Part shown: positions 1 to 64,000 of the stretch, one piece after another
How positions within the stretch are numbered: the first letter of the stretch is position 1
How the letters are laid out: each line of letters opens with the position of its first letter
Source of the DNA: Sphingomonas alpina
Lineage (GTDB): Bacteria; Pseudomonadota; Alphaproteobacteria; Sphingomonadales; Sphingomonadaceae
Direction: 5' to 3'
Assembly: GCF_014490665.1 (NCBI RefSeq)
Contig: NZ_CP061038.1
Location: forward strand, 5,106,501 to 5,170,500
Length of the DNA: 64,000 nucleotides
Made by a program: the position numbers and the translations under genes
Notes under the pieces: generated by a model
What the model was told of the DNA's origin: nothing
Seen by the model: the letters and a program-made list of their open reading frames with translations, nothing else
Database searches by the model: none

Positions 1-186
1 CTGCGCCGAGGACCGCCTGATCCCGATCGTCGGACCGAAATCGATCGCCAGCTTGTAGGCCGGCTTGCGCGCCTCGGGAAAAGGCAGCGCCTCGACGATC
101 GTGCCGATGCGGATATCGACGGCCAGGAAATCGTCGAAGCCGATCGTCGGCGCGGCCGCCGCCGCCGGGTCATGCGTCGCGTGCAT
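1..186 (-). CDS. csaA: CsaA-type tRNA-binding protein/chaperone, 5' part (runs off the left edge)
   Basis: Reading the minus strand from the ATG at 186 gives 62 open codons that leave the window. After an Ala-rich leader the sequence reads [27 protein letters not shown] and IDFG, which is the N-terminal signature of CsaA, a small dimeric protein with a tRNA-binding OB fold (EMAP/Trbp111-like) that acts in the cytoplasm as an export-related chaperone. The family is about 110 residues, so roughly the second half is missing here. The start overlaps the stop of the upstream glutathione S-transferase gene by one base (TGATG), which suggests translational coupling. The family call is strong from these motifs; the biological role is taken from the family. 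Confidence 0.85.
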
Positions 187-863
187 CAGAGATCGAAGTC
201 CACATCGTCATAATGTTTGGGCGGGGTGATCCCCTCCATCCGCTCCGACAGCAGGGGTCGGAAGCTCGGACGGCTCTTCAGCCCGCGATACCAGCGCGCG
301 GTCTGTTCATGATTCTTCCAGTCGATCCCGCCGAGATAATCTGTCACCGAAATCTGTGCCGCCGCCGCCAGGTCGGCGAGGCTCATCGTCGATCCTGCCA
401 TCCAGTTGTGATGGTCGAGCAGATAATCGGTATAATCGAGGTGACGCACTGCCGCCTTCATTGCCTCGCGCAGCACCTTGGAATCGGGCGATTCCTTGGT
501 CACCAGCCGCTTCTCCATCCGTTCGCGGAGCAGCGGTGCGGTGATATCGGCGAAGAATTGCGTGTCGAACCAGGCGACCAGCCGGCGGATTTCGGCGCGA
601 TTGACCGCCGTGCCATTGATCATCGCCGACTTCTCGACCGTTTCCTCGAGATATTCGCAGATTGCCATCGAATCCATCAGCAGGATTTTCCGTGCCGGAT
701 CGATCATCACCGGCACTTGGCCGGCGGGGTTCATGTCGAGGAATTCGTCACGTCGCTCCCATGGCGATTCGCGCACGAGATCGTAACCGACGCCCTTTTC
801 GCCGAGCAGAAGCCGGACCTTGCGTGAAAAAGGACATAGAGGGAATTGATGGAGTTGCCACAT
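186..863 (-). CDS. Glutathione S-transferase family protein
   Basis: This 225-residue protein has the thioredoxin-like N-terminal GST fold: a CPFS motif at residues 10-13 at the active-site end of the first strand, then NPAGQVPV and a [11 protein letters not shown] segment, the classic glutathione-binding strand-helix with the conserved Asp/Ser. The C-terminal half is all-helical and contains [12 protein letters not shown], matching the N-capping box of GST helix 6. Length fits a cytosolic GST. The substrate cannot be read from the sequence; a stress-related or CPFS-type GST is likely. It lies directly upstream of csaA with a one-base overlap. The ATG is preceded by GGCAGGG, very close to the start. 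Confidence 0.9.
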
Positions 864-908
864 CCCTGCCTACTTAACGCGAGGCGCAGGGACGTCCAGC
901 GCTTGACG

Positions 909-1352
909 TCAGTTGTCGTGCGAAGATCGGGCTTTCTCGCCATCGCGGGCGGATTTGAGCACGCGGCGCAAGCGGTTGGCGGTGGCGCGCAACTCGCCGC
1001 TCATCGTCGCGGCATCGCCAGCCACCGTTCCAGCAGCGGCAACGGCATTGCGGGTCTGGTCATGGAGGTCACGATCGAATGCGGGATCGTCGCGCCTGAC
1101 CAGTGTACCCAAGGTATCGTCCGACCGCACATCGTCTTGCGGATCGGTATAGCGTGCGAGCGGACCGACCCGCGTGTCGAGGATTGCGTTCGCCAGGTCG
1201 CCGATGATCCCAGCGATCCCGTCCTGAACCGCGGGATCCGACAGAGTGCGCGCCAGCTTGTCCGCCGAACGCTCCGTATCCGGGACGCGATCCTGCGCCA
1301 TGACCGGGGTGGTCATGGCAAGGCCCAGGGAAAGCAACAGGGTCAGTCTCAT
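909..1352 (-). CDS. Small exported protein of unknown function
   Basis: I place the start at the ATG at 1352 (147 residues) because it gives a clean signal peptide: MRLTLL, a hydrophobic core, then VMAQD as a likely cleavage site. A longer reading from 1388 would put 12 polar residues in front of it. The mature part is soluble and charged, with a segment ADKLARTLSDPAVQDGIAG and a helical C-terminal region rich in Ala and Arg. I do not recognise a named domain. It probably acts in the periplasm or at the envelope. It stands between gltB and the GST gene with short gaps on both sides, so it may be its own transcription unit. Confidence 0.7.
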   Translation of the reverse strand: MRLTLLLSLGLAMTTPVMAQDRVPDTERSADKLARTLSDPAVQDGIAGIIGDLANAILDTRVGPLARYTDPQDDVRSDDTLGTLVRRDDPAFDRDLHDQTRNAVAAAGTVAGDAATMSGELRATANRLRRVLKSARDGEKARSSHDN

Positions 1353-1419
1353 CGGAGCACCGTCGACTCGAATACCAGCGATATCCATAGCATAGCGGGC
1401 GATTGAACGCGACCCCGAC

Positions 1420-4400
1420 CTATTCCGCCGCGACCATCTCCACGCTGTCGTCGAGCGGATGGCTCAGTCGGGTGAGCATTTCCTTCGGCACGACCTGCCA
1501 GAAGCGGTCGACCACCCGGCCCCAATCGTCGAGCAGGCTGCCCGACCATTTGGAATCGGTTGCGGCATGATGCGCGCGGACCAGATTGAGCAGCACCGAT
1601 TCCCAATGCATCGACGATAGTCGCTGCCAGGTGATGCTTTCCGGATTGGCGCGGCGTGCGAAGCTGCCGTCCTCGTCATAGATGAACGCCATGCCGCCGG
1701 TCATGCCGGCGCCGAAATTGGTGCCGACCGCGCCGAGCACGACCGCCACGCCGCCGGTCATATACTCGCAGCCATTGGCGCCGCAGCCTTCGACCACCAC
1801 GGTCGCGCCCGAATTGCGCACCGCGAAACGCTCGCCCGCCTGGCCCGCCGCGAGCAGGCTGCCCGAGGTCGCGCCGTAGAGGACGGTGTTGCCGATGATC
1901 GTGTTCTGCTGGCTGACCAAAGGCGAGCTGACCACCGGCCGGACGACGATCTTGCCGCCCGACAGGCCCTTGCCGACATAGTCGTTGGCGTCGCCGAACA
2001 CCTCCAGCGTCACGCCCTTGCACAGGAATGCACCCAATGACTGGCCGGCCGAGCCGCGCAGCCGGACATGGACATGCCCGTCGGCGAGCGTCGACATGCC
2101 GAACTTGGCAGTGATTTCGCTCGACAGGCGCGTGCCGACCGCGCGGTGCGTGTTGCGCACCGAATAGGTCAGCTGCATCTTCTCACCGCGCGAGAACACC
2201 GCTGCCGCGTCCTTGATCATCTGCGCATCGAGGCTGTCCGGCACTTCGTTGCGGAAGCTGGTCAGCGAGAAGCGGCGCTGATCGTCGGGCGCATCGACCT
2301 TGGCGAGGATCGGGTTGAGATCAAGATCGTCGAGATGTTCGGCACCACGGCTGGTCTGGCGCAGCAATTCGGTGCGGCCGATCACCTCGTCCAGGCTGCG
2401 GAAGCCGAGCCGGGCGAGGATGTCGCGCACTTCCTCGGCGATGAAGGTCATCAGGTTGATGACCTTTTCCGGTGTGCCGGTGAACTTCGCGCGGAGGCGC
2501 TCGTCCTGCACGCACACACCGACCGGGCAGGTGTTGGAATGGCACTGCCGCACCATGATGCAGCCCATCGCGACGAGGCTGAGCGTGCCGATGCCGAATT
2601 CCTCGGCGCCGAGGATCGCGGCGATCACCACGTCACGGCCCGTCTTCAGTCCGCCATCGGTCCTGAGCTTGATCCGCCCGCGCAGGCCATTGAGCGTCAG
2701 CGTCTGGTTGACTTCGCTCAGCCCCATTTCCCACGGCGTGCCGGCATATTTGATGCTGGTCTGCGGACTCGCGCCGGTGCCGCCGACATGGCCGGAGACG
2801 AGAATGACATCGGCATGCGCCTTGGCCACGCCGGCTGCCACGGTGCCGATCCCGGCCGAGCTGACCAGCTTCACGCAGACGCGCGCACGTGGATTGATCT
2901 GCTTCAGGTCGTAGATCAGCTGCGCCAGATCCTCGATCGAATAGATGTCATGGTGCGGCGGCGGCGAGATCAATGTCACGCCCGGTGTCGCATGGCGCAG
3001 CTTGGCGATAAACTCGGTCACCTTGAAACCGGGCAGCTGCCCGCCCTCGCCAGGCTTGGCGCCCTGCGCGACCTTGATCTCGATCTCTTCGCACGCGCCG
3101 AGATATTCGGCGGTGACGCCGAACCGGCCCGAGGCGATCTGCTTGACGCCCGAGTTCGCATTGTCGCCATTCGCATAGGGCGTGTAGCGCGCCTTGTCCT
3201 CGCCGCCTTCGCCCGACACTGCCTTGGCGCCGATCCGGTTCATTGCGATGGCCAGCGTCTCATGCGCCTCCGGCCCAAGCGCGCCAAGGCTCATGCCCGG
3301 CGTGACGAAACGCTTGCGGATCTCGGTGATCGCCTCGACCTGGTCGACGGCCACGCCTTCGTCGGGGAAATTGAACTGCAGCAGATCGCGCAGATAGATG
3401 GGCGGCAGTGCCTCGACCCCACGCGAGAATTGCAGATAGGTCGAATAGCTGTCGTTGCCGACCGCCGATTGCAGCAAGTGCATCAGCTGCGCCGAATAGG
3501 CATGCGCCTCGCCGGTATGCCGCTGGCGATAAAAGCCGCCGATCGGGAGCGTCGCGACGGCGGGATCATAGGCCGCCTCATGCCGCTCCGTCGCATTGAC
3601 GAACAGCGAGGCATAGCCTTCACCCGAAATCTTCGCCGGCATGCCGGGAAACAGGTCGTTGACCAGCGCCCGGCTAAGACCCACCGCTTCGAAATTATAG
3701 CCGCCGCGATAGCTGGAGATCACCGCGATCCCCATCTTCGACATGATCTTGAGGAGCCCCTCATCGATCGCCTTGCGATGCCGCTTGAAGCAATCCTCGA
3801 GACTGAGGTCGCCGAACAGGCCACGTTCGTGCCGGTCAACGATCGATGCCTCGGTCAGATAGGCGTGCACCGTGGTCGCGCCGACGCCGATCAGCACCGC
3901 ATAATAATGCGTGTCGAGGCATTCGGCGGTCTGGATGTTGACGCTGGCATAGGAGCGCAGCCCTTTGCGCACGAGATGCGTATGTACTGCCGCTGCCGCC
4001 AGCACGCCGGCGATGCCGACTCGGTCGGGGCCGATGTTCATGTCTGACAGGAACAGTTCGCTTTTGCCCTCGCGCACCGCTTGTTCGGCTTCCGCACGAA
4101 TCCGTGCGATCGCTGCGCGCAGATGTTCGGGCTTGCCGCTCGCCTCGAAGGTGCAGTCGATCTCCGCCACTGCCGATCCGAAATAGGCTTTGAGACGCGC
4201 CCAGTCAGTGCCGGTCAGCACCGGCGATTCAAGCACGAGCACGCCGTCGCGCCGATCCTCGGTGTCGAGGATGTTGGCGAGGTTACCGAAGCGGGTCTTG
4301 AGCGACATGACATGGCGCTCGCGTAAGCTATCGATCGGCGGATTGGTCACCTGGCTGAAATTCTGCCGGAAGAACTGGCTGATCAGCCGCGGCTTGTCCG

Positions 4401-5949
4401 AGATCACCGCGAGCGGCGTATCGTCACCCATCGACCCGATCGCTTCCTTCGCGCCCTCGACCATGGGCGACAGGATCAGCTCCATATCCTCCAGGGTCTG
4501 GCCGGCGGCGACCTGGCGCCGGATCAGATCGGCGCGGCTGAAGCGAGCCGTCGCATCGGCGGGCGGAGCGGGGAGATCGTCGATCGCGGTGAAATTGCCG
4601 ATCATCGCGCCGTAATCGGCCTCGGCTGCCAGCCGGTCCTTGACCTCACGGTCCTTGAGCAGTTCACCCTTGTCGAGATCGATCGCGATCATCTGGCCCG
4701 GGCCGAGCCGGCCCTTCTCGATGATGGTCGATTCAGGCACCACGACCATGCCGCTCTCGGAACCAACGATCAGCAGCCCGTCGGAGGTACGGGTGTAGCG
4801 CAGCGGCCGCAGTGCGTTGCGATCCATGCCGGCAACCGCCCAGCGGCCATCGGTCATGGCAAGTGCGGCGGGGCCGTCCCACGGCTCCATCACGCTGGCG
4901 AGATATTTGTACATGTCGAGATGCGCGCGAGGCATCTCGTCCTTGCCCAGCCATGCCTCGGGTACGAGCATCAACTTGGCGGTCGGCGCGTCGCGACCCG
5001 AACGACAGATTGCCTCGAACACCGCGTCGAGTGCTGCGGTATCGGATGCACCGGCCGGGATGACCGGTTTGATGTCCTCGGAATTGTCGCCGAACGCGAG
5101 GCTTGCCATGCGGATCTCGTGGCTCAGCATCCAGTTCTTGTTGCCGCGGATCGTGTTGATCTCGCCATTATGCGCGAGGCAGCGGAACGGCTGCGCCAGC
5201 CACCATTGCGGGAAGGTGTTGGTCGAATAACGCTGATGGAAGATCGCTACCCGGCTCTCGAAGCGCTGGTCCTGCAGGTCGGGATAGAAGACCGACAGCG
5301 ATTCCGCGAGGAACAGCCCCTTGTAGATGATCGAGCGGCACGACAGCGAACAGATATAAAAGCCCTGGATCTGCGCGGCGATGACGCGCTTTTCGATCCG
5401 GCGGCGGACGAGATAGAGATTCTTCTCGAACTCGGCGGCGCTCGCCTCATCGGGCAGGGGGCCGGCGATCATGATCTGCTCGATCTCGGGCCGCGTGGCT
5501 TGCGCCTTTTGCCCGATCACCGACACATCGACCGGCACCTGGCGCCAGCCATAGATCGAATAGCCTTCCTCGATGATCACGCTCTCGACGATCGTGCGGC
5601 AGGCTTCCTGCGCGCCGAGATCGGTGCGCGGCAGGAAGATCATGCCGACCGCCAGCCGGTTCGGCTGCACCTTGTGCCCCGATGCGACGACGGCATCATC
5701 GAAGAATTTGAGCGGCAGATCGACATGCAGGCCGGCCCCGTCGCCGGTCTTGCCATCGGCATCGACCGCGCCGCGGTGCCACACCGCCTTCAGCGCATCG
5801 ATCGCCGACTGTACCACGCGCCGTGAGGCGCTGCCGTCGGTGGCCGCGACCAGCCCGACGCCGCAGGCGTCGCCTTCGAACTCGGGCCGGTACATGCCGT
5901 CACGGGCAAGGCGGTCGCGTTCGGCCTGATTGGCGATCTGGCTGTTCAT
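1420..5949 (-). CDS. gltB: Glutamate synthase (NADPH) large subunit
   Basis: The 1509-residue protein is full length for bacterial GltB. It makes glutamate from glutamine and 2-oxoglutarate in ammonia assimilation. The class-II amidotransferase domain starts at GDACGVGLV; Cys29 would become the N-terminal nucleophile after removal of the short propeptide. The central and FMN-binding regions follow, with GEGGEDKARY, and the 3Fe-4S cluster motif CIMVRQCHSNTCPVGVC. The C-terminal part is the Gly-rich beta-helix. I chose the ATG at 5949 rather than the longer reading from 6051 because it gives the usual short propeptide and overlaps the stop of the preceding gene by one base (TGATG). It is the last gene of gltD-DUF2059-DUF2059-gltB. 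Confidence 0.97.
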   Translation of the reverse strand: MNSQIANQAERDRLARDGMYRPEFEGDACGVGLVAATDGSASRRVVQSAIDALKAVWHRGAVDADGKTGDGAGLHVDLPLKFFDDAVVASGHKVQPNRLAVGMIFLPRTDLGAQEACRTIVESVIIEEGYSIYGWRQVPVDVSVIGQKAQATRPEIEQIMIAGPLPDEASAAEFEKNLYLVRRRIEKRVIAAQIQGFYICSLSCRSIIYKGLFLAESLSVFYPDLQDQRFESRVAIFHQRYSTNTFPQWWLAQPFRCLAHNGEINTIRGNKNWMLSHEIRMASLAFGDNSEDIKPVIPAGASDTAALDAVFEAICRSGRDAPTAKLMLVPEAWLGKDEMPRAHLDMYKYLASVMEPWDGPAALAMTDGRWAVAGMDRNALRPLRYTRTSDGLLIVGSESGMVVVPESTIIEKGRLGPGQMIAIDLDKGELLKDREVKDRLAAEADYGAMIGNFTAIDDLPAPPADATARFSRADLIRRQVAAGQTLEDMELILSPMVEGAKEAIGSMGDDTPLAVISDKPRLISQFFRQNFSQVTNPPIDSLRERHVMSLKTRFGNLANILDTEDRRDGVLVLESPVLTGTDWARLKAYFGSAVAEIDCTFEASGKPEHLRAAIARIRAEAEQAVREGKSELFLSDMNIGPDRVGIAGVLAAAAVHTHLVRKGLRSYASVNIQTAECLDTHYYAVLIGVGATTVHAYLTEASIVDRHERGLFGDLSLEDCFKRHRKAIDEGLLKIMSKMGIAVISSYRGGYNFEAVGLSRALVNDLFPGMPAKISGEGYASLFVNATERHEAAYDPAVATLPIGGFYRQRHTGEAHAYSAQLMHLLQSAVGNDSYSTYLQFSRGVEALPPIYLRDLLQFNFPDEGVAVDQVEAITEIRKRFVTPGMSLGALGPEAHETLAIAMNRIGAKAVSGEGGEDKARYTPYANGDNANSGVKQIASGRFGVTAEYLGACEEIEIKVAQGAKPGEGGQLPGFKVTEFIAKLRHATPGVTLISPPPHHDIYSIEDLAQLIYDLKQINPRARVCVKLVSSAGIGTVAAGVAKAHADVILVSGHVGGTGASPQTSIKYAGTPWEMGLSEVNQTLTLNGLRGRIKLRTDGGLKTGRDVVIAAILGAEEFGIGTLSLVAMGCIMVRQCHSNTCPVGVCVQDERLRAKFTGTPEKVINLMTFIAEEVRDILARLGFRSLDEVIGRTELLRQTSRGAEHLDDLDLNPILAKVDAPDDQRRFSLTSFRNEVPDSLDAQMIKDAAAVFSRGEKMQLTYSVRNTHRAVGTRLSSEITAKFGMSTLADGHVHVRLRGSAGQSLGAFLCKGVTLEVFGDANDYVGKGLSGGKIVVRPVVSSPLVSQQNTIIGNTVLYGATSGSLLAAGQAGERFAVRNSGATVVVEGCGANGCEYMTGGVAVVLGAVGTNFGAGMTGGMAFIYDEDGSFARRANPESITWQRLSSMHWESVLLNLVRAHHAATDSKWSGSLLDDWGRVVDRFWQVVPKEMLTRLSHPLDDSVEMVAAE

Positions 5950-6563
5950 CAGTGGCGCCCCTTTTTGTCCAGCGCTTCGATCTCTGCCTTCAGCTTGGCC
6001 ACTTCGTCGGGCATGCGTTGCATCGATCGCGTCATCAGGCCATTCATCCACACGCCGACATCGGGATCAGCCATGATCGTCGGTGCCTGCGCCAGATAGA
6101 CCTGACCCGTCGGCGTCGCGAAAAAGGTCGCCATGTCGTTCAACTGCGCGAGCGTGAAGCGGCGGGCATATGCGCGTGCCATCGCATCGAGCATGCCCGG
6201 CAGATTGGCGATCAGTTCCTCGGTGCTCCTTGCCATCTGCCGTTCCATGAAGCGGTCGAATACTGCCCGCGCCCCCGGCTGCTTGTCCATCGCGGCGGCG
6301 AGTTCGGCATTCTGGGCGAACGACCGGGTCATGTTCTGCATCATTGCGGCCATCATCGATCGCATCATCTGGTCGCGTGTCGCGGACGGCATGATCTGAT
6401 CCATCAGCGCACGCGCCACAGTCAGTCGCGCCGGATCGACCGGGGTCGCCTGCGCCGGTGCCGGTGCCGGTGCCGGTGCTGTAGGCGCTGGCGTGGTCTG
6501 GGCGGCCAAAGGTGCGGAGACGGCTGATGCCAGCAGCACGACGAGCGTCGCTGTCCTGATCAT
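5949..6563 (-). CDS. DUF2059 domain protein, secreted (first of a tandem pair, next to gltB)
   Basis: The start at 6563 gives 204 residues with a signal peptide (MIRTATLVVLLAS followed by APLAAQ) and an AGGAAG ribosome site just upstream; a GTG at 6596 is possible but would bury the signal. After a Pro/Ala-rich linker (TPAPTAPAPAPAP) comes a Met-rich helical domain with YARRFTLAQLNDMATFFATPTGQ, the hallmark of DUF2059. Members are periplasmic or envelope proteins of unknown role. It is paralogous to the next gene upstream, which carries YARRFTVAELGDLDRFFATPTG. Both lie in the gltDB operon, and this one ends in a one-base overlap with gltB. A direct link to glutamate synthesis is not evident. 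Confidence 0.85.
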   Translation of the reverse strand: MIRTATLVVLLASAVSAPLAAQTTPAPTAPAPAPAPAQATPVDPARLTVARALMDQIMPSATRDQMMRSMMAAMMQNMTRSFAQNAELAAAMDKQPGARAVFDRFMERQMARSTEELIANLPGMLDAMARAYARRFTLAQLNDMATFFATPTGQVYLAQAPTIMADPDVGVWMNGLMTRSMQRMPDEVAKLKAEIEALDKKGRH

Positions 6564-6592
6564 GGGGAGTCTTCCTGCTGAGTCTGTCATCG

Positions 6593-7294
6593 TCACTTGC
6601 TTTTGCTCCGCTTGGGCGCTGGCGGCAGGTGCTTGGTGGCGGCCTCGATCTTGGCCATCATCGCCGGCATTTCCTTCATCATGCGTGGCGCAAAGGACTG
6701 CATCGCCTGCATCATGTCAGGACCCATCATCAGCAACATCGAATCGCGGGCATAGGCGGTGCCGGTCGGGGTCGCGAAGAAGCGATCGAGATCGCCCAGT
6801 TCGGCAACGGTGAAGCGGCGGGCATAGGATCTGGTCAGCGCCTCGCGCACCTCGGGTTCGGCGTCGGTCATGATCCGCGACATCTCGTCCGCCATGACGC
6901 GCATCGAGATGCGCATCCGCTCTTCGAAATGGGGGTCGTCGGCGACCATCGCTTCACCCAGGGTCTTGCCCTTGAGCGCAGCGCCTTTTGCCTTGTCATC
7001 ATCAGGCATGGTCGCGGCGATGTCGTCCATCTTCATGCCGTACAGGCCCGACATCATGTTGCCGACCGTCTGATCCATCGTGGTGCGCATCAGCCGTTCA
7101 TAGGTGCCGAGCGGCCAGATGCGCTCGATCACCGGCCGTGCGGCGGCGAGCCGTGCGGCATCAGGGGGCCCGATTGGTGCAGGGGCTGACGTGCTGGGGG
7201 CGGGGACTGGGCCCGCCACCGGCGCCGTTTGAGCGGTCAGGGAGGCGGGTGTCGTCAATGCCAGCAGCAGCGCGAATTTCGGTGCGCCGGTCAT
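6593..7294 (-). CDS. DUF2059 domain protein, secreted (second of a tandem pair, next to gltD)
   Basis: This 233-residue protein begins with a signal peptide (KFALLLALTTPASLTAQ), then a low-complexity Pro/Ala linker, then a Met-rich helical domain ending in YARRFTVAELGDLDRFFATPTGTAY. The signature matches the downstream paralogue, so a local duplication is likely. The C-terminal tail is basic (PAPKRSKSK). Its ATG overlaps the gltD stop by four bases (ATGA), so translation is coupled to gltD. DUF2059 proteins have no established biochemical role; location in the periplasm or at the outer membrane is inferred from the signal peptide. Confidence 0.85.
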   Translation of the reverse strand: MTGAPKFALLLALTTPASLTAQTAPVAGPVPAPSTSAPAPIGPPDAARLAAARPVIERIWPLGTYERLMRTTMDQTVGNMMSGLYGMKMDDIAATMPDDDKAKGAALKGKTLGEAMVADDPHFEERMRISMRVMADEMSRIMTDAEPEVREALTRSYARRFTVAELGDLDRFFATPTGTAYARDSMLLMMGPDMMQAMQSFAPRMMKEMPAMMAKIEAATKHLPPAPKRSKSK

Positions 7295-8730
7295 GCCGCT
7301 TTCCGCTCACCCGCGGCCTTGGCCTTCAGCCATTTGTGCATCGCTGCCGACACATCGCGCCCGTCGCGGATCGCCCACACGACAAGGCTTGCGCCGCGCA
7401 CAATGTCGCCGGCCGCGAACACGCCGTCGAGGCTGGTCATCAGCGTCTTGTTATCGACCAGCACCGTGCCCCAGCGCGTGACGCCGAGCTCGGGAGCGCC
7501 GAACAGATGCGGCAGATCCTCGGCATCGAAGCCAAGCGCCTTGATCACCAGATCGGCGGGCACGTCGAAGCCGCCATCGGGATCGACCTCGGGTGCGCGA
7601 CGGCCGCTCGCATCGGGAGCGCCGAGCCGCACCCGGCTGGCCTTCACGCCGGTCACCCGATCGCCCGAGAGGAACGCTTCGGGTGCGGAAAGCCAGACGA
7701 ATTCGACGCCTTCCTCTTCGGCATTGGCCACTTCGCGTTGCGACCCCGGCATGTTGGCGCGGTCGCGGCGATAGAGGCACTTCACCGATGCGGCGCCCTG
7801 GCGCACCGCAGTGCGCACGCAATCCATCGCGGTGTCGCCGCCACCGATCACCACGACATGCTTGCCCGCCGCATCGAGCGATCCGTCGTCGAAAGCGGGC
7901 ACGGCATCGCCAAAGCCCTTGCGGTTCGACGCGGTGAGGAAGTCGAGCGCATCGACCACGCCCTCACTGCCGACGCCCGGCGCCTTGATCGCGCGCGGTT
8001 GATAGACGCCGGTCGCGATCAGTACGCTGTCGTGGCGCTGACGCAATTCGGTCATGCTCGCATCGCGGCCGACCTCGAAATTATCGTGAAAGACGATGCC
8101 GCCTTCCTTCAGCCGGTCGACGCGGCGCATGACGACATGCTTCTCCAGCTTGAAACCGGGAATGCCATAGGTCAGCAATCCCCCGGCGCGGTCGTAGCGA
8201 TCATAGACATGTACGTCATAGCCATGGCCGCGCAGATATTCCGCCGCGCTGAGCCCGGCCGGTCCGGCGCCGATGATACCGACCGATTGTCCGCGCGGGG
8301 CGCCGACCACAAGCGGCTCGACCCAGCCTTCCTCCCAGGCCGTGTCGGTGATGAACTTCTCGACCGATCCGATCGTCACCGCGCCGTGGCCGGAGAATTC
8401 GATCACGCAATTGCCTTCGCACAGCCGGTCCTGCGGGCAGATCCGGCCGCAGATCTCGGGCATGGTGGAGGTCGAATTGCTCAGCTCAAAGGCTTCGCGC
8501 AGCCGACCTTCGGCGGTCAGGCGAAGCCAGTCGGGGATATGATTGTGCAACGGGCAATGTACCGAACAATAAGGCACGCCGCATTGCGAGCAGCGCCCGG
8601 CCTGATCCTCGGCGGCGGGCGGCGCATAGCGGTCGGCGATCTCGCGGAAATCCTCCGCGCGCAGCATGGGCGCGCGCTTGCCGGGAAAGGCCTGCGGCGT
8701 TCCCACGAATTTCAGCATGGTTTCGGTCAT
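7291..8730 (-). CDS. gltD: Glutamate synthase (NADPH) small subunit
   Basis: The 479-residue flavoprotein passes electrons from NADPH to GltB. N-terminal Cys clusters RCSQCGVPYCSVHCP and CGRICPQDRLCEGNC bind the two 4Fe-4S clusters. They are followed by the FAD-binding GIIGAGPAGLSAAEYL and the NADPH-binding VVIGGGDTAMDC, then a C-terminal GVFAAGDIVRGASLV. The ATG at 8730 (MTETMLKFVG) fits the family N-terminus and has GAGCGAGG upstream; the open frame runs back to 8784 but adds an untypical leader. It is the first gene of a four-gene operon. A perfect inverted repeat about 70 bases upstream may be its operator. Confidence 0.96.
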   Translation of the reverse strand: MTETMLKFVGTPQAFPGKRAPMLRAEDFREIADRYAPPAAEDQAGRCSQCGVPYCSVHCPLHNHIPDWLRLTAEGRLREAFELSNSTSTMPEICGRICPQDRLCEGNCVIEFSGHGAVTIGSVEKFITDTAWEEGWVEPLVVGAPRGQSVGIIGAGPAGLSAAEYLRGHGYDVHVYDRYDRAGGLLTYGIPGFKLEKHVVMRRVDRLKEGGIVFHDNFEVGRDASMTELRQRHDSVLIATGVYQPRAIKAPGVGSEGVVDALDFLTASNRKGFGDAVPAFDDGSLDAAGKHVVVIGGGDTAMDCVRTAVRQGAASVKCLYRRDRANMPGSQREVANAEEEGVEFVWLSAPEAFLSGDRVTGVKASRVRLGAPDASGRRAPEVDPDGGFDVPADLVIKALGFDAEDLPHLFGAPELGVTRWGTVLVDNKTLMTSLDGVFAAGDIVRGASLVVWAIRDGRDVSAAMHKWLKAKAAGERKAA

Positions 8731-8799
8731 TGGCCTCGCTCGGTTAACGAGGCGCGTCTTAGCCGCAGAAACAGGCAAAGTCACGGCAAAATCGACTTT

Positions 8800-8820
8800 T
8801 AGGTAAGTCTTGCTTACCTA
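8800..8820. promoter_or_regulatory. Perfect 8-bp inverted repeat upstream of gltD
   Basis: TAGGTAAG and CTTACCTA are separated by five bases, 70-90 bases upstream of the gltD start and downstream of the uppP stop. There is no T-run, so it is a poor intrinsic terminator. A dimeric regulator site controlling the gltD operon is the simpler reading, but no regulator can be named. Confidence 0.4.
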
Positions 8821-8890
8821 TTAAGGGGCTACATGGAGAAAGTGACTGTTTTCTGGTGCATTGGTCTGCTAATTTATGGCCGTATCGGTA

Positions 8891-9700
8891 TTAATGCGCC
8901 AGCAGCGCGATCAAGGCGATGCTGCCGGCTATGATGCGATACCAGGCGAAGGGCGCAAAACCGTGCTTGCCGACGAAGCTGACGAACCAGCGAATCACTG
9001 CCAACGCGACCAGGAAAGACACCACGAAGCCGATCGCAATCGCAGTGAGATGGGCATTGCCCAGCTCGAATCGGCCCTTGTACAGCGCCAGTGTGGTGGC
9101 CCCCAGCATCGTCGGGATAGCGAGGAAGAAGCTGTATTCAGCCGCCGTCTCACGATCCACACCAAGAGTCAGTGCGCCCATGATGGTCGCGCCCGAGCGG
9201 CTGACGCCGGGAATCATCGACAGGCATTGCACCACGCCGATGACCAGCGCGGTGCGCCATGGCATATCCTCGACTGACCGGGTCTTGATGGTCTTGGCGA
9301 GCCGTTCGATCACCAGGATCAGCACACCGCCCACGATCAGGGCGATCGCCACCACCATCGGCCCGATCACCGGTGCCTCCAGTACGGCCTTGATCGATTT
9401 ATAGGCGATCGCGCCGACCACGGCAGAGGGCAGGAAGCCGAGCAGCACGTTGCGCGTAAAACGGATCGCCGCCGGATCGCGTGCCAGCAACCCCTGCGCT
9501 ACCTTCATGAACCGGCCCCAGAACAGGACCACGACCGCCAGAATCGCGCCAAGCTGAATGACGATGTCGAAAGTCGCATCGGCCTGGGGCAGGCCGAGCA
9601 ACGCCCCGGCCAGGATGAGATGGCCGGTTGAAGACACGGGCAGGAACTCGGTCACCCCCTCGACGATGCCGAGCAGGATGATGATGATCAGGTCGTTCAC
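8891..9700 (-). CDS. uppP: Undecaprenyl-diphosphate phosphatase
   Basis: This 269-residue polytopic membrane protein recycles the lipid carrier for peptidoglycan by removing one phosphate from undecaprenyl diphosphate. Both active-site signatures are present: EGVTEFLPVSSTGHLIL near residues 14-30, with the catalytic Glu/Ser/His, and PGVSRSGATIMGALTLG in the second half, with the Arg and Ser. Six or more hydrophobic helices can be seen, and the length is normal for UppP (BacA). It is likely monocistronic, with about 190 bases of low-content sequence between its stop and the gltD start, including the inverted repeat. Confidence 0.95.
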   Translation of the reverse strand: MNDLIIIILLGIVEGVTEFLPVSSTGHLILAGALLGLPQADATFDIVIQLGAILAVVVLFWGRFMKVAQGLLARDPAAIRFTRNVLLGFLPSAVVGAIAYKSIKAVLEAPVIGPMVVAIALIVGGVLILVIERLAKTIKTRSVEDMPWRTALVIGVVQCLSMIPGVSRSGATIMGALTLGVDRETAAEYSFFLAIPTMLGATTLALYKGRFELGNAHLTAIAIGFVVSFLVALAVIRWFVSFVGKHGFAPFAWYRIIAGSIALIALLAH

Positions 9701-9765
9701 GCGGGATACCCCTTTGGTGCGGCACCGGCCGCGATGTTCCTGTGATTCGGAAAGATATCAGGGCT

Positions 9766-10707
9766 TCAGGCGGCCTCGGCCCGGACGCCGAAGCGCCCCT
9801 GTCGACGATAGCGCACCAGCCAGCCCGGCGCGACAGCGGTCAATGGGGTCGGCTCGATGCCGAAAGCGGCCAGGCCGCTGCCCGTGGTGACGACATTGTC
9901 ACGCAGCAGCATGCGCCATTGGTCGCGCGTGATCGGCGCGAGCGGCAGAAATCCCAAGGTGGCGATTGCCGCGCCGGCAAAGTCGGGCAGTTCGACGATC
10001 ATCGGCTCACGGCCGATCGCGTCTGCGATCCAGTGGATCAGGCCACCCATGGTGATCATATCGGGCCCACCCAGTTCGAAAGTCTTGCCCGCAAAGCCTG
10101 CCGGTTTGGCCAGCGCACGTACCACTGCCTGAGCCGCATCTACGACATAGAGCGGCTGAAACTTCACGCCGGAGCGCATCACCGGCACCACCGGGGCGCT
10201 CGCGATCATGCCCGCGAAGCGATTGACGAACTGATCCTCGCGTCCGAACAACAGCGAGGGACGCAGGATCGTCGCGCCCGGAAAGGCAGTGCGTACCGCG
10301 GCTTCGCCTTCGGCTTTGGTGCGGCCATAGGCCGACGGCGAATCGGTATCCGCGCCCAGTGCCGAGACATGCACCAGCGCGCCGACACCTGCGGCCGCTG
10401 CCGCTTCGGCGACGTGGCGCGCGCCGCGGACCTGCACTGCGTCGAAATCGCCCGACAGGATACCGACCAGGTTGACCACGGCGTCCGATCCCTGGACCGC
10501 GCGGGCTACGCTTTCCGGCCGGGTCACGTCGATTGCGGCGAACTGTGTCTGGCCTAATCCACCCAGCGGTTTGAGGAACAACGCCTGGCGCGGTTCGCGC
10601 TGTGCGATTCGCACCCGCGCGCCGGCCGCAAGCAATTCCTGTGCGACATAGCGCCCCAGGAACCCGCCGCCGCCGATCAGCGTCACCAGTTTGCCGTTCA
10701 TGCTCAT
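9766..10707 (-). CDS. NDUFA9-like NAD(P)-binding protein (atypical SDR)
   Basis: The 313-residue protein opens with VTLIGGGGFLGRYVAQELL, the dinucleotide-binding Rossmann motif of extended/atypical SDR enzymes, and later has VNLVGIL, VHVSALGAD, SAYGRTKAEGE and ILRPSLLFG. This layout is that of the complex I NDUFA9 subfamily (NmrA/epimerase-like), whose members in alphaproteobacteria are associated with respiratory complex I or ubiquinone metabolism. The YxxxK pair (Y-GRTK) is present, so residual catalytic ability cannot be excluded. The start could be the first ATG or the one two codons later (10701). It lies 65 bases upstream of uppP in the same direction. Confidence 0.85.
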   Translation of the reverse strand: MSMNGKLVTLIGGGGFLGRYVAQELLAAGARVRIAQREPRQALFLKPLGGLGQTQFAAIDVTRPESVARAVQGSDAVVNLVGILSGDFDAVQVRGARHVAEAAAAAGVGALVHVSALGADTDSPSAYGRTKAEGEAAVRTAFPGATILRPSLLFGREDQFVNRFAGMIASAPVVPVMRSGVKFQPLYVVDAAQAVVRALAKPAGFAGKTFELGGPDMITMGGLIHWIADAIGREPMIVELPDFAGAAIATLGFLPLAPITRDQWRMLLRDNVVTTGSGLAAFGIEPTPLTAVAPGWLVRYRRQGRFGVRAEAA

Positions 10708-10813
10708 AAAATTCTGCCCATATATGCCTTGGCGTACGCCGATCCCCTTGCCGCATCAGGAGGCATGTTGACAAGGCCGCCACCGCTCCCCTAGAGCCCC
10801 CCGCCTACCCCGT

Positions 10814-10900
10814 GCCCAGATGGCGGAATTGGTAGACGCACCAGCTTCAGGTGCTGGCGATCGCAAGGTCGTGGAGGTTCGAGTCCTCTTCTGGGCACCA
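10814..10900 (+). tRNA. tRNA-Leu (anticodon CAG)
   Basis: The 87-base gene folds as a type-II tRNA. The acceptor stem GCCCAGA pairs with TCTGGGC, the D-loop is GGCGGAATTGGTAGAC, the anticodon stem CCAGC/GCTGG encloses a loop TTCAGGT giving CAG, a long variable arm follows, then T-arm GGTTCGAGTCC. The 3' end carries discriminator A and an encoded CCA. The 3' end is the integration site of the adjacent island, so this copy was rebuilt by element DNA on insertion. Confidence 0.97.
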
Positions 10901-10904
10901 TTTG
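10878..10904 (+). other. Left attachment site of the genomic island (attL, tRNA-Leu 3' end)
   Basis: These 27 bases span the T-arm, acceptor stem, CCA and four bases beyond. The same sequence, lacking one G in a GGG run, recurs at 33687-33712 with no tRNA body around it. A tRNA 3' end flanked by an integrase gene and duplicated about 22.8 kb away is the standard geometry of an integrated element. Confidence 0.85.
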
Positions 10905-11004
10905 TTCTTCCGAGAACGTCCGAAAAACGGCAGATTTCTGCCGTTTTTTGTGCTATGCCCGTCCGGTCAAATCCGGGCTGATCCAGCACCAATCGGGAAC
11001 AAAC

Positions 11005-11024
11005 ATGGTATCCTGCATGGTATC
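11005..11024 (+). repeat. Paired ATGGTATC direct repeats, left island end (candidate integrase arm sites)
   Basis: ATGGTATC occurs at 11005-11012 and 11017-11024, a 12-base period. The right end of the island has the same 8-mer twice, again 12 bases apart, at 33615 and 33627. Matching pairs just inside both boundaries suggest arm-type binding sites of the tyrosine integrase; this is inferred from position only. Confidence 0.5.
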
Positions 11025-11054
11025 GGCGGCCCTCAATGGACGGGCCGATACCAT
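11017..11054. promoter_or_regulatory. 11-bp inverted repeat ending in the integrase start codon
   Basis: ATGGTATCGGC (11017-11027) pairs perfectly with GCCGATACCAT (11044-11054) across a 16-base loop. The right arm includes the first two bases of the chosen integrase ATG. As RNA it would hide the start codon; as DNA it could be an autoregulatory integrase or excisionase site. The left arm contains one of the candidate arm sites. Confidence 0.45.
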
Positions 11055-12285
11055 GGGAAAACTGTTCGCTACGACTATCGCCAACGCCAAGCCGGCCGAC
11101 CGGGACTACAAGCTTACCGACGGCTCAGGCCTTTATCTTCTCGTCAAGCCGAATGGCCGGAAGCTCTGGCGGCTCAACTACAGCCACCTCGGCAAGCAGC
11201 GCACGCTGTCGTTCGGCGCATGGCCGGATGTCGGGCTCGCCGACGCCCGCGCCCAGCGCGACGACGCGCGGCGGATGATCGCTGCAGGCCTAGATCCTTC
11301 GCACGAGAAGAAGCTGGCGACCGCGCGTGAAATGATTTCCGAGGAAAACAGCTTCAAGATCGTCGCGGAGGAATGGCTCGCGAAGAACGAGCGCGAGGAC
11401 ATGGCCGACGTCACGCTCGCCAAAATCCGCTGGCTGCTCGACAAGGCCTATCCCAAGCTCGGCAACCGTCCGATCGCCAAGATCACCGCGCAGGAAGTGC
11501 TGGCGGTGCTCCGTGCCGTCGAGGCAACGGGGCGCTACGAGAGTGCGCGCCGGATGCGCAGCGTGCTGAGCCGCGTGTTCCGCTACGCGATCGCCACCAC
11601 CCGCGCGGAGACCGATCCGGCGCGGGATCTACGCGGCGCACTCACGGTACCGAAGGTAAAACACCTTGCCGCAATCACTACCGAGAAGGGTGCCGGCGAA
11701 CTGATGCGGGCGATCGAAGGCTACACAGGCCATGCGATCACGCTCCATGCGCTGCGGCTTTCGGCGCATCTGTTCGTCCGCCCCGGCGAGCTGCGGCAGG
11801 CCGAATGGAGCGAGTTCGACTTCGACCGTTCGGTCTGGTCAATCCCGGCCGAGAAGATGAAGATGCGTCGGCCGCATCGCGTGCCGCTCTCGACCCAGGC
11901 CGTCGCGCTCTTCGAGGAACTGCACGAACTCACCGGCAACTGGCGCTATTGCTTCGCGTCCTTCCGTACGCCGCGACGGCCGATGTCGGAGAACACCGTC
12001 AACGCAGCGCTGCGCGTGCTCGGATTCAAGCAGGGTGAGATGACCGCGCACGGCTTCCGGGCAATGGCCGCGACGCTGCTCAACGAGTCGGGGCTGTTCA
12101 ATCCCGATGCGATCGAGCGCCAGCTTGCACACATGGAGAACAACGGCGTGCGTCGTGCCTACACGCGCGGCGAATACTGGGAAGAGCGTGTCCGCATGAT
12201 GCAGCACTGGTCGGACCACCTCGATCATCTGCGCGACGGCGCCAGGATCCTGAAGCCGAACTTCGGCGGGCGTAATGGCATCTGA
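11053..12285 (+). CDS. P4-type tyrosine recombinase (island integrase)
   Basis: This protein catalyses integration and excision of the island at tRNA-Leu. From the ATG at 11053 it has 410 residues: an N-terminal arm-DNA-binding domain (DUF4102 type) with LTDGSGLYLLVKPNGRK, a SAM-like core-binding domain (about 100-200) and the catalytic domain with RPGELRQAEW (first Arg), HGFRAMAATLL (His-Arg pair), LAHMENNGVRRAY (second His and likely Tyr nucleophile). The frame stays open back to 10948, but the upstream residues do not fit the family. It reads away from the tRNA, which is normal for this class. The start codon is part of an inverted repeat. All catalytic positions look intact, so the element may still excise if its att sites allow. 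Confidence 0.95.
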   Translation: MGKLFATTIANAKPADRDYKLTDGSGLYLLVKPNGRKLWRLNYSHLGKQRTLSFGAWPDVGLADARAQRDDARRMIAAGLDPSHEKKLATAREMISEENSFKIVAEEWLAKNEREDMADVTLAKIRWLLDKAYPKLGNRPIAKITAQEVLAVLRAVEATGRYESARRMRSVLSRVFRYAIATTRAETDPARDLRGALTVPKVKHLAAITTEKGAGELMRAIEGYTGHAITLHALRLSAHLFVRPGELRQAEWSEFDFDRSVWSIPAEKMKMRRPHRVPLSTQAVALFEELHELTGNWRYCFASFRTPRRPMSENTVNAALRVLGFKQGEMTAHGFRAMAATLLNESGLFNPDAIERQLAHMENNGVRRAYTRGEYWEERVRMMQHWSDHLDHLRDGARILKPNFGGRNGI

Positions 12286-12387
12286 CTTCGATAGAGGCCG
12301 CGATGTCGGCTCATCGGTCGGGACGCATTTGCCCTGACGGGGCGGGATCCATTCGCGGGCGACCGGCGGATAGGACGATGTTATTCA

Positions 12388-13986
12388 TTGCTCGTGACCG
12401 ACATTGATCCCGACCCGGCCGGCTGCCCGACTTTCGATCTGAGCGATCTCGAGCCTGCGGAGCTTGACCAGCTTGCCAAGACCATCGGCGGTTCAGTTGT
12501 TTTGATCGTGCCCGTGCCAAGCATCGGGTCCAGCAACTCGCACATCGACATCTGTGATGACCTGATCGAGGCATCCTGGGTGGCCGAGTGCATCGCCACC
12601 GTAGCCGCGTCGGTGACCGCGCGGGAGGACTATGATCGAACGGCATATCGTACCCGCTACCTGCTCTCGGTGAAGGAGCCTCGGCCGGGGTTCGGGCTTG
12701 TCATTCGGAAATGCGCGACCCTCTTTGCCCGGGAGGACGAGGAATTCGGAGAGGGGGGTATCTATCGCTACGATGCCGTTCGCGGCGAGGTACTGGACTA
12801 CGAGGATGAACTTCACCGACGAACATGCCGGGTCCCTGAAATTCTCGAATCCTACTACGCGAATCTTGTTGGTGGCGCCTATAGCGAGTTTCGATCCGAG
12901 GCGCCCGAGCGTTACGCCGACGACCTGGCCAGGCATCCCGAGCGCCGGGTCGAGTTCTGGAAGAGCGCTTTCAGCGGGCGGTTGGGTACGGCCTGCTATA
13001 CCTCCTGCGACAGCTGGCTCATCCCGGCGGACATCGAGCCCGATACCCTTTTCGAGGCGACGCACCAGAAATACCGAACCGAGGAATTTCTAGAAGGGCA
13101 GATCCTGACGATCGCGAACGCCTCGTACGCGGTTGCCGACGGGGTGATGATGCACTTCCCGATGAGCCTGTATTTCAAGTCGCGGGTTTGCGCGAGCTTC
13201 GCCGTGCTGGAGCACGGCGAAAGCTGGCCATCCGAGTCGTTTGACTGGTCGGACGCCTCCTTCACGCATTCACCTTACTGGCACATGAGGCGTTCCGGCC
13301 TGCCGGAGATCATGCGGGCGCCCGATCCGCGCGACGCAGCCTGTCTCGTCGATTCAAACGGTTCGCTTGTCATCATCAACGATGGGAAGTTCCGCCATAT
13401 TCTTTATGACACGAAGCTTCTTCCCCCGGGTGACGTGGCGAGCCTCCACTCCACGCTGATGGACACATCCGAACTCATCGCGACAGGCATGGGTGGTTCG
13501 CCTGCTGTCACCTGTGACTGGGCCACGCTGACCGACGAACTGTTCGAGCAGCTGTGCTACGACGTCATTCTGGCTCACCCGCGGTTCGACCCGGATACGA
13601 TCAGGAAGCACGGCAAGTCCCGGTCCCGGGACGGCGGGCGAGACATCGAGGTATTCGACATGCCCCGCCACACGGGCGGCATCCGGCGAAAGTGGATTTT
13701 CCAGTGCAAGCTGGTGCGTGGCGGAGGGTCGCTGTCCGCAACGAAGGTGCTCGATATTGGCGATATGCTCGACCACTATGGCGTAGGCGGCTTTGGGGTC
13801 ATGACTTCTGCACCGATCGACGCGACGCTCTATGACAAGCTTGATTCGGTATGCGACAGGCGCGGGGTTGAAAAGCTGACGTTCTCGGTGCTTGAGCTCG
13901 AGCGAGCGCTCGCCAGAAATCCGGTCCTGAAAGATCGGTACTTCGGCGCGGACGGGGTCGATCCGACGGCTGGAGCCAGTTCCTAG
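12388..13986 (+). CDS. Mrr-like restriction endonuclease domain protein
   Basis: The reading frame gives 532 residues from a TTG; a GTG two codons later is equally possible and no strong ribosome site decides between them. The first 370 or so residues match no family I know. The C-terminal part is a PD-(D/E)XK nuclease of the Mrr kind: a helix DELFEQLCYDVI, then DGGRDIEVF with the metal-binding Asp near residue 415, then FQCK with the catalytic Lys at 441, and a strand-helix GGFGVMTSAP. Such proteins cut foreign or modified DNA. Its stop codon overlaps that of the convergent gene at CTAG. It is the first cargo gene after the integrase. Function as a defence nuclease is inferred. Confidence 0.7.
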   Translation: MLVTDIDPDPAGCPTFDLSDLEPAELDQLAKTIGGSVVLIVPVPSIGSSNSHIDICDDLIEASWVAECIATVAASVTAREDYDRTAYRTRYLLSVKEPRPGFGLVIRKCATLFAREDEEFGEGGIYRYDAVRGEVLDYEDELHRRTCRVPEILESYYANLVGGAYSEFRSEAPERYADDLARHPERRVEFWKSAFSGRLGTACYTSCDSWLIPADIEPDTLFEATHQKYRTEEFLEGQILTIANASYAVADGVMMHFPMSLYFKSRVCASFAVLEHGESWPSESFDWSDASFTHSPYWHMRRSGLPEIMRAPDPRDAACLVDSNGSLVIINDGKFRHILYDTKLLPPGDVASLHSTLMDTSELIATGMGGSPAVTCDWATLTDELFEQLCYDVILAHPRFDPDTIRKHGKSRSRDGGRDIEVFDMPRHTGGIRRKWIFQCKLVRGGGSLSATKVLDIGDMLDHYGVGGFGVMTSAPIDATLYDKLDSVCDRRGVEKLTFSVLELERALARNPVLKDRYFGADGVDPTAGASS

Positions 13987-15152
13987 TCGCGATACGTCCC
14001 GCCGGTGACGCTTGCGATTTCCTCCAGAACGGAGCGTGGATCGCCGGCCAGCCGATCATGTGCTTCGATCCTGCGTTCAGCCCATGCAAGCCATTCCACC
14101 GTTTCGACGCCGCCGACCGCTTCACCATCGATGGGAAGGGCGTCGCGAAGCACTGCGAGGAAGGCTCTGGCAGCCTCTGCTTCCCGCCAGTTGCCGGCAA
14201 GCTCCAGCAGCTTGCGAAACCGCGCCTTGTCGAGCCTGCGCTCTTCCTCGCGTCGGTACCGTTCTCGCTCGGCCTCCTGGTGCCGGCGCTTGTCGTCCTC
14301 GCGCTGCCGGCGCACGGCCTCAAGCGCCGGAAAGGCGGCCAGGATGCCGTCCACGACTTCGCCGAGCCGCTCCTCTATTCTACCCTGCCTGGAATCCTCC
14401 CATTCAGGACGCCCACCCGGCATCCAGGTCTTGATTTCGAACACCAGGCTGTCCGTTTCATAGAGTTCGTACCTCCAGTCCTGCGCACCGGGTTCGCGCC
14501 AGCGAAGCTCCCGGGCATCCAGCGGGCGCTTTCCCCGCTTCATGCGATATCGGAGCTGGAACTCGATCTGCTCCGCGCCCTGCAACATGAGCAGGGCAAA
14601 CCGCTCGCCCTTCCTGACGGTAACGCCACGAGCTTCGACGGCCTTGAAGATCGCGTCCGCCACGAGCAGTCGCCTGCGGTCAGCCGGCGTCAACGGCACG
14701 GGCGTGACGAGGCGCTTCAGCCGGTGATCATAGACGGTATCCCTTGCCCTGACCTCCTTCTCGCGTATTGCGATCCATTCCGCGACAAGCGGATGGGGAC
14801 GGGTCACGCGTTCGCCAATCCCCGGAGCTTTCTCGGGTTTGACCTGCGCGTCCGTTTCTGACGCAAGGGCCTTCGGAGGCCGTGGCGGCTTCCGGACGAT
14901 CTCGATGCAGTCGGGAATCCCGCTTCGCGCCGGTTCCAGCGCATGGACCTTCACCGGCATGCCGAGCTCCACCCGCGTCCAATGGCCATTGTCGGGCCGC
15001 GCGATATTGTGTTGGCCCCAGAGCCTGCTGAGCTCGGTCCCGGTCGTACCCAGCTGTTCGGCGACCTTCTTCAGGGGTGCCGCCCAGATGAGCGCATACA
15101 GTTCCTCGCGGGAGATCGTGATTGTGGCGTGCGCCCCCGGATTCCCGCTCAA
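13983..15152 (-). CDS. Conserved hypothetical protein with N-terminal HTH-like segment
   Basis: The 389-residue protein begins with ISREELYALIWAAPLKKVAEQLG and continues to HNIARPDNGHW. This resembles a recurring N-terminal module in mobile-element proteins (R-x-x-LY-x-x-VW..P...LA..-GxS, ending in P-x-x-GYW) that looks like a helix-turn-helix. The middle region is mixed alpha/beta, and a highly charged Glu/Arg coiled coil (EAERERYRREEERRLDKARFRKL) lies near residue 300. No catalytic motif is evident. It is convergent with the Mrr-like gene and reads in the same direction as the conjugation remnant. Function unknown; DNA binding is a guess from the N-terminus. Confidence 0.65.
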   Translation of the reverse strand: MSGNPGAHATITISREELYALIWAAPLKKVAEQLGTTGTELSRLWGQHNIARPDNGHWTRVELGMPVKVHALEPARSGIPDCIEIVRKPPRPPKALASETDAQVKPEKAPGIGERVTRPHPLVAEWIAIREKEVRARDTVYDHRLKRLVTPVPLTPADRRRLLVADAIFKAVEARGVTVRKGERFALLMLQGAEQIEFQLRYRMKRGKRPLDARELRWREPGAQDWRYELYETDSLVFEIKTWMPGGRPEWEDSRQGRIEERLGEVVDGILAAFPALEAVRRQREDDKRRHQEAERERYRREEERRLDKARFRKLLELAGNWREAEAARAFLAVLRDALPIDGEAVGGVETVEWLAWAERRIEAHDRLAGDPRSVLEEIASVTGGTYRD

Positions 15153-15292
15153 GGCTTCCCTCCTGCCGAGACGATCAGGTCCAAGATCAAGGCGAGAATC
15201 TCCCTAGGTATCGATTGCGAGCGGCACAATCGCCCGCCTGAGTGACAATCCTGGGAGCGAAATCGGTAATGACAAATTCGTCCACGGCAGGC

Positions 15293-15526
15293 CTATGCGC
15301 CGATCAGCTTCTTCAGGCTGCGATAGGGAATGAAGGTGGATCGGCCGATCTTGACCGTTTCTACCTGACCGGACTTGATCAACTCGTAGAGCGTCGACCG
15401 GCCGATACCGGTGAGTTTCACCGCAGTCGCGACGCGCACGCTGATCGGCTCTGCCGGCAACTCCTGCTGCGAAGCGAGCGCTTCCTCGGCGAGGTGCTTC
15501 CGCTCTTCGATGCCTGATCCTCGCAT
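15293..15526 (-). CDS. AlpA/excisionase-like helix-turn-helix protein
   Basis: The start at 15526 gives 77 residues, with the ATG overlapping the preceding stop by one base (TGATG). The core reads ISVRVATAVKLTGIGRSTLYELIKSG followed by KIGRSTFIPYRSLKKLI, a winged-helix MerR/AlpA-type DNA-binding domain (HTH_17) typical of excisionases and element regulators. Translation of the same frame further upstream is Arg/Cys-rich shadow sequence of the neighbouring gene. It is the last gene of the trbG-trbI-DUF2274-TGT-like series. It may control excision of the island or of the older conjugative element. Confidence 0.8.
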   Translation of the reverse strand: MRGSGIEERKHLAEEALASQQELPAEPISVRVATAVKLTGIGRSTLYELIKSGQVETVKIGRSTFIPYRSLKKLIGA

Positions 15527-16170
15527 CACACCGTCCTTTCGGCCAGCCAGCCTTCGATATCGCCCTGCCGCCGAGCAAGGTCGAGCGGTGGCAGCGCAGA
15601 CGCAAACCGCGAAACGCCGGAGCCGTCGAAGCTGTCGATCCCGGCCGCGGCGCAAAGGCGAATGCGTCGCGCGCTGTTGACACGTCCGACATGGCAGATC
15701 GCGCCGCGATGATGGGCGAGGCGCGCCCATCGCGCCATTGTCGCCAGCTTCCAGACCGTGTCCCCGCCAACGAAGATTCCCGTCCGCGGACCAATCAGGT
15801 CGCGAATGTGCCCGGGATTCATGCCGTTCTGAACCGGGATCAGGAGGGTCTTGCCGGACAGGGTCTGGCGACGCCGGAGTCTTTCAAGCCAAGCCCGCGA
15901 GAACCTCAGCGAGGCGATACCGCCCATGACAATGTCCGGCACGACGATCCAGTCGGCATCCTGTCCTACCAGCGCAACAGCCTTCTCGAACGCCGCCTCA
16001 TGAAACCGCTCGCCGCGCTGGAACGAGGTCCATGCGCCATTGTCGAGCGCGTAGCGGAATCCTTCGGTACGGAGCACCCCGCGCGCGGACAGCATGAGCC
16101 GCCATCCGGCACTGCGAAGTGCGTCGAGGTTACGGCGGGTGCCCGTTCGCGAGGCGTAGGCGATCATCAT
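15526..16170 (-). CDS. Small TGT-like / DpdA-like protein (queuine tRNA-ribosyltransferase fold)
   Basis: From the ATG at 16170 the protein has 214 residues, about half the length of bacterial TGT. Four spots line up with the TGT/DpdA active site: ALDNGAW (Asp43, in the place of the TGT general-base DSGG motif), VVPDIVMGG (Asp79), IFVGGDT (Gly135-Gly136, in the place of the base-binding GGLSVGE), and GIDSFDGSG (Asp182, in the place of the nucleophile in MFDCV). I see no zinc-binding CxCxxC in the C-terminus. TGT exchanges guanine for a deazaguanine in tRNA; DpdA does so in DNA. Whether this short protein is active is unknown. It sits between the DUF2274 gene and the AlpA-like gene. Confidence 0.55.
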   Translation of the reverse strand: MMIAYASRTGTRRNLDALRSAGWRLMLSARGVLRTEGFRYALDNGAWTSFQRGERFHEAAFEKAVALVGQDADWIVVPDIVMGGIASLRFSRAWLERLRRRQTLSGKTLLIPVQNGMNPGHIRDLIGPRTGIFVGGDTVWKLATMARWARLAHHRGAICHVGRVNSARRIRLCAAAGIDSFDGSGVSRFASALPPLDLARRQGDIEGWLAERTV

Positions 16171-16183
16171 CGGCGGAGATCGA

Positions 16184-16408
16184 TCATTCCGCCTGTCCCC
16201 GCCGCGCTCGCGTGAATGCCCGATCGCTTTCAAGGAAGCTCGCGAGCATCGTCGGGATGAGTTCCGTCACCGGCTCCTCCCGAGCATAGGTCTCGGCATA
16301 GAGCGCGGCATAGTCCGCGAGCGCCTGGTGCAGGTCAGGCGTTACGAGGATCGTGAGCTTGACCGGATTGCGGTCCGGCAGCCTGGCGAGCTTCAGGTCG
16401 ACCATCAT
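16184..16408 (-). CDS. DUF2274 protein (conjugation-module associated)
   Basis: A 74-residue protein with LKLARLPDRNPVKLTILVTPDLHQALADYAALY and a helical C-terminus ending near LIPTMLASFLESDRAF. This is the typical DUF2274 pattern: a small protein encoded directly after trbI in trb-type mating-pair-formation clusters of alpha- and gammaproteobacteria. The strand-helix-helix layout resembles a ribbon-helix-helix DNA-binding protein, but that is inference. It starts six bases after the trbI stop, so the two are co-translated. The start may be the first or second Met. Confidence 0.85.
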   Translation of the reverse strand: MMVDLKLARLPDRNPVKLTILVTPDLHQALADYAALYAETYAREEPVTELIPTMLASFLESDRAFTRARRGQAE

Positions 16409-16414
16409 CGACTC

Positions 16415-17614
16415 CTATTCGCGCCAGGGCGCGAGGATCAGATCCTTGTGAACAACCAGCCGGACCGGAGCGCCCGGCCGGATCGTGATCGTCGGCTGGA
16501 TGTTCAGGTTGCGCATCGTAATCTGGTCGCCGGCACGCGACACATTGTCCTGCGTCGAGCGGCGCATTGCCTCGATCAGATCGGTGTCGCCGGTGAAGGC
16601 CAGCTCGGATCCCATGCCCAGCAGGGTCGAGAGCGCCACGCCCCTGACCAGCTGCCAGGTGTGCATGTCGACCTTGTCTTCAAGGCCCGCATAGCCGGAA
16701 GGGTCTGTCGCCGGTACATTGTCGATCCTCAGCGAACTGCCGTCAGGCATGATGATCCGCTGCCAGACGATCAACGCCCGCTTCTGGCCGAACGCCACCA
16801 CGCTGTCATAGCTGCCAATCAGCCGCGCGCTCTGCGGGATCAGGATGATGCGACCAGTCGGGCTATCATAGACCCGCTCCGAGATCTGCGCAGTCACGAG
16901 TCCGGGAAGATCCGAGCGCAATCCGGTGATCAAGCTCGCAGAGATGACGCTGCCGGCCGTCAGCACATAAGGCGACGGCGCAGCGGTCAGCGCATGCGGA
17001 TTGGTGTCGCCCTTCGGATCGAGTGCCGCGACAAATTCCGCCTTGCGTCCCTGGGCATTCGGATCGTTGGACTGATCGAGCGTAATCTTGGCCGGGCTCG
17101 CCGGCGTCGCCGTCGCGATCGCTGGGATCGTCTGCTCCGTGACCGCTGCGCCGCCCTGCGCCCGCGAAACCAGCAGCCCCGATTCCCGCGCGGCCTTGCG
17201 CTCACTGAGCACGCGTTCACGCTCGGCGGCGGCGGCCTGCGCTGCCGGATCGGTGCCCGGCGTTGGCGCCTGGGTTTCCATCGCGAGCTGGCGCTGCCGC
17301 TCAAGGATCGGCCGCCCGAGATCGCCCGGCAGCGGCGGGCCGAGTTTGGGCACATCGCCATAACCTACGGGTAGCCCGTTCAGCGCATCGGTCGCGGGCT
17401 TGGCGGGCTGCGACAGCGCCTCCTCCTGCGCGACCTGCCGGAACACGGCGGGCTTCAGCGCCATCCAGGTGACCGCGATCAAGCTGACCGAGCCGACCGC
17501 CGAGATCGCGACGATCACCCCGCGCCGGAACCGGATCGCGCGTCGCGGCCGCGCGCGGATCGCCAGCGTCTCCGGATTGACCTTGGGCGGGACGGAGGGA
17601 GTAGCGTCAGTCAC
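16415..17614 (-). CDS. trbI: Conjugal transfer protein TrbI (VirB10 family)
   Basis: This 399-residue protein bridges inner and outer membranes in the type IV secretion channel. It has a cytoplasmic N-terminus, one transmembrane helix at about 31-51 (GVIVAISAVGSVSLIAVTW), a Pro-rich periplasmic linker, and the C-terminal VirB10 beta-barrel domain with LTAGSVISASLITGL, RIILIPQSARLIGSYD and LSTLLGMGSEL. Length is full. It starts with GTG overlapping the trbG stop (GTGA). No other intact mating-pair genes lie in the island, so it probably has no partner channel here and is a relic of a conjugative element. Confidence 0.92.
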   Translation of the reverse strand: MTDATPSVPPKVNPETLAIRARPRRAIRFRRGVIVAISAVGSVSLIAVTWMALKPAVFRQVAQEEALSQPAKPATDALNGLPVGYGDVPKLGPPLPGDLGRPILERQRQLAMETQAPTPGTDPAAQAAAAERERVLSERKAARESGLLVSRAQGGAAVTEQTIPAIATATPASPAKITLDQSNDPNAQGRKAEFVAALDPKGDTNPHALTAAPSPYVLTAGSVISASLITGLRSDLPGLVTAQISERVYDSPTGRIILIPQSARLIGSYDSVVAFGQKRALIVWQRIIMPDGSSLRIDNVPATDPSGYAGLEDKVDMHTWQLVRGVALSTLLGMGSELAFTGDTDLIEAMRRSTQDNVSRAGDQITMRNLNIQPTITIRPGAPVRLVVHKDLILAPWRE

Positions 17615-18156
17615 GACTTCCTCCGCTTGGCCTGAGCTCCATCGACGCGCGTGATCCGCACCACGTCCTGATGCTTGAGCCCGAGCCGCAGCTCGGCGAC
17701 ATCGAAGATTCGGTCGACGACATAGAAGCGCCCTTGCAGCCGATAGTTGACCAACTGCGCCTCGCCCTTACGGTCGACCAGGAACAAAGGCGGCGCCTCT
17801 CCGACGGCCAAGCTCGCCGGAAACTCGACATAGGTCTGCCGCCCGTCGTCGAACGCGCGTAGCGGACGCCAAGCGGGACGGTCGCCCGAGATCGCATAAT
17901 TGAAATGCAGCTGCTCTGGCGCGACTCCGGTCGCGACCGGAGTCGCCGCTTGCCGTTCCTCGACGACGCGCTTCAACGCCAGGAGCGCGTCCTGTGGATA
18001 GGTCCAGGACAGCGGAACAGAAGCTGCCGGTCGCCGACACCGGGCCGCGCGGTTCTGTGCCAGCAAGAGGATGGAATGATCGGCGTCGAGTTTCCGAATA
18101 TCGATCGCGACGCCCCCGTCCTCACCGAAATTCCACAAGCCCGGGCCTGGTCGCAA
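17611..18156 (-). pseudogene. trbG: trbG (VirB9 family), 5'-truncated remnant
   Basis: Only the C-terminal VirB9 domain is recognisable: SWTYPQDALLALK, LHFNYAISGDRPAWRPLRAFDDGRQTYVEFP, then PPLFLV, QLVNYRLQGRFYVVDRIFDVAELRLG. TrbG is normally around 300 residues or more with a signal peptide; here 181 codons remain and the first 40 or so do not look like TrbG, so signal and N-terminal domain are gone. The open frame overlaps the end of the receiver gene by 35 bases, placing the break around 18020-18120. This suggests that the defence locus, or a deletion, cut into an older trb operon. trbI downstream is intact. Confidence 0.75.
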
Positions 18157-19462
18157 ATGCCTTGGAGTGAGCGGCGACCTCGGCGGCGAGTGTCTCTCTC
18201 AGTCGATAGAGGGGCGTCCGCCGGCTCACGCTTGCCAGCGGGGCACTGAACGGCATCCGGAGGTTGATGACCAGCGCGACGCGCTCCCCGTTCCGCCACA
18301 GGGGCGGTGTCTGGAACAGCCACTCGCTCTTGGCTGGCGTGTCGCGAAACTTGTTGCCCTCTCCCAGCTTCGTGAGCCCCAGCATCGATTCCGGCACCTC
18401 GAGCGCGACATGGCCTTCGAAGACCCTCAGCTTGAGGTTGGCATAGTCACAGTCGGCACCCAGCCGAACGAGCCGCCAGCGGCAGGCCGCAGCAAAAGCC
18501 TCCTTCGAGATTGCGCCTTCGAATGCGTTGCCCCTCAGTGGCGCGAACTCGCCCGAGGCGAGCACATCCTCGATCGACTCGCCCAGCTGTGGGATCACGA
18601 AACGCCGCAGTTCGGTCAGCGGAAACGAGTAGACGACGCCGGGTGATGCCGGGACGCCGCCCTCGACCGACGCCAGGTGAAAATAGCTGTTCAGCTTGGC
18701 CTGCTGCTGTGCATCGAGCTCGGCCGGATGCGCCGCGGCGATCAGCGCCGACCAGGTCTTCTCGGTGTCTGCGTCCGGGGCAGCATTGTCGATGCGGTCG
18801 GAGAGCACGCCGCTCATTCCTGCCGTGAATGCCCGAAACGGTGCGGCCCTGGCGGAACTGACGCCATGTGCGGCCTTTGCCACCGCATTGACGGTCTGGA
18901 CGACGGAGGCCCCCGCCGCCTTTCCGTTCTCGCCGGAGAGCGCGATCATTTCGAAGACCGTCCGATCAGCTGCCTTGAAGACAGCACTTTCCCAATCGAG
19001 AAGCATGGCCAGTCCGGGAAGCTCGTTTCCGAGATTCCGCAGTCTTTCGGCCAGGGCAGGTGCGTCTTCCAGATACTCGGCCTTGGAGAGGCTGAAATCC
19101 GCACAGGGCAGCAGCGCCGCATCAAGGTTGTTTTCGAGAAACTCGATGAGATTGCCGTGGCTCTGCGGACTGTCGGTCCATGTCACCAGAGCATACGGAC
19201 CATTCTCGGGCTTGATGAGCTTCCGGATGATCGCAACGATCGGCTGGAAGGTTCTGGCCCCTTCGTTCGCCGCTCCGCCGGGCATCAGATTGATGTCCAT
19301 GAAAAGGATACGCACACCGGTCGGAAGCGGACCCGCTCTCGAAAGCGCCAGCGTGTATTCGAAGCCGACGCAGAAACCGCCGAGCTTCTCGAACCCCTGC
19401 TCAAGTATGGTCAGGTGTTCGACATTGTCATCGACTGCTACAACCTTCGGACCGACGATCAT
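18122..19462 (-). CDS. Receiver-domain (response-regulator-like) protein of the defence locus
   Basis: The start at 19462 (446 residues) has GGGGGA at a good distance; 19471 is an alternative. The N-terminal 120 or so residues look like a receiver domain: KVVAVDDN with the acidic pair, RILFMDINLMPGG with the likely phosphoacceptor Asp, and YALVTWTDSP at the Thr/switch position. The remaining 300 or so residues match no output domain that I recognise; there is no obvious HTH. The gene overlaps the end of the histidine-kinase-like gene, so the two should form a pair. It would relay or act on a signal from the kinase within the restriction locus. Its 3' end touches the trbG remnant. Confidence 0.7.
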   Translation of the reverse strand: MIVGPKVVAVDDNVEHLTILEQGFEKLGGFCVGFEYTLALSRAGPLPTGVRILFMDINLMPGGAANEGARTFQPIVAIIRKLIKPENGPYALVTWTDSPQSHGNLIEFLENNLDAALLPCADFSLSKAEYLEDAPALAERLRNLGNELPGLAMLLDWESAVFKAADRTVFEMIALSGENGKAAGASVVQTVNAVAKAAHGVSSARAAPFRAFTAGMSGVLSDRIDNAAPDADTEKTWSALIAAAHPAELDAQQQAKLNSYFHLASVEGGVPASPGVVYSFPLTELRRFVIPQLGESIEDVLASGEFAPLRGNAFEGAISKEAFAAACRWRLVRLGADCDYANLKLRVFEGHVALEVPESMLGLTKLGEGNKFRDTPAKSEWLFQTPPLWRNGERVALVINLRMPFSAPLASVSRRTPLYRLRETLAAEVAAHSKAFATRPGLVEFR

Positions 19463-21593
19463 CAGGCCCATTCCCCCGACCAAATACCAGGGCGGTTCTG
19501 GCACCATCGTACACTCGGGGCAAATCCACGTCCTCGCGCGACGGAAATGCTATGTGTCCCCCGCATGCTTCCATGACGAGGCGCGTATAATACATGCCTA
19601 TTCCCATGCCATCGACCTTCAGGGTGATGAAGGGCTGCATGACATCTTCCGGAGCGAGCTGGTAGCCGGGGCCATTGTCGGCGACCAGAAGCGCCGGACC
19701 CTCGTCGAAGTCTTTCGACGTCGTGATGATGATCGCACGCTGTTTCCTCGGGGACTCGCGCGGCCACTTCTGGTCAAGCCAGTAGATCGAGTTGTCGATC
19801 ATGTTCGTGATGGCTCCCATCACGATATTCCGCGGAGCGCGGATCGTGAAATCGGGCGCCTCTCCGGTCAGAATGGGCGTGGAGAGAATTATCCGATGAC
19901 GATCGAAGCGATCCGCATTCAGCTGACAGACCATCCGCACGATGTCGGACATCTTCAGAAGAGCCTCGGGAGACTTGCGGAAGAAGGTGCTGAAGCTGTC
20001 CAGCAGTTCGATCAGCGCGTGTGAGCGCTGCTCGAGCCGATCGATGGGCTCGCCCTTCCTGATGGCCGAGTAGAGCGCGCGCACCCCGTGATCGACTTCG
20101 TGGAAGAGCGTGGCCACATGCATCTGGCTGGCGCCCGGCCGCAGGAAGGTCTCCTGCATTTCCTTCACCCGGCTCCCGACCTTGTCGACGAGCTTCAGCA
20201 TGTCAGGGCCGAGCCTGCGCCGCTCGACTTCCTGGCGGAGTTCGGCAAGCGCGTGGTCGGGACTGATGCGGGATTCCCGCGCCACCCCGCCGACGACGCG
20301 GCGCATGCGCGCCTTGTCCACGGTCCGCCGCGCCTCGAGCTGGCCCAGCGCGGCAAGCACGATCGCCCGGAGACGATGGAAGGCGTCATTCCGGTCGAAC
20401 CCGTCGCGGCTTGTCTTCTCGTGAAGGTCGCTGCTCGACTCCATGTCGAGGCTGACTAGGCCGACGATATTGTTGTTGCTGATTGCCTTTGTCGGCTCGT
20501 TCACCCGGCGCAGATCCAGTCCGAGCCAGTCGTCGCCGGGCTCGCCGTAGCTGTAGACCCTGATGTCGTCGCGGTAGACCCTGATGCCACCATTCTCCTC
20601 GAGGAAGTCGTTGACCTGCTTCGACTCTCGAATGAAGGGGGCGACGATCTTGTCCTGATCGAAGACGTAGAACGTACCGCTGACCGGGCCGATCCCCTGC
20701 GTGAACTCCACTGGCACGGTACGCGGCAACGGTTTCTGACCGTAGAAGAATTCCTCCGCGAGGCGCCGGGGCAGTGCGAGCGATTCTCCCTTCGCGCTGG
20801 CCGAAGCACCCTTCACCCGCATCCCTGGCGGAGGCCGGAATGAATAGTCCCATTCGAATCCATCTTCGTTGAAGGTGAATTCGAAACGCCAGATTGCGCT
20901 TTCGAGAATGTCTCCGACATCGAGCAGACCTGCCAGCCACGGCTTGCGGTCAGGCGCCTTCAGACTGACGTCGAAATCGTCGGCGGTGGCGAACGGCGAG
21001 GAAATCGAGGTGACGTTGCGCCACAGCCTGCGAACCTCGCCTCGGGTCCAGGAGGTCTTGAGGTCGGTGATCTCGATGCGCGTTCCGGTCTCGCCGGCCT
21101 TGAAATGCTCGCTCTCGGTTTCGAAGATCGCGATCTCGGTCTCGTCCATGTAGCGTCGTTCGATCTGCTCGGACCAGTTTATCCGTACGTGCAGCTCGGA
21201 TTCGCCTGCCGCCCTTGTCCACAGGGCGATATGCTCGCCCAGCTTGTGGGAAGCGAAGCGACCGACACCCTTCTCTCCGAGCGGAAGACGCCCGAACCGC
21301 GGACTGCGGACGCGCGCCTCCCGCTGCTGGCTGCGAAAGTCGGCGCCGGGTTCGAGCCAGACCCCCGTCAGAATCTCGGGAGTCATGCCGGAGCCGTCGT
21401 CGATGACCGTGATGCTGCCGGTCGTATCGTCCGGATGCTTCAATCGAACCGTGACCGAATTCGCATCCGCGTCGTACGAATTCTTGACGAGCTCGAATAC
21501 GGCAAGTCGGGCATTGTCTATCAACTGTTCTCCCAGAAGGGAGAGCAGTCGTGCCCGCGGGCGGAACGCCTTCCTGATCGGTTCCTTTGCCAT
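19428..21593 (-). CDS. Histidine-kinase-like protein with two GHKL ATPase domains
   Basis: This 721-residue protein has an N-terminal Hsp90/MORC-type ATPase: LAVFELVKNSYDADAN (N box), VIDDGSGM (G1) and LGEKGVGRFASHKLG (G2). The middle is helical with LFHEVDH near a dimerisation-helix position; its His is a candidate phosphate acceptor. The C-terminus is a second, kinase-type ATPase: AITNMIDNSIYW, VADNGPG, and KVDGMGIGMYYTRLVMEACGGHI. Two nucleotide-binding domains in one chain is unusual for a sensor kinase. No transmembrane segments are visible, so it is cytoplasmic. It lies between the Vsr gene and the receiver gene. It could sense DNA state and signal to the receiver protein; that role is inferred. 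Confidence 0.75.
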   Translation of the reverse strand: MAKEPIRKAFRPRARLLSLLGEQLIDNARLAVFELVKNSYDADANSVTVRLKHPDDTTGSITVIDDGSGMTPEILTGVWLEPGADFRSQQREARVRSPRFGRLPLGEKGVGRFASHKLGEHIALWTRAAGESELHVRINWSEQIERRYMDETEIAIFETESEHFKAGETGTRIEITDLKTSWTRGEVRRLWRNVTSISSPFATADDFDVSLKAPDRKPWLAGLLDVGDILESAIWRFEFTFNEDGFEWDYSFRPPPGMRVKGASASAKGESLALPRRLAEEFFYGQKPLPRTVPVEFTQGIGPVSGTFYVFDQDKIVAPFIRESKQVNDFLEENGGIRVYRDDIRVYSYGEPGDDWLGLDLRRVNEPTKAISNNNIVGLVSLDMESSSDLHEKTSRDGFDRNDAFHRLRAIVLAALGQLEARRTVDKARMRRVVGGVARESRISPDHALAELRQEVERRRLGPDMLKLVDKVGSRVKEMQETFLRPGASQMHVATLFHEVDHGVRALYSAIRKGEPIDRLEQRSHALIELLDSFSTFFRKSPEALLKMSDIVRMVCQLNADRFDRHRIILSTPILTGEAPDFTIRAPRNIVMGAITNMIDNSIYWLDQKWPRESPRKQRAIIITTSKDFDEGPALLVADNGPGYQLAPEDVMQPFITLKVDGMGIGMYYTRLVMEACGGHIAFPSREDVDLPRVYDGARTALVFGRGNGPDDRRSEGCSSR

Positions 21594-21677
21594 TGTCCTC
21601 CCGCGCTCCCGACCGGAGCTTTTGACGAGCCTACAGCTACGCTCCGGCCGTGGCCAGACGTCGAAGACTTCGGCGTT

Positions 21678-22154
21678 TCAGTTCTTCGGATCCAGGTTAT
21701 CGGCCGGGCGGACGAGAGGGCTCTCGAATTCGGGCTCACCTGCATCCAGCCAGTCGATCAGCCTGCCGATACTGTCGGCCTGCCATGGACGCCGCAGCGA
21801 ACATTCCCACATTACCGCCACGCGCCAGTCGAGATCGCGAAGCGCAAGCTTCTGGGCGGCATCCCGAGCGACATTCGCGTCGAACTTCTTCTGCCAGAAT
21901 TCGGCATTCGAACCCGGGGTCGAGCACCAGTGGCATCCGTCATGGCGATGCCAGAAGCAGCCATGCACGAGCACGACTGCCCGGCGCGCCGGCAGGACGA
22001 TGTCCGGCCTGCCCGGCAGTCGCCCGTCGTGCAGGCGAAAGCGACGCCCACTTCGATGAAGCGCGCTGCGAAGCGTCAGCTCCGGGCGCGTGTTCCGCCC
22101 GCGGATCCCGGCCATCATGCGCGAGCGTGTTGCAGGATCGACTATATCCACCAT
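21678..22154 (-). CDS. vsr: Very short patch repair endonuclease (Vsr)
   Basis: The 158-residue protein shows the Vsr series: RSRMMAGIRGRNTRPE, LPGRPDIVLP with the metal-binding Asp, VLVHGCFWHRHDGCHW with catalytic and zinc-binding His/Cys residues, and NAEFWQKKFDANVARD. Vsr nicks DNA 5' of T in T:G mismatches created by deamination of 5-methylcytosine, and its gene commonly sits with a C5 methyltransferase. Here it is divergent from such a gene about 100 bases away, and heads the minus-strand trio Vsr, kinase-like, receiver. Some relatives act as restriction nucleases rather than repair enzymes, so that role remains possible. Confidence 0.93.
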   Translation of the reverse strand: MVDIVDPATRSRMMAGIRGRNTRPELTLRSALHRSGRRFRLHDGRLPGRPDIVLPARRAVVLVHGCFWHRHDGCHWCSTPGSNAEFWQKKFDANVARDAAQKLALRDLDWRVAVMWECSLRRPWQADSIGRLIDWLDAGEPEFESPLVRPADNLDPKN

Positions 22155-22254
22155 CGACCTTTTCCAGTCATTTCGCTGCGCAGTCAGCCTGTCATTTCGC
22201 CGTGGAGGTGGTAATCATCGATCTTTTGCCCGACACTTCGAAAGCGTGTGATTC
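22155..22254. promoter_or_regulatory. Divergent promoter region of the defence locus with 10-bp direct repeats
   Basis: The 100 bases between the divergent vsr and methyltransferase starts must hold both promoters. GTCATTTCGC occurs perfectly at 22167-22176 and 22191-22200, 24 bases apart, a little over two helical turns. Such same-face repeats suit a regulator that controls both arms together. I cannot assign clear -35/-10 boxes. Confidence 0.45.
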
Positions 22255-23883
22255 TTGCCAACATATTCGGTCGTCGATATTTTTGCAGGCCCTGGCGGAC
22301 TCGCCGAAGGATTTTCCAGCGTCCCGGGGGTCGGCGGCACGCCTGCCTTCAAGATCGCGCTCTCGATCGAGAAGGAGCCCGCCGCCCACTCGACACTGCG
22401 ACTGCGCAGCTTCGCGCGTCAGTTCGGCGAAACCCTCCCTGCGAGCTACTACAAGCTGATCAACCAGGGCGGGGCGGAACCCGACTGGGCAGTGCTGTAT
22501 CCCGACGAGTGGAAAGCCGCGGAGGAAGAGGCATGGAAGCTCGAGCTCGGCAAGGAAGACCCTGAGGACAAGCTGAATCCCCGGCTCGATGCTATTCGCG
22601 AAGCAGCAAACGGCAACGTGATTCTCATCGGTGGACCGCCCTGTCAGGCCTATTCGCTGGTCGGTCGTGCCCGTAACCAGGGTATCAAGGACTACAAGGC
22701 GGAGGAGGACCAGAAACACTTCCTCTACAAGGAATACATCCGGATCCTTGATCGCCTCCAGCCCGCGGCGTTTGTCATGGAGAACGTCAAGGGCATGCTG
22801 TCGTCCTCCATCGACGGCGGCAAGAACCGTATCTTCGATCAGGTGCTGCGGGATCTCCGAGGTGAAGATCCGCTGGGCGAGCGGCCCGCAGCGACGCCCT
22901 ATCGCCTGATCGCGCTCGATCCCCGATCGCGCCGTCAGTTCGACTTCACGCGGTTCGAGCCTCGCGCTCACGACTTCGTTGTCCGAACGGAGGATTTCGG
23001 CGTGCCCCAGGCCCGACACCGCGTGATCGTGGTCGGTCTCAGAGCGGATATTGCAGCTGATCTGCCCGACACCGTGCTTGCCGATCTGATGGTCCGGCAC
23101 AATCTGACCGCGACGGTTGGCAATGTGCTGGAGGGAATGCCGAAGCTGCGCAGCGGCCTCAGCCGTGGCCTCGACAGCCCCGAGGAGTGGAAGCGGACCG
23201 TAACGAACGCGATGGTCTTCGTCGCCGGCATGGAAACAGGGCTCCCCGATAAACTGCACAAGGCCTTCGCGAAGAGAGCGAAGGAATGTCTCGTGCAGTT
23301 TCGAAGACTGAACGATCTGCCCGACCGGGAAGCGCACGGCATCGGCATCTCGGAGGATTGTCCGGCGGATCTTCGCGACTGGCTGACGGATCCGGAGCTG
23401 GAGACGCTGCCCAATCACGCCTCCCGGGGCCATATGGCGAGCGATCTGGCGCGCTACTTCTTTGCGGCCGTGTTCGCCGAGATCGTCGAGCGTTCGCCGA
23501 AGGCCTCCGACTTTCCGGAGGAACTCGCACCCCAGCATGAGAACTGGGATACGGGCAAGTTCGCCGACCGATTCCGGGTGCAGCTGTCCGGGGGACCATC
23601 CACGACCGTCACGAGCCACATCTCGAAGGACGGGCACTATTTCATCCACCCGGATCCGATGCAGTGCCGCAGCCTGTCGGTTCGCGAGGCCGCGCGCCTT
23701 CAGACCTTCCCCGACAACTATCTCTTCAAGGGCAACCGGACCGAGCAGTACGTTCAGGTGGGGAATGCCGTACCTCCGCTGCTGGCCCGCTGGATCGGAG
23801 AGGCACTGTTCACGATCCTGACGGCCGAGCGGATCGTCGGGGAAGCAGAGCCCGCCGACGCCGAGGCAGTCCATGTCGACTGA
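22255..23883 (+). CDS. C5 DNA cytosine methyltransferase
   Basis: The 542-residue enzyme has the C5-methyltransferase motifs in order: I (SVVDIFAGPGGLAEGF, Asp8), IV (GGPPCQAYS, catalytic Cys130), VI (ENVKGM), VIII (QARHRVIVVG), IX (RSLSVREAARLQTFPD) and X (QVGNAVPPLLARW). The target-recognition region lies between VIII and IX. It methylates cytosine at C5 using S-adenosylmethionine; the recognised sequence cannot be read. The start appears to be TTG with no clear ribosome site, which may keep expression low. It overlaps the next gene by 11 bases. It is the modification arm of the locus, and its product explains the nearby vsr gene. Confidence 0.93.
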   Translation: MPTYSVVDIFAGPGGLAEGFSSVPGVGGTPAFKIALSIEKEPAAHSTLRLRSFARQFGETLPASYYKLINQGGAEPDWAVLYPDEWKAAEEEAWKLELGKEDPEDKLNPRLDAIREAANGNVILIGGPPCQAYSLVGRARNQGIKDYKAEEDQKHFLYKEYIRILDRLQPAAFVMENVKGMLSSSIDGGKNRIFDQVLRDLRGEDPLGERPAATPYRLIALDPRSRRQFDFTRFEPRAHDFVVRTEDFGVPQARHRVIVVGLRADIAADLPDTVLADLMVRHNLTATVGNVLEGMPKLRSGLSRGLDSPEEWKRTVTNAMVFVAGMETGLPDKLHKAFAKRAKECLVQFRRLNDLPDREAHGIGISEDCPADLRDWLTDPELETLPNHASRGHMASDLARYFFAAVFAEIVERSPKASDFPEELAPQHENWDTGKFADRFRVQLSGGPSTTVTSHISKDGHYFIHPDPMQCRSLSVREAARLQTFPDNYLFKGNRTEQYVQVGNAVPPLLARWIGEALFTILTAERIVGEAEPADAEAVHVD

Positions 23884-25384
23884 CTATGACATCGCGAACC
23901 CGGGCGCGGCCGAATTGTTCGAGTCGCTTCGCGCATTCGGATACGATCTGCCGACGGCGCTGGCCGACATCATCGACAACAGCATCACTGCCGAAGCCAA
24001 GAACATCTGGATCGACATGCAGTGGGACGGGCGGGCTTCCCGGATTCTGATCCGGGACGATGGCAAGGGCATGACCGAAGATGCGCTTCGGCAGGCGATG
24101 AAGCCCGGTAGCCTGAGTCCGCTGGCGGACCGGGCAGCGAACGATCTCGGCCGCTTCGGGCTGGGCATGAAGACCGCGTCCATCTCGCAGTGCCGATGCC
24201 TCACCGTTCTGTCCAAGACCGCGAAGTCGGAGCCGGCGCTTCGGCGCTGGGACCTGGACTATATCGCCGGCACCGGAACAGGTGAGTGGCGCCTGCTCAG
24301 AAGCATGGACCTGCTGTCGTCCGCCGATCGCGCACTGCTCGCTGCGCAGAAAAGCGGAACCATCCTCTTCTGGGATCGCCTGGACGTGCTGGTGGGCGGC
24401 GCGGATGTCGATGACGAGGTGGCCCAGAAGCACTTCAGAGAACGTGCAGAGGCAGCGAAGCGGCATCTTGCGATGGTGTTCCACCGCTTTCTGAAGGGAC
24501 GCGGCGCGATCACCCTTCATATGAACGGCCGCGCGCTCGAACCGTGGGATCCGTTTCTCGAGGATGTGCAGTTCACGGAGCCGCTTTCCGGCGAGACCCT
24601 GATCGCCGACGGGCAACGCGCGGAGATCAAGCCGTTCATTCTGCCCCATCACAGCCGGATCAGCCCCGAACAGCATCAGACCGCCGCAGGGCCGAAGGGC
24701 TGGAACGCGCATCAAGGCTTCTACATCTACCGCAACCGGCGGCTTCTGGTCGCAGGCGACTGGCTCGGCCTGGGAATGCAGAAGGAGGAGCATTTCAAGC
24801 TCGCGCGCATTCGCATCGACCTTCCGAATTCGGCTGACCTGCTGTGGCAGATCGACGTGAAGAAGTCGCGCGCTCGTCCTCCGGCAGCCCTGCGGCAGGA
24901 TCTGCTGCGGATCGCCAGAGCCGCGCGCAATCGGGCGTCGAGCATCTACCGTCATCGCGGCAAGGTCATTCAGCGCCAGCTGGGGGACAAGGAGGCATTT
25001 CTCTGGACGCATCTGACGAAACACGGGAAGTCGTTTTACAAGATCAATCGGGATCACCCTCTCGTCCGGAAGGTGCTCGAGGCAGCCGACGACCGGGCGC
25101 CACTGCGCGCGCTGTTCAGCCTGATCGAGCAGACCATTCCTGCGCCGCTGATCGTGATCAACAATGCCGAGACGCCGGATGCCTTCGGTCAGCCCTTCGA
25201 GGGGGCGGAGGCCGAACTCCGCAAGGCCATGGAAGCGGTCTTCGACGCGATGGTCGACGCAGGACGTGACCGGGTCGAGGCCGCGAGGGCGCTGCTCCTG
25301 ATGGAGCCGTTCAACAATCATCCTGACGTTGTCACGGCGTTTCTGGAAGAAGTTGCCAGGAAAGCATCGCCAAAGGCGAAATGA
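23873..25384 (+). CDS. MORC/MutL-like GHKL ATPase
   Basis: A 503-residue protein with an N-terminal GHKL ATPase: LADIIDNSI at 31-38 (N box; the usual Glu is Asp32), IRDDGKGM at 60-67 (G1) and GRFGLGMKTASISQC from 93 (G2). A second domain resembling the S5-like transducer of MutL/MORC follows, with GFYIYRNRRLLVAGDWLG and a conserved Lys region (DVKKSRARPP). The C-terminal 120 residues are helical. Prokaryotic MORC/MutL-like ATPases are known from restriction-type loci together with Z1, DUF4420 and AIPR genes, which is exactly the order here. It probably clamps or loops DNA on ATP binding. Confidence 0.85.
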   Translation: MSTDYDIANPGAAELFESLRAFGYDLPTALADIIDNSITAEAKNIWIDMQWDGRASRILIRDDGKGMTEDALRQAMKPGSLSPLADRAANDLGRFGLGMKTASISQCRCLTVLSKTAKSEPALRRWDLDYIAGTGTGEWRLLRSMDLLSSADRALLAAQKSGTILFWDRLDVLVGGADVDDEVAQKHFRERAEAAKRHLAMVFHRFLKGRGAITLHMNGRALEPWDPFLEDVQFTEPLSGETLIADGQRAEIKPFILPHHSRISPEQHQTAAGPKGWNAHQGFYIYRNRRLLVAGDWLGLGMQKEEHFKLARIRIDLPNSADLLWQIDVKKSRARPPAALRQDLLRIARAARNRASSIYRHRGKVIQRQLGDKEAFLWTHLTKHGKSFYKINRDHPLVRKVLEAADDRAPLRALFSLIEQTIPAPLIVINNAETPDAFGQPFEGAEAELRKAMEAVFDAMVDAGRDRVEAARALLLMEPFNNHPDVVTAFLEEVARKASPKAK

Positions 25385-25395
25385 GAGGAAGAGAA

Positions 25396-28134
25396 ATGAC
25401 CGGGGGATCGACGGAACAGCTGCTGCGCAGCGCCTATGGCGCGGCGAATGCGCTGCTCGAACTCGAAACGAGAATAACCCAGGAAGCCCTCGAACGCACC
25501 GTCGACACGATAGTCGCGATGCCGCCCTACAGCAACGTCGATCGGACACGACTGCTGCGCGAACTCGAGGCGAAGAACAACACGCTCGTCGGCGGCTACT
25601 CGATCATCGACGACAAGGAATTCGTCGCCTGGGTAAAGAACGCGCGGGAAAGTCGGCCATTCGCGTTCTGGGAGCGGTATCGCCACTGGATGGACCGCGG
25701 CAAGCGCTGGGCGACCGGTCCGCTGGTTCAGATGGACCGCATGACCGACGACATTCTGGATCGCCTCCGGAATCCGGAGACGCCCGGCAGCTGGGATCGT
25801 CGCGGCCTCGTGGTGGGCGATGTCCAGTCCGGCAAGACCTCGAACTACACGGCGCTGATCTGCAAGGCGGTCGATGCCGGCTTCCCTCTCGTGATCGTGC
25901 TCGCCGGGGTTCACAACAGCCTGAGAAGTCAGACGCAGCTTCGTCTCGACGAGGGGTTTCTCGGCTTTGACACACGGCTCAGCCTGCTCGCCGACGATCA
26001 GGAAAATCAGCGCGTCGGCGCGGGCAAGATGCCAAGCGCACCGTTCCTGGTTGCGCATTCTCTTACGAGCAGCGCGGATGGCGGAGACTTTAAGGCCGCA
26101 ACTGCAAACGGCACGCGTCTGATCCCCGGCGGTCGCGACCCGATCATACTTGTCGTGAAGAAACGGGTCGGCATCCTCGAGAATCTGCTGGCCTGGGTCC
26201 AGTCGGTACGGGCGGTGGATGATCCGGGAACCCCCGGCGGCAAGATCGTACGCGACGTCCCCATGCTCGTCATCGACGACGAGGCGGACAATGCCTCGGC
26301 CAACACGAACGAATATCGCAACGATGACGGCACGATCGACGAGGATGCCGATCCGACTAAGACGAACCTGCTCATTCGGCGCCTTCTCGTCTCGTTCGAG
26401 AAGAGTGCCTATGTCGGCTATACGGCAACACCGTTCGCCAATGTGTTCATGCACCACGAGGCAACGCACAGGACCGGTGGGCCCGATCTGTTTCCGCGCA
26501 GCTTCATCATCAACCTTCCGTCGCCATCGAGCTATATCGGGCCCGAGAAGGTATTCGGCATCAGTCGCCCCGGCATCAATGGCGAGGCCGCGGGGTTGCC
26601 CATCATCCGACGCATCAAGGATGCCGAGGCGGTCTTTCCACCCGGACACAAGATGGACCTGCAGGTCCCGGACCTGCCCGCATCCCTGAAGGAAGCGATA
26701 CTGGCCTTCCTGCTGGTCTGCGCAGCGCGCCGCGTTCGCGGTGATGTCGATGTCGACAATTCGATGCTCGTGCACGTCACGCGACTGGTAGCGGTGCAGG
26801 ACAGGGTCGCAACGCGGATCGATGAACATCTGGTCGATATTGTCCGGCAGCTGGAGTTTCCGGGCACGGGCGGGAATGCCCTGGTGGAGCTCGAGAAGCT
26901 CTGGAAAACCGAGTTTGCTGCAAAGTCTGCTCAGCTGCGGGAGCAGCTGTCCGACCACGATCTGCCACCGGTCAAATGGAAGGATGTCAGGGATCAGCTC
27001 TTCGACGCCGCCAATCGCATCCGCGTTCGTCGCGTGAACGGATCTGCAAAGGACGCGCTCGACTATGCCGATCACCCGGGAGGGCTGTCGGTGATCGCGG
27101 TAGGTGGCGACAAGCTTTCGCGCGGACTTACCCTTGAAGGCCTGTCGGTCAGCTACTTCATCCGTACTACCAAGATGTACGACACCCTCATGCAGATGGG
27201 CCGCTGGTTCGGGTATCGGCCACGCTACGCCGACCTGTGCCGCCTCTATACCTCGCCCGTTCTGGTGCGCTGGTATCGCCATATCGCCACGGCGACTGCC
27301 GAACTCCGCGAGGAGTTCGATCTGGCCTTCAATACCGGTCAGACGCCCCTCCAGTTCGGCCACCGCGTTCGCACGCATCCCGATGGCCTGCTCATCACGG
27401 CTGCTAACAAGATGCGCGCCGGCACGCGCGTTCGGGCCGGGTTCTCCGGAACGATCTCGGAGACGGTCTCCTTCGAGGAAATGCAGGCGCAGACAAACTA
27501 CAACGCCTTTGCCGCATTTCTTGGCAGCCTGCCGCCGCGCGCGGGCACCGGGCGGCAAGAATGGGATGATGTCGATGGAGGCGATATCGTTGCCCTGCTC
27601 CGTCAGCTCGAGACGTCCCGCGACTCCTGGAAGGCCAATGCCCGAGCTCTCGCCGAGTATGTCGCCAACCGGGTCTCGGCCGGGAGGCTTCGCAAGTGGA
27701 CGGTCGTGCTGGCCGGCCAGGGCCGGTCGAAGGTTGCTCGCAAGGTCGGCCCCTATGAAGTCACGCTGACCGACCGCCAGACGCACATGCAGGGTGATGA
27801 CGGGAAGATCACCATCGGACGGCTCGTCAGTCCCGCGGACGAGACTGTCGATCTCGACCGTGCCGCCCAGAAGCGGGCGATGGAGGAAACGCTCGAGGCA
27901 TGGGAAAGGAAGCCGGACCCGAAGAAGGATCGGCCGCAGACGGCGAGCGGCCCGTTCATTCGCCGACAGCGAAGCCCTGATCGTGGCCTGCTGATCATCT
28001 ATCCGATCGACGCAGGGCTGCCAGACAACCTTCCCCTGATGGGCTTCGCCATCAGCTTCCCCTTCGACTCGGAAGCGCCGCTGATCGACTATGCGGAGAA
28101 CAGCGTGAAACAGCTCGAGAGCATCTTCGAGTGA
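25396..28134 (+). CDS. Z1 domain superfamily-II helicase-like protein
   Basis: I prefer the ATG at 25396 (912 residues) over 25381 because GAGAGGAAGAG precedes it at the right distance. The protein has a helicase core: GDVQSGKT at 141-148 (Walker A), LVIDDEADN around 294-298 (Walker B), YTATPFANV (motif III), and the Z1 hallmark GGDKLSRGLTLEGL followed by MQMGRWFGYR (motif VI arginines). Z1 proteins are predicted DNA translocases in MORC/MutL-type restriction systems. It is encoded between the MORC-like ATPase and the DUF4420 protein, ending in a GTGA overlap. It likely moves along DNA and delivers it to the nuclease; there is no direct evidence for directionality. Confidence 0.9.
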   Translation: MTGGSTEQLLRSAYGAANALLELETRITQEALERTVDTIVAMPPYSNVDRTRLLRELEAKNNTLVGGYSIIDDKEFVAWVKNARESRPFAFWERYRHWMDRGKRWATGPLVQMDRMTDDILDRLRNPETPGSWDRRGLVVGDVQSGKTSNYTALICKAVDAGFPLVIVLAGVHNSLRSQTQLRLDEGFLGFDTRLSLLADDQENQRVGAGKMPSAPFLVAHSLTSSADGGDFKAATANGTRLIPGGRDPIILVVKKRVGILENLLAWVQSVRAVDDPGTPGGKIVRDVPMLVIDDEADNASANTNEYRNDDGTIDEDADPTKTNLLIRRLLVSFEKSAYVGYTATPFANVFMHHEATHRTGGPDLFPRSFIINLPSPSSYIGPEKVFGISRPGINGEAAGLPIIRRIKDAEAVFPPGHKMDLQVPDLPASLKEAILAFLLVCAARRVRGDVDVDNSMLVHVTRLVAVQDRVATRIDEHLVDIVRQLEFPGTGGNALVELEKLWKTEFAAKSAQLREQLSDHDLPPVKWKDVRDQLFDAANRIRVRRVNGSAKDALDYADHPGGLSVIAVGGDKLSRGLTLEGLSVSYFIRTTKMYDTLMQMGRWFGYRPRYADLCRLYTSPVLVRWYRHIATATAELREEFDLAFNTGQTPLQFGHRVRTHPDGLLITAANKMRAGTRVRAGFSGTISETVSFEEMQAQTNYNAFAAFLGSLPPRAGTGRQEWDDVDGGDIVALLRQLETSRDSWKANARALAEYVANRVSAGRLRKWTVVLAGQGRSKVARKVGPYEVTLTDRQTHMQGDDGKITIGRLVSPADETVDLDRAAQKRAMEETLEAWERKPDPKKDRPQTASGPFIRRQRSPDRGLLIIYPIDAGLPDNLPLMGFAISFPFDSEAPLIDYAENSVKQLESIFE

Positions 28135-29144
28135 CGCCCGAGCGACTGCTGGACGCCTGGCGAAGCCTTGGCGAAGAGCCGGCCCAGGCGGCGGGGATTC
28201 AGCGTGTCCGCGTGGATACCGAGGCGGCCGCCGACATCTTCGCCTGCGTCTTCTGGCCGGGTGGCCGTCCCGGACTGCTGATCGAGGGTGACGGTGCGCA
28301 TCGCCCGGCGGATGATCGGATCCCGACATGCCGAGGGGTCAGAACGGTTCACGAGATCGTCGCGGCTCCGCGCGAACGGACCGTCCTGCGCGTCATGCTC
28401 GAGGACGACCGGCTTCTCGACATCTTCGCGGTGCTGTCTGCCGATCTGGTAGAGGCTGCCATTGCGCCCGGCACGGTGGCCGCGGCGTTGCGTCGCTGCA
28501 TCGATCGCTTGTGCATGTGGCAGGGGCTCTTCGAACGTGTACCTGCCGAGGGAATGTCGGAGGAAAGACAGCGCGGCATGCTCGGCGAGCTTCTGATCCT
28601 CGAAACGCTGTTTCTCGAGCACTTGGATCCGATCGTAGCCGTGACCTCCTGGGTCGGGCCGGACCCCGCACATCAGGACTTCATCCACGGTGGCACGGCG
28701 ATCGAGGTGAAGACCAGTCTTGCCAAACGGCATGCGCGCATCGTCATCGCCAACGAGAAGCAGCTCGACGAACGGCCGCACCGGACACTGGTGCTGGCAC
28801 ACCTGCGGCTCGACGAAAGCGCGAGCCTCGGCGAAGCCCTCCCGACGGTTGTCGATCGCCTTCGCCACGCGCTTGCCGGGGACCCCGTCGCGTCGCGGAT
28901 GTTCGATGACCGCCTGATGCTCGGAGGCTATCTCGATGTGCACGTCCCGCTGTATCTTCCCAATCGCTGGCGCGTATCCTCCGTCCGATTCTACCGCGTG
29001 CACGGAGACTTTCCGCGGCTGACCGAGAACAACCTGCCGCCCGGCGTCGGCGACATCCAGTATTCCATCATCGCGGACGATCTTGGGGCCTTCGAGATTT
29101 CGCAGGAGGAAACCGCCGTGCTTCTGGAGGCCGAGAATGGCTGA
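28131..29144 (+). CDS. DUF4420 PD-(D/E)XK motif protein
   Basis: This 337-residue protein begins with GTG overlapping the Z1 stop by four bases. Its core shows a nuclease-like pattern: RGMLGELLILE with an acidic helix, then DFIHGGTAIEVKTS, where Asp, Glu and Lys fit the D-(X)n-E-X-K active site. DUF4420 (PD-(D/E)XK motif) proteins are regular partners of Z1 and MORC/MutL proteins. It is the best candidate for the DNA-cleaving subunit of the locus. It ends in an eight-base overlap with the AIPR gene, which has its own ribosome site inside this coding sequence. Confidence 0.85.
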   Translation: MTPERLLDAWRSLGEEPAQAAGIQRVRVDTEAAADIFACVFWPGGRPGLLIEGDGAHRPADDRIPTCRGVRTVHEIVAAPRERTVLRVMLEDDRLLDIFAVLSADLVEAAIAPGTVAAALRRCIDRLCMWQGLFERVPAEGMSEERQRGMLGELLILETLFLEHLDPIVAVTSWVGPDPAHQDFIHGGTAIEVKTSLAKRHARIVIANEKQLDERPHRTLVLAHLRLDESASLGEALPTVVDRLRHALAGDPVASRMFDDRLMLGGYLDVHVPLYLPNRWRVSSVRFYRVHGDFPRLTENNLPPGVGDIQYSIIADDLGAFEISQEETAVLLEAENG

Positions 29145-31179
29145 AATCGACGACCTGCGTGTCTATGCCGTCAACATCCTGCAGGACGTCATCGCGCGGG
29201 CCGATGCCGCAGAGGACGGGGCACTGCGAGCGGAAGCCTTTGCCGAACTGATGTTCGAGCACCTCGTCGATGCCGGCGAGATCGATGACGGCATTCCATG
29301 CGCTGTCGAGGGGCGCGGAATACGCTGCTCCGGTTACTTCCTCTCGGAAGACAACGACCGGCTTGATCTGTTTCTCGCGATTCCGCAGCTCGACGGGACC
29401 GCCTCGACCGTCCTCAAGGCGGATATCGATGCTGCCTTTCGACGCATCGGGACATATCTGGAGAAGGCGCTGACCGGCCTGCACAAGGAACGCGAGGAAG
29501 CGCTGACGGGCTACGACATGACGCGAGCGATCTGGGAGGCTCGCGACGACCTCAGTCACGTCCGCCTGTTCGTCATTACCGATGGCCTTGCCGGCATCGA
29601 TCAGATCGAGAGCCGGATGGTGGGCTCGATCGAGGTTTCCAGCCATCTCTGGGATCTCCGGCGACTGCATCGCGCCGTGTCCTCCGGTTCGAACCGGGAG
29701 CCGATTCATGTCGATTTCCCGAAGCTCGGCGGCGCCGTTCGCTGCATCGTCGCGACCCCGCCGGGCGGCGGCTATCGCTGTCTCATGACGATGCTGCCCG
29801 GCAATCTGCTCGTCGAAATGTACCGGCAGCATGGCCCGCGCCTGCTCGAGCGCAACGTTCGCAGCTTTCTGCAGCTCAAGGGAAAGGTGAATCAGGGAAT
29901 CCGCAAGACGATCATCGACGAGCCGCAGATGTTCCTTGCCTTCAACAACGGGCTTTCCGTCACGGCGAGCGGGCTCAGGATCGAGGACCATGGCGATGGT
30001 ACGGCCGACCTGATCGCCGCGGACGACTTCCAGATCGTGAACGGCGGTCAGACGACGGGGTCGATCTTCCGTGCGTGGAGAAAGGACAAGGCGGATGCCA
30101 GCCTGCTCCAGGTTCCGGTCAAGATCACGGAGATACTGAGCGACGGCGATATCGAGGATATCGCGCCCCGCATTTCCCAGTCGGCGAACAACCAGAACAA
30201 GGTCAACATGGCTGACTTCTCGTCGAACCATCCGTTTCACAGGAAGATGCAGGAGCTTTCACGATCCATCTGGGCTCCACCCATCAGGGGAATGCAGCGG
30301 CAGTCCCGGTGGTTCTACGAACGTGCGCGTGGGCAGTATCATGATGCGCTTGCCGAAAACACGACCGAGGCCGAGCGGCGGAAGTGGGAACTGATTCATC
30401 CCCGCAATCAGCTCGTCACGAAGACCGATCTCGCAAAATACGAGCACAGCTGGTCGCAGCTCCCCCATATCGTCAGCCGTGGCGGCCAGAAGTGCTATCT
30501 CGATTTCATGGATGCGCTCGATCAGCGCGGCGCATACGAACCGGACGAACCCTATTTCGAGCGCGCCATCGCGCGCGCCATTCTCTTTCGGCAGACAGAG
30601 AAGATCGTCTCGCGGCAGAAGTTCGGCGGTTATCGTGCCAACATTGTAACCTATTCTCTCGCCTGGCTTTCCCATCACACGGCCAAGCGGATCGATCTCG
30701 AGGCGATCTGGTCCTCGCAGGAGCTGCCGCCCGCGCTGGCGGCATTCCTCGAGGTACTGAGCGTGCACGCCCATGCCCATGTGACCACGCCACCCGGCGG
30801 CCAGAACGTCACCGAGTGGTGCAAGAAGGAGGCGTGCTGGGAAGCATTCCGGGAAAGGGCCATCCCGATTCCGGAGGAGGTCGAAGCGGGTCTGGTATCG
30901 CGCGACCGTGCGCACGTTGCAGGGTCGAGCAGCGTTCTGGAAGAGCAGACCAGCGCCGCCGAGAGCGAACAGGTGGACCGCGTGGCAGCGGTGCCCGCAC
31001 AGACCTGGTTCGATCTGGCAGCCTGGGCCAAGGATACCCAGACATTGCAACCCTGGGAGCGATCCCTGTCGTTCAGTCTGGGCCGGGTGGCAGGGTCCGG
31101 CAAGAAGCCGACCCGCAAGCAGGCGGCGCACGGCGAGAAGATCATCGCGCAGGCCCGGTCACTCGGATTCCGGGGGTAA
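29137..31179 (+). CDS. AIPR family protein (abortive infection phage resistance)
   Basis: The ATG at 29137 (680 residues) follows GGAGG at nine bases; the frame is open to 29083 but that part overlaps DUF4420. The family core is clear: FLAFNNGLSVTASGL from about 267, and IVNGGQTTGSIFRAW from about 300, followed by ISQSANNQNKVNMADFSSNHPFH. The C-terminal 200 residues are charged, with a basic tail (KKPTRKQAAHGEK). AIPR proteins occur in phage-defence loci; their biochemical activity is poorly known. It closes the MTase-MORC-Z1-DUF4420-AIPR operon, in which every junction overlaps or is only a few bases long. Confidence 0.9.
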   Translation: MAEIDDLRVYAVNILQDVIARADAAEDGALRAEAFAELMFEHLVDAGEIDDGIPCAVEGRGIRCSGYFLSEDNDRLDLFLAIPQLDGTASTVLKADIDAAFRRIGTYLEKALTGLHKEREEALTGYDMTRAIWEARDDLSHVRLFVITDGLAGIDQIESRMVGSIEVSSHLWDLRRLHRAVSSGSNREPIHVDFPKLGGAVRCIVATPPGGGYRCLMTMLPGNLLVEMYRQHGPRLLERNVRSFLQLKGKVNQGIRKTIIDEPQMFLAFNNGLSVTASGLRIEDHGDGTADLIAADDFQIVNGGQTTGSIFRAWRKDKADASLLQVPVKITEILSDGDIEDIAPRISQSANNQNKVNMADFSSNHPFHRKMQELSRSIWAPPIRGMQRQSRWFYERARGQYHDALAENTTEAERRKWELIHPRNQLVTKTDLAKYEHSWSQLPHIVSRGGQKCYLDFMDALDQRGAYEPDEPYFERAIARAILFRQTEKIVSRQKFGGYRANIVTYSLAWLSHHTAKRIDLEAIWSSQELPPALAAFLEVLSVHAHAHVTTPPGGQNVTEWCKKEACWEAFRERAIPIPEEVEAGLVSRDRAHVAGSSSVLEEQTSAAESEQVDRVAAVPAQTWFDLAAWAKDTQTLQPWERSLSFSLGRVAGSGKKPTRKQAAHGEKIIAQARSLGFRG

Positions 31180-31266
31180 GGCAGGTTGTCCCGATGCTGA
31201 TCGCCGAGGCGAAATCCCTGGCTGGCGGAAGGCGGCATCGAGAGCTAGCGGCGAAGGGAGAGATTC

Positions 31267-31812
31267 GTGCTTCATCATGCTGATGTCGAGATCAGGCGGG
31301 ATGTGGACCCGGCCTGTTTCGCTCCGTTGACGGAGAGGCAGGCCGCCGGTGAATCCGGCATGGAGGTCAATCATCAGTATGTCGATGTTCGCGGCTGCTC
31401 GATCGAGGACGCGCGCCAGGCCCTGACGGAGGAGGCGGAGTTTCTGGAGGAGCTGGAAGCGTCCGGCTGGGATGGAGGCGTGGCGGACCAGCTGATGGAC
31501 GATGCCTATGAATCGGAGTTTCTGTTCGGCTTCGATGTCGGCACGGCCGGCGCGATCTTCGCTCTCTCCGCAGCGGGGGCCGTGCCGATTACCAGCTGCA
31601 ACGGCGGTGTGATCGATGGCGAAAGGCACGCGAGCGATGTCCCCACCATCCTGTTCTCTGCGACACCGGAGATTTTGCCGCCGATCCTTCGAGCGGCGGC
31701 CGCGGCCGATGCCGGGCTGATCAATAACGATGGCAACGTGGAGCTGTTTGCCGACTGGCTTCCCAAGCTGCATGCATTTGCCGGCCAGCTTCTCGCCGAG
31801 CTGGAGCGCTGA
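31267..31812 (+). CDS. Conserved hypothetical protein in the defence island
   Basis: The 181-residue reading starts at a GTG with AAGGGAGAG just upstream; an internal ATG at 31360 is an alternative. The recognisable core is FGFDVGTAGAIFALSAAGAVPITSCNGG, then a short stretch with a His and FSATPEILPPILRAA. I have seen this kind of alpha/beta core as a widespread unnamed protein near defence or mobile genes, but no function is established and I cannot name the family. The two Ala/Gly-rich helices and the SCNGG loop suggest an enzyme-like fold. It lies 87 bases after the AIPR gene and 230 before abiEi. Confidence 0.55.
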   Translation: MLHHADVEIRRDVDPACFAPLTERQAAGESGMEVNHQYVDVRGCSIEDARQALTEEAEFLEELEASGWDGGVADQLMDDAYESEFLFGFDVGTAGAIFALSAAGAVPITSCNGGVIDGERHASDVPTILFSATPEILPPILRAAAAADAGLINNDGNVELFADWLPKLHAFAGQLLAELER

Positions 31813-31880
31813 CCGGGCTCCACTGAAGCGGGTTTTCGGTGGTTCGCTGATTGGGAGCGCCCCCGGCTAGACGAGAACCC

Positions 31881-32040
31881 GTTACAAAACCTGGGTGTGC
31901 ATGAAACGAGACCCAGGTTATGTCACGCTCCGTCATGTTACAAAACCTGGGTATGAAGGAAACGAGACCCAGGTTATGTCACGCCACCCAGCGTTACAAA
32001 ACCTGGGTATGATCGAAACGAGACCCAGGATATGTCACGC
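31881..32040 (+). promoter_or_regulatory. Three tandem 48-bp palindromic repeats: probable AbiEi operators
   Basis: Units at 31881-31928, 31937-31984 and 31993-32040 recur with a 56-base period. Each starts GTTACAAAACCTGGGT and carries AACCTGGGT paired with ACCCAGGTT around a short loop, then ATGTCACGC. The third copy has AGGA in place of AGGT, breaks one arm pair, and ends one base before the abiEi ATG, so AGGA may serve as its ribosome site. AbiEi antitoxins are known to bind inverted repeats in their own promoter; three copies would suit cooperative autoregulation. Confidence 0.8.
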
Positions 32041-32041
32041 C

Positions 32042-32662
32042 ATGGACCGGCTTGAACAAACCCAGCGCGAGCAGCTCAGCGCCTTCCTGGACACCAGTCC
32101 GATCGTTCGCGCCTACGAACTCCGAAATGCCGGGATCGCCGGAGAGACAATCAGGCGTGCTGTCCAGAGTGGTGAACTTGTTCGCATAGCACGCGGCCTC
32201 TATCAGCGCGCCGACAGTGAGGTCGAAACCGAGCAGGCGCTGGCCGAAGCTGCGAAGCGGGTTCCAAAGGGCGTCATCGCCATGATTTCGGCGCTCGCCT
32301 TTCATGGGCTGACCGATCAGATGCCGCGCAGGATATGGGTCGCGATCAGCGCAAGGGACTGGGCGCCGGTTCCTTCATACCCGCCAATTCGCATCGTCGA
32401 GCTTCGCGACAAGTACATGCAGCACGGGATCGAGCATCATCCGATTTCGGGCGTGGATGTTCCGATCTTCTCGGTGTCGAAGACGCTTGCCGACGTCTTC
32501 CGCAACAGCAAGCTGGTCGATCGCTCCGTCGCGGTCGAGGGGCTGCGGGCCGCACTCGATCAGCGGAAGGCTACACCGGGTGAAATCGCCGATGCCGCAA
32601 TGGCGGCCGACTCGTGGAGGATCATGCGACCCTATCTCGAGGCACTGACCTCGAATGGCTAA
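32042..32662 (+). CDS. abiEi: Type IV toxin-antitoxin system antitoxin AbiEi
   Basis: From the ATG at 32042 the protein has 206 residues. The N-terminal part is a winged helix (SPIVRAYELRNAGIAGETIRRAVQSGELVRIARGLYQ), followed by the AbiEi C-terminal domain with PKGVIAMISALAFHGLTDQMP, RRIWVAI and the segment VPIFSVSKTLADVFRNSKLVD. The antitoxin counteracts AbiEii and represses the pair by binding inverted repeats; three such repeats lie directly upstream. It overlaps the toxin gene by eight bases. The longer open frame to 31895 runs through the operator repeats and is not protein-like. Confidence 0.92.
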   Translation: MDRLEQTQREQLSAFLDTSPIVRAYELRNAGIAGETIRRAVQSGELVRIARGLYQRADSEVETEQALAEAAKRVPKGVIAMISALAFHGLTDQMPRRIWVAISARDWAPVPSYPPIRIVELRDKYMQHGIEHHPISGVDVPIFSVSKTLADVFRNSKLVDRSVAVEGLRAALDQRKATPGEIADAAMAADSWRIMRPYLEALTSNG

Positions 32663-33536
32663 GGGCACAAATCGCGCAGCCTCGATCAAGCAGCAGCTCC
32701 TGAACCTCGCCCGCGCGGAAGGCAGGGTATATGACGTCGTACTGGTTCGGTACGCGCTCGAACGGCTGCTCTATCGAATCTCGATCTCGGAAATGCGGGA
32801 CCGATTCATCCTGAAGGGCGGCATGCTGGTCACCCTGTGGATCGAAGGTGGAAATCGGGAAACGCGCGACGTCGACTTCCTCGGATACGGTGATTCCGAC
32901 GAGAGAAAGCTTCGCGATGCGTTCGCCGAAATCATGGCCATCGATGTCGACGATGGGCTTGTGTTCGATATCGAGGGGCTGCGAGCCACGGCCATCCGCG
33001 AAGAGATGGAATATGGCGGCGTGCGGCTGCGCACGACGGCTTATCTCGAGCGGTCCCGGATTCCGGTCACTATCGATATAGGGTTCGGCGACGCACTGGC
33101 GGCATCCGCCCCTTCTCTCGCCTACCCCTCGCTGCTTGGAATGGAAGCTCCGCAGATAAGAACCTATCCACCGACAGCAGTGATTGCGGAGAAATTCCAG
33201 GCCATGGTCGCCCTCGGGGTCGCGAACGGTCGCATGAAGGACTATTTCGATCTCTGGGCGATTCCGAGAGCGGTGGAGCTTGATGAAACGGCTCTTGATG
33301 CAGCCATCCAGGCGACATTCGAACGACGTCAGACCGACATTCCGGTGGGACGGCCGCCCGGACTTTCGCCGGCCCTGACAGGCGACGAAACCAAGCAGCG
33401 CCAGTGGCGAGCGTATGCGCAGTCGATCGACCTGGAGAGCCTGACTCTCGAGGAGGTCGTCGAAGCAGCATGGGCGCTGGTCGGCCCCTCATGCGCGCGC
33501 ATTGGAGCACGGGGAAACAGCTCGCCCGAATCATGA
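32655..33536 (+). CDS. abiEii: AbiEii/AbiGii family nucleotidyltransferase toxin
   Basis: The 293-residue protein has the DNA polymerase beta-like nucleotidyltransferase core: FILKGGMLVTLW followed by TRDVDFLGYG, with the two metal-binding Asp residues. Further on are VTIDIGFGD and VIAEKFQAMVALGVANGRMKDYFDLW, the remaining AbiEii motifs with catalytic Lys and Asp. AbiEii toxins block growth during phage infection by modifying a nucleotide-linked target; relatives add nucleotides to tRNA. All motif residues look intact. It is the last gene of the island before the attachment site. Confidence 0.92.
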   Translation: MAKGTNRAASIKQQLLNLARAEGRVYDVVLVRYALERLLYRISISEMRDRFILKGGMLVTLWIEGGNRETRDVDFLGYGDSDERKLRDAFAEIMAIDVDDGLVFDIEGLRATAIREEMEYGGVRLRTTAYLERSRIPVTIDIGFGDALAASAPSLAYPSLLGMEAPQIRTYPPTAVIAEKFQAMVALGVANGRMKDYFDLWAIPRAVELDETALDAAIQATFERRQTDIPVGRPPGLSPALTGDETKQRQWRAYAQSIDLESLTLEEVVEAAWALVGPSCARIGARGNSSPES

Positions 33537-33614
33537 TTGTCGGATAGTCGCCGGGCCGGACGTGCGTAGCAGGAAAGGGCAAAGGGACTCGAACCGCCCC
33601 GCGAAAGAAGCTTC

Positions 33615-33634
33615 ATGGTATCAACGATGGTATC
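33615..33634 (+). repeat. Paired ATGGTATC direct repeats, right island end (candidate integrase arm sites)
   Basis: ATGGTATC at 33615-33622 and 33627-33634 repeats the 8-mer and the 12-base spacing seen at 11005-11024 near the left end. Both pairs point the same way and lie just inside the attachment sites. Confidence 0.5.
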
Positions 33635-33686
33635 GACAATGAGGCTCCGGGATTATTCGATTGTTTTCAGCATGTTATATTGCTGT

Positions 33687-33712
33687 TTCGAGTCCTCTTC
33701 TGGCACCATTTG
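33687..33712 (+). other. Right attachment site of the genomic island (attR)
   Basis: TTCGAGTCCTCTTCT followed by GGCACCATTTG reproduces the tRNA-Leu 3' end and four downstream bases, but lacks one G of the GGG in the acceptor stem. No tRNA body precedes it. It marks the far end of a 22.8 kb element that begins at 10878. Confidence 0.85.
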
Positions 33713-33715
33713 CTG

Positions 33716-33735
33716 CCTCTGGATTCGTCCAGAGG
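33716..33735 (+). terminator. Stable hairpin next to attR, possibly the displaced tRNA-Leu terminator
   Basis: CCTCTGGA and TCCAGAGG form a perfect 8-bp stem with a TTCG tetraloop, only three bases after attR. Before insertion this sequence would have followed the tRNA-Leu gene directly. No T-run follows, so it may be a processing or weak termination signal. Confidence 0.4.
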
Positions 33736-33820
33736 CGCCAAGCAAGCGGCTGGTTTCGCAGCATAATTTCATCAACGATCGCTGGCAACCGCCCGGTTGA
33801 TCCAATTGATTCCGGCAAAA

Positions 33821-33848
33821 GACACAAAATAGAGTCTCATTTTGTGTC
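33821..33848. repeat. 10-bp perfect inverted repeat
   Basis: GACACAAAAT and ATTTTGTGTC are separated by eight bases. There is no T-run on either side and no gene start close by, so it is neither a clear terminator nor an assignable operator. Confidence 0.4.
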
Positions 33849-33902
33849 TGCTGGGCGGATCCGGAGAAACCGGGATCACGATGATGCTGACACAACTCCA
33901 CA

Positions 33903-34232
33903 TCACCTCCGCCAAGCCGTAGAGGCGCTATCAACACCTTGTGCCCTTGGCCCCCATCGCGGATACAAATGGTTCCGCGCTGCGCTGAAAGACGAGTATC
34001 CTGGGCCGGCCGTGCTCTCTTCCAGGGGTGTCGCGCCGAACGGATTTTGCCTGTTGCAATAGGCGTAAGAGGTGCCGTGCTCGCTTTCCCGATTGGCCAA
34101 TCCCAAGAAGAGGAGAGGATTCGCGTTCCTGCTCGCACCTAGCTCTTGCACAGAATCGGACTGATCCCTGACAAACTTTTCCCAGCGGCGAAACATCGCC
34201 GATCCGAACTCGGCAAGAACAACCGCTTTCAA
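33903..34232 (-). pseudogene. Possible remnant of a muramidase/glucosaminidase-like gene
   Basis: The 109-codon minus-strand frame contains LANRESEHGTSYAYCNRQNPFG and later SAARNHLYPRWGPRAQGV. This loosely resembles the catalytic-Glu region and the following loop of phage-type peptidoglycan hydrolases (ESxxGTS...NPFG). It stops soon after, and no continuation is convincing in another frame. It lies just outside the island. The match is weak and could be chance. Confidence 0.25.
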
Positions 34233-34285
34233 CTTCTTTCACATTTACGAGCTAGTTCACTCCAGAACCTGGTTGGGGCTTGGTC

Positions 34286-37200
34286 ATGAATATGGAAAGC
34301 GTGTTTGGCAGGGTATTCGGCCGCAAGGGAGCAGGTGCGGAAACACCCCGGGCGTCAAACGGCGGCGCGCAATTGCACCCGGCAATGGCGGCTGAACTGC
34401 AGCGGCTCGAACATTACCGCCCGGGCCTTGGCCGCGCGGCAATGCACTATGTCGCGAGCGGCGAACGCCTGGATGCACTCGATGCGATCGCGGCGCTGAG
34501 CCAGGCCAATCTTGTCGCAACCTCGTCCTACCAGAAGGCCGAGCCGACACTTTCCGTTATGCTCGGCAAGACCAGCCAGGCGCTGGTCAGGGGCGAAATC
34601 CAGCCAGGACCGGAGGTGTTGCGTCTGCTCCAGGTCCGCATCGCGACCAAATATGTCAGGGCGCCGTGGAACAAGCAGCTGACCGACGCGGAACTGGCGG
34701 TGACCGGGCTGAACGAAATGCTGTATCACGGGCTGTCTCTCATGCAGGGCAATTACAAGGTTAAGTGGGAGGAAGTGATTCCACTCAAGACCGCCTTTGC
34801 CCATTTCCGGCAAGTCGGCGGCACCTTGCTGGACCTGTTTGCGCTGATCCTGCGTCGAACGGAAAGCGAGTTCGTTACGCAATCGGTCGGCAGCTGGTCC
34901 GCCAGCGACGACCTTGCCGGTTATCTCAACACCTATCCCGCCGCCTTTGCCGAAGCGCTGCGCCTTGCCGAACCGAGGCCCCGCGCAAACGGCGTAAAGC
35001 TGGCCGAATATCACAAAGCAACATCGGCGCCGGAGATCGAGTCGGTCCTGGTCGCCATGTTGACCCGGCCGTTCGATCAAAATGACCGCGAAATCGCTAC
35101 GTCCGCGCTTGCCCGGCTCGCCCCGGAACAACTCCTGAACTGGCTCCAACGCTACCTTCCGCAGGCGGATATCGATACGCGTTACGGCCTTGTCCAAGCA
35201 GCGGGACGCAATGGCGCGGCAACAATTCTCGCCCTTCTGGCCGAACGCGCGAAGGTCGAAAAGGCGGCCAAGGTGCAAGCCGCAATTCAGGCAATCCTAG
35301 AGGTCGACGCGGTTGAGGAAGCGCCGCCCATCGATGGCCAACCCAATGCATCCGGTTATGCCGCTATCGACGGCAGCTTCGTGACCCTGCCCCCGCTCGC
35401 GGATTTGGGCGAGCCCGAGACGGGCTCAGCCAGCGCGGAGGACCGCGCCGCCTTCATGCGGATCGTCGAGGCGATCGTTGCGCATCGCACCAGCCTGTCC
35501 GAGGAGAGCTGCGACCGAACCCGCTTCTTTCATCGCCTTGACGATAACGATATCGACGCGACCTTTGAACTGATGACGCAGGGGGCGCCACTGCGTCCCG
35601 GCACGACCTACGCCCTCGTCAGCGCTATCAGGCAACGCGAGGACGGACGTGCATGGTATGCGGGCTATCTCGGACGGCTGCCGGTTGGCGCGGCATTGCG
35701 GGCGCTGATGGCCAATGGTTACAGCGAAATGCGCCTTTTGACCGGTGCCGACACCTATATCCGGGAAAGCGAGCGGTTCGCGCTGGATCGCCTCGGCCAC
35801 TGGATTGCAGACCATGGCATTGGGCTGCGCGAGATCGAAACCGCCAATCACGCGGCAAAGACGGGACTATCCTTTTCGCAGGCGGCGAACGATCCCGCGT
35901 TCAACCCGGCTTTGCACTTGCGCGAAATTCTCAACCGGCAACAGCTGAGTTACGACCGCCGCAGCGTATTCGAATCGCTCCGGGATCTCGATCCGCGCGC
36001 CGTCTGGCCTTGGCTAGCCGGCAACATGGGCGTTCTCGACGAAGCCTTGGGCCTGAAGCCGGCCGAAAAACCGATCCCGCTCGACCGCGCGCTGGAGGCG
36101 CTGGAACTGCTCCCGCGGATGCCGCAACGCTATTTCGCAAAGCTTCTGGACATCGCAGTGTCGGAAAAACGCCCGCTGCGACGTCGGGCCATGGCGCTGC
36201 TTCGCGACGGCCGAGATCTGACAACACGCATAGAGGCATTGCTCGACGACAAGCGCCAGCTGGTGCGGAGCAACGCCGCGACATGGCTCGCCGACATCCG
36301 GTCGACGGCCAGCGAAGGCGCGTTGCGCAAGCGCCTGAAGAACGAGAAATCCGATCCGGTTCGCGCGGCGCTGATCGAAAGCCTGCAGCGCATGGGCTTC
36401 GACCTTTCCGACGTGATTGGCCCTCTCACGCTGATCGCCGAGGCCGAAGCAGCCTTCGCCAAGGCCGCGCCGAACCTGCCCGCCTGGCTCACCGCCAACG
36501 GACTTCCCGCACCGCACTTCCGCGATGGCTCCACCGTTCCGCAGTTGCTCGTGCAGCACTGGCTGGCATTGGCGATCCGGCTCAAGGATCCGGCCGCCAG
36601 CGGACAGTTCGGAATCTACCTCGACCAGTTGCTGCAAGACGATGCACGGACCTTTTCGAACTGGGTATTGGATGCCTGGATTGCCTTCGATACCCACACC
36701 TCGTCGCTCGAAGAGGCCACTGCCTACGCCATGGCGAACTACCAGCAGCATTTTTCGTGGCTGTGCCGTTACACCAAGCCGCCCGGATTGCGCGAGGAAG
36801 TGATCGCGCAAATGACCCGGGAAAAAACAGGCGAGTTGCTCAACTCGGGCTCCGAGGCCAAGGGCATGCTCGCCCTTGCCTGCCGCGCCGATCCAGTCTT
36901 TGCCGCCAACCGGGTACGCTGGTTCCTGAAGAAGCATGGGCGACGCTCCAACCAAGCGATGGCGCTGCTGGAAGTGCTGGCCGGAATCGGCCAGCCCGTG
37001 GCGCTGCAAGTGGTGATCGCCGCCTCGGTCCGGCTCAAGCAGAAGAGCACTCAGGCCCGCGCCGCCGAGATCGCCGAACGCTATGCCGAAGATCGCGGCT
37101 GGAGTTTCGATGAACTGGCTGACCGCACCGTGCCCAGCGCCGGGTTCGATGACGACGGTGTATTGGAACTGCCCAGCGGCGAGGATGGGAAGCTCTACAC

Positions 37201-38071
37201 CGCCCGACTCGATGCCATGCTGGCGATCCATCTGTTCAATCCGGACGACAAGGCGGTGAAGAGCCTGCCCGCAGGGGACGACGAAGCCACCCGGGAATCG
37301 AAAAAGGCCTTCGCCGGGGCCAAGAAAGAACTGGCACAGGTCATCGAACTTCAAGGTACCCGCCTGTTCGAAGCGATGTGCGTCGAACGCGCCTGGCCGG
37401 TGGCCGATTGGCGGTTGGCCTTCCATGAACATCCGGTAATGCGCCGGCTGGTCGAGCGACTGGTCTGGCAGGGGCTGAACGAGGACGGCCATCCGCTCGG
37501 GCTATTCCGGCCAACCCAGGAGGGCGATTTCACCGATGCCGGAGACAATCCGGTCGATATCGACGGCTTCGCCAAGGTCCGGCTGGCCCATGGCGCGTTA
37601 ACCGACGAAGCGACCTGCCGGGCTTGGGCTGGCCACCTCAAGGACTATGAGATCAAACCCTTCCTCGCCCAGTTCGACACCCTGCGCGCGCCGCTTTCCG
37701 CCGAACAGGGCGAAGCCGAGGCAATTCTCGACCGCCAGGGCTGGAAGGCCGACAGCCTGACGTTCCGGGGTGCAGCGGAGAAACGCGGCTACGAACGAAT
37801 CATGCGCGATGGCGGCGGTTGCCACGAGTATGAGAAGAAGTTCCCCAGCCACGGCATCACCGCCACGATCTTCCACACCGGCTCCCATGCCGTGGACGAG
37901 AACAACCCGCTCGCACTCAAGGAACTTCATTTCACCAAACAAGGCCATCGCGGGACCTATCGCATCAAGGACGTCCCACCGGTGATGCTGGCCGAGTGCT
38001 GGGCCGACTATCATGCAGTCGCCGCCAGGGGCGCATTCGATCCGGAGTGGGAGAAACTCTCGCCCTGGTGA
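34286..38071 (+). CDS. DUF4132 domain protein (MolR/YehI-like), plus-strand paralogue
   Basis: I use the ATG at 34286 (1261 residues); 34292 is also possible. The N-terminal 900 residues are helical and look like HEAT/Armadillo repeats (for example LLDDKRQLVRSNAATWLADIR, LKNEKSDPVRAALIESLQRMG). The C-terminal 300 carry the DUF4132 region, with LAFHEHPVMRRLVERLVWQG, then FAKVRLAHGALTDEAT and CRAWAGHLKDYEIKPFLAQF. It shares this tail with the minus-strand gene at 44673-48395 and is clearly its paralogue. It faces the SWIM gene across 96 bases. DUF4132 proteins are cytoplasmic and of unknown mechanism; the E. coli homologue YehI belongs to the yeh/molR cluster. Confidence 0.85.
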   Translation: MNMESVFGRVFGRKGAGAETPRASNGGAQLHPAMAAELQRLEHYRPGLGRAAMHYVASGERLDALDAIAALSQANLVATSSYQKAEPTLSVMLGKTSQALVRGEIQPGPEVLRLLQVRIATKYVRAPWNKQLTDAELAVTGLNEMLYHGLSLMQGNYKVKWEEVIPLKTAFAHFRQVGGTLLDLFALILRRTESEFVTQSVGSWSASDDLAGYLNTYPAAFAEALRLAEPRPRANGVKLAEYHKATSAPEIESVLVAMLTRPFDQNDREIATSALARLAPEQLLNWLQRYLPQADIDTRYGLVQAAGRNGAATILALLAERAKVEKAAKVQAAIQAILEVDAVEEAPPIDGQPNASGYAAIDGSFVTLPPLADLGEPETGSASAEDRAAFMRIVEAIVAHRTSLSEESCDRTRFFHRLDDNDIDATFELMTQGAPLRPGTTYALVSAIRQREDGRAWYAGYLGRLPVGAALRALMANGYSEMRLLTGADTYIRESERFALDRLGHWIADHGIGLREIETANHAAKTGLSFSQAANDPAFNPALHLREILNRQQLSYDRRSVFESLRDLDPRAVWPWLAGNMGVLDEALGLKPAEKPIPLDRALEALELLPRMPQRYFAKLLDIAVSEKRPLRRRAMALLRDGRDLTTRIEALLDDKRQLVRSNAATWLADIRSTASEGALRKRLKNEKSDPVRAALIESLQRMGFDLSDVIGPLTLIAEAEAAFAKAAPNLPAWLTANGLPAPHFRDGSTVPQLLVQHWLALAIRLKDPAASGQFGIYLDQLLQDDARTFSNWVLDAWIAFDTHTSSLEEATAYAMANYQQHFSWLCRYTKPPGLREEVIAQMTREKTGELLNSGSEAKGMLALACRADPVFAANRVRWFLKKHGRRSNQAMALLEVLAGIGQPVALQVVIAASVRLKQKSTQARAAEIAERYAEDRGWSFDELADRTVPSAGFDDDGVLELPSGEDGKLYTARLDAMLAIHLFNPDDKAVKSLPAGDDEATRESKKAFAGAKKELAQVIELQGTRLFEAMCVERAWPVADWRLAFHEHPVMRRLVERLVWQGLNEDGHPLGLFRPTQEGDFTDAGDNPVDIDGFAKVRLAHGALTDEATCRAWAGHLKDYEIKPFLAQFDTLRAPLSAEQGEAEAILDRQGWKADSLTFRGAAEKRGYERIMRDGGGCHEYEKKFPSHGITATIFHTGSHAVDENNPLALKELHFTKQGHRGTYRIKDVPPVMLAECWADYHAVAARGAFDPEWEKLSPW

Positions 38072-38167
38072 CCTATCGCAGCAAGGGCGCTCCGCAGCGC
38101 TGCTGGCGGGCCACCAGCAGGCCATAGGCCGCGACGAGAAGCGTTGGTGCATCCTGTACACCGCGGA

Positions 38168-40087
38168 TCAGAGCGGCCAGCGCCGGCAGGCCATGATGAT
38201 CGAGCCGGTCGGCATGGGCGGCAAGCCCCCGGGCGATCTGGTGTCGAGCGATTGCGCCAGTGCAGGACCGATCTCCGCCCGGTCCAGCAGTTGCCGCCAC
38301 GCCGCAGCCAACGCCGCCTCAGTGCCCCCACGCTGACGCCGGATGAAACGCCGCGCGCCGCTTTTCCGCAACCGTTCCAGCCAGCCGCGCATAGCGTGGC
38401 CAGCCTGTTGCCGACCATGGGTATAGGGCCGCCGCCACAGCGAAAGGTCGACTGGGTCGTCGGCGCCGAACAACGTGATCGGCCGCGCTTCCAGCTGTTC
38501 GCCCGCACGGACCAGCCGTACCAGCACCATGCCTTCCCATCCGCTGCGCACATGCGCTTCCAGCGCTCCGATGGCGGTCGCCACCGGCTCTTCGTGATCC
38601 AGCGTCAACGCCAGCCATTCGCCTGCCGTATCGCGCACGGGCCAGACGAGTTGTTGCGTGAGATCGTCGAAATAGGGCAAGCCAACCGCGCTGGGCGATA
38701 AGAGGCAGGCGACCGCTGTGTCGCCAGCATCGAGGCCCAGGCCAGTCTGCCGAAGCCAGGTTTCCCGAAGGTCCCTCCATTCGCGGACGATACCTGGCCA
38801 GCGAGGATCCGGACGCACGTGGCGGGCGATGATCACGGCACGCGCGCTGGCTGGCGCGGAAAGGCGGTCGTCGACGGACAGGCGCGATTCTTCAAGCGCG
38901 ATCCGGGCATGCGCCAGCACGGCCAGCGGTTCGGCCTGCCACATCGCCTGCGTACGCCAGGCTTCGGCTGGCGCAAATGCGGGGTCCTGGCCCGCCCCAC
39001 GCGCCAAGGAGGTCGAGAGCCAGCGTCCGGTCTCCGGCTCGATGAACCAGGCGGTCACGCCCCGCGCGCCGGTATCGGTGCGCCAGCGCTCACCCCCGCA
39101 GCCGACCAGTGTGAGCGGGGCGGCGGGCGCGAAATCTCGCCGCACCTTGCCGGCGAGACTTGCCCGCCGGTCGGGCTCGATGCCGGCAAGTGCCCGCGTC
39201 AAAACAAAGGCAGTAGCGGCGAGCTCGAGCATGCGATCGGAGTCGAAGGCAAGCGCGCGTTGCCGTCGCAGCCGCAACTGCGCGGCAATCGCGCGCAGCA
39301 TCGTCGAAAGGCGCGGCAGACTGTCCGCGCGCGAGGATACCGAGAGCTCGAAGAGCGATTCCTCGAGCGGCAACGGCGCGAGGTTGAAGCCCAGCATCGC
39401 GACTTCGCCAAGGCTTGCCGCGACACGGCGCAGGAAGGCGGAGTCGATCTCCACCTCTGCCGGTAAAGTCTCATCCTCGACCGGCTCAGGCAAGGTCGCG
39501 CCGAAGTGGCGATGCGCGGCCAGAACTGCGGCAGCATGATAGGCCTTTACGCGTGCCTTGACTGCCTTTGAGACGATACCGTCAAAACCCTGGCCGCGCA
39601 GGATGCGAATGGGGTCGTCCAGGTCGGCGAAGACGACCGAGATGGCGTTTGGGGCCGGCTCCACCTGCTGGACCGTTGCTACGAGTTCCAGCGCCGCACG
39701 CCAGCCGGCCTTGCCTGACCAGCGTTCAAGCGCGGTGAGGTCCAGCGCGGCGAGAATGTCCTCCGATTTGGACAGCGCCTCCGCGACCTCTCCTTCCCCG
39801 GTCGCACTATCCTCGATCGCCTGAAGGAACAGCACGGCCGCGATGCGATGGCGGCAGATAGCGACCGATTTGCAGGCGCAGTCGGCCGCGCGGGGGCCCC
39901 GCGCGTCGAGCGTCACCAGTTGGCCGTCCGCCTCGACCGCTGCCTTGCCTTCGCCGGCGGAGACCAGCCGCAGCTTACCCTCTTCGACGTCGCGATGCGC
40001 GCGCCGGACCAGTCCGGGGTTGGAAAGCGTTGCCAGCGCGGCATCGTCGAACGCGGCCAGGCCGACCCGCAAAGCGGCATCGATCAC
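38168..40087 (-). CDS. SWIM zinc-finger protein (YehQ-like)
   Basis: The GTG at 40087 (639 residues) overlaps the VWA stop as GTGA and has GGGAG nine bases upstream; a GTG at 40108 is less well supported. The N-terminal part contains the SWIM zinc finger DCACKSVAICRHRIAAVL (CxC...CxH). SWIM domains bind DNA or proteins. The rest is helical with no enzymatic motif that I recognise. It is the last gene of DUF4132, AAA, DUF5682, VWA, SWIM, the gene set of the E. coli yeh cluster. It likely supplies the target-binding part of a MoxR-VWA complex; this is inference. Confidence 0.85.
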   Translation of the reverse strand: MIDAALRVGLAAFDDAALATLSNPGLVRRAHRDVEEGKLRLVSAGEGKAAVEADGQLVTLDARGPRAADCACKSVAICRHRIAAVLFLQAIEDSATGEGEVAEALSKSEDILAALDLTALERWSGKAGWRAALELVATVQQVEPAPNAISVVFADLDDPIRILRGQGFDGIVSKAVKARVKAYHAAAVLAAHRHFGATLPEPVEDETLPAEVEIDSAFLRRVAASLGEVAMLGFNLAPLPLEESLFELSVSSRADSLPRLSTMLRAIAAQLRLRRQRALAFDSDRMLELAATAFVLTRALAGIEPDRRASLAGKVRRDFAPAAPLTLVGCGGERWRTDTGARGVTAWFIEPETGRWLSTSLARGAGQDPAFAPAEAWRTQAMWQAEPLAVLAHARIALEESRLSVDDRLSAPASARAVIIARHVRPDPRWPGIVREWRDLRETWLRQTGLGLDAGDTAVACLLSPSAVGLPYFDDLTQQLVWPVRDTAGEWLALTLDHEEPVATAIGALEAHVRSGWEGMVLVRLVRAGEQLEARPITLFGADDPVDLSLWRRPYTHGRQQAGHAMRGWLERLRKSGARRFIRRQRGGTEAALAAAWRQLLDRAEIGPALAQSLDTRSPGGLPPMPTGSIIMACRRWPL

Positions 40088-41219
40088 GCGATCACGCTCC
40101 CGATCCACTCGGCGAACCGGTCGGGCGTGAGCGCTGCAATCTGCATTCCGCGTTCTGCCAGCCGCTCGGCCATGCGCCGGTCATAGACCGGGGCGGCATC
40201 ATCGCTGAGCGCGCCGAGCCCCAGCAGCGTGACCCGGGCCGATGCCATGCGCTGCGCCGCGGCGAGCATGCGCGGCACGGATCCGCCCTCCTCGAAATCG
40301 CTGACGAGGACGAAGACGGTACGGGTCGGCTGGGTGACCAATTTCTCGCAATACTCCATCGCCGCGGCGATGTTGGTGCCGCCGCCCAGCTGTACCGACA
40401 TCAGGACCTCGACCGGGTCATGCGATTCGCTGGACAGGTCGACGATCGCGGTATCGAAGACAATCAGCTTCACATCGACCGCGGGCAGGGCGGTGAGGAT
40501 CGAGGCCATGACCGCGGCGTAGATGGTGGAAGCCAGCATCGACCCCGATTGGTCGACGCACAGGATGATCGTCCAAGGCAGTCGCCGCCGGCTGCGACCA
40601 TAGAAGCGCAGGCGATCAGCGACGATCACGCCGCGTGTCGCATCCCAATTCTTGAGATTGTCGCGGATCGTGGCGCGCCAGTCGAAATTCTGCATCGACT
40701 TGAGCTGACTTCGACGGAAGCGATTGGGGCGCCCCGCCAGCGCTGCCTCGACGCGCGGACGCAGGCGCCGGACGATATCCTCGACGATCTTGCGCGCCAC
40801 GTCGCGGATCTTCTCGCGCATCGCCGGATCGGCGAGCCCCTTGTACGCGATCAGCGACTTGAGCAGGTCCTTGTTCGGCTCGAGCGCATCAAGCACCGCA
40901 GGATCCTTGACCAGTTCCGCCATGCCGAGATTGTCGATCGCATGCGCTTGCACCGTTTCGCAGACCGACTGAGGGAAGAGATCGCGCAACTCGCCGAGCC
41001 AACCGAGCGGCGTCAGCTGGCTTGGATCGAGCGACCCACCGCGTCCCCCGCCATTCTTGTCTCGTCGCAGGCCGCGTTTCTCCATCTCGCGGGCATAGAG
41101 ATAGTCGAGCGCTCTATCGGCACGGCGCTCTGCTCCAGTCATCCCATCGGGGGGAGTGAGCGATCGGCATAGCGTCCCAAAGCCAGCCGCCAGCGCCTTA
41201 GGACGACAGGGTCGCTCAT
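40084..41219 (-). CDS. VWA domain protein (YehP-like) with an apparent frameshift near its start
   Basis: The main frame encodes a von Willebrand A domain with a complete metal site: ILCVDQSGSM (DxSxS), LGGGTNI (Thr) and VSDFEEGG (Asp). Upstream it carries GAERRADRALDYLYAREMEKRG. The expected N-terminus, MSDPVVLRRWRLALGRYADRS, begins at an ATG at 41219 that overlaps the DUF5682 stop (ATGA), but it is in another frame and ends at a TGA after 26 codons. Adding one C to the six-C run at 41149-41154 (seen as G on the plus strand) joins both parts perfectly. If the deletion is real, translation could restart at the ATG at 41142 (352 residues). VWA proteins of this type pair with the MoxR AAA ATPase. 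Confidence 0.8.
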
Positions 41220-43573
41220 GCACCAACGCCGTCGCGCGCGAGCACGAGTACCAGTTCGCGGTCGAGCGCGAGATTGGCGGCAAGCTCGGCCTCGGAGATA
41301 TCGACGATTGTGGCCAACTGCCCCGGCTGCGCCCCGATGCGGATCGCCACTTCCTCGGCCAGCCGGTCGATCTCGCGCGGATCGAGCGGCATCAGCGCGA
41401 GACGGAGGTGCGGCAGCAGCGCCAGGAACCCCTCCTCGTCGAGGCCCGCGATCAGTTCGTCGAGCGTCGCGACGATCTCCGGCAACGTCCAGAGGAGTTC
41501 GCGCGCGATGGCGATGATGCCGCCCAGGAACGCCAGCCGTTCGGCAGGATTGACATAGCTGCTCGCCAGTTCGCCGCTGAGCCGGGCCTTCAACTCGTCT
41601 GCATCGGTCTTGCCGTCGATCACGACGAAAGCCATCACCGCGCCCGCAAGCATCGGTGCCAGCGGCTGGGCCTGCAGCCGGGAGAGCGCTTCATCGAATA
41701 ATGCGATCTCGATCGGCGTCTCCGACGAACGCGCCAGTTCGATCAGTCCGCGCAGATCGGCCAGCGCGCTCACTGCATCTCGCACCTGCTCCGGCCCGAA
41801 ATCGGCCAATCCGGGCAGGAGCACCAGCACGCGCCGCCACGCGGCACCGATCAGATGGTCGAGCGGGGCGGTCTCGACGATTCCCAGCGTCTCGCGGCCA
41901 CGGCGCAGCAGCACGAGATCGGTCAGAGCCGCGACGACCGAGCCCAATTGCGGGTCCTCGATCACCTGCTGTTCGACCAGTGCGAGGATCGCATAGGCTT
42001 CGGTGCCCAGCCCGGCGCGGCAGGCAGCGGAGAAAAGGTCGATCGCGGCGAGTGCGCTGCGCCCCTTGCCATGCTCGGAAAGCTCGGCGAGCTTCTGGGC
42101 CAGGACGAACGCCAGTGCCTCGCCCAGAGTATCCGCCGCTTCGGACAATTCGATCAGCCTGGATTCGACCAGCGGCGACCAGGCGACCGACCAGATCTCG
42201 TGCAGCCGATCGAGCGCAACATCGTTGCGGAAATCGGGCCCGGCGGTGCGCTGGCTGAAATTCGCCTCGACCAGCGCCATGGCATGGCAGAAGCGGCTTG
42301 CCGCGCGGTGGCGGGGCTTGCGGTAGATGTCGAGCTCGCGGCTCCGTCGTTCACCATCGGTGACGGCGAAGCCCAGCGACCGTGCCTGCGCGCGGACCGC
42401 CTCGACGAGCGGTGGCGATCCCGCCGAGGGGGGCACCTCGCCGATCGCCGTGCCGGTGAGCCATGCTCTGAGCTCGTTGAGCAAAGGCACATGTTCGGTT
42501 GGGATCTCACCCTTGATGAAGCTCGAGCGGATCGCGTCGATAATGTCATCGCGCGCAGGAAAGGGGCGTCCGCGCAGCGCCGCGAGGCGCTCGGCCTGTT
42601 CGACCGCGTTGGCGATCACCGGGAATGACGGCGCCCCCGCGCTGCCGCTGGCCCGCAGATGCGCAGCGAAGCCGACGACCAGCGCGAGCGCGAGACCCTG
42701 TCCGCCACTGTCGCGGACCTGCCAGAGCCGGTCATAGAAGCCGGGGAGAGGAAGTCCTGCCCCATAGCCACCCAGCGCATCGAGCTGTCGCATGCCATAG
42801 CGAATCAGATAGGATCGCCCGGCATCGGCGCGCGCTGCCACCGGCTTAGCCGTGGCGGGCTCGAACAATGCCGTGGCATGGAAGCCGCCGACCACGGCCA
42901 CGATCGGACCCGAGGCGGTGGCGCGGGTCTCGGCGAGAATCGCGCGCATCTGCGCCTCGCGCGCCAGCGTGCCGTCGCGTTCCAGCTGCGCCGGATCGGT
43001 CGCGGTCCGGATGCAGGCGCAATAGCGCGCGACATCGGCGAAGAAGCGCTGCCAATCGGAATCGGCGATGCGAGCCTCGAACAATTGGTCCCACACTTCG
43101 TTGCCATCACGGCACCCTAGCTCGCGCGCGAGTGCGGTGACATAGTCGCCGACGTCGAATGGGTGCTCATCGCTAAGCAGCGAGCGCGCTGGCTCACCCG
43201 CGTCGTCGAACACCATCTCGCGCGCGGTCGAGGACAGGTCGATGAAGCGGGCTTGCAGCCCCTGCGCCGCGGCCGCCTGCAGCGCAACCAGTTCCGGGCT
43301 GTGCGCGCAAAAGGGAAAATAGCTCGCCACGCGGCGCGTCGCCTGGCCCGCTACGGCCTCACGCAGCGAGACGATCGCAACCGGCGCGCGGGTACGCGGA
43401 TCGCATAGCTGCTCGATCAACGGATCGAAGTCGCATGGCCCCTCGACCAGGATTGCCACCGGCTGCACCGCCGCGATCAGCCGTTCCAGCTGCGCAGCGC
43501 ACGCTGGGCTATGGTGCCGGATCGGCACCACCCACAGCGCACGCGTCGGATCGTGGAGGGGCACTTCGTCCAC
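41216..43573 (-). CDS. DUF5682 family protein (YehM-like)
   Basis: The GTG at 43573 gives 785 residues and starts six bases after the AAA stop; another GTG at 43624 would overlap it. The family signature is at the N-terminus: VVPIRHHSPACAAQLERLI, VAILVEGPCDFDPLI, then RVASYFPFCAHSPEL and FIDLSSTA. The middle has IVAVVGGFHATAL. The C-terminal half is helical. DUF5682 proteins occur next to MoxR AAA and VWA genes and resemble TraB/ChaN-like folds in the N-terminal motifs, but no activity is established. Order and four-base overlaps place it firmly in the operon. Confidence 0.85.
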   Translation of the reverse strand: MDEVPLHDPTRALWVVPIRHHSPACAAQLERLIAAVQPVAILVEGPCDFDPLIEQLCDPRTRAPVAIVSLREAVAGQATRRVASYFPFCAHSPELVALQAAAAQGLQARFIDLSSTAREMVFDDAGEPARSLLSDEHPFDVGDYVTALARELGCRDGNEVWDQLFEARIADSDWQRFFADVARYCACIRTATDPAQLERDGTLAREAQMRAILAETRATASGPIVAVVGGFHATALFEPATAKPVAARADAGRSYLIRYGMRQLDALGGYGAGLPLPGFYDRLWQVRDSGGQGLALALVVGFAAHLRASGSAGAPSFPVIANAVEQAERLAALRGRPFPARDDIIDAIRSSFIKGEIPTEHVPLLNELRAWLTGTAIGEVPPSAGSPPLVEAVRAQARSLGFAVTDGERRSRELDIYRKPRHRAASRFCHAMALVEANFSQRTAGPDFRNDVALDRLHEIWSVAWSPLVESRLIELSEAADTLGEALAFVLAQKLAELSEHGKGRSALAAIDLFSAACRAGLGTEAYAILALVEQQVIEDPQLGSVVAALTDLVLLRRGRETLGIVETAPLDHLIGAAWRRVLVLLPGLADFGPEQVRDAVSALADLRGLIELARSSETPIEIALFDEALSRLQAQPLAPMLAGAVMAFVVIDGKTDADELKARLSGELASSYVNPAERLAFLGGIIAIARELLWTLPEIVATLDELIAGLDEEGFLALLPHLRLALMPLDPREIDRLAEEVAIRIGAQPGQLATIVDISEAELAANLALDRELVLVLARDGVGA

Positions 43574-43578
43574 GCCGG

Positions 43579-44673
43579 TCAGCCGAGCTTGAGCGACCGT
43601 GCCGCCTGGTAGAATTCCTTCCACGGCCCCGACCGCCCGGCACGCTCCTTGACGATATGGTCGATATAGGCGCGCAGGCGCTTGCCGTCCTCAGGCGAAT
43701 CCTTGAGCACCACGCCCTGTAGCTGCCGCGCGACATGCGCCGCCGAGAGCCTGCCATCATCGAGATAGGCGGCCTCCAGCGCGGCGGCGTGAAGGACATT
43801 GACCGCCTCCGCGGTGGACATCACTGCGTCGGGGCGGTTGAGGCTTGCGCCCTCCGCAGTGCGGCCGGTGCGCAGGTCCTGGAAGACGCGCACCAGTATT
43901 TCGGCGACATCGCGTTCGCCGTGCACCTTGACGCCGGCAGGGCCCAGCCGCTCTCCGAGCTGACGCAGTACCAATTCCTGCTCGAACGCTGGATCGGCGA
44001 TGGGATGGACGGTCTCGAAATTGAAGCGGCGTTTCAGCGCGCTCGACATTTCATGGACGCCACGGTCGCGCAGATTGGCGGTGGCGATCACGTTGAAGCC
44101 GGGCGCGGCGCTGGCGACCGCATCAGGCCCGAGTTCGGGTAAAGCGAGCGCCTTTTCCGACAGGATCGAGATCAGCGCGTCCTGCACCTCGGGCGGGCAA
44201 CGGGTGATTTCCTCAAAGCGCACGATCCGCCCGCTGCGCATCGCATTGAGCACCGGCGAGGGCACCAACGCTCGTTCGCTCGGACCCTCGGCGAGAAGTA
44301 GGGCGTAGTTCCAGCCATAGCGGATATGGTCCTCGGTGGTTCCGGCCGATCCCTGCACCACCAGCCCGGAAGTGCCGCAAATGGCAGCCGCGAGCAGTTC
44401 GGAGAGCAGCGACTTTGCCGTCCCCGGCTCACCCACCAGCATCAGCCCCTGCTGGCTCATCAGGCTGACGATCGCGCGGTCGACCAACGGATCGTCGCCA
44501 TAGAATTTGCGCGAGATACCCTGTTTGGGATCGCCGAGAAGGAAACGGCGCACCGCGCGCGGCGAGAGTTGCCAGCCCTGCGGGCGCGGGCTGGTATCGC
44601 TGGCCGCCAATGTGGCGAGTTCGGCGGCGTACCGCGCCTCGGCGGCTGGCCGCAGGATCTGTTGCTCGGCCAT
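43579..44673 (-). CDS. MoxR-type AAA+ ATPase (YehL-like)
   Basis: From the ATG at 44673 (364 residues), which overlaps the DUF4132 stop by one base. Walker A is GEPGTAKS at 81-88, Walker B is RIVRFEEITR, sensor 1 is FNVIATANLRDRG, and an Arg-finger segment SSALKRRFNFE follows. MoxR ATPases form hexamers that remodel protein or metal-cofactor complexes, usually with a VWA partner encoded nearby, as here. The frame is open back to 44745 but the extra part is shadow sequence of the upstream gene. Confidence 0.93.
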   Translation of the reverse strand: MAEQQILRPAAEARYAAELATLAASDTSPRPQGWQLSPRAVRRFLLGDPKQGISRKFYGDDPLVDRAIVSLMSQQGLMLVGEPGTAKSLLSELLAAAICGTSGLVVQGSAGTTEDHIRYGWNYALLLAEGPSERALVPSPVLNAMRSGRIVRFEEITRCPPEVQDALISILSEKALALPELGPDAVASAAPGFNVIATANLRDRGVHEMSSALKRRFNFETVHPIADPAFEQELVLRQLGERLGPAGVKVHGERDVAEILVRVFQDLRTGRTAEGASLNRPDAVMSTAEAVNVLHAAALEAAYLDDGRLSAAHVARQLQGVVLKDSPEDGKRLRAYIDHIVKERAGRSGPWKEFYQAARSLKLG

Positions 44674-47600
44674 CAATGGACTTTCTTTTGCCAGTCGGGA
44701 TCGAAGCCGCTGCCTTTGGCGGCGATATCGTACAGGTCCTGCCACGTCTCGGCGAGCAGCACTGGCGGCACTTCCTTCAGCGTGAGCTGACGGCCGTGAT
44801 AGCCGTTGTCGCGCAGCACGCGGAAGCTGAGCGTGTGGAGTGCTGCCAGCGTGTTTTCTTCGGGCAGCGGGCTGCCGCTGAACTCGATTTCCGCGACGAT
44901 CGCAGCACTGCGATAAGGGCGCTCATAGCTGGTAAACCAGCCGCCATCGCCCGCGGCGCCGCGAACATAGCCCAGCTTGGTGGCGATGCCGCGCAGTTTG
45001 AAAGTCTCGATCATCCAGCCTTCGCGGTCGCGGATTTCCTGCCTGCCGCCCATCGCCTCGGTCACTTCGGGCAGCGCGCGGCCAACCTGGTCGAATGGCG
45101 GCGCGACCTCATAGTCCGCAAGATGCCGTTGCCAGGCGCCGATCGCACCGTCCTCGAGGAGCGAACGATGCGCCAGTTGCACTTCGGCGAAGTCTGCGAG
45201 CGCCACATCTTCGTCTGCGGCATTGGTATAAGAGCCGTCGCCGAGCGGTCGGAAAGCCCCGGCGACCCGTCCGTTGCCATCGACCCCCAACCAGATAAGC
45301 CGGCGCGCCAGCCGCCCGACCAATGGATGCGCGGCGAGAAAGCTTTCCCAGTCCTCAAGGCGCCAGCGCCGTCCGAGATACATGGCCTCGCGTAGCCGCT
45401 CGGTCTGGCTGGCGAAGACCTGCTTGCTCTCCTTGCGCGCGGTCGAGACGAGTTTCTTTGCGGCCTCGATCAGCGGTTTCTCCTCGTCGATGCGGGGTGC
45501 GGGAAGCGCCTTTACCTCCTTGCCATCGGCGTTGACCAGAACGAGGCCATCTGCGCTGTCGAGCCGGAGAGCGTAGGTGCGGTCGCGGCCGCAATCGAGA
45601 TCGATCGCGCCATCAGTGTCGAGCCCAGCGGTAGGCACGGTACGGTCGGCCAGCTCCTCTGCGCTCCAGCCGCGCCGGTCGGCCACGGATTCTACCAACG
45701 TGCCGGCATGCGCCTGGACCGAGCGCTGCTTCGAGCGATTGGCGGCTGCGAGCACGAGCTGCAGCGCGGCGCTGGCGGGGTTGCTCGCCAGCATCTCCAG
45801 CAGCGCTTTGGCCTGTGACGTGCGTGCGCCATGCTCCTTCAGGAAGGGGCGGACCTTCTGTGCCGCATCAGCGCCATCGACGCGGGTGGCGAGCGCCAGG
45901 ATGCCCTTGCTGTCCACCGCGCTGCCCAGATAGGTGCCGAGCTTCACGCGCCTTAGCTGGGCGAAGACCGTGTCGCGATCGGTCGCATAATAATCGGCCG
46001 CCTGCGGATAGCGCTTCACCGTATCGATATTCTGCCGCAGCGTCGCTGCAACATTGGCCGCGGCATATTGATTGGCCTCCTCCTCGGTGCAGGTCCGAAT
46101 GTCCTGCTCGATCCAGCTTGTCAGCACCGCCCAGCCCAGGCGATGTGCGTCGCCGGGCGACAGCCGGTCGAGCCAAAGGTCGATCAACGCATTACCGCCC
46201 GGTTGCTTGAGCTTGGCCGCGAGCGTCACCCACCATTGCGGAATGCGCGGGTCAATCGTCTCGCCGTTGCGCCAGTGCAATGCCGGCAATTGAGCGAAGG
46301 GGAACCAGGTCAGCGCCTTGTCCGTCGCCTTGGCGAGCGCGGCATCGGCTTCCTTGATCATCGCCGCGCTGTCGAAGAAATCGCCGACATCATCGCCCAA
46401 TCGCTCGAGCGCGGTGATCATCGCTGCGCGCGCAAGTTCGCTTCTTTCCTTCTTCAGCACGCGGCGCAGCGTCGCAATCTTATCGCGCGCCTCGCGTTGG
46501 GCGAGCCATTCGGCGGCGCCAGCACGGACATCTTGGCGTCCATCGTCGAGCAGGCGGGCGATCGCGTCATCGATCCCTGGCGCCGCTCGCAGTAACTGGC
46601 GGGCGCGCGCGCGCAACGTCGCGCTACTGCCACTCGCCAGGAGCATCAGCGGCTGCTGGTAGCGGCGCGGCGCCGTGGGGAAAAAGGCAAGCAGGTCGAG
46701 CGCGGCACGGACGGCGAAAGCGCGGGTTTCGGAGCGGGGCTTGAGGCCGAACGCTTCATCGAGCAGGTCGAACCGGTCGCACAGCGCGACCCAGAACGGC
46801 AAGTCCTGCTCAAGGAACGGCTGGTACCATGTTGCGCCGAGATGCTCGGCGATCGGGTCACGCCCGCCGAAGCGCGTCCACAGGTCCAGCACCACGCGGA
46901 TGTCGGCGCCTGCGGCGATCCGCCGCGCGAGTGCATTCCCCGGGGGGCCGGCCCAGTCACTGAAGACCGTGGCGAAATACCCGTTGGTGCTGGCCAGCGC
47001 AAAGCGCACGCTGTGCCAGAGGGTAAGCCGCGGATCGTCGAAAAACGCGTCCACGCCAGTGCCGCGGCCCTCATGTGAGCGGATCCAGCCGAGTGACGTG
47101 TTCTGTTGGTTGCCGATCTGGTACGCGCTCTCACCAAGTTTGCGGATCATGTCGAACTGTGCCTGACCCACCTTGCTGAACTGGCGGCTCCAATGCCAGC
47201 GTTCACGCGACGCCTCTGCCTGCGCCGCGGCAAGCTTTACGTTGAACGTCGCCGCCGCTGGCCGGAGAAGCGCCAGCACCTCATCGGGAATAGGCGTGAC
47301 CTCGGCAATCATCGGACGCGGCGGCGTCGCCACCCAGCTTCCGTCGACCGCGGTGTAGCCTTCGGGACCGTCGCCGGGTCCGGCAGCACCGGCTTCGGTG
47401 GTGGTGGACGCGAAACTTCCCGTCGCCCGTTCAATCGCCGCGAGGACGCGTGGAGCCGTCTCGTCGGCCTTCCATTCCGCCAGCAATCCGGCGGCCAGGT
47501 CGCCCAGGCTTGTAGCAACCAGCTCGACCATCTCGGCCCGTACAGCGGGTGTCGCCTGCGGATACCGTGCCGCCAAATGCGCGCGGAGGAGATCGGCATC

Positions 47601-48395
47601 GGCGCCGGTCAGCGCCTGCCTGGCGCTTTCACGCGCCTTTTTCGACGACCCGGTCGCGAGCTCGGCCAGCGGCTCCAGGAAAGCGTCGGCAAGCTTGAGG
47701 CGTCCCATCGCCGCTGCAAATTCTGCGCGCTGGTCCGCGCCCAGTGCGGGCAGTGCCGCGACGACGGCATCGTGCCGCGCTCCAAGCCAGGGCATCACGC
47801 CGGCGAAACGTTCGACGCAATTCTCGGCGCGATAATTTCCCACGTCATTGCCGAACAGAATGTCGAGGACTGGCAGCAACCCCAGATCTGCCAACGCAGC
47901 CAGCGCAGCGAGTTGGTCGAGTGACTGATCCTTGCGGCCATGACCAAGCCATTGCGTCGTGACCTGGCGCAGCCATTCAGGCGACTTCTTGGAACCGAAG
48001 TACCAGCTGTCATGCTGTATGGCCTCCAGTGCGCTCAGCGCTTCGCCGAGCCGCCGCATCTGTGCTGCATCCCATTCAACGCCGGGCGCGAACAGCCCAC
48101 TCTCGTCTCGCGGCGGAAAGCTGCGCATTCGTCGCGCCCAAATGGCTTGCACCTTGCCCGTGGCGAGCGTCGACAGCACCGAACTGGCATCTCCAGATGC
48201 GACATAAGCGCCAATTTGCCGTTCGATTCCCGGAGCCGCCTTGCCCAGCCGATCGAAATGCTTCGCGACACGGCGCGCGATCTTGGCTCCGTTGCGCGGT
48301 GCCGGATCGCCGATACCACGGATGTCCACGGAGACCGTGCTACCTGTCAAAGCTCCGATCCCACGGCGCAACCTGTCGAACAGTGTTTCGACCAT
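44673..48395 (-). CDS. DUF4132 domain protein (MolR/YehI-like), first gene of the minus-strand operon
   Basis: The ATG at 48395 (1240 residues) has GGGGGAAG upstream; the open frame reaches 48455 without support. Most of the protein is helical repeats (for example LLDDGRQDVRAGAAEWLAQREARDK). The C-terminal DUF4132 part contains FLAAHPLVGRLARRLIWLG, FAEVQLAHRSLLEDGAIGAW and HLADYEVAPPFDQ, matching the paralogue at 34286-38071. As first gene of the operon it may act as scaffold or substrate of the MoxR-VWA machinery. No catalytic residues can be named. Confidence 0.87.
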   Translation of the reverse strand: MVETLFDRLRRGIGALTGSTVSVDIRGIGDPAPRNGAKIARRVAKHFDRLGKAAPGIERQIGAYVASGDASSVLSTLATGKVQAIWARRMRSFPPRDESGLFAPGVEWDAAQMRRLGEALSALEAIQHDSWYFGSKKSPEWLRQVTTQWLGHGRKDQSLDQLAALAALADLGLLPVLDILFGNDVGNYRAENCVERFAGVMPWLGARHDAVVAALPALGADQRAEFAAAMGRLKLADAFLEPLAELATGSSKKARESARQALTGADADLLRAHLAARYPQATPAVRAEMVELVATSLGDLAAGLLAEWKADETAPRVLAAIERATGSFASTTTEAGAAGPGDGPEGYTAVDGSWVATPPRPMIAEVTPIPDEVLALLRPAAATFNVKLAAAQAEASRERWHWSRQFSKVGQAQFDMIRKLGESAYQIGNQQNTSLGWIRSHEGRGTGVDAFFDDPRLTLWHSVRFALASTNGYFATVFSDWAGPPGNALARRIAAGADIRVVLDLWTRFGGRDPIAEHLGATWYQPFLEQDLPFWVALCDRFDLLDEAFGLKPRSETRAFAVRAALDLLAFFPTAPRRYQQPLMLLASGSSATLRARARQLLRAAPGIDDAIARLLDDGRQDVRAGAAEWLAQREARDKIATLRRVLKKERSELARAAMITALERLGDDVGDFFDSAAMIKEADAALAKATDKALTWFPFAQLPALHWRNGETIDPRIPQWWVTLAAKLKQPGGNALIDLWLDRLSPGDAHRLGWAVLTSWIEQDIRTCTEEEANQYAAANVAATLRQNIDTVKRYPQAADYYATDRDTVFAQLRRVKLGTYLGSAVDSKGILALATRVDGADAAQKVRPFLKEHGARTSQAKALLEMLASNPASAALQLVLAAANRSKQRSVQAHAGTLVESVADRRGWSAEELADRTVPTAGLDTDGAIDLDCGRDRTYALRLDSADGLVLVNADGKEVKALPAPRIDEEKPLIEAAKKLVSTARKESKQVFASQTERLREAMYLGRRWRLEDWESFLAAHPLVGRLARRLIWLGVDGNGRVAGAFRPLGDGSYTNAADEDVALADFAEVQLAHRSLLEDGAIGAWQRHLADYEVAPPFDQVGRALPEVTEAMGGRQEIRDREGWMIETFKLRGIATKLGYVRGAAGDGGWFTSYERPYRSAAIVAEIEFSGSPLPEENTLAALHTLSFRVLRDNGYHGRQLTLKEVPPVLLAETWQDLYDIAAKGSGFDPDWQKKVH

Positions 48396-48722
48396 TGATG
48401 GCTTCCCCCTGCTAGGCCGCGTTCTAGGTAGACCGATACGGCGGTTCCTAACCATCCCTTTCGTTGATCAATCCGCACGGTCGCGTTGCGATAGGATCGG
48501 ATCAGCTCTCGACCTCTTCCGGCCGCTTGCCGTGAGCGTCGCTGGCGTCGACCGGCAAGCGCGGAAAACCTTGTTCACGGAGGGAGCGGGATTTGCTCAA
48601 ACTCAAATGCCATCCTAGAATAATCCATATGGCGACCGGGAGAGAACGCCCCGGAGCGGAAGAGTGGACCTGCTCTTCTCGTATTCGCAGCAATCTCCGA
48701 CACCAGGCAGTGGAGTAAATCT
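48396..48722. other. 327-bp divergent intergenic region between DUF4132 and the NTF2-like gene
   Basis: It should hold promoters for the yeh-like operon (minus) and the NTF2-like gene (plus). Apart from one candidate promoter, listed separately, I see no repeat, RNA gene or short coding sequence in it. Confidence 0.5.
48593..48621 (+). promoter_or_regulatory. Candidate sigma-70 promoter of the NTF2-like gene
   Basis: TTGCTC at 48593-48598 and TAGAAT at 48616-48621 are separated by 17 bases, with the -10 box one mismatch from consensus. It points at the gene starting at 48723. Predicted by eye only. Confidence 0.35.
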
Positions 48723-49097
48723 ATGGAAGACGCTGAACATAGTTTGCGAGCCTTGGCTCAAGTCTATTTCGATGCCGCGTACGACATGGATGCGGAGCAG
48801 TTCCAGGCGATATTTCACCCGCTCAGTGCTGTAACCAGGATTGGCGATGACGGTGAGGTCGGTGTGATGCCGATCGAGACCTGGCTGGCCGGCGTGCGCA
48901 ATGCGACCGCGCCGCGAAAGCTCAAGCTCGAGCGCAAGGACGAGGTCGTCGCGATCGATGTTTCGGACAATCTTGCCCTGGTAAAACTCAGGCTTCAGAT
49001 GCCGCCGCGTTACTTCACCGACCTGCTGTCATGCCTGAAGGTGCAGGGCGCCTGGAAGATCGTACAGAAGGTGATGTCGGTCGACGTCCGTCAATAG
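48723..49097 (+). CDS. NTF2-like (SnoaL/lumazine-binding type) protein
   Basis: A 124-residue protein with the cone-like alpha+beta layout of the NTF2 superfamily: helical N-terminus LRALAQVYFDAAYDMDAEQFQAIFHP, then a helix MPIETWLAGV, and long strands ending in LVKLRLQMPPRYFTDLLSCLKVQGAWKIVQKVMSVD. The YFTDLLSCLKVQGAWKIVQK end is typical of the Lumazine_bd_2/SnoaL-like group of small enzymes and ligand binders. The ligand is unknown. It stands alone between the yeh-like operon and the sigma-54 regulator. Confidence 0.75.
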   Translation: MEDAEHSLRALAQVYFDAAYDMDAEQFQAIFHPLSAVTRIGDDGEVGVMPIETWLAGVRNATAPRKLKLERKDEVVAIDVSDNLALVKLRLQMPPRYFTDLLSCLKVQGAWKIVQKVMSVDVRQ

Positions 49098-49643
49098 ATC
49101 CGCCTGGTCAATCGTCGATGCAGTCGTATTGCGAGCGCTTGAGGCTTGCGGCGTCGAGGTCAAGCGCGTCCGAGGCGATAGATCGAAGCGCCATGCGTTC
49201 ATTGCCGTCGACGACAATGAAACCACCAGGATCGGCGCTCGAGTCGAACCAGCGTTAAAATATTCCGACGGATGTCGGTGCGGTGGCTCAGAGATTTTAT
49301 AGCTGTACTAATATTATGCCAAATGAGGTGTTCGGGGAAGTCCTGACTGGAATTCCGGAATCGCCGCGAATCGGTGATAAGTCTGCGCGAACTATGTTGC
49401 ATCGCCAGACCCCGCCAGCATTTCTCCAACCGTAGTTAAGCGGCAGTACGTGATCTTTTCCCGATCAGAGTCGATTGACCATAGTTTTGGGCGGGTGATA
49501 AGCTGTGTTTACTGTCGAGAGTCGCAAAAATCTGCGGTCTGCAACATTCATTGCCAATCGGCCCGGCCTCTCGTCGGGACGGTCGGTTTGATGCGGATCG
49601 TGCCACTCAACGAAAACAACCCCGGGTCGCGCACGGGGAAAGC
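49098..49643. other. 546-bp region without a confident gene
   Basis: A plus-strand frame from about 49118 to 49302 reads in part EVKRVRGDRSKRHAFIAVDD, which looks protein-like, but it lacks ATG or GTG starts and a ribosome site (a TTG is the only option). It may be a short gene or a fragment. The rest is AT-richer than its surroundings and holds a candidate promoter at 49475-49502. Confidence 0.4.
49475..49502 (+). promoter_or_regulatory. Candidate sigma-70 promoter of the sigma-54 activator gene
   Basis: TTGACC at 49475-49480 and GATAAG at 49497-49502 with 16 bases between them. It lies about 140 bases before the activator ATG. Modest match, by eye only. Confidence 0.3.
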
Positions 49644-50582
49644 ATGTCCGATGCGGTAGGCGAGATGCTTGGTACGAGCGACGCGATTACGCGTCTGCGC
49701 GCGCTGACGCCTAAAATCGCCCGCAGTTCCGCGCCGATCCTGATCACCGGCTCCACCGGCACCGGCAAAGAGCATTTCGCGCGCGGTCTCCACCGCGCCA
49801 GCCGCCGGGCTCATGCGCCATTTGTCGCGATCAATTGCGGCGCGATCCCCGACACGCTGTTCGAGGCCGAACTGTTCGGGTTCGAGCGTGGCAGCTTTAC
49901 CGGCGCCTTCCAGGCACAAAAGGGAAAGGCCGTGCTGGCCGATGGCGGCACCCTGTTTCTCGACGAAATCGGGGAATTACCGCCACTCAGCCAGACCAAA
50001 TTGCTGCGCATGCTCGAAGAGCGCGAGGTCAATCCGATCGGCGCCCCGCGTCCGGTCAAGGTCGATCTGCGCATCGTCGCGGCGACCAATCGCGCGGTCG
50101 AGGAGCAGGTCGAAGAGGGGAGCTTCCGCAGCGATCTCTATTATCGCCTCAATGTCGCGCGCGTCGATCTGCCGGACCTGAGCGAGCGGCGCGAGGATAT
50201 CGCGCTTTACCTCCACCACTTCATCGATCGTTTCAATCGACGCGACGATTGCCGGGTCGGCAGCCCCGACAATGAGCTGATGAACGTGCTGCTCGATTAT
50301 GACTGGCCCGGCAACGTTCGCGAAGTGCGCAACTTCGTCGAAGGGGTCTTTATCGACCCGCCCGACGGCCCGATCGGCGTATGTCATATTCCCGCCGCCT
50401 TCCTTCGGCTGCAGTCGAGCTATTCGCGGAGCAGCGACGAAGAGCGCAACCTTATCCTGTCGGTGCTGGAGAAGACCGACTGGAACAAGGTCGAAGCCGC
50501 GAAGGAACTGCACTGGTCGCGCATGACATTGTACCGCAAGCTGACCAAACACCATGTCACACGCGGCGGCGCCGGGAGCTAA
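49644..50582 (+). CDS. Sigma-54-dependent transcriptional activator, PspF-like (no sensor domain)
   Basis: The ATG at 49644 (312 residues) has GGGGAAAG upstream. Only about ten residues precede the AAA+ domain, so there is no receiver, PAS or GAF domain; in this it resembles PspF. Walker A is GSTGTGKE at 36-43, the sigma-54-contacting loop is GSFTGAF at 83-89 (canonical GAFTGA with Ala to Ser), Walker B is GGTLFLDE at 101-108, and DWPGNVREVRNF follows. A Fis-type HTH closes the protein (EAAKELHWSRMTLYRKL). It binds enhancers and remodels the sigma-54 holoenzyme. It is encoded just before a near-consensus sigma-54 promoter, so it very likely controls the operon from 51054 onward. A partner would have to regulate its activity. 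Confidence 0.93.
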   Translation: MSDAVGEMLGTSDAITRLRALTPKIARSSAPILITGSTGTGKEHFARGLHRASRRAHAPFVAINCGAIPDTLFEAELFGFERGSFTGAFQAQKGKAVLADGGTLFLDEIGELPPLSQTKLLRMLEEREVNPIGAPRPVKVDLRIVAATNRAVEEQVEEGSFRSDLYYRLNVARVDLPDLSERREDIALYLHHFIDRFNRRDDCRVGSPDNELMNVLLDYDWPGNVREVRNFVEGVFIDPPDGPIGVCHIPAAFLRLQSSYSRSSDEERNLILSVLEKTDWNKVEAAKELHWSRMTLYRKLTKHHVTRGGAGS

Positions 50583-50722
50583 AGCCTCGCGCTGGCAGCG
50601 CCGTGGCGATCCTGTTTCGACACTAGGAAAGAGCGCGCCGATATAAGGCCGGCAAGCGATGACATGCCCGAGTCCGTGTGACGGTTGAATCGCCACCGGC
50701 GACAGGGTCGTGGGAGATATGG

Positions 50723-50970
50723 GACACCGGTTGTGTCGTATCTTTTTGCGCTACCTCTGCCAGGCGGCTAATATAATATCTTTATATATCAAGGGCTAAT
50801 GCGACACATAAGGTCTTGGGCATCGCTTGGGCACGAGGCGGGGTTTCGATATGATTTCGCCCACGCAATAATCCCTCGGCAGGAGCGGACCGATTTTTAC
50901 GCTCGAGGCTCCGGGGGCGTAACACTGTCGCAGCCGCGATCGGGGAGTGTGACACAATAGCTGTTACACA
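50723..50970. promoter_or_regulatory. Candidate enhancer sites for the sigma-54 activator
   Basis: Related motifs recur upstream of the sigma-54 promoter: a perfect GACAC-CGGTT-GTGTC palindrome at 50723-50737, GCGACACA at 50801-50808, GTGTGACAC at 50947-50955 and TGTTACACA at 50962-50970. They lie about 40 to 285 bases before the promoter, a normal range for upstream activating sequences. Assignment to the adjacent activator is inferred. Confidence 0.45.
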
Positions 50971-51007
50971 CCGCGGAAAAAACGGCTGATTTCCGGCAAA
51001 TATCAAC

Positions 51008-51023
51008 TGGCACGCAACCTGCT
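51008..51023 (+). promoter_or_regulatory. Sigma-54 (-24/-12) promoter
   Basis: TGGCACGCAACCTGCT matches the consensus TGGCACG-N4-TTGCW at all specified positions but one, with GG and GC exactly ten bases apart. It lies 30 bases before the DUF3467 start codon and downstream of a sigma-54 activator gene, which makes a chance match unlikely. Confidence 0.85.
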
Positions 51024-51053
51024 GATGCTTGGCAAGCAGGGAGTGACTTGCCC

Positions 51054-51458
51054 ATGAAGCGGTTGAGATCGGTATCGGAAGCAAATGAGCGCGCGGGCGG
51101 TGAGTCCGAAGGCGTCGTTGCCGCGATCTACGTCAACTATTTCGAGCTCGGGCATAACCCGTTCGAGTTCCTGATCGATTTCGGCCAGTTCCATCCCGGC
51201 CTTGCGGACGGCGAAGGCGCGACCGCGATTCACAGCCGCATCGCGCTCGCCCCGCCTTACGCCAAGATGCTGTCGGCACTGCTCGCCCGATCGGTGCGCG
51301 AGCATGAAACCGAATATGGTCCGATCGCCGTGGTCGGTGCGCTCTCCAGCCCGATCGATTCAGTACTCAGCCCGCTCGGCGATTTCGAGGAGCGCGCCCG
51401 CGCGCTGCGCTCGCAACAGCCCCATTCCACTTCGGCCCCTTCAAACAACCATAGGTGA
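51054..51458 (+). CDS. DUF3467 domain protein
   Basis: The ATG at 51054 (134 residues) has AGGGAGTG at a good distance. The DUF3467 core is clear: IYVNYFELGHNPFEFLIDFG followed by HSRIALAPPYAKMLSALL and HETEYGPI. These are small beta-rich cytoplasmic proteins of unknown role, often encoded with other genes of unknown function. The last 20 residues are polar and look disordered. It is the first gene of the sigma-54 operon, five bases before the protease gene, so it is expected to be made in the highest amount. Confidence 0.85.
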   Translation: MKRLRSVSEANERAGGESEGVVAAIYVNYFELGHNPFEFLIDFGQFHPGLADGEGATAIHSRIALAPPYAKMLSALLARSVREHETEYGPIAVVGALSSPIDSVLSPLGDFEERARALRSQQPHSTSAPSNNHR

Positions 51459-51462
51459 TTCG

Positions 51463-54400
51463 ATGACTGCGCAGATTCGCCCCAACCGCATGGAAGTCAG
51501 CGACCGGTTCCCGATGCTCGGCTTTGCCGTTCGCACCGACGAACCCAATGTCGAGGCTGAAGTGGTGCTCGCCAATGACATCGCCCTGTTCGGCGGTCAG
51601 AACAGCAACCGGCGCACCGCGGCCAATTTCTATTCCAGCCGGGAGCATGGCACACTGACGGTACCGCGCGGCGAGGGCGTCTTCGTCGTACCGCCCGATG
51701 TGCTGGCGCGCTTCATCGGCAGTGAGAAGATCTTCTTCGGCCTAGCCACCGGGCATGGCGGCAATGGCGGCCTGAACGTCGACGCGCTGCCGCGCGACGG
51801 CAGCCCCTATGTGTCGCTGCGCGGCTTCACCGGCCGCACGCTGCGGCGCAATTTCGGTGGTGCGCGCGGGTCGGGCGCACCGCGTCTGGAATGGACCGGC
51901 GATGCGCCCAAGCCCGGCAGCGAAGGCTCGAACGGGTCGGGCAATGGTGCTGCATCGGCGATCGCGTCGAACGGCGCCAATGGCGCGTCGGCAGCACCTC
52001 AGCCCTCGGGCAAATATGATGACGGATTCGGCCCGATGCCGGCGATCCCGGCGCGTGAGAGCAGCTATCGCGGACGCCCGACGGCGAGCGGCCGGCAAAT
52101 GGGTCGCGGGCAGGCGGTCGGGATCACGATGAGCAGCGGCACGACCGCCGCCGCCGCGCTCGACTGGATCCGCACCAAGATCGAGCAGGGCGTGCAGGCA
52201 GCGGGATCGCATGTCGATCCGCCGTCGATCTATTATCTCGGCGACAATAGCAGCATCTTCATCCGCGCCTGGCAGATCACGTTCGGGGCGACCGCGCTGT
52301 TCGTGCCGACCAACGGCTTTCTTGCGGCGATCCCGTCACTCGCTGCCGAGACCGGCGTGACATTGTCGATCGGGCCGGTGCTCGATACGCCGCTGTTCGG
52401 CGGCGGGATTGGCGTGGCGTTCTCGCCCGACGGCCAGGTGGCGCTGTTCGGCGCCGGCGAGATCAGCGCCGATTTCGACGGCCTGCTCGAATTCGTGAAA
52501 TCGCTCAAGCTCGCGCTGACCGCGAAAATGAAGCTCGGTTATAATCGCGGCGGGCTCGCCAAATTCGCCGATATCAGCACGGTCGCCGGCATCAACGTCG
52601 GCGAGGAGGTCGTCGGCGGATCGGAAATCTGGCTCGATTCGACCGGGAGCGGCATTGGCGGCGCGGTTAGCATCGGCGTCGGTTTCGCGCTGCAACTCGC
52701 GGCGCAACAGGCCCCCGCCCGTCGCGTCGGCATCACCATGAGCAGCGGGACGACGGCCACTGCCGCGCTCGACTGGATCCGCGCGAAAATCGAACAGGGC
52801 GTGCAGCTGGCGGGCGACACGGTGGACCCGCCATCGATGTATTATCTCGGCGACAATAGCAGCATCTTCACGCGCGCCTGGCAAATCGGCCATGGAGCCG
52901 CCGCGCTATTCTCGCCGTTCAGCGCCTTCCTCGCAGCCTTGCCGGGGCTTGCCCGCGACAGCGGCGTGACCTTGTCGATCGGCCCGGCCCTCGACACGCC
53001 CTTGTTCGGCGCCGGGGTCGGCGCGGTCTTCGCGCCGGATGGGCAGGTCGCCTTGTTCGGAACCGGAGAAATCAGTGCCGACTTCGACAGCTTGAGCGAA
53101 TTCGTCACCTCGCTGAAGCTCGCGCTGCAGGCCAAGATGAAGCTTGGCTATAATCGCGGCGGACTGGCGAAATTTGCCGATCTTCATACCGTTGCCGGGG
53201 TGAGCGTCGGTGAGGAACTGGTCGGCGGCGCGGAAATCTGGCTCGATTCGACCGGCAGTGGCATCGGCGGCGCGGTCAGCATCGGCGTCGGCTTCGCGCT
53301 GCAGCTGGCGGAGCAGGAAGCCACCGAGAGCAAGGCGGGTTCGCCCGCCTATGTGCCGCCGTCGCTGCCCTCCGACCCGCGCCAGCGCGCGACGCGCATC
53401 GGCGGCAGTTTCGGTCAGCGGATCGGCGAGGCGCTCGACCTCGGGCTCGATGGTGCGACGATCACGCCGCTGCTCGACAAGCTCGATCCTCCGATGGCCG
53501 CGCTGCCGCTTGGCGTGGCCCGGTCGCTGAACGCCACCACCTGGTCGATCAACTGGGACGGCATCGATGCGGTGCCGCAACCGACCGGCAAAAGCTGCTG
53601 GGCGACGACGCTGTCGATGCTGATCGGCTGGCGCGACAGCAAGAGCGTCATGCCGTCCTGGGTCGCCGAACAATGCGGACGCACCATCAATGATGGCTTG
53701 CCTTGGGCGAACCGCGCCGACGCCGCTGCCGCCCTCGGTCTCGGGACGGTCGCGCCGGCCTGCTACACGCCGGACGGATTTGCCGGCCTGATCGAACAGC
53801 ATGGCCCGCTTTATGTCGGCAAGATCATGAGCGACACGATCCATTCGGGTCACGCTGTGCTCGTCGTCGGCATGTATTCCGACGGGCAGAATTATTTCGT
53901 CCGCGTGGTCGACCCCTGGGATCGCCCGGTCGGCACGCCCGGTGCGCCCGACCCCTATGAGAGCACGCACAATAGCGGCAGCCGCTACATCATGCGCTAC
54001 GAGGATTTCCAGAACGAGTATGAAATGGCCGCGGCGGGCAACCCCGCTTATGTCCAGATCATCTATGCCGGCGTTCCCCTGGGGCAGGCGATCAACCGGG
54101 GCACCGGCGCGCCATCCGGCTTTGCGATGTCCACGCCGCAAGCGCGGTCACGGGCCAGCGCAGCGGCATCCTCCGGGCGCCGCGTACCGGCCAATGCACT
54201 GGTCGCGCCCGCAGTCGCCGTAGAAGTGGGGATCGCTGTCGGGTCGGTCATCGGTGGCGCGATCGTCTCCGCATCGGGCACCGACATAACCTATCAGGTC
54301 GATTCATATCGCGGCTGGAAGCGACCGCGACAGCTCGATGCCCAGGCGCCGCTCAACATTGTCGAAGACGCGTCGATCACGATCGATTGGGATGACGATT

Positions 54401-54726
54401 CGATCCTCGACTCGATCGGGATGAAGCTCGACATTCGCTGGCAATATGATGGCTGGTCGCTCGGCAACGTCATCATGGTCGCGCATGGCTTCAACGATGC
54501 CGTCGGCGATGCGCTGGCCGTGCACGCGCAGATTTCGGAAACCGATAAACCGTTTATCGGTACCAGCCCGACCAGTGCGCCGCGCTATATCAACAATCCC
54601 GGGGCGATGCTGGTCGTGACGATCACCTATCGTCGCGAGCGAATGGTGCGGGGCGACGAGGTCTATGAAAAGGTGATCACGCTGCTGCCGACTGGCCAGT
54701 ACGTCGAATCCGGTCGCGAACTCTGA
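51463..54726 (+). CDS. Papain-like (C39-like) cysteine protease with duplicated N-terminal domain
   Basis: From the ATG at 51463 (AGGTGA upstream) the protein has 1087 residues. Residues 1-100 form a unique N-terminal domain, 140-215 are a Gly/Ser/Ala linker, and 219-413 and 422-616 are two nearly identical domains (each from VGITMSSGTT to GVGFALQLA). A protease domain follows at about 690-870: QPTGKSCWATTLSML gives oxyanion Gln706 and nucleophile Cys712 with papain spacing, SGHAVLVVGM gives His797, and VVDPWD gives Asp817. A hydrophobic Ala/Val/Gly stretch near 912-937 could cross or touch a membrane, and a beta-rich C-terminus ends the protein. No signal peptide. All triad residues are present; substrate unknown. 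Confidence 0.8.
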   Translation: MTAQIRPNRMEVSDRFPMLGFAVRTDEPNVEAEVVLANDIALFGGQNSNRRTAANFYSSREHGTLTVPRGEGVFVVPPDVLARFIGSEKIFFGLATGHGGNGGLNVDALPRDGSPYVSLRGFTGRTLRRNFGGARGSGAPRLEWTGDAPKPGSEGSNGSGNGAASAIASNGANGASAAPQPSGKYDDGFGPMPAIPARESSYRGRPTASGRQMGRGQAVGITMSSGTTAAAALDWIRTKIEQGVQAAGSHVDPPSIYYLGDNSSIFIRAWQITFGATALFVPTNGFLAAIPSLAAETGVTLSIGPVLDTPLFGGGIGVAFSPDGQVALFGAGEISADFDGLLEFVKSLKLALTAKMKLGYNRGGLAKFADISTVAGINVGEEVVGGSEIWLDSTGSGIGGAVSIGVGFALQLAAQQAPARRVGITMSSGTTATAALDWIRAKIEQGVQLAGDTVDPPSMYYLGDNSSIFTRAWQIGHGAAALFSPFSAFLAALPGLARDSGVTLSIGPALDTPLFGAGVGAVFAPDGQVALFGTGEISADFDSLSEFVTSLKLALQAKMKLGYNRGGLAKFADLHTVAGVSVGEELVGGAEIWLDSTGSGIGGAVSIGVGFALQLAEQEATESKAGSPAYVPPSLPSDPRQRATRIGGSFGQRIGEALDLGLDGATITPLLDKLDPPMAALPLGVARSLNATTWSINWDGIDAVPQPTGKSCWATTLSMLIGWRDSKSVMPSWVAEQCGRTINDGLPWANRADAAAALGLGTVAPACYTPDGFAGLIEQHGPLYVGKIMSDTIHSGHAVLVVGMYSDGQNYFVRVVDPWDRPVGTPGAPDPYESTHNSGSRYIMRYEDFQNEYEMAAAGNPAYVQIIYAGVPLGQAINRGTGAPSGFAMSTPQARSRASAAASSGRRVPANALVAPAVAVEVGIAVGSVIGGAIVSASGTDITYQVDSYRGWKRPRQLDAQAPLNIVEDASITIDWDDDSILDSIGMKLDIRWQYDGWSLGNVIMVAHGFNDAVGDALAVHAQISETDKPFIGTSPTSAPRYINNPGAMLVVTITYRRERMVRGDEVYEKVITLLPTGQYVESGREL
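52117..53310 (+). repeat. In-frame tandem duplication of a 195-codon domain
   Basis: Codons at 52117-52701 and 52726-53310 encode near-identical 195-residue blocks, offset by 609 bases. Shared stretches include YYLGDNSSIF, DTPLFG, PDGQVALFG, KMKLGYNRGGLAKFAD and EIWLDSTGSGIGG. DNA identity is also high, pointing to a fairly recent duplication or ongoing gene conversion. Confidence 0.95.
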
Positions 54727-54746
54727 GCCAGGGACAGAGATCGATC

Positions 54747-55883
54747 ATGGCATCGTCCTACGGCTCCCCGCCCGCGCACCGCTCGCTCCAGGCATCGAAG
54801 CGTGTTCCCGCCAGCGCCCTGGCGGGGGACTTCTGGGGCGGCCGGTCCGGAACGACCGCGCCCGCTGGCGACGGCAGCGATATGTCCGAAACGACGACCG
54901 AGACGTCGCCCACGCCCGCCAGCACCAAGGCGCCGCCCGCGACGGAAACGCTTGGCCGTCGGGCGGGCGCGGTCACCGATGAGCTCGACTTTCCCGAATT
55001 CGTCTCTTCCCTGATCCATGGCACGTGGGACGCGATGGTCGATTCGTCGATCCGCCAGATGGACGCCTATGCCGATCTGGTCGCGGCGATTTCCAAGCCG
55101 ATGGCGCAGTTCCGCGAAGAGAATGTCACCGCGAACCAGGCGCGCGACTGGCTTGTCTCGCAATATCCCGGCGATCTGGCTCTGGCGCGCGACGACAGCG
55201 GCGTCGCGGTCGTGCCGCGCGGCGCGCTCGACGAGTTCGGCAGCGGTCCGTCGCCGGACTGGCTGCGCGATTTCGGTGCCGCCGATCAGCCGCTCACCCC
55301 CGAGCTGATCGAGGAAGTGCTGATACCCGCGGCGCGCGACCGGCTGGCGGGCGACCGTATGCAGACCCTGGCGACATTGGTCATGCTCGGCATGAACCGC
55401 ATCGTCGTGCGCGACGGTTCGATCACCGCGCGGCTGAAGTTCCGCGCGGCAGCCAGCGACAAATCGTCGGTCGATTATGCGGTCAGCGACGATCCCGGCA
55501 GCGCGACGCCGTCGGGCAACTGGTCGACCCGCGGCAGTACCGCCTATGCGGCACCCGTCACCAAGGTATCGACGGTCGGCGTCAATGCGCAGACCGACAC
55601 GACGATGAATGCCGAACTGTTCGGCGAAGTGAAGATCAATTTCGCCAGCGAGACGATCCCGCTCGACCGTTTCGCCGACGATGCGCGCCGGACCATGCTC
55701 GAGCGCGCCGCGCGGCCGATGCCGCCGACTGCTCCCGCCACGGCTCCCGCTCCCGCCGTCCCGCCCGCTACGATCGCTCCGGCAGCAATTGCTGCGCCAC
55801 CGTCGCCGCCGGTCGCAGCGCCGCCCGTCCTCGCACCGGCCTCGATCATCACCCCGTCACAGCCGATCGGCGCAACCCCATGA
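54747..55883 (+). CDS. Protein of unknown function, paralogue A of a three-member family
   Basis: The 378-residue protein has a low-complexity N-terminus (Ser/Thr/Pro/Ala), a core from about 80 to 310, and a Pro/Ala-rich tail. The core reads FPEFVSSLIHGTWDAMVDSSIRQM, AYADLVAAISKPMAQFREEN, then LATLVMLGMNRIVVRDGSI with TARLKF, and GEVKINFASETIPLDRF near its end. The same order of motifs occurs in the genes at 61447 and 62779, so the three are paralogues. I do not recognise the family. A helical first half and a beta-rich second half are likely. It ends in an ATGA overlap with the next gene. A structural or assembly role is a guess based on multiplicity and disordered tails. Confidence 0.75.
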   Translation: MASSYGSPPAHRSLQASKRVPASALAGDFWGGRSGTTAPAGDGSDMSETTTETSPTPASTKAPPATETLGRRAGAVTDELDFPEFVSSLIHGTWDAMVDSSIRQMDAYADLVAAISKPMAQFREENVTANQARDWLVSQYPGDLALARDDSGVAVVPRGALDEFGSGPSPDWLRDFGAADQPLTPELIEEVLIPAARDRLAGDRMQTLATLVMLGMNRIVVRDGSITARLKFRAAASDKSSVDYAVSDDPGSATPSGNWSTRGSTAYAAPVTKVSTVGVNAQTDTTMNAELFGEVKINFASETIPLDRFADDARRTMLERAARPMPPTAPATAPAPAVPPATIAPAAIAAPPSPPVAAPPVLAPASIITPSQPIGATP

Positions 55884-56146
55884 CGTCCGCCCGCCGCCTA
55901 CTCGAAGACATGATCGGCGAGCTCGCCGACAGCATGATCGCGTTGCCCGAGACGCAAGCGGGCGGCGGGCTGCGCACCACCCGCATCGAACTCACCTTGC
56001 CGGTCGAAACGCGCGTCACGCGCGGTCCTGCGGGGCTGCGCATCGAAGCCGACATGCCGCGCACCCATACGCGAACCGATTTCGACTTGCCGGTCGGCCG
56101 CTTCACGCTGACCCTGGCCGAAGTACCGGTCGAGGCCGTGTCATGA
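55880..56146 (+). CDS. Small protein of unknown function (88 residues)
   Basis: The ATG at 55880 overlaps the preceding stop (ATGA), and the stop at 56144 overlaps the next ATG (ATGA), which makes this short frame convincing. The sequence has a helix SARRLLEDMIGELADSMIAL, then alternating strands TRIELTLPVETRV, LRIEADMP and GRFTLTLAEVP. A small all-beta domain behind one helix is likely. The layout is reminiscent of the small trypsin-co-occurring domains encoded near peptidases, but the match is too weak to assign. It is translationally coupled on both sides. Confidence 0.7.
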   Translation: MTSARRLLEDMIGELADSMIALPETQAGGGLRTTRIELTLPVETRVTRGPAGLRIEADMPRTHTRTDFDLPVGRFTLTLAEVPVEAVS

Positions 56147-56955
56147 CCGGCAACGGCTCCATCGCGCTGGAGGATTTCATCCAGGCGGTCCAGCTTCAGC
56201 TCGACACCGCCCAGACGCGCATGAGCCTCAAGGCGCAGAACGACAGGCTGCCGCTGACCTTCGCGATTCGCGACATCGCGATGGATCTGAAAGCGCATGT
56301 CGAACTCGACGACGGCGAAATCCGCATTCGTCCGGCTGGTCCTCAGGACAAGGATCCAACGGTCCTGAAGCTGACCTTCACCGCGATCACGCGGCCGATG
56401 ATCGAGGAAAATGCGGTCCAGCTCGCGATCGATAACAAGGACGATGTCCTGTTGTCGTCCCTCGGCGATGACGAGCTTGACCAGGACGAACGCCGCCGGC
56501 TCGAGGGGATCGGCGTGCGCACCGTGTCGAAGCTCAACGAAATCCGCAAACAGGGATTGGGCGGATCGGTCGGGCGGATCACGCGGCTGCCGATCGACAA
56601 GCTGGAAAGCGTGCTGTCGCGCGCTACCCGGCCATTGGTCGACGATGTGTCGAGCGAGCCCGACGGTGCCGACGAGTTGCGCCAGCGGCTGCGTATCAAG
56701 GGGCGCAATTTGCTGCGCGACGGCACGCCACCGCGCGTGTCGATCGCCGGACGGCCGGTCAATGTCGTCCATGCCAGCGATACCGAAATCGTGCTGGCGC
56801 CGGATATCGATCAGCTCGCCGGGCAGATGAGCCTGAGCCATGACAGCAAAGCCCCGACCGAATTGTGGTTCGACCAGAGCCATGCCGCGCCGCCGCTGAT
56901 GCAGCCCGTCATCGAGGGCAATGGTGCGCTGTACGGCAATGGAGGCCACGCATGA
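56143..56955 (+). CDS. Three-part protein: trypco2-like, HhH-like and IPT-like regions
   Basis: The 270-residue protein starts at an ATG overlapping the previous stop. Residues 8-85 (IALEDFIQAVQLQLDTAQTR, LPLTFAIRDIAMDLKAHVEL) have the helix-plus-beta pattern of the trypsin-co-occurring domain 2 (trypco2) type found near peptidase effectors. Residues 119-140 (LEGIGVRTVSKLNEIRKQG) look like a helix-hairpin-helix, a DNA- or protein-binding element. Residues 185-232 (IKGRNLLRD, VSIAGRPVNVVHASDTEIVLAP) resemble an IPT/TIG beta-sandwich. These assignments are from pattern only. It stands directly before the subtilisin gene with an ATGA overlap. Confidence 0.6.
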   Translation: MTGNGSIALEDFIQAVQLQLDTAQTRMSLKAQNDRLPLTFAIRDIAMDLKAHVELDDGEIRIRPAGPQDKDPTVLKLTFTAITRPMIEENAVQLAIDNKDDVLLSSLGDDELDQDERRRLEGIGVRTVSKLNEIRKQGLGGSVGRITRLPIDKLESVLSRATRPLVDDVSSEPDGADELRQRLRIKGRNLLRDGTPPRVSIAGRPVNVVHASDTEIVLAPDIDQLAGQMSLSHDSKAPTELWFDQSHAAPPLMQPVIEGNGALYGNGGHA

Positions 56956-58397
56956 GCGTCAGCCGCGCCATCCTGCCCTGGGCGCATCGCTCGGGTGCCT
57001 ATGCATTGCCGACCAGCCTGCTCGTGCGGCTGAAGCTTGGCGAAGTGCCTGCCGGGATCCCGGCCGCGCTCGACGTCCGGCGCAAGGCCGCGTCGCCCGC
57101 CGGCAGCACCGGGCACGGTGCGCTCGACCGGGTGGTGAGCAGTTTCGGCAGCCATGTACAGGTCTCGCGGCTCCATGCCGCGGCGCGGGCGCTCCGCAAC
57201 GTCGGCGCGCGCAACATGGGGTATAGCGAGGAAGAGGAGGTGTCGGGCATCGCTCGGGTCCTGCGCTTCGACGTGGCCGAGGGCACGCATGTCGGGTCGC
57301 TTGCCATCTCGCTGATGCAACTCGATCTGGTCGAGTCCGCGATCCCCAATTATATCACCACCGTCGGTCTCGACGGGCCCGATATGCCCCGGCGCCCTTC
57401 GGGCGATGACGATGGCTGGGATCCGCGCGACCTGGTCAATGCGCGGCGCGCGCTCGCCTATGAAGGCGGCGATGCCAGCGTCATCGTCGGTGTGGTCGAC
57501 AGCGGGCTGGCGCTGGAGCATCCCGAATTCGCCGGCCGGCTGCGCCATGGCTATGACACGGTGCAACTGGGCAAGGGCGAGCTGGCCGGCGGCGTCGCGC
57601 TGCTCGGTGACAATCAGGGTGCCGATACCAACCCCACCGACCGCTATGTCGGCCATGGCACGGGCTGTGCCGGGATCATCGGCGGGTGCGGCAGCGAGAT
57701 GCCGCCGGGCCTTGGCGGCGACTGCCGCATGCTCCCGTTACGCGCGCTGGGCGCCGCGCGCTTCCCCGGGCGCGATGCCGCGGTGGGCGTCGGCGCGCTC
57801 AGCGATCTCGACATGGCGCTGGTCATGGCGGCGCAGCTCGGCGCGAAAGTCATCAATTGCAGCTTCGGCACCGAGGATGACGCGCTCGAACCCGGCGCGC
57901 CGAAACCACATGCCGAGGCGGTGGCTTTCGCGACCGCGCGTGGCTGCGCGCTGGTCGCGGCATCGGGTAATAGCGGCGACGACCATATCTATTGGCCCGC
58001 GGCATTTCCCGATGTCATCGCGGTTGGTTCGGTCGCGCTCGACCGGTCGGTCAGCAGCTTCTCGACGCACGGCAAGCACGTTGCGCTTTGTGCGCCCGGG
58101 GAGCGCGTCCGGACCGCGTCGCTCGATGGTTATCAGAGCGCGACCGGTACCAGCTTTGCCGCGCCCTTCGTCGCCGGCGCCGCCGCCTTGCTTGTCGCGC
58201 GCGCCAACACGCGCGCTGCCGCGCTCGACCCGGCTACGATCAAGTCATTGCTGATCGACAGCGCGCAACCGCACCGCGGCGATGTCGGCCCCGGCAATGG
58301 CGCGGGCGTGCTTGATGCCGCGCGCGCGCTCGAACTGCTCGATCAGGCGCTCGACGCCGATGAAACGACTGAATTGGGAGGTGCCGATGACGGCTGA
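56952..58397 (+). CDS. Subtilisin-like serine protease (S8 family), no signal peptide
   Basis: The ATG at 56952 overlaps the preceding stop. The 481-residue protein has an N-terminal region of about 160 residues without a signal peptide, then an S8 catalytic domain with a full triad: VIVGVVDSGL (Asp183), YVGHGTGCAGI (His235) and GTSFAAPFVAGAAAL (Ser401), with oxyanion Asn340 in AASGNSGDD. The N-terminal part could be an inhibitory prodomain or a binding module. Lack of an export signal argues for an intracellular protease, unlike most subtilisins. Coupled to the trypco2-like gene upstream. It and the cysteine protease at 51463 are two active-looking proteases in one operon. Confidence 0.93.
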   Translation: MSVSRAILPWAHRSGAYALPTSLLVRLKLGEVPAGIPAALDVRRKAASPAGSTGHGALDRVVSSFGSHVQVSRLHAAARALRNVGARNMGYSEEEEVSGIARVLRFDVAEGTHVGSLAISLMQLDLVESAIPNYITTVGLDGPDMPRRPSGDDDGWDPRDLVNARRALAYEGGDASVIVGVVDSGLALEHPEFAGRLRHGYDTVQLGKGELAGGVALLGDNQGADTNPTDRYVGHGTGCAGIIGGCGSEMPPGLGGDCRMLPLRALGAARFPGRDAAVGVGALSDLDMALVMAAQLGAKVINCSFGTEDDALEPGAPKPHAEAVAFATARGCALVAASGNSGDDHIYWPAAFPDVIAVGSVALDRSVSSFSTHGKHVALCAPGERVRTASLDGYQSATGTSFAAPFVAGAAALLVARANTRAAALDPATIKSLLIDSAQPHRGDVGPGNGAGVLDAARALELLDQALDADETTELGGADDG

Positions 58398-58455
58398 TCC
58401 ACCCTCCGCCCGGCACTGAACCGACACTTACACTCTCTTCGAAAGGAACATCGAC

Positions 58456-60300
58456 ATGGCAACTCCGACAACCCCGACCCCGCCCGCCTCTCCGTCCGGT
58501 GCAGCATCCAAAGGCAGCGGTGGCATCAAGATCGTCAACATCGATTTCTTGGACATCCGCGATCGCGAGATCACGGCTCGTAGCGACGTCCGCTCCGACT
58601 GGCAGATGCTCGAACAGCGCAAGCAGAAGGTCGGCACGCTGGGCGAGGATGACCAGGCCGAATATAACCGCCTCACCAAACTGCTTGCCGTGGTGAACGG
58701 CACCGCCACCAAGACCCCGCAATTCCTCGATCCGCTGTTCGGTGCGACGCGGCACCTGCTCCGGCAGGACGATCTCGGGCTGCAGCCGATCGAGGTCGAG
58801 CATCGCGGCTTCACTGCCGCATCCAGCGCCAGGCTGGAGTTCCCCAAGCTCGCCAATGCCGACGAAGCGACGCGCGACCGCGAAGTCGCGCGGATCGGCC
58901 TGGTCCTGGGGCTCCTGCAATTGTGGAAAGCGCCACTGCCGCGTCTCATCGCGGATTCGACCGGTGAGGTGAAGGCGGACGACACCAGCCCGAATTTCGG
59001 CGAGTTCGGTGAACAGCTCGTCAAGGCGATGGCACGCGTCTCTACGCGTATCGACCTCGCCGTACGTATCCTCAAGACAATGTCCGATGCGGTCAATGTC
59101 GCGGGCGACGCGCGCGAGCCGGAGATATCGAGCCTCGAATACGCGCAGGTTTTCGAAAAGCTGGTCGAGCGCAATATCTCGGCGAAGGATCCGAACCTGA
59201 AGCCGCAGGTCGAGGAATCGTTCGGGCGCGTGCAGGATATCGGCGCCGAAAAGCCGATGCACGAATTCGAGATCAACTTGCCCGACCTCGAAGCCACGAC
59301 CGAGTTCGAAGTGGTCGGCGACCATTGCCGGCTGATGGGCTCGTTCATCTTCGCATCGGCATTTGAGGAGCTGAAGGCGTTCCAGGTCGTCGACAAGCTG
59401 GTCGAGATGTCGCAGCGCGGCGAGATTCCGCTGATCCGCGGCCCCGCAGGCACGCAGCTCTACAGCTATTGGCGCGAAGCCCCGAACCGGATGAGCGAAG
59501 TCGAGCGGCAGAATTTCTACGCCATGACGCTAGGCCTGCCGACCGGTCAGCCCGGTGTGTCGGTCAACAGCGACTTCCAGGACCTGTGGCTGCGCTTCGT
59601 CTCATCGGTGTCGTCGCTGGTTCGCGAGAGCCGCGTCGATCGCCTGATCCGCTCGTCGCTGCCGGTCGCGATCAACCAGCAACAGGTGAAGAAGGCGGCG
59701 CGCGACCTGGCGGTCAACATGTCGTCGCGCGGTTATGGCATGATCTTCTATGCCGCCGCCGACCTGCAGAAGCAGATCAACGACATGATCGCGTTGCTGC
59801 GCGATCCGGAACTGCGCGCGGCGTTCGGTGCCCGCGACATGTGGGGCGTGATCGACCAGATCGCCCAGACCGAACTGGGCGGCGCCCGCAACTCGTCCAA
59901 ATATCGCATGCTGGCGACGAGCGGCGCGATCATCACCAACTGGATCGCCAACCATACCGACCGGCTGCGTGACCCGACAGCACCGATGGTCGAACTGCGC
60001 GATGTCGAGAATCCGCCGGCGCGCGCATCGGGCCAGACACCCGTGTCCAAGCCGACCGACTATGATCTCGTCAACGCGTGCGAGATGTGGCTGGCGGACT
60101 CGGCGATGGGCGAGGACCGCGTCGAGCAGATGTCGCAACCGCGCGAATCGCCGCAGGTGACCAGCCGCCCGATCCAGATTCCGTCGATCGCGCGCGATCT
60201 GCTCGAAGGCACCGGACTTGGCCTGGGGATGGGTTTCGATCCGGGACTCTCGCGCGCCAACGGCCGTGCCAACGGTCATGGCAGCTATGCGGGCTATTGA
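58456..60300 (+). CDS. Large protein of unknown function (614 residues)
   Basis: The ATG has GAAAGGAAC upstream. Residues 1-25 are low-complexity Pro/Thr/Ser/Gly. The rest is mainly helical, with IKIVNIDFLDIRDREI, LGLLQLWKAPLPRLIAD, FEINLPDLEATTEFEVVG in the middle and SSLVRESRVDRLIRSSLPVAINQQQVKKAARDL in the second half; the tail is Gly/Asn-rich. No catalytic motif, signal or transmembrane segment is evident and I do not recognise the family. It follows the subtilisin gene after 58 bases, in which I see no second sigma-54 promoter, so it should belong to the same operon. Size and low-complexity ends would suit a structural subunit. Confidence 0.65.
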   Translation: MATPTTPTPPASPSGAASKGSGGIKIVNIDFLDIRDREITARSDVRSDWQMLEQRKQKVGTLGEDDQAEYNRLTKLLAVVNGTATKTPQFLDPLFGATRHLLRQDDLGLQPIEVEHRGFTAASSARLEFPKLANADEATRDREVARIGLVLGLLQLWKAPLPRLIADSTGEVKADDTSPNFGEFGEQLVKAMARVSTRIDLAVRILKTMSDAVNVAGDAREPEISSLEYAQVFEKLVERNISAKDPNLKPQVEESFGRVQDIGAEKPMHEFEINLPDLEATTEFEVVGDHCRLMGSFIFASAFEELKAFQVVDKLVEMSQRGEIPLIRGPAGTQLYSYWREAPNRMSEVERQNFYAMTLGLPTGQPGVSVNSDFQDLWLRFVSSVSSLVRESRVDRLIRSSLPVAINQQQVKKAARDLAVNMSSRGYGMIFYAAADLQKQINDMIALLRDPELRAAFGARDMWGVIDQIAQTELGGARNSSKYRMLATSGAIITNWIANHTDRLRDPTAPMVELRDVENPPARASGQTPVSKPTDYDLVNACEMWLADSAMGEDRVEQMSQPRESPQVTSRPIQIPSIARDLLEGTGLGLGMGFDPGLSRANGRANGHGSYAGY

Positions 60301-60330
60301 GAGCCACGCCCGCACAAGGAGGATTGCGCC

Positions 60331-61383
60331 ATGCGCTACGAACCATTGAGCCGACGGATCAAGACCCGCCTGATGACGGCGTCGCGCTCGCTCCGCACCG
60401 CCGACCCGGGGCATTTCGTCAACAACATGATCGAGGACAGTTTCGCCTATCCGATGGGCGACCGGCGCTACGAGGATAATCCGCTGTTGCGCGGTGCCGC
60501 GCCGTTCGTCCCGAAATTCGGCGCGGCGCAGCCTCGTACGCTGGCTTTCGACCTGGAACCGCTTGGCCCCGATGCGTCGGCGGGCGACCGCCGCGATGCC
60601 GCCACGCGCGAGATGCGCCGCCTCGTCGCCGACAATTTCGGCAATGAAGCGCTGCATTGGTACGATGGCGCAAGCGAGAGCAAGCGCGGCCTGTCGCGAT
60701 CCTCCGCGCTCAATTACGGCGCGTTCTTCGGATCGAGTTTCGATGCCAACGGCCTGCAATCGGCGACCGTCACCTATGAGGGCGGCTCGGGCGCGACCAA
60801 CGACGTCAACCCGGCGCTGGCACGACTGATCGGCGCCGCCATGTCGACCATGCCGGGCATGCGGCCGGTATTCACGACGCTTGTCGCGGGCCGGGATTAT
60901 GGCAGCCAGATGGTCACCTTCCTGATGACCAACGGCTTCCGCCTTGCCGAGATGCAGCCGATGCTCGACGAACTCGGGCTGGGCAAGCGGCTCGCCAGCA
61001 TCCTCCAGGTAATCGGCGTCGCGCTTGGCGGGCGCTTCGAGATCCCGCCCGGCGCCGCGCTGGTCGCGTTCGGCCGCAGCCCGCAGGGCGTCGAACTCGA
61101 GCTGCAGGTGATGCTCGACGCGATCCCCGACGTGCCGCCGAATTTCCTGCAATTGCTGACCATGAACTTGCGCGAGCGTCCGCGCGAACTGGGCACGCTG
61201 GAACGTTTTCTCGAGGCCTTTACGCCGGAAGACAATGTCTGGCCGGGACGCTTCAGCATCCTGAGCGTCAAGATCGCGCCATCGGGCCCACCCAAGATCG
61301 GCCTGTTCCTGCGTCCGGTCGAATTCGAGATCAGCCCGTCCGCCGGGCTCGTGTCCGAGGGGACGCCATTGTCGGTGCACTGA
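60331..61383 (+). CDS. Protein of unknown function (350 residues)
   Basis: Strong ribosome site AAGGAGG nine bases before the ATG. The N-terminus (PLSRRIKTRLMTASRSLR) is basic. The middle has RGLSRSSALNYGAFFGSSF, SATVTYEGGSGATN and a Gly/Met-rich helical region (IGAAMSTMPGMRPVFTTL). The C-terminal third, with IPPGAALVAFGRSP, ELELQVMLDAIPDVPP and GRFSILSVKIAPSGPPKIGLFLRP, looks beta-rich. I do not recognise the family and see no catalytic motif. It is 30 bases downstream of the 614-residue protein gene, in the same operon. Confidence 0.65.
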   Translation: MRYEPLSRRIKTRLMTASRSLRTADPGHFVNNMIEDSFAYPMGDRRYEDNPLLRGAAPFVPKFGAAQPRTLAFDLEPLGPDASAGDRRDAATREMRRLVADNFGNEALHWYDGASESKRGLSRSSALNYGAFFGSSFDANGLQSATVTYEGGSGATNDVNPALARLIGAAMSTMPGMRPVFTTLVAGRDYGSQMVTFLMTNGFRLAEMQPMLDELGLGKRLASILQVIGVALGGRFEIPPGAALVAFGRSPQGVELELQVMLDAIPDVPPNFLQLLTMNLRERPRELGTLERFLEAFTPEDNVWPGRFSILSVKIAPSGPPKIGLFLRPVEFEISPSAGLVSEGTPLSVH

Positions 61384-61446
61384 ACCGCGCCGTCGTCGCT
61401 CTGTTACCGCCACCGCTCTGCCGCCGATTGTTCGAGGATCCATGTC

Positions 61447-62775
61447 ATGAACGCAGCCGCTCGCATCCCGCTCGACGACATTGGTGTCGAGCCGCCACCG
61501 CGTCCGGAGGTTCGCGCCAAGGTGCAGGAACTGCTCGCCGCGACGCCGGCCTTTCATCAACTGCCGTCGAGCCAGCAGATGCAGGTCGCGCGCGACACCG
61601 CGCGGATCGCCGACGCATTGGTCGGTCAGGCCGCGCCGGGCACCTCGTCCGTTTCGTCGCAGGCGATGGCGGGCGGCGTCGACCAGTATGAGTCGGACCA
61701 GGCGGCGGTCGATGCGATCGGTAACGACCCCTTCACCGCCGGCGCTGCGCGCGAAGGCGCGGCGATCGCCGGCGAGTTCATGAAGCAGGTCAATTTCGTC
61801 GAATTCGTTTCGGGGCTGATCGACGGCGTGTTCAATTCGATCGTGACGTCGAACATCCAGCAGATGGAGGCCTATTCGAAGATGGTCTCCGACGTCTCGA
61901 AATCGCTCAACCAGTTTCGCGACGACAATACGACGTCAGACGACGGCAAGGATCAGCTGTGCGAGGCGTTTCCCGATGTGTTCGATATCGGGCCCGACAG
62001 CTTTACCGGCGGCACGCAACCGGTCCTCAAACTGAAGGACGGGGTGGATCAGGACGCGGCGCTCGCCAATGTCGCCGGTACGCTCAACCAGCATGCCGAC
62101 AAGCCGATCGAGTCAATCGACGTGTCCGATCCGGAAGTGCAGGAAACGCTGATCAAGGCCGCGCGCGGGCAGATCGCTACGTCGCGGCAGCAACTGCTCG
62201 CGACGATGGTGCTGATGGGCCTGTCGCGCATCGTCGTGACCAACGGCAAGATCTCGGCGAAGATCATGTATGATTTCAACGCGTCGAGCCAACGTCAGCT
62301 CTCGCGTACCGCCATGGCGCGTGACTATGCCCGCGATGCGCAAGGCAATCTGCTGAAAATGGGGACGACCGAAACCGAGAATGAAACGAGCGACAAGGGC
62401 TCGCGCTCGCGCAATAGTTCCTACGAGGCCGGAAAGGGTAGTTACACCGGCACGTACGACGCCGATTACTACACCAAGGGCAAGTATAAATATACCGAGA
62501 AGCCGGTCATGACGGCGCAGTCGATGGCGAGCGAGACGCAGAACGACAATTTCTCCGCCAAGGCGAGCCTGATGGGTGCGGTCGAGGTCAATTTCAAATC
62601 GGACTATATGCCGCTCGACAAGATGGCGACGCCGGAAATGATGGCGGCGATCCAGATGCGCTCCAAGCCGATCGATCACAACAAGCCACAATATACGCCC
62701 GGTCCCGCACCGGCACCGGTCGCTGCTGCGCCGCCGCCTGCGCCGGCACCTGCCCCGGCGCCGGCAAGGGCCTGA
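61447..62775 (+). CDS. Protein of unknown function, paralogue B of a three-member family
   Basis: The 442-residue protein begins with MNAAARIPLDDIGVEPPPRP, then a helical region, LLAATPAFHQLPSSQQMQVA, and the family core: FVEFVSGLIDGVFNSIV, QQMEAYSKMVSDVSKSLNQF, LLATMVLMGLSRIVVTNGKISAKIM and VEVNFKSDYMPLDKMATPEMMAAIQ. A Tyr/Lys/Ser-rich insert (about 320-350) separates the last two motifs. It ends in a Pro/Ala tail like paralogue A. GAGGATCC precedes the ATG. It is closest in layout to the next gene, which starts four bases after its stop. Confidence 0.75.
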   Translation: MNAAARIPLDDIGVEPPPRPEVRAKVQELLAATPAFHQLPSSQQMQVARDTARIADALVGQAAPGTSSVSSQAMAGGVDQYESDQAAVDAIGNDPFTAGAAREGAAIAGEFMKQVNFVEFVSGLIDGVFNSIVTSNIQQMEAYSKMVSDVSKSLNQFRDDNTTSDDGKDQLCEAFPDVFDIGPDSFTGGTQPVLKLKDGVDQDAALANVAGTLNQHADKPIESIDVSDPEVQETLIKAARGQIATSRQQLLATMVLMGLSRIVVTNGKISAKIMYDFNASSQRQLSRTAMARDYARDAQGNLLKMGTTETENETSDKGSRSRNSSYEAGKGSYTGTYDADYYTKGKYKYTEKPVMTAQSMASETQNDNFSAKASLMGAVEVNFKSDYMPLDKMATPEMMAAIQMRSKPIDHNKPQYTPGPAPAPVAAAPPPAPAPAPAPARA

Positions 62776-62778
62776 GCC

Positions 62779-64000
62779 ATGAACGCCGCATCCGTCATCG
62801 AACGCCACGAGGTCGCGGTTCAGCCGCCGACCGGCCTGTCTCCCGATGCGCTGGCCCGCGTGCGCCCCAAGGTGCAGTCGATGCTGACGCAGATTCCCGC
62901 TTATGCGCAGATGACGAACGAGGAACAGGCCAAGCTCGCGCACGACATGGTCAAGGTGCTCGCCTATATGGACGACCCCAACCGCATCGTCGAACAGACC
63001 GCCCCCGTGCTGGCCCCCGTCCTGGCCGAAGCGCAGGCCGACGCCAATGAACAGACGCGCAAGAACCTGTCCCAGTCGCCCGGTTTTGCCGGCAAGGATT
63101 TCGTCGCCGGCGCCGCGGCACAGGGTACCGACCAGTTCGTTCGCTTGGTCAAGGAAGTCGATTTCCCGGCCTTTGTCGGCGGGCTGATCAACAATGTGTT
63201 CAAGACGATCGTGGAAACCTCGATCGAACAGATGCGCGCTTATGGGGAGCTGGTCGCCGCCGTTGCGAAGACCGCGGAAGATTATATGGCCGAGAATATC
63301 GGCATGGGTCAGGGCCGCGATTATCTGGCGCAGCGCTTCCCCGATCTGCTCGACGTGGACATCGACGATGACGGCAATTCGAAGTTGAAGGTGACCTCGG
63401 ACGATGAGGAAGCCGCTCTGGCCGAAGTGCATTCGACGCTCGGCATGAGCGGGGAGGCGGCGACCGACCTTTCTGAAGAAGAGACCGAGATGGCGCTGGT
63501 CAATGCGGCGCGCCTGACCATGGCCAAGTCGCGGCAGCAGCTTCTGGCGTCGATGGTGATGCTCGGGATCAACCGTATCGTCGTGACCGACGGCTCGATC
63601 GTCGCCAAGGTGAAGTTCGACATGCGCGCGACCGATGAAGCGAAGCGCGGCTATCGTGCTTCGGCCTATGATCGCCAGACCAGCCGGAACAAGAATGTCA
63701 GCGCCTTTGGCGGCGGGTTCCTCGGTTTTGGCGGTGGCTCGGTCAACGTCAACGAACAATCGCATGTCGCGACCGTCAGCACTGGTGTCGACGAGACGAG
63801 CGAGTCGAAACTCGATCTGACGGCCAAGCTGCAGGGCGAGGTCCGGGTCAACTTCAAGTCCGATTATCTGCCGCTGGAGAAAATGGCGACGCCCGAGATG
63901 ATCGGCGCGATTCAGGGCAATTCGCAGCCCACCCCGCCGCGCAACATGGCGCGTTCCGGAGCGACGCCGACGCCTGCCGCGCCGGCGACGCCGGGACAAT
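62779..64000 (+). CDS. Protein of unknown function, paralogue C (runs off the right edge)
   Basis: The frame opens at the ATG at 62779 and is open for 407 codons to the window end. It repeats the whole plan of paralogue B: a short N-terminus (SVIERHEVAVQPP), helical LTQIPAYAQMTNEEQAKLAHDM, the core FPAFVGGLINNVFKTIV, then EQMRAYGELVAAVAKTAEDYM, LLASMVMLGINRIVVTDGSIVAKVKF and VRVNFKSDYLPLEKMATPEMIGAIQ, and a Pro/Ala tail. The insert before the last motif is Gly/Phe-rich (AFGGGFLGFGGG). The operon therefore continues beyond the window. Confidence 0.75.
   Translation, partial: MNAASVIERHEVAVQPPTGLSPDALARVRPKVQSMLTQIPAYAQMTNEEQAKLAHDMVKVLAYMDDPNRIVEQTAPVLAPVLAEAQADANEQTRKNLSQSPGFAGKDFVAGAAAQGTDQFVRLVKEVDFPAFVGGLINNVFKTIVETSIEQMRAYGELVAAVAKTAEDYMAENIGMGQGRDYLAQRFPDLLDVDIDDDGNSKLKVTSDDEEAALAEVHSTLGMSGEAATDLSEEETEMALVNAARLTMAKSRQQLLASMVMLGINRIVVTDGSIVAKVKFDMRATDEAKRGYRASAYDRQTSRNKNVSAFGGGFLGFGGGSVNVNEQSHVATVSTGVDETSESKLDLTAKLQGEVRVNFKSDYLPLEKMATPEMIGAIQGNSQPTPPRNMARSGATPTPAAPATPGQ

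What the first reader, a model, noticed from the sequence alone, without database searches (positions are those of the whole stretch)
49644..64000. Candidate new system: a sigma-54-controlled operon with two intracellular proteases and a family of unknown paralogues
A PspF-like activator without a sensor domain is followed by a near-consensus sigma-54 promoter and at least nine co-directional genes, many with ATGA overlaps: DUF3467, a 1087-residue papain-like protease, paralogue A, an 88-residue protein, a trypco2/HhH/IPT-like protein, a subtilisin, two large unknowns, paralogues B and C. None has a signal peptide, and both proteases keep full triads. Peptidases with trypco-type domains and multiplied low-complexity-tailed proteins recall NTP- or protease-based conflict systems, or an assembly with self-processing. 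I cannot match the set to any described system.
Basis: partly seen in the sequence, partly recalled or inferred. Interest (0 to 1): 0.85.

Follow-up and report, generated by a model that had tools for sequence, protein, structure and literature searches.

The report
New conserved multi-protease assembly operon
This is a block of eleven genes kept together and in the same order in bacteria from several phyla; it encodes a changeable multi-enzyme protein, a protease, a prenyltransferase-shaped protein and four sister proteins with predicted long hairpins, and it matches no system we could find described.

Summary
The operon runs past the window end: after paralogue C come a 319-aa protein and a fourth paralogue. 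A search seeded with the 350-aa member found 37 loci; 28 hold all 11 core genes and 36 keep one order, from Sphingomonadales, Burkholderiales and Lysobacter to Desulfobulbus, a cyanobacterium and a chloroflexot. Four results change the reading. (1) The 'papain protease' is modular: fixed N-terminal domain, swapped middle (C70, trypsin, amidase, C92, M15), recurring C-terminal domain. (2) An 'unknown' has the DMATS prenyltransferase fold; two conserved residues are lost in the window copy. (3) The four paralogues lie only in the cluster in 18 genomes searched; paralogue C is modelled, at low confidence, with one very long beta-hairpin. (4) A sigma-54 site precedes DUF3467 in 9 of 9 clusters found with it. 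No phage or viral-contig relatives were found. Best reading: a cytoplasm-made assembly with a variable hydrolase payload, matured by its subtilisin. The unit is well supported; the mechanism is inferred.

The parts
49644..50582 (+). PspF-like sigma-54 activator without sensor domain (312 aa)
   Evidence: Sigma54_activat 217.7 bits, AAA_lid_14, HTH_8; relative at the same place in 6 of 37 loci and a sigma-54 regulator annotated there in plasmid locus L070
50947..50969 (.). Candidate activator binding site, imperfect inverted repeat GTGTGACA-N7-TGTTACAC
   Evidence: Read by eye; not tested
51008..51022 (+). Sigma-54 promoter TGGCACGCAACCTGC (-24/-12)
   Evidence: Script scan; a site with at most 2 mismatches in 9 of 9 clusters that carry DUF3467
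51054..51458 (+). DUF3467 protein (134 aa)
   Evidence: PF11950, E 3.5e-10
51463..54726 (+). Gene 2: modular hydrolase (1087 aa): fixed N-terminal domain ~1-155, two tandem ~205-aa modules from residues 219 and 422 (162 of 205 identical), C70 papain-like domain 706-821, recurring C-terminal domain (~930-1080, bounds by eye)
54747..55883 (+). Hairpin paralogue A (378 aa)
55880..56146 (+). 88-aa core protein, ATGA overlap with A
   Evidence: found in 30 of 37 loci
56143..56955 (+). Trypco2-like protein with a TIG-like C-terminal part (270 aa)
   Evidence: 10 of 29 family members match Trypco2, best E 2e-4; 2 of 29 match TIG, best E 0.001; the window copy is below both cut-offs
56952..58397 (+). 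Subtilisin (S8), 481 aa, with ~170 residues before the catalytic domain and no signal peptide seen
   Evidence: Peptidase_S8 128.5 bits, residues 176-441; D183, H235, N340, S401 in 32 of 32 rows
58456..60300 (+). 614-aa protein; its C-terminal half is homologous to the 319-aa protein encoded beyond the window
   Evidence: hhalign probability 99.7, E 5.8e-26
60331..61383 (+). 350-aa protein with the DMATS-type prenyltransferase (PT-barrel) fold
   Evidence: AF2 pLDDT 86.6, pTM 0.85; Foldseek CymD 6os3 E 1e-11, probability 1.00, TM 0.69
61447..62775 (+). Hairpin paralogue B (442 aa)
62779..64000 (+). Hairpin paralogue C (407 aa; its stop codon ends just past the window). Beyond the window: 319-aa protein at L009:5000-5959 and paralogue D (522 aa) at L009:5961-7529

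Best explanation
The locus encodes one multi-protein assembly made in the cytoplasm. SHOWN: 11 genes form a conserved, horizontally moving unit with fixed order; gene 2 is a modular hydrolase whose N-terminal domain is kept and whose peptidase and amidase domains are swapped; four hairpin paralogues are present in every whole cluster; the subtilisin keeps its triad; the 350-aa protein has the DMATS fold; one subtype has a conserved sigma-54 promoter and activator. INFERRED: the four paralogues join through their mostly helical bodies into a hetero-oligomer whose long beta-hairpins form a stalk, tube or pore; the 614/319 pair, the Trypco2-like protein and the 88-aa protein hold it together; gene 2 is the payload, held by its fixed N-terminal domain; the subtilisin cuts one or more components to mature or release it; the DMATS-fold protein prenylates a component (perhaps to anchor it to a membrane) or, in the window's own clade, has kept only a structural role. 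The payload (peptidoglycan amidases, M15 and NlpC-like domains, trypsin- and papain-like proteases) suits attack on, or digestion of, other cells or their envelopes. Release would need lysis or an outside route, because no core protein looks exported.
For: Co-occurrence and order: 28 of 37 loci complete, 36 of 37 in order. In 18 whole genomes searched (of the 37 loci), paralogues occur only in the cluster: 17 have A-D, and one broken cluster has B-D in pieces. Fixed N-terminal domain of gene 2: one copy per genome in 18 of 19. Gene 2 census, 29 members: C70 in 26, Trypsin_2 in 22, Amidase_2 in 12, C39_2 in 12, C92 in 9, DUF3238 in 5, NLPC_P60 in 4, M15_3 in 1. Paralogue C model: mostly helical body 111-261 and strands 266-308 and 321-362; base of strand 2 alternates hydrophobic/polar in 67 of 67 rows. 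The 50 Foldseek rows shown (of 266) are dominated by ring and barrel-stalk proteins: FliF rings, phage tail/collar proteins, protective antigen pore (probability 0.96), CDTb (0.94), lysenin, aerolysin. S8 triad 32 of 32. DMATS fold.
Against: The hairpin has pLDDT of only about 49-68 by block and the model pTM is 0.46; Foldseek TM-scores normalised by the query are 0.06-0.13, so only 'a long hairpin' is matched, not a fold. The first part of strand 1 shows significant alternation in 0 of 67 rows, though with the same sign in 67 of 67. No relatives in phages or viral contigs, and no sheath, tube or baseplate family hit in the proteins scanned. No export signal by hydropathy; gene 2 alone has windows over 1.6. 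Gene 2 has no orphan relatives with the same N-terminal domain in 19 genomes, unlike many tagged effector families. Nothing here shows that the proteins bind each other.
Confidence: 0.35

Rival explanations
1. Intracellular protease-based conflict (immune) system: on a trigger the subtilisin or gene 2 hydrolases are unleashed inside the cell, killing it and stopping a phage; the Trypco2-like protein regulates the peptidases.
For: Trypco2-like domain beside trypsin-like domains in 22 of 29 gene 2 proteins; Trypco2 was defined by co-occurrence with trypsins in conflict operons (passages of PMC7159879 seen); sparse, horizontally moving distribution; swapped effector domains.
Against: No NTPase, sensor or nucleotide-signal family was hit in the core proteins scanned; peptidoglycan amidases and M15/NlpC-like domains make little sense in the cytosol; PADLOC gave only generic subtilase/IetS hits, for the S8 alone. 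Defence-island context was not examined.
Confidence: 0.2
2. Biosynthetic or peptide-modification cluster: the DMATS-fold protein prenylates and the subtilisin trims a precursor made from one of the small proteins, as in cyanobactin-type pathways.
For: DMATS fold; S8 has a match to PatA/PatG far below cut-off (88.4 bits against 421).
Against: No YcaO or other RiPP enzyme among the core proteins scanned, and no hypervariable precursor seen; the 88-aa protein is a conserved domain (alignment); Glu60/Arg72 of the DMATS-fold protein are lost in the window copy, yet the cluster is otherwise whole.
Confidence: 0.1
3. Developmental or envelope structure: the proteins build an intracellular or cell-surface body (cyst, coat or storage type) and gene 2 hydrolases remodel or dissolve the cell wall when it is needed.
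For: Sigma-54 control, soluble proteins, amidase and M15 domains.
Against: Sparse and horizontally spread, with paralogues in 3 of 149 genomes sampled from the family; swapped payload domains suggest a variable outside target.
Confidence: 0.15
4. A degenerate or domesticated phage or tail-like element.
For: Foldseek lists phage tail and collar proteins among long-hairpin proteins, ranks 2, 3 and 27.
Against: PHROG hits below E 0.001 only for S8 and DUF3467; no relatives of the 350-aa protein in 50,697 phage records or of the paralogues in the viral-contig scan.
Confidence: 0.05

Closest known systems
Trypco2/peptidase modules of NTP-dependent conflict systems (eLife 2020, PMC7159879; passages seen)
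   Same: A Trypco2-like protein next to trypsin-like peptidases; operon with several peptidases
   Different: No MoxR, vWA, STAND or other NTPase family hit in the core proteins scanned; 11-gene fixed order; hairpin paralogues and a DMATS-fold protein do not appear in the passages seen
DMATS-type aromatic prenyltransferases (CymD, PriB, IptA, FgaPT2)
   Same: PT-barrel fold over the full length; Glu60 in 32 of 35 and Arg72 in 31 of 35 rows
   Different: Below Pfam's cut-off by sequence in the 10 looked at singly (best 20.7 bits against 25); sits in a multi-protease operon; the window copy lacks Glu60 and Arg72
Beta-hairpin pore and stalk proteins (protective antigen, CDTb, lysenin, FliF ring)
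   Same: A very long two-stranded hairpin on a globular body
   Different: Mostly helical body, four paralogues, no signal peptide seen; no fold-level match (TM about 0.1)
DUF2589 proteins (PF11655)
   Same: By eye: F-x-x-x-V/I helix start, hairpin-like strands, Gly-aromatic tip, PL/MP motif before a last helix; two neighbouring copies in each of two genomes
   Different: Profile comparison not significant (probability 0.4)
AvrRpt2/C70 and polymorphic-toxin hydrolases
   Same: C70, trypsin, amidase and C92 domains swapped behind a fixed N-terminal domain
   Different: One copy per genome and no orphan cassettes in 19 genomes; no known secretion signal seen; immunity genes were not searched for

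Membership tests
Sigma-54 regulon | -24/-12 element GG-N10-GC upstream of the first gene, with an AAA+ activator | tested here: met
   Site with at most 2 mismatches in 9 of 9 DUF3467-bearing clusters; activator beside it in the window, 6 of 37 loci and L070
Sigma-54 regulon | Same control in the other subtype | tested here: not met
   Of 6 such loci with some upstream DNA, only L044 has a site with at most 2 mismatches; activator presence could not be judged there
DMATS prenyltransferase | PT-barrel fold | tested here: met
   Five beta-hairpin repeats, pTM 0.85; CymD E 1e-11, TM 0.69
DMATS prenyltransferase | Catalytic-type Glu and diphosphate-binding Arg (roles recalled from FgaPT2, positions inferred) | tested here: not met
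   Window has V60 and A72; the 31 rows outside its 4-row clade have E60 and R72; in the clade E60 is kept in 1 of 4 and R72 in 0 of 4
DMATS prenyltransferase | Prenyl transfer activity | not testable with these tools
   Needs an assay
Trypco2 family | Pfam Trypco2 match | tested here: inconclusive
   Window copy E 0.13, 12.9 bits below cut-off 24.2; 10 of 29 members match, best E 2e-4
NTP-dependent ternary conflict system | NTPase core (MoxR-vWA, STAND or similar) in the operon | tested here: not met
   No such Pfam match in the core proteins scanned; the 319-aa protein was not scanned and the 88-aa protein only in its window copy
Contractile injection or phage tail system | Sheath, tube, baseplate or spike proteins | tested here: not met
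   No such PHROG or Pfam match at E 0.001; paralogue D and the 319-aa protein were not scanned against PHROGs
Cyanobactin/RiPP pathway | YcaO or cyclase enzymes and a variable precursor | tested here: not met
   None among the proteins scanned; the 319-aa protein was not scanned
Beta-barrel pore-forming protein | Amphipathic hairpin forming an oligomeric barrel | tested here: inconclusive
   Hairpin predicted at low confidence; strand 2 base alternates in 67 of 67 rows, strand 1 in 0 of 67
DUF2589 (PF11655) | Profile-level homology | tested here: not met
   hhalign probability 0.4; no PF11655 hit in 12 paralogues
Known anti-phage systems | PADLOC model match for the set | tested here: not met
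   Only generic subtilase/IetS hits for S8 (activator, paralogue D and the 319-aa protein not scanned)

The most novel reading that the evidence does not exclude
A new class of bacterial protein-delivery assembly, unrelated to phage tails and known secretion systems: four obligate hairpin paralogues build a hetero-oligomeric beta-stalk or pore that carries a single, exchangeable multi-hydrolase polyprotein, matured by a dedicated cytosolic subtilisin and tuned or anchored by a DMATS-fold prenyltransferase.
Probability: 0.25. Interest if true: 0.93.

Novelty: categorically new. Interest (0 to 1): 0.78.

Why it matters
A strictly ordered 11-gene unit that has crossed phyla and keeps four obligate paralogues plus a swappable enzyme cassette is very likely a machine with an important job, yet in the one annotated record seen 9 of its 12 post-promoter genes are called hypothetical, and none of the 7 full-text searches listed a description. 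If it is a delivery or lytic particle it would add a weapon outside the known secretion and tail families. It also puts a DMATS-fold protein, a fold known from small-molecule prenylation, into a protein-assembly setting. The gene set is small enough to clone and test at once.

Tried and rejected
Paralogues as DUF2589: suggested by eye, not significant by profile; kept only as a lead. Paralogues as a known Pfam, PHROG or PDB sequence family: no significant match. The 88-aa protein against the Trypco2-like domain and the paralogues: not significant. The 614-aa family against Pfam and PDB sequences: nothing convincing. The 350-aa family also matched Qn_am_d_aIII weakly (21 of 35, best E 0.0039); the fold search speaks for DMATS instead. 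Phage or tail origin: rejected. Gene 2 as one of several tagged effectors: no second N-terminal domain in 19 genomes. Other conserved flanking genes: none shared by all; a small ORF directly upstream of gene 2 in 7 loci, and a gene that looks SARP-like by eye near 5 loci (not scanned). The first class and phylum searches with a four-row profile found only the window genome, 1 of 385 and 1 of 398; they scored at most 4 candidates per genome, so they may understate the spread. The PF11991 genome search rang nowhere, controls included, so it shows nothing. A planned C-terminal-domain alignment failed on frame and was not repeated.

Rows left out: one search used 18 of the 37 loci's genomes, another the same 18 plus the window genome. 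The 67-row paralogue alignment holds a hand-picked part of the paralogue frames found (137 frames hit). The 350-aa alignment leaves out L051 and L059 (near-identical) and the split L068 copy. The gene 2 census leaves out L051, and several of its rows are cut by the end of the DNA held.


Full report
Observation. The sigma-54 site is TGGCACGCAACCTGC at 51008-51022; its first base lies 46 bases before the DUF3467 start. The operon continues outside the window: L009 (window genome) shows a 319-aa protein and a fourth paralogue, D, then genes that look unrelated (by eye cytochrome b561/YceI; not scanned). The unit is therefore DUF3467 - gene 2 - A - 88 aa - Trypco2-like - S8 - 614 - 350 - B - C - 319 - D, with the activator in front.

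Is it a unit? In two further genera of the same family relatives of all 13 genes are found in the same order; in one of them gene 2 matches only at its N-terminus. Paralogues were found in 3 of 149 genomes sampled from the family, the window genome included. A scan of the genome collection seeded with a three-row alignment of the 350-aa protein gave 37 loci. Iterated HMM searches over all open frames of those loci placed the core genes: 28 of 37 loci hold all 11 core genes (DUF3467 and activator not counted; gene 2 is often cut by the end of the DNA held, and in L068 three genes are split by frame breaks), and 36 of 37 have them in order. Eight of the nine incomplete loci reach a contig end on the side where genes are missing (ranges); the ninth, L055 (Cupriavidus necator A5-1), lacks gene 2 to S8, has broken frames and looks like a decaying copy. 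The seed was the 350-aa protein, so loci lacking it could not be found. In the opposite direction, 18 whole genomes (of the 37 loci) searched with a 67-row paralogue profile hold paralogues only inside the cluster: four genes in 17, one of these with D in two pieces, and B-D in pieces in the Cupriavidus genome.

Spread. The tree of the 350-aa protein (37 rows) places the window next to Rhizobacter sp. Root1221, a betaproteobacterium (74% identity), within a 9-row group that also holds Erythrobacteraceae, an uncultured Sphingomonas, Thermaurantiacus, Massilia, Burkholderia and Desulfobulbus rows; the other 28 rows include Lysobacteraceae, Chitinibacteraceae, Comamonadaceae, a cyanobacterium and a chloroflexot. 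Several long branches make deep joins unsure, and the root is a midpoint. A complete cluster lies on the 880-kb plasmid pBPJTT of Burkholderia pyrrocinia, with 9 of its 12 post-promoter genes annotated as hypothetical proteins. No relatives of the 350-aa protein are in 50,697 phage records, and none of the paralogues in the viral-contig scan.

Control. DUF3467 was found in the window, in 7 of the 37 loci (L033-L035, L037-L039, L069) and in L070. In all 9 a GG-N10-GC site with at most 2 mismatches to TGGCAC-N5-TTGC begins 28-150 bases before the chosen start codon: two perfect, six with one mismatch, one with two. In the whole window such sites number 17 on each strand. Of 6 loci of the other subtype with some upstream DNA, 1 (L044) has one. 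On this evidence sigma-54 control belongs to one subtype.

Gene 2. Its first ~155 residues align in the 15 rows taken from loci that hold that end and occur once per genome in 18 of 19 genomes, with no second copy (the miss is Cupriavidus; in the Lysobacter spongiae genome the match lies on another contig, which fits a contig break inside gene 2 but was not verified). The middle is swapped. Over 29 members, some cut by contig ends: C70 26, Trypsin_2 22, Trypsin 18, Amidase_2 12, C39_2 12, C92 9, DUF3238 5, NLPC_P60 4, M15_3 1, M15_2 1. Examples: L042 has Amidase_2 and trypsin each twice, then C70; L038 has C92 and no C70; L040 has C70, M15 and trypsin; L037 has none of these peptidases, only a DUF3238 match and several C-terminal-type modules. 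The window copy has two near-identical tandem modules (162 of 205) and one C70 domain. This is the pattern of a carrier with an exchangeable hydrolytic payload.

The 350-aa protein. By sequence it matches Trp_DMAT in 25 of 35 rows, best E 1.3e-4, and a second family, Qn_am_d_aIII, weakly in 21 of 35. Of 10 looked at singly, 7 match Trp_DMAT at E up to 1, all below the Pfam cut-off and only over residues ~50-120. The AF2 model (pLDDT 86.6, pTM 0.85) shows five repeats of helices plus beta-hairpin, and all 50 Foldseek rows shown (of 477) are DMATS-type or related aromatic prenyltransferases, first CymD (E 1e-11, probability 1.00, TM 0.69). Glu60 and Arg72, which sit where DMATS enzymes have the catalytic Glu and a diphosphate-binding Arg (recalled roles, inferred positions), are E/R in 31 of 31 rows outside the window's 4-row clade; in the clade Glu60 is kept in 1 and Arg72 in 0, and the clade hangs on a long branch (1.44 changes per column). 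The fold is shown; activity is not, and the window copy may be non-catalytic.

The four paralogues. The AF2 model of C (67-row alignment, mean pLDDT 71.5, pTM 0.46) has a mostly helical body (blocks 171-250 at 93-98) and one long hairpin, strands 266-308 and 321-362 (blocks at about 49-68), with a last helix. The base of strand 2 alternates polar and hydrophobic residues in 67 of 67 rows at p<0.05; the start of strand 1 in none, although the sign is the same in 67 of 67. Foldseek lists FliF rings, phage tail and collar proteins, protective antigen pore (probability 0.96), CDTb (0.94), lysenin and aerolysin, with TM-scores of about 0.1; 2 of 266 matches reach E 0.001. These share a long hairpin that builds a ring or barrel stalk; this suggests but does not show the same for A-D.

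The rest. The C-terminal half of the 614-aa protein is homologous to the 319-aa protein. The 270-aa protein is Trypco2-like in 10 of 29 members. S8 keeps D, H, N and S in 32 of 32 rows, and its best NCBIfam match is the type VII mycosin, far below cut-off (144.8 against 278.75). No core protein of the window has an export signal by hydropathy, and only gene 2 has strongly hydrophobic stretches.

Reading. The evidence for one functional unit is very strong (I put it at 0.97). The step to 'assembly with a hydrolase payload and a hairpin stalk' is inference (0.35): it explains the fixed set of four paralogues, the single swappable enzyme gene, the kept protease triad and the lack of transport signals. 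The main rival is an intracellular protease-based conflict system (0.2), which explains Trypco2 and mobility but not peptidoglycan hydrolases.

Literature. The terms DUF2589, trypco2, DUF3467 and Peptidase_C70 and three combinations were searched in the open PMC library; none of the listings described this operon. I read passages of PMC7159879 and PMC3949148 only; the others were seen as search listings. Subscription papers and preprints are not covered.

Noticed in passing
window 50582-50808: A dispersed intergenic repeat lies between the activator and the sigma-54 promoter: 32 of the 41 other match rows fall on this stretch, 73-100% identical, all over the chromosome.
   Followed up: no
window 51463-54726 (P0003 from residues 219 and 422): Tandem ~205-aa modules of gene 2 are 162/205 identical, which looks like a recent duplication.
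   Followed up: partly
L049, L052, L060, L066, L068: A gene whose start looks like a SARP-type regulator (by eye) lies near the cluster in five Ramlibacter/Rhizobacter loci, possibly replacing sigma-54 control.
   Followed up: no
L041, L043, L044, L049, L052, L064, L065: A small conserved ORF sits directly upstream of gene 2 where the sigma-54 subtype has DUF3467.
   Followed up: no
L070:24570-29167: Downstream of the Burkholderia pyrrocinia plasmid cluster lie a large adenylate/guanylate cyclase-domain protein and a patatin-like phospholipase.
   Followed up: no
L055: Cupriavidus necator A5-1 carries a broken remnant of the cluster without gene 2, A, 88, Trypco2-like and S8.
   Followed up: partly
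L028:825-2064; L029:1471-2898: DUF2589 genes come as neighbouring pairs and resemble the hairpin paralogues by eye; possible distant relatives.
   Followed up: partly
window 48723-49097: Small ORF that looks like an NTF2-like protein (by eye) upstream of the activator; an NTF2-family gene is also annotated in L070, well downstream of the cluster.
   Followed up: no
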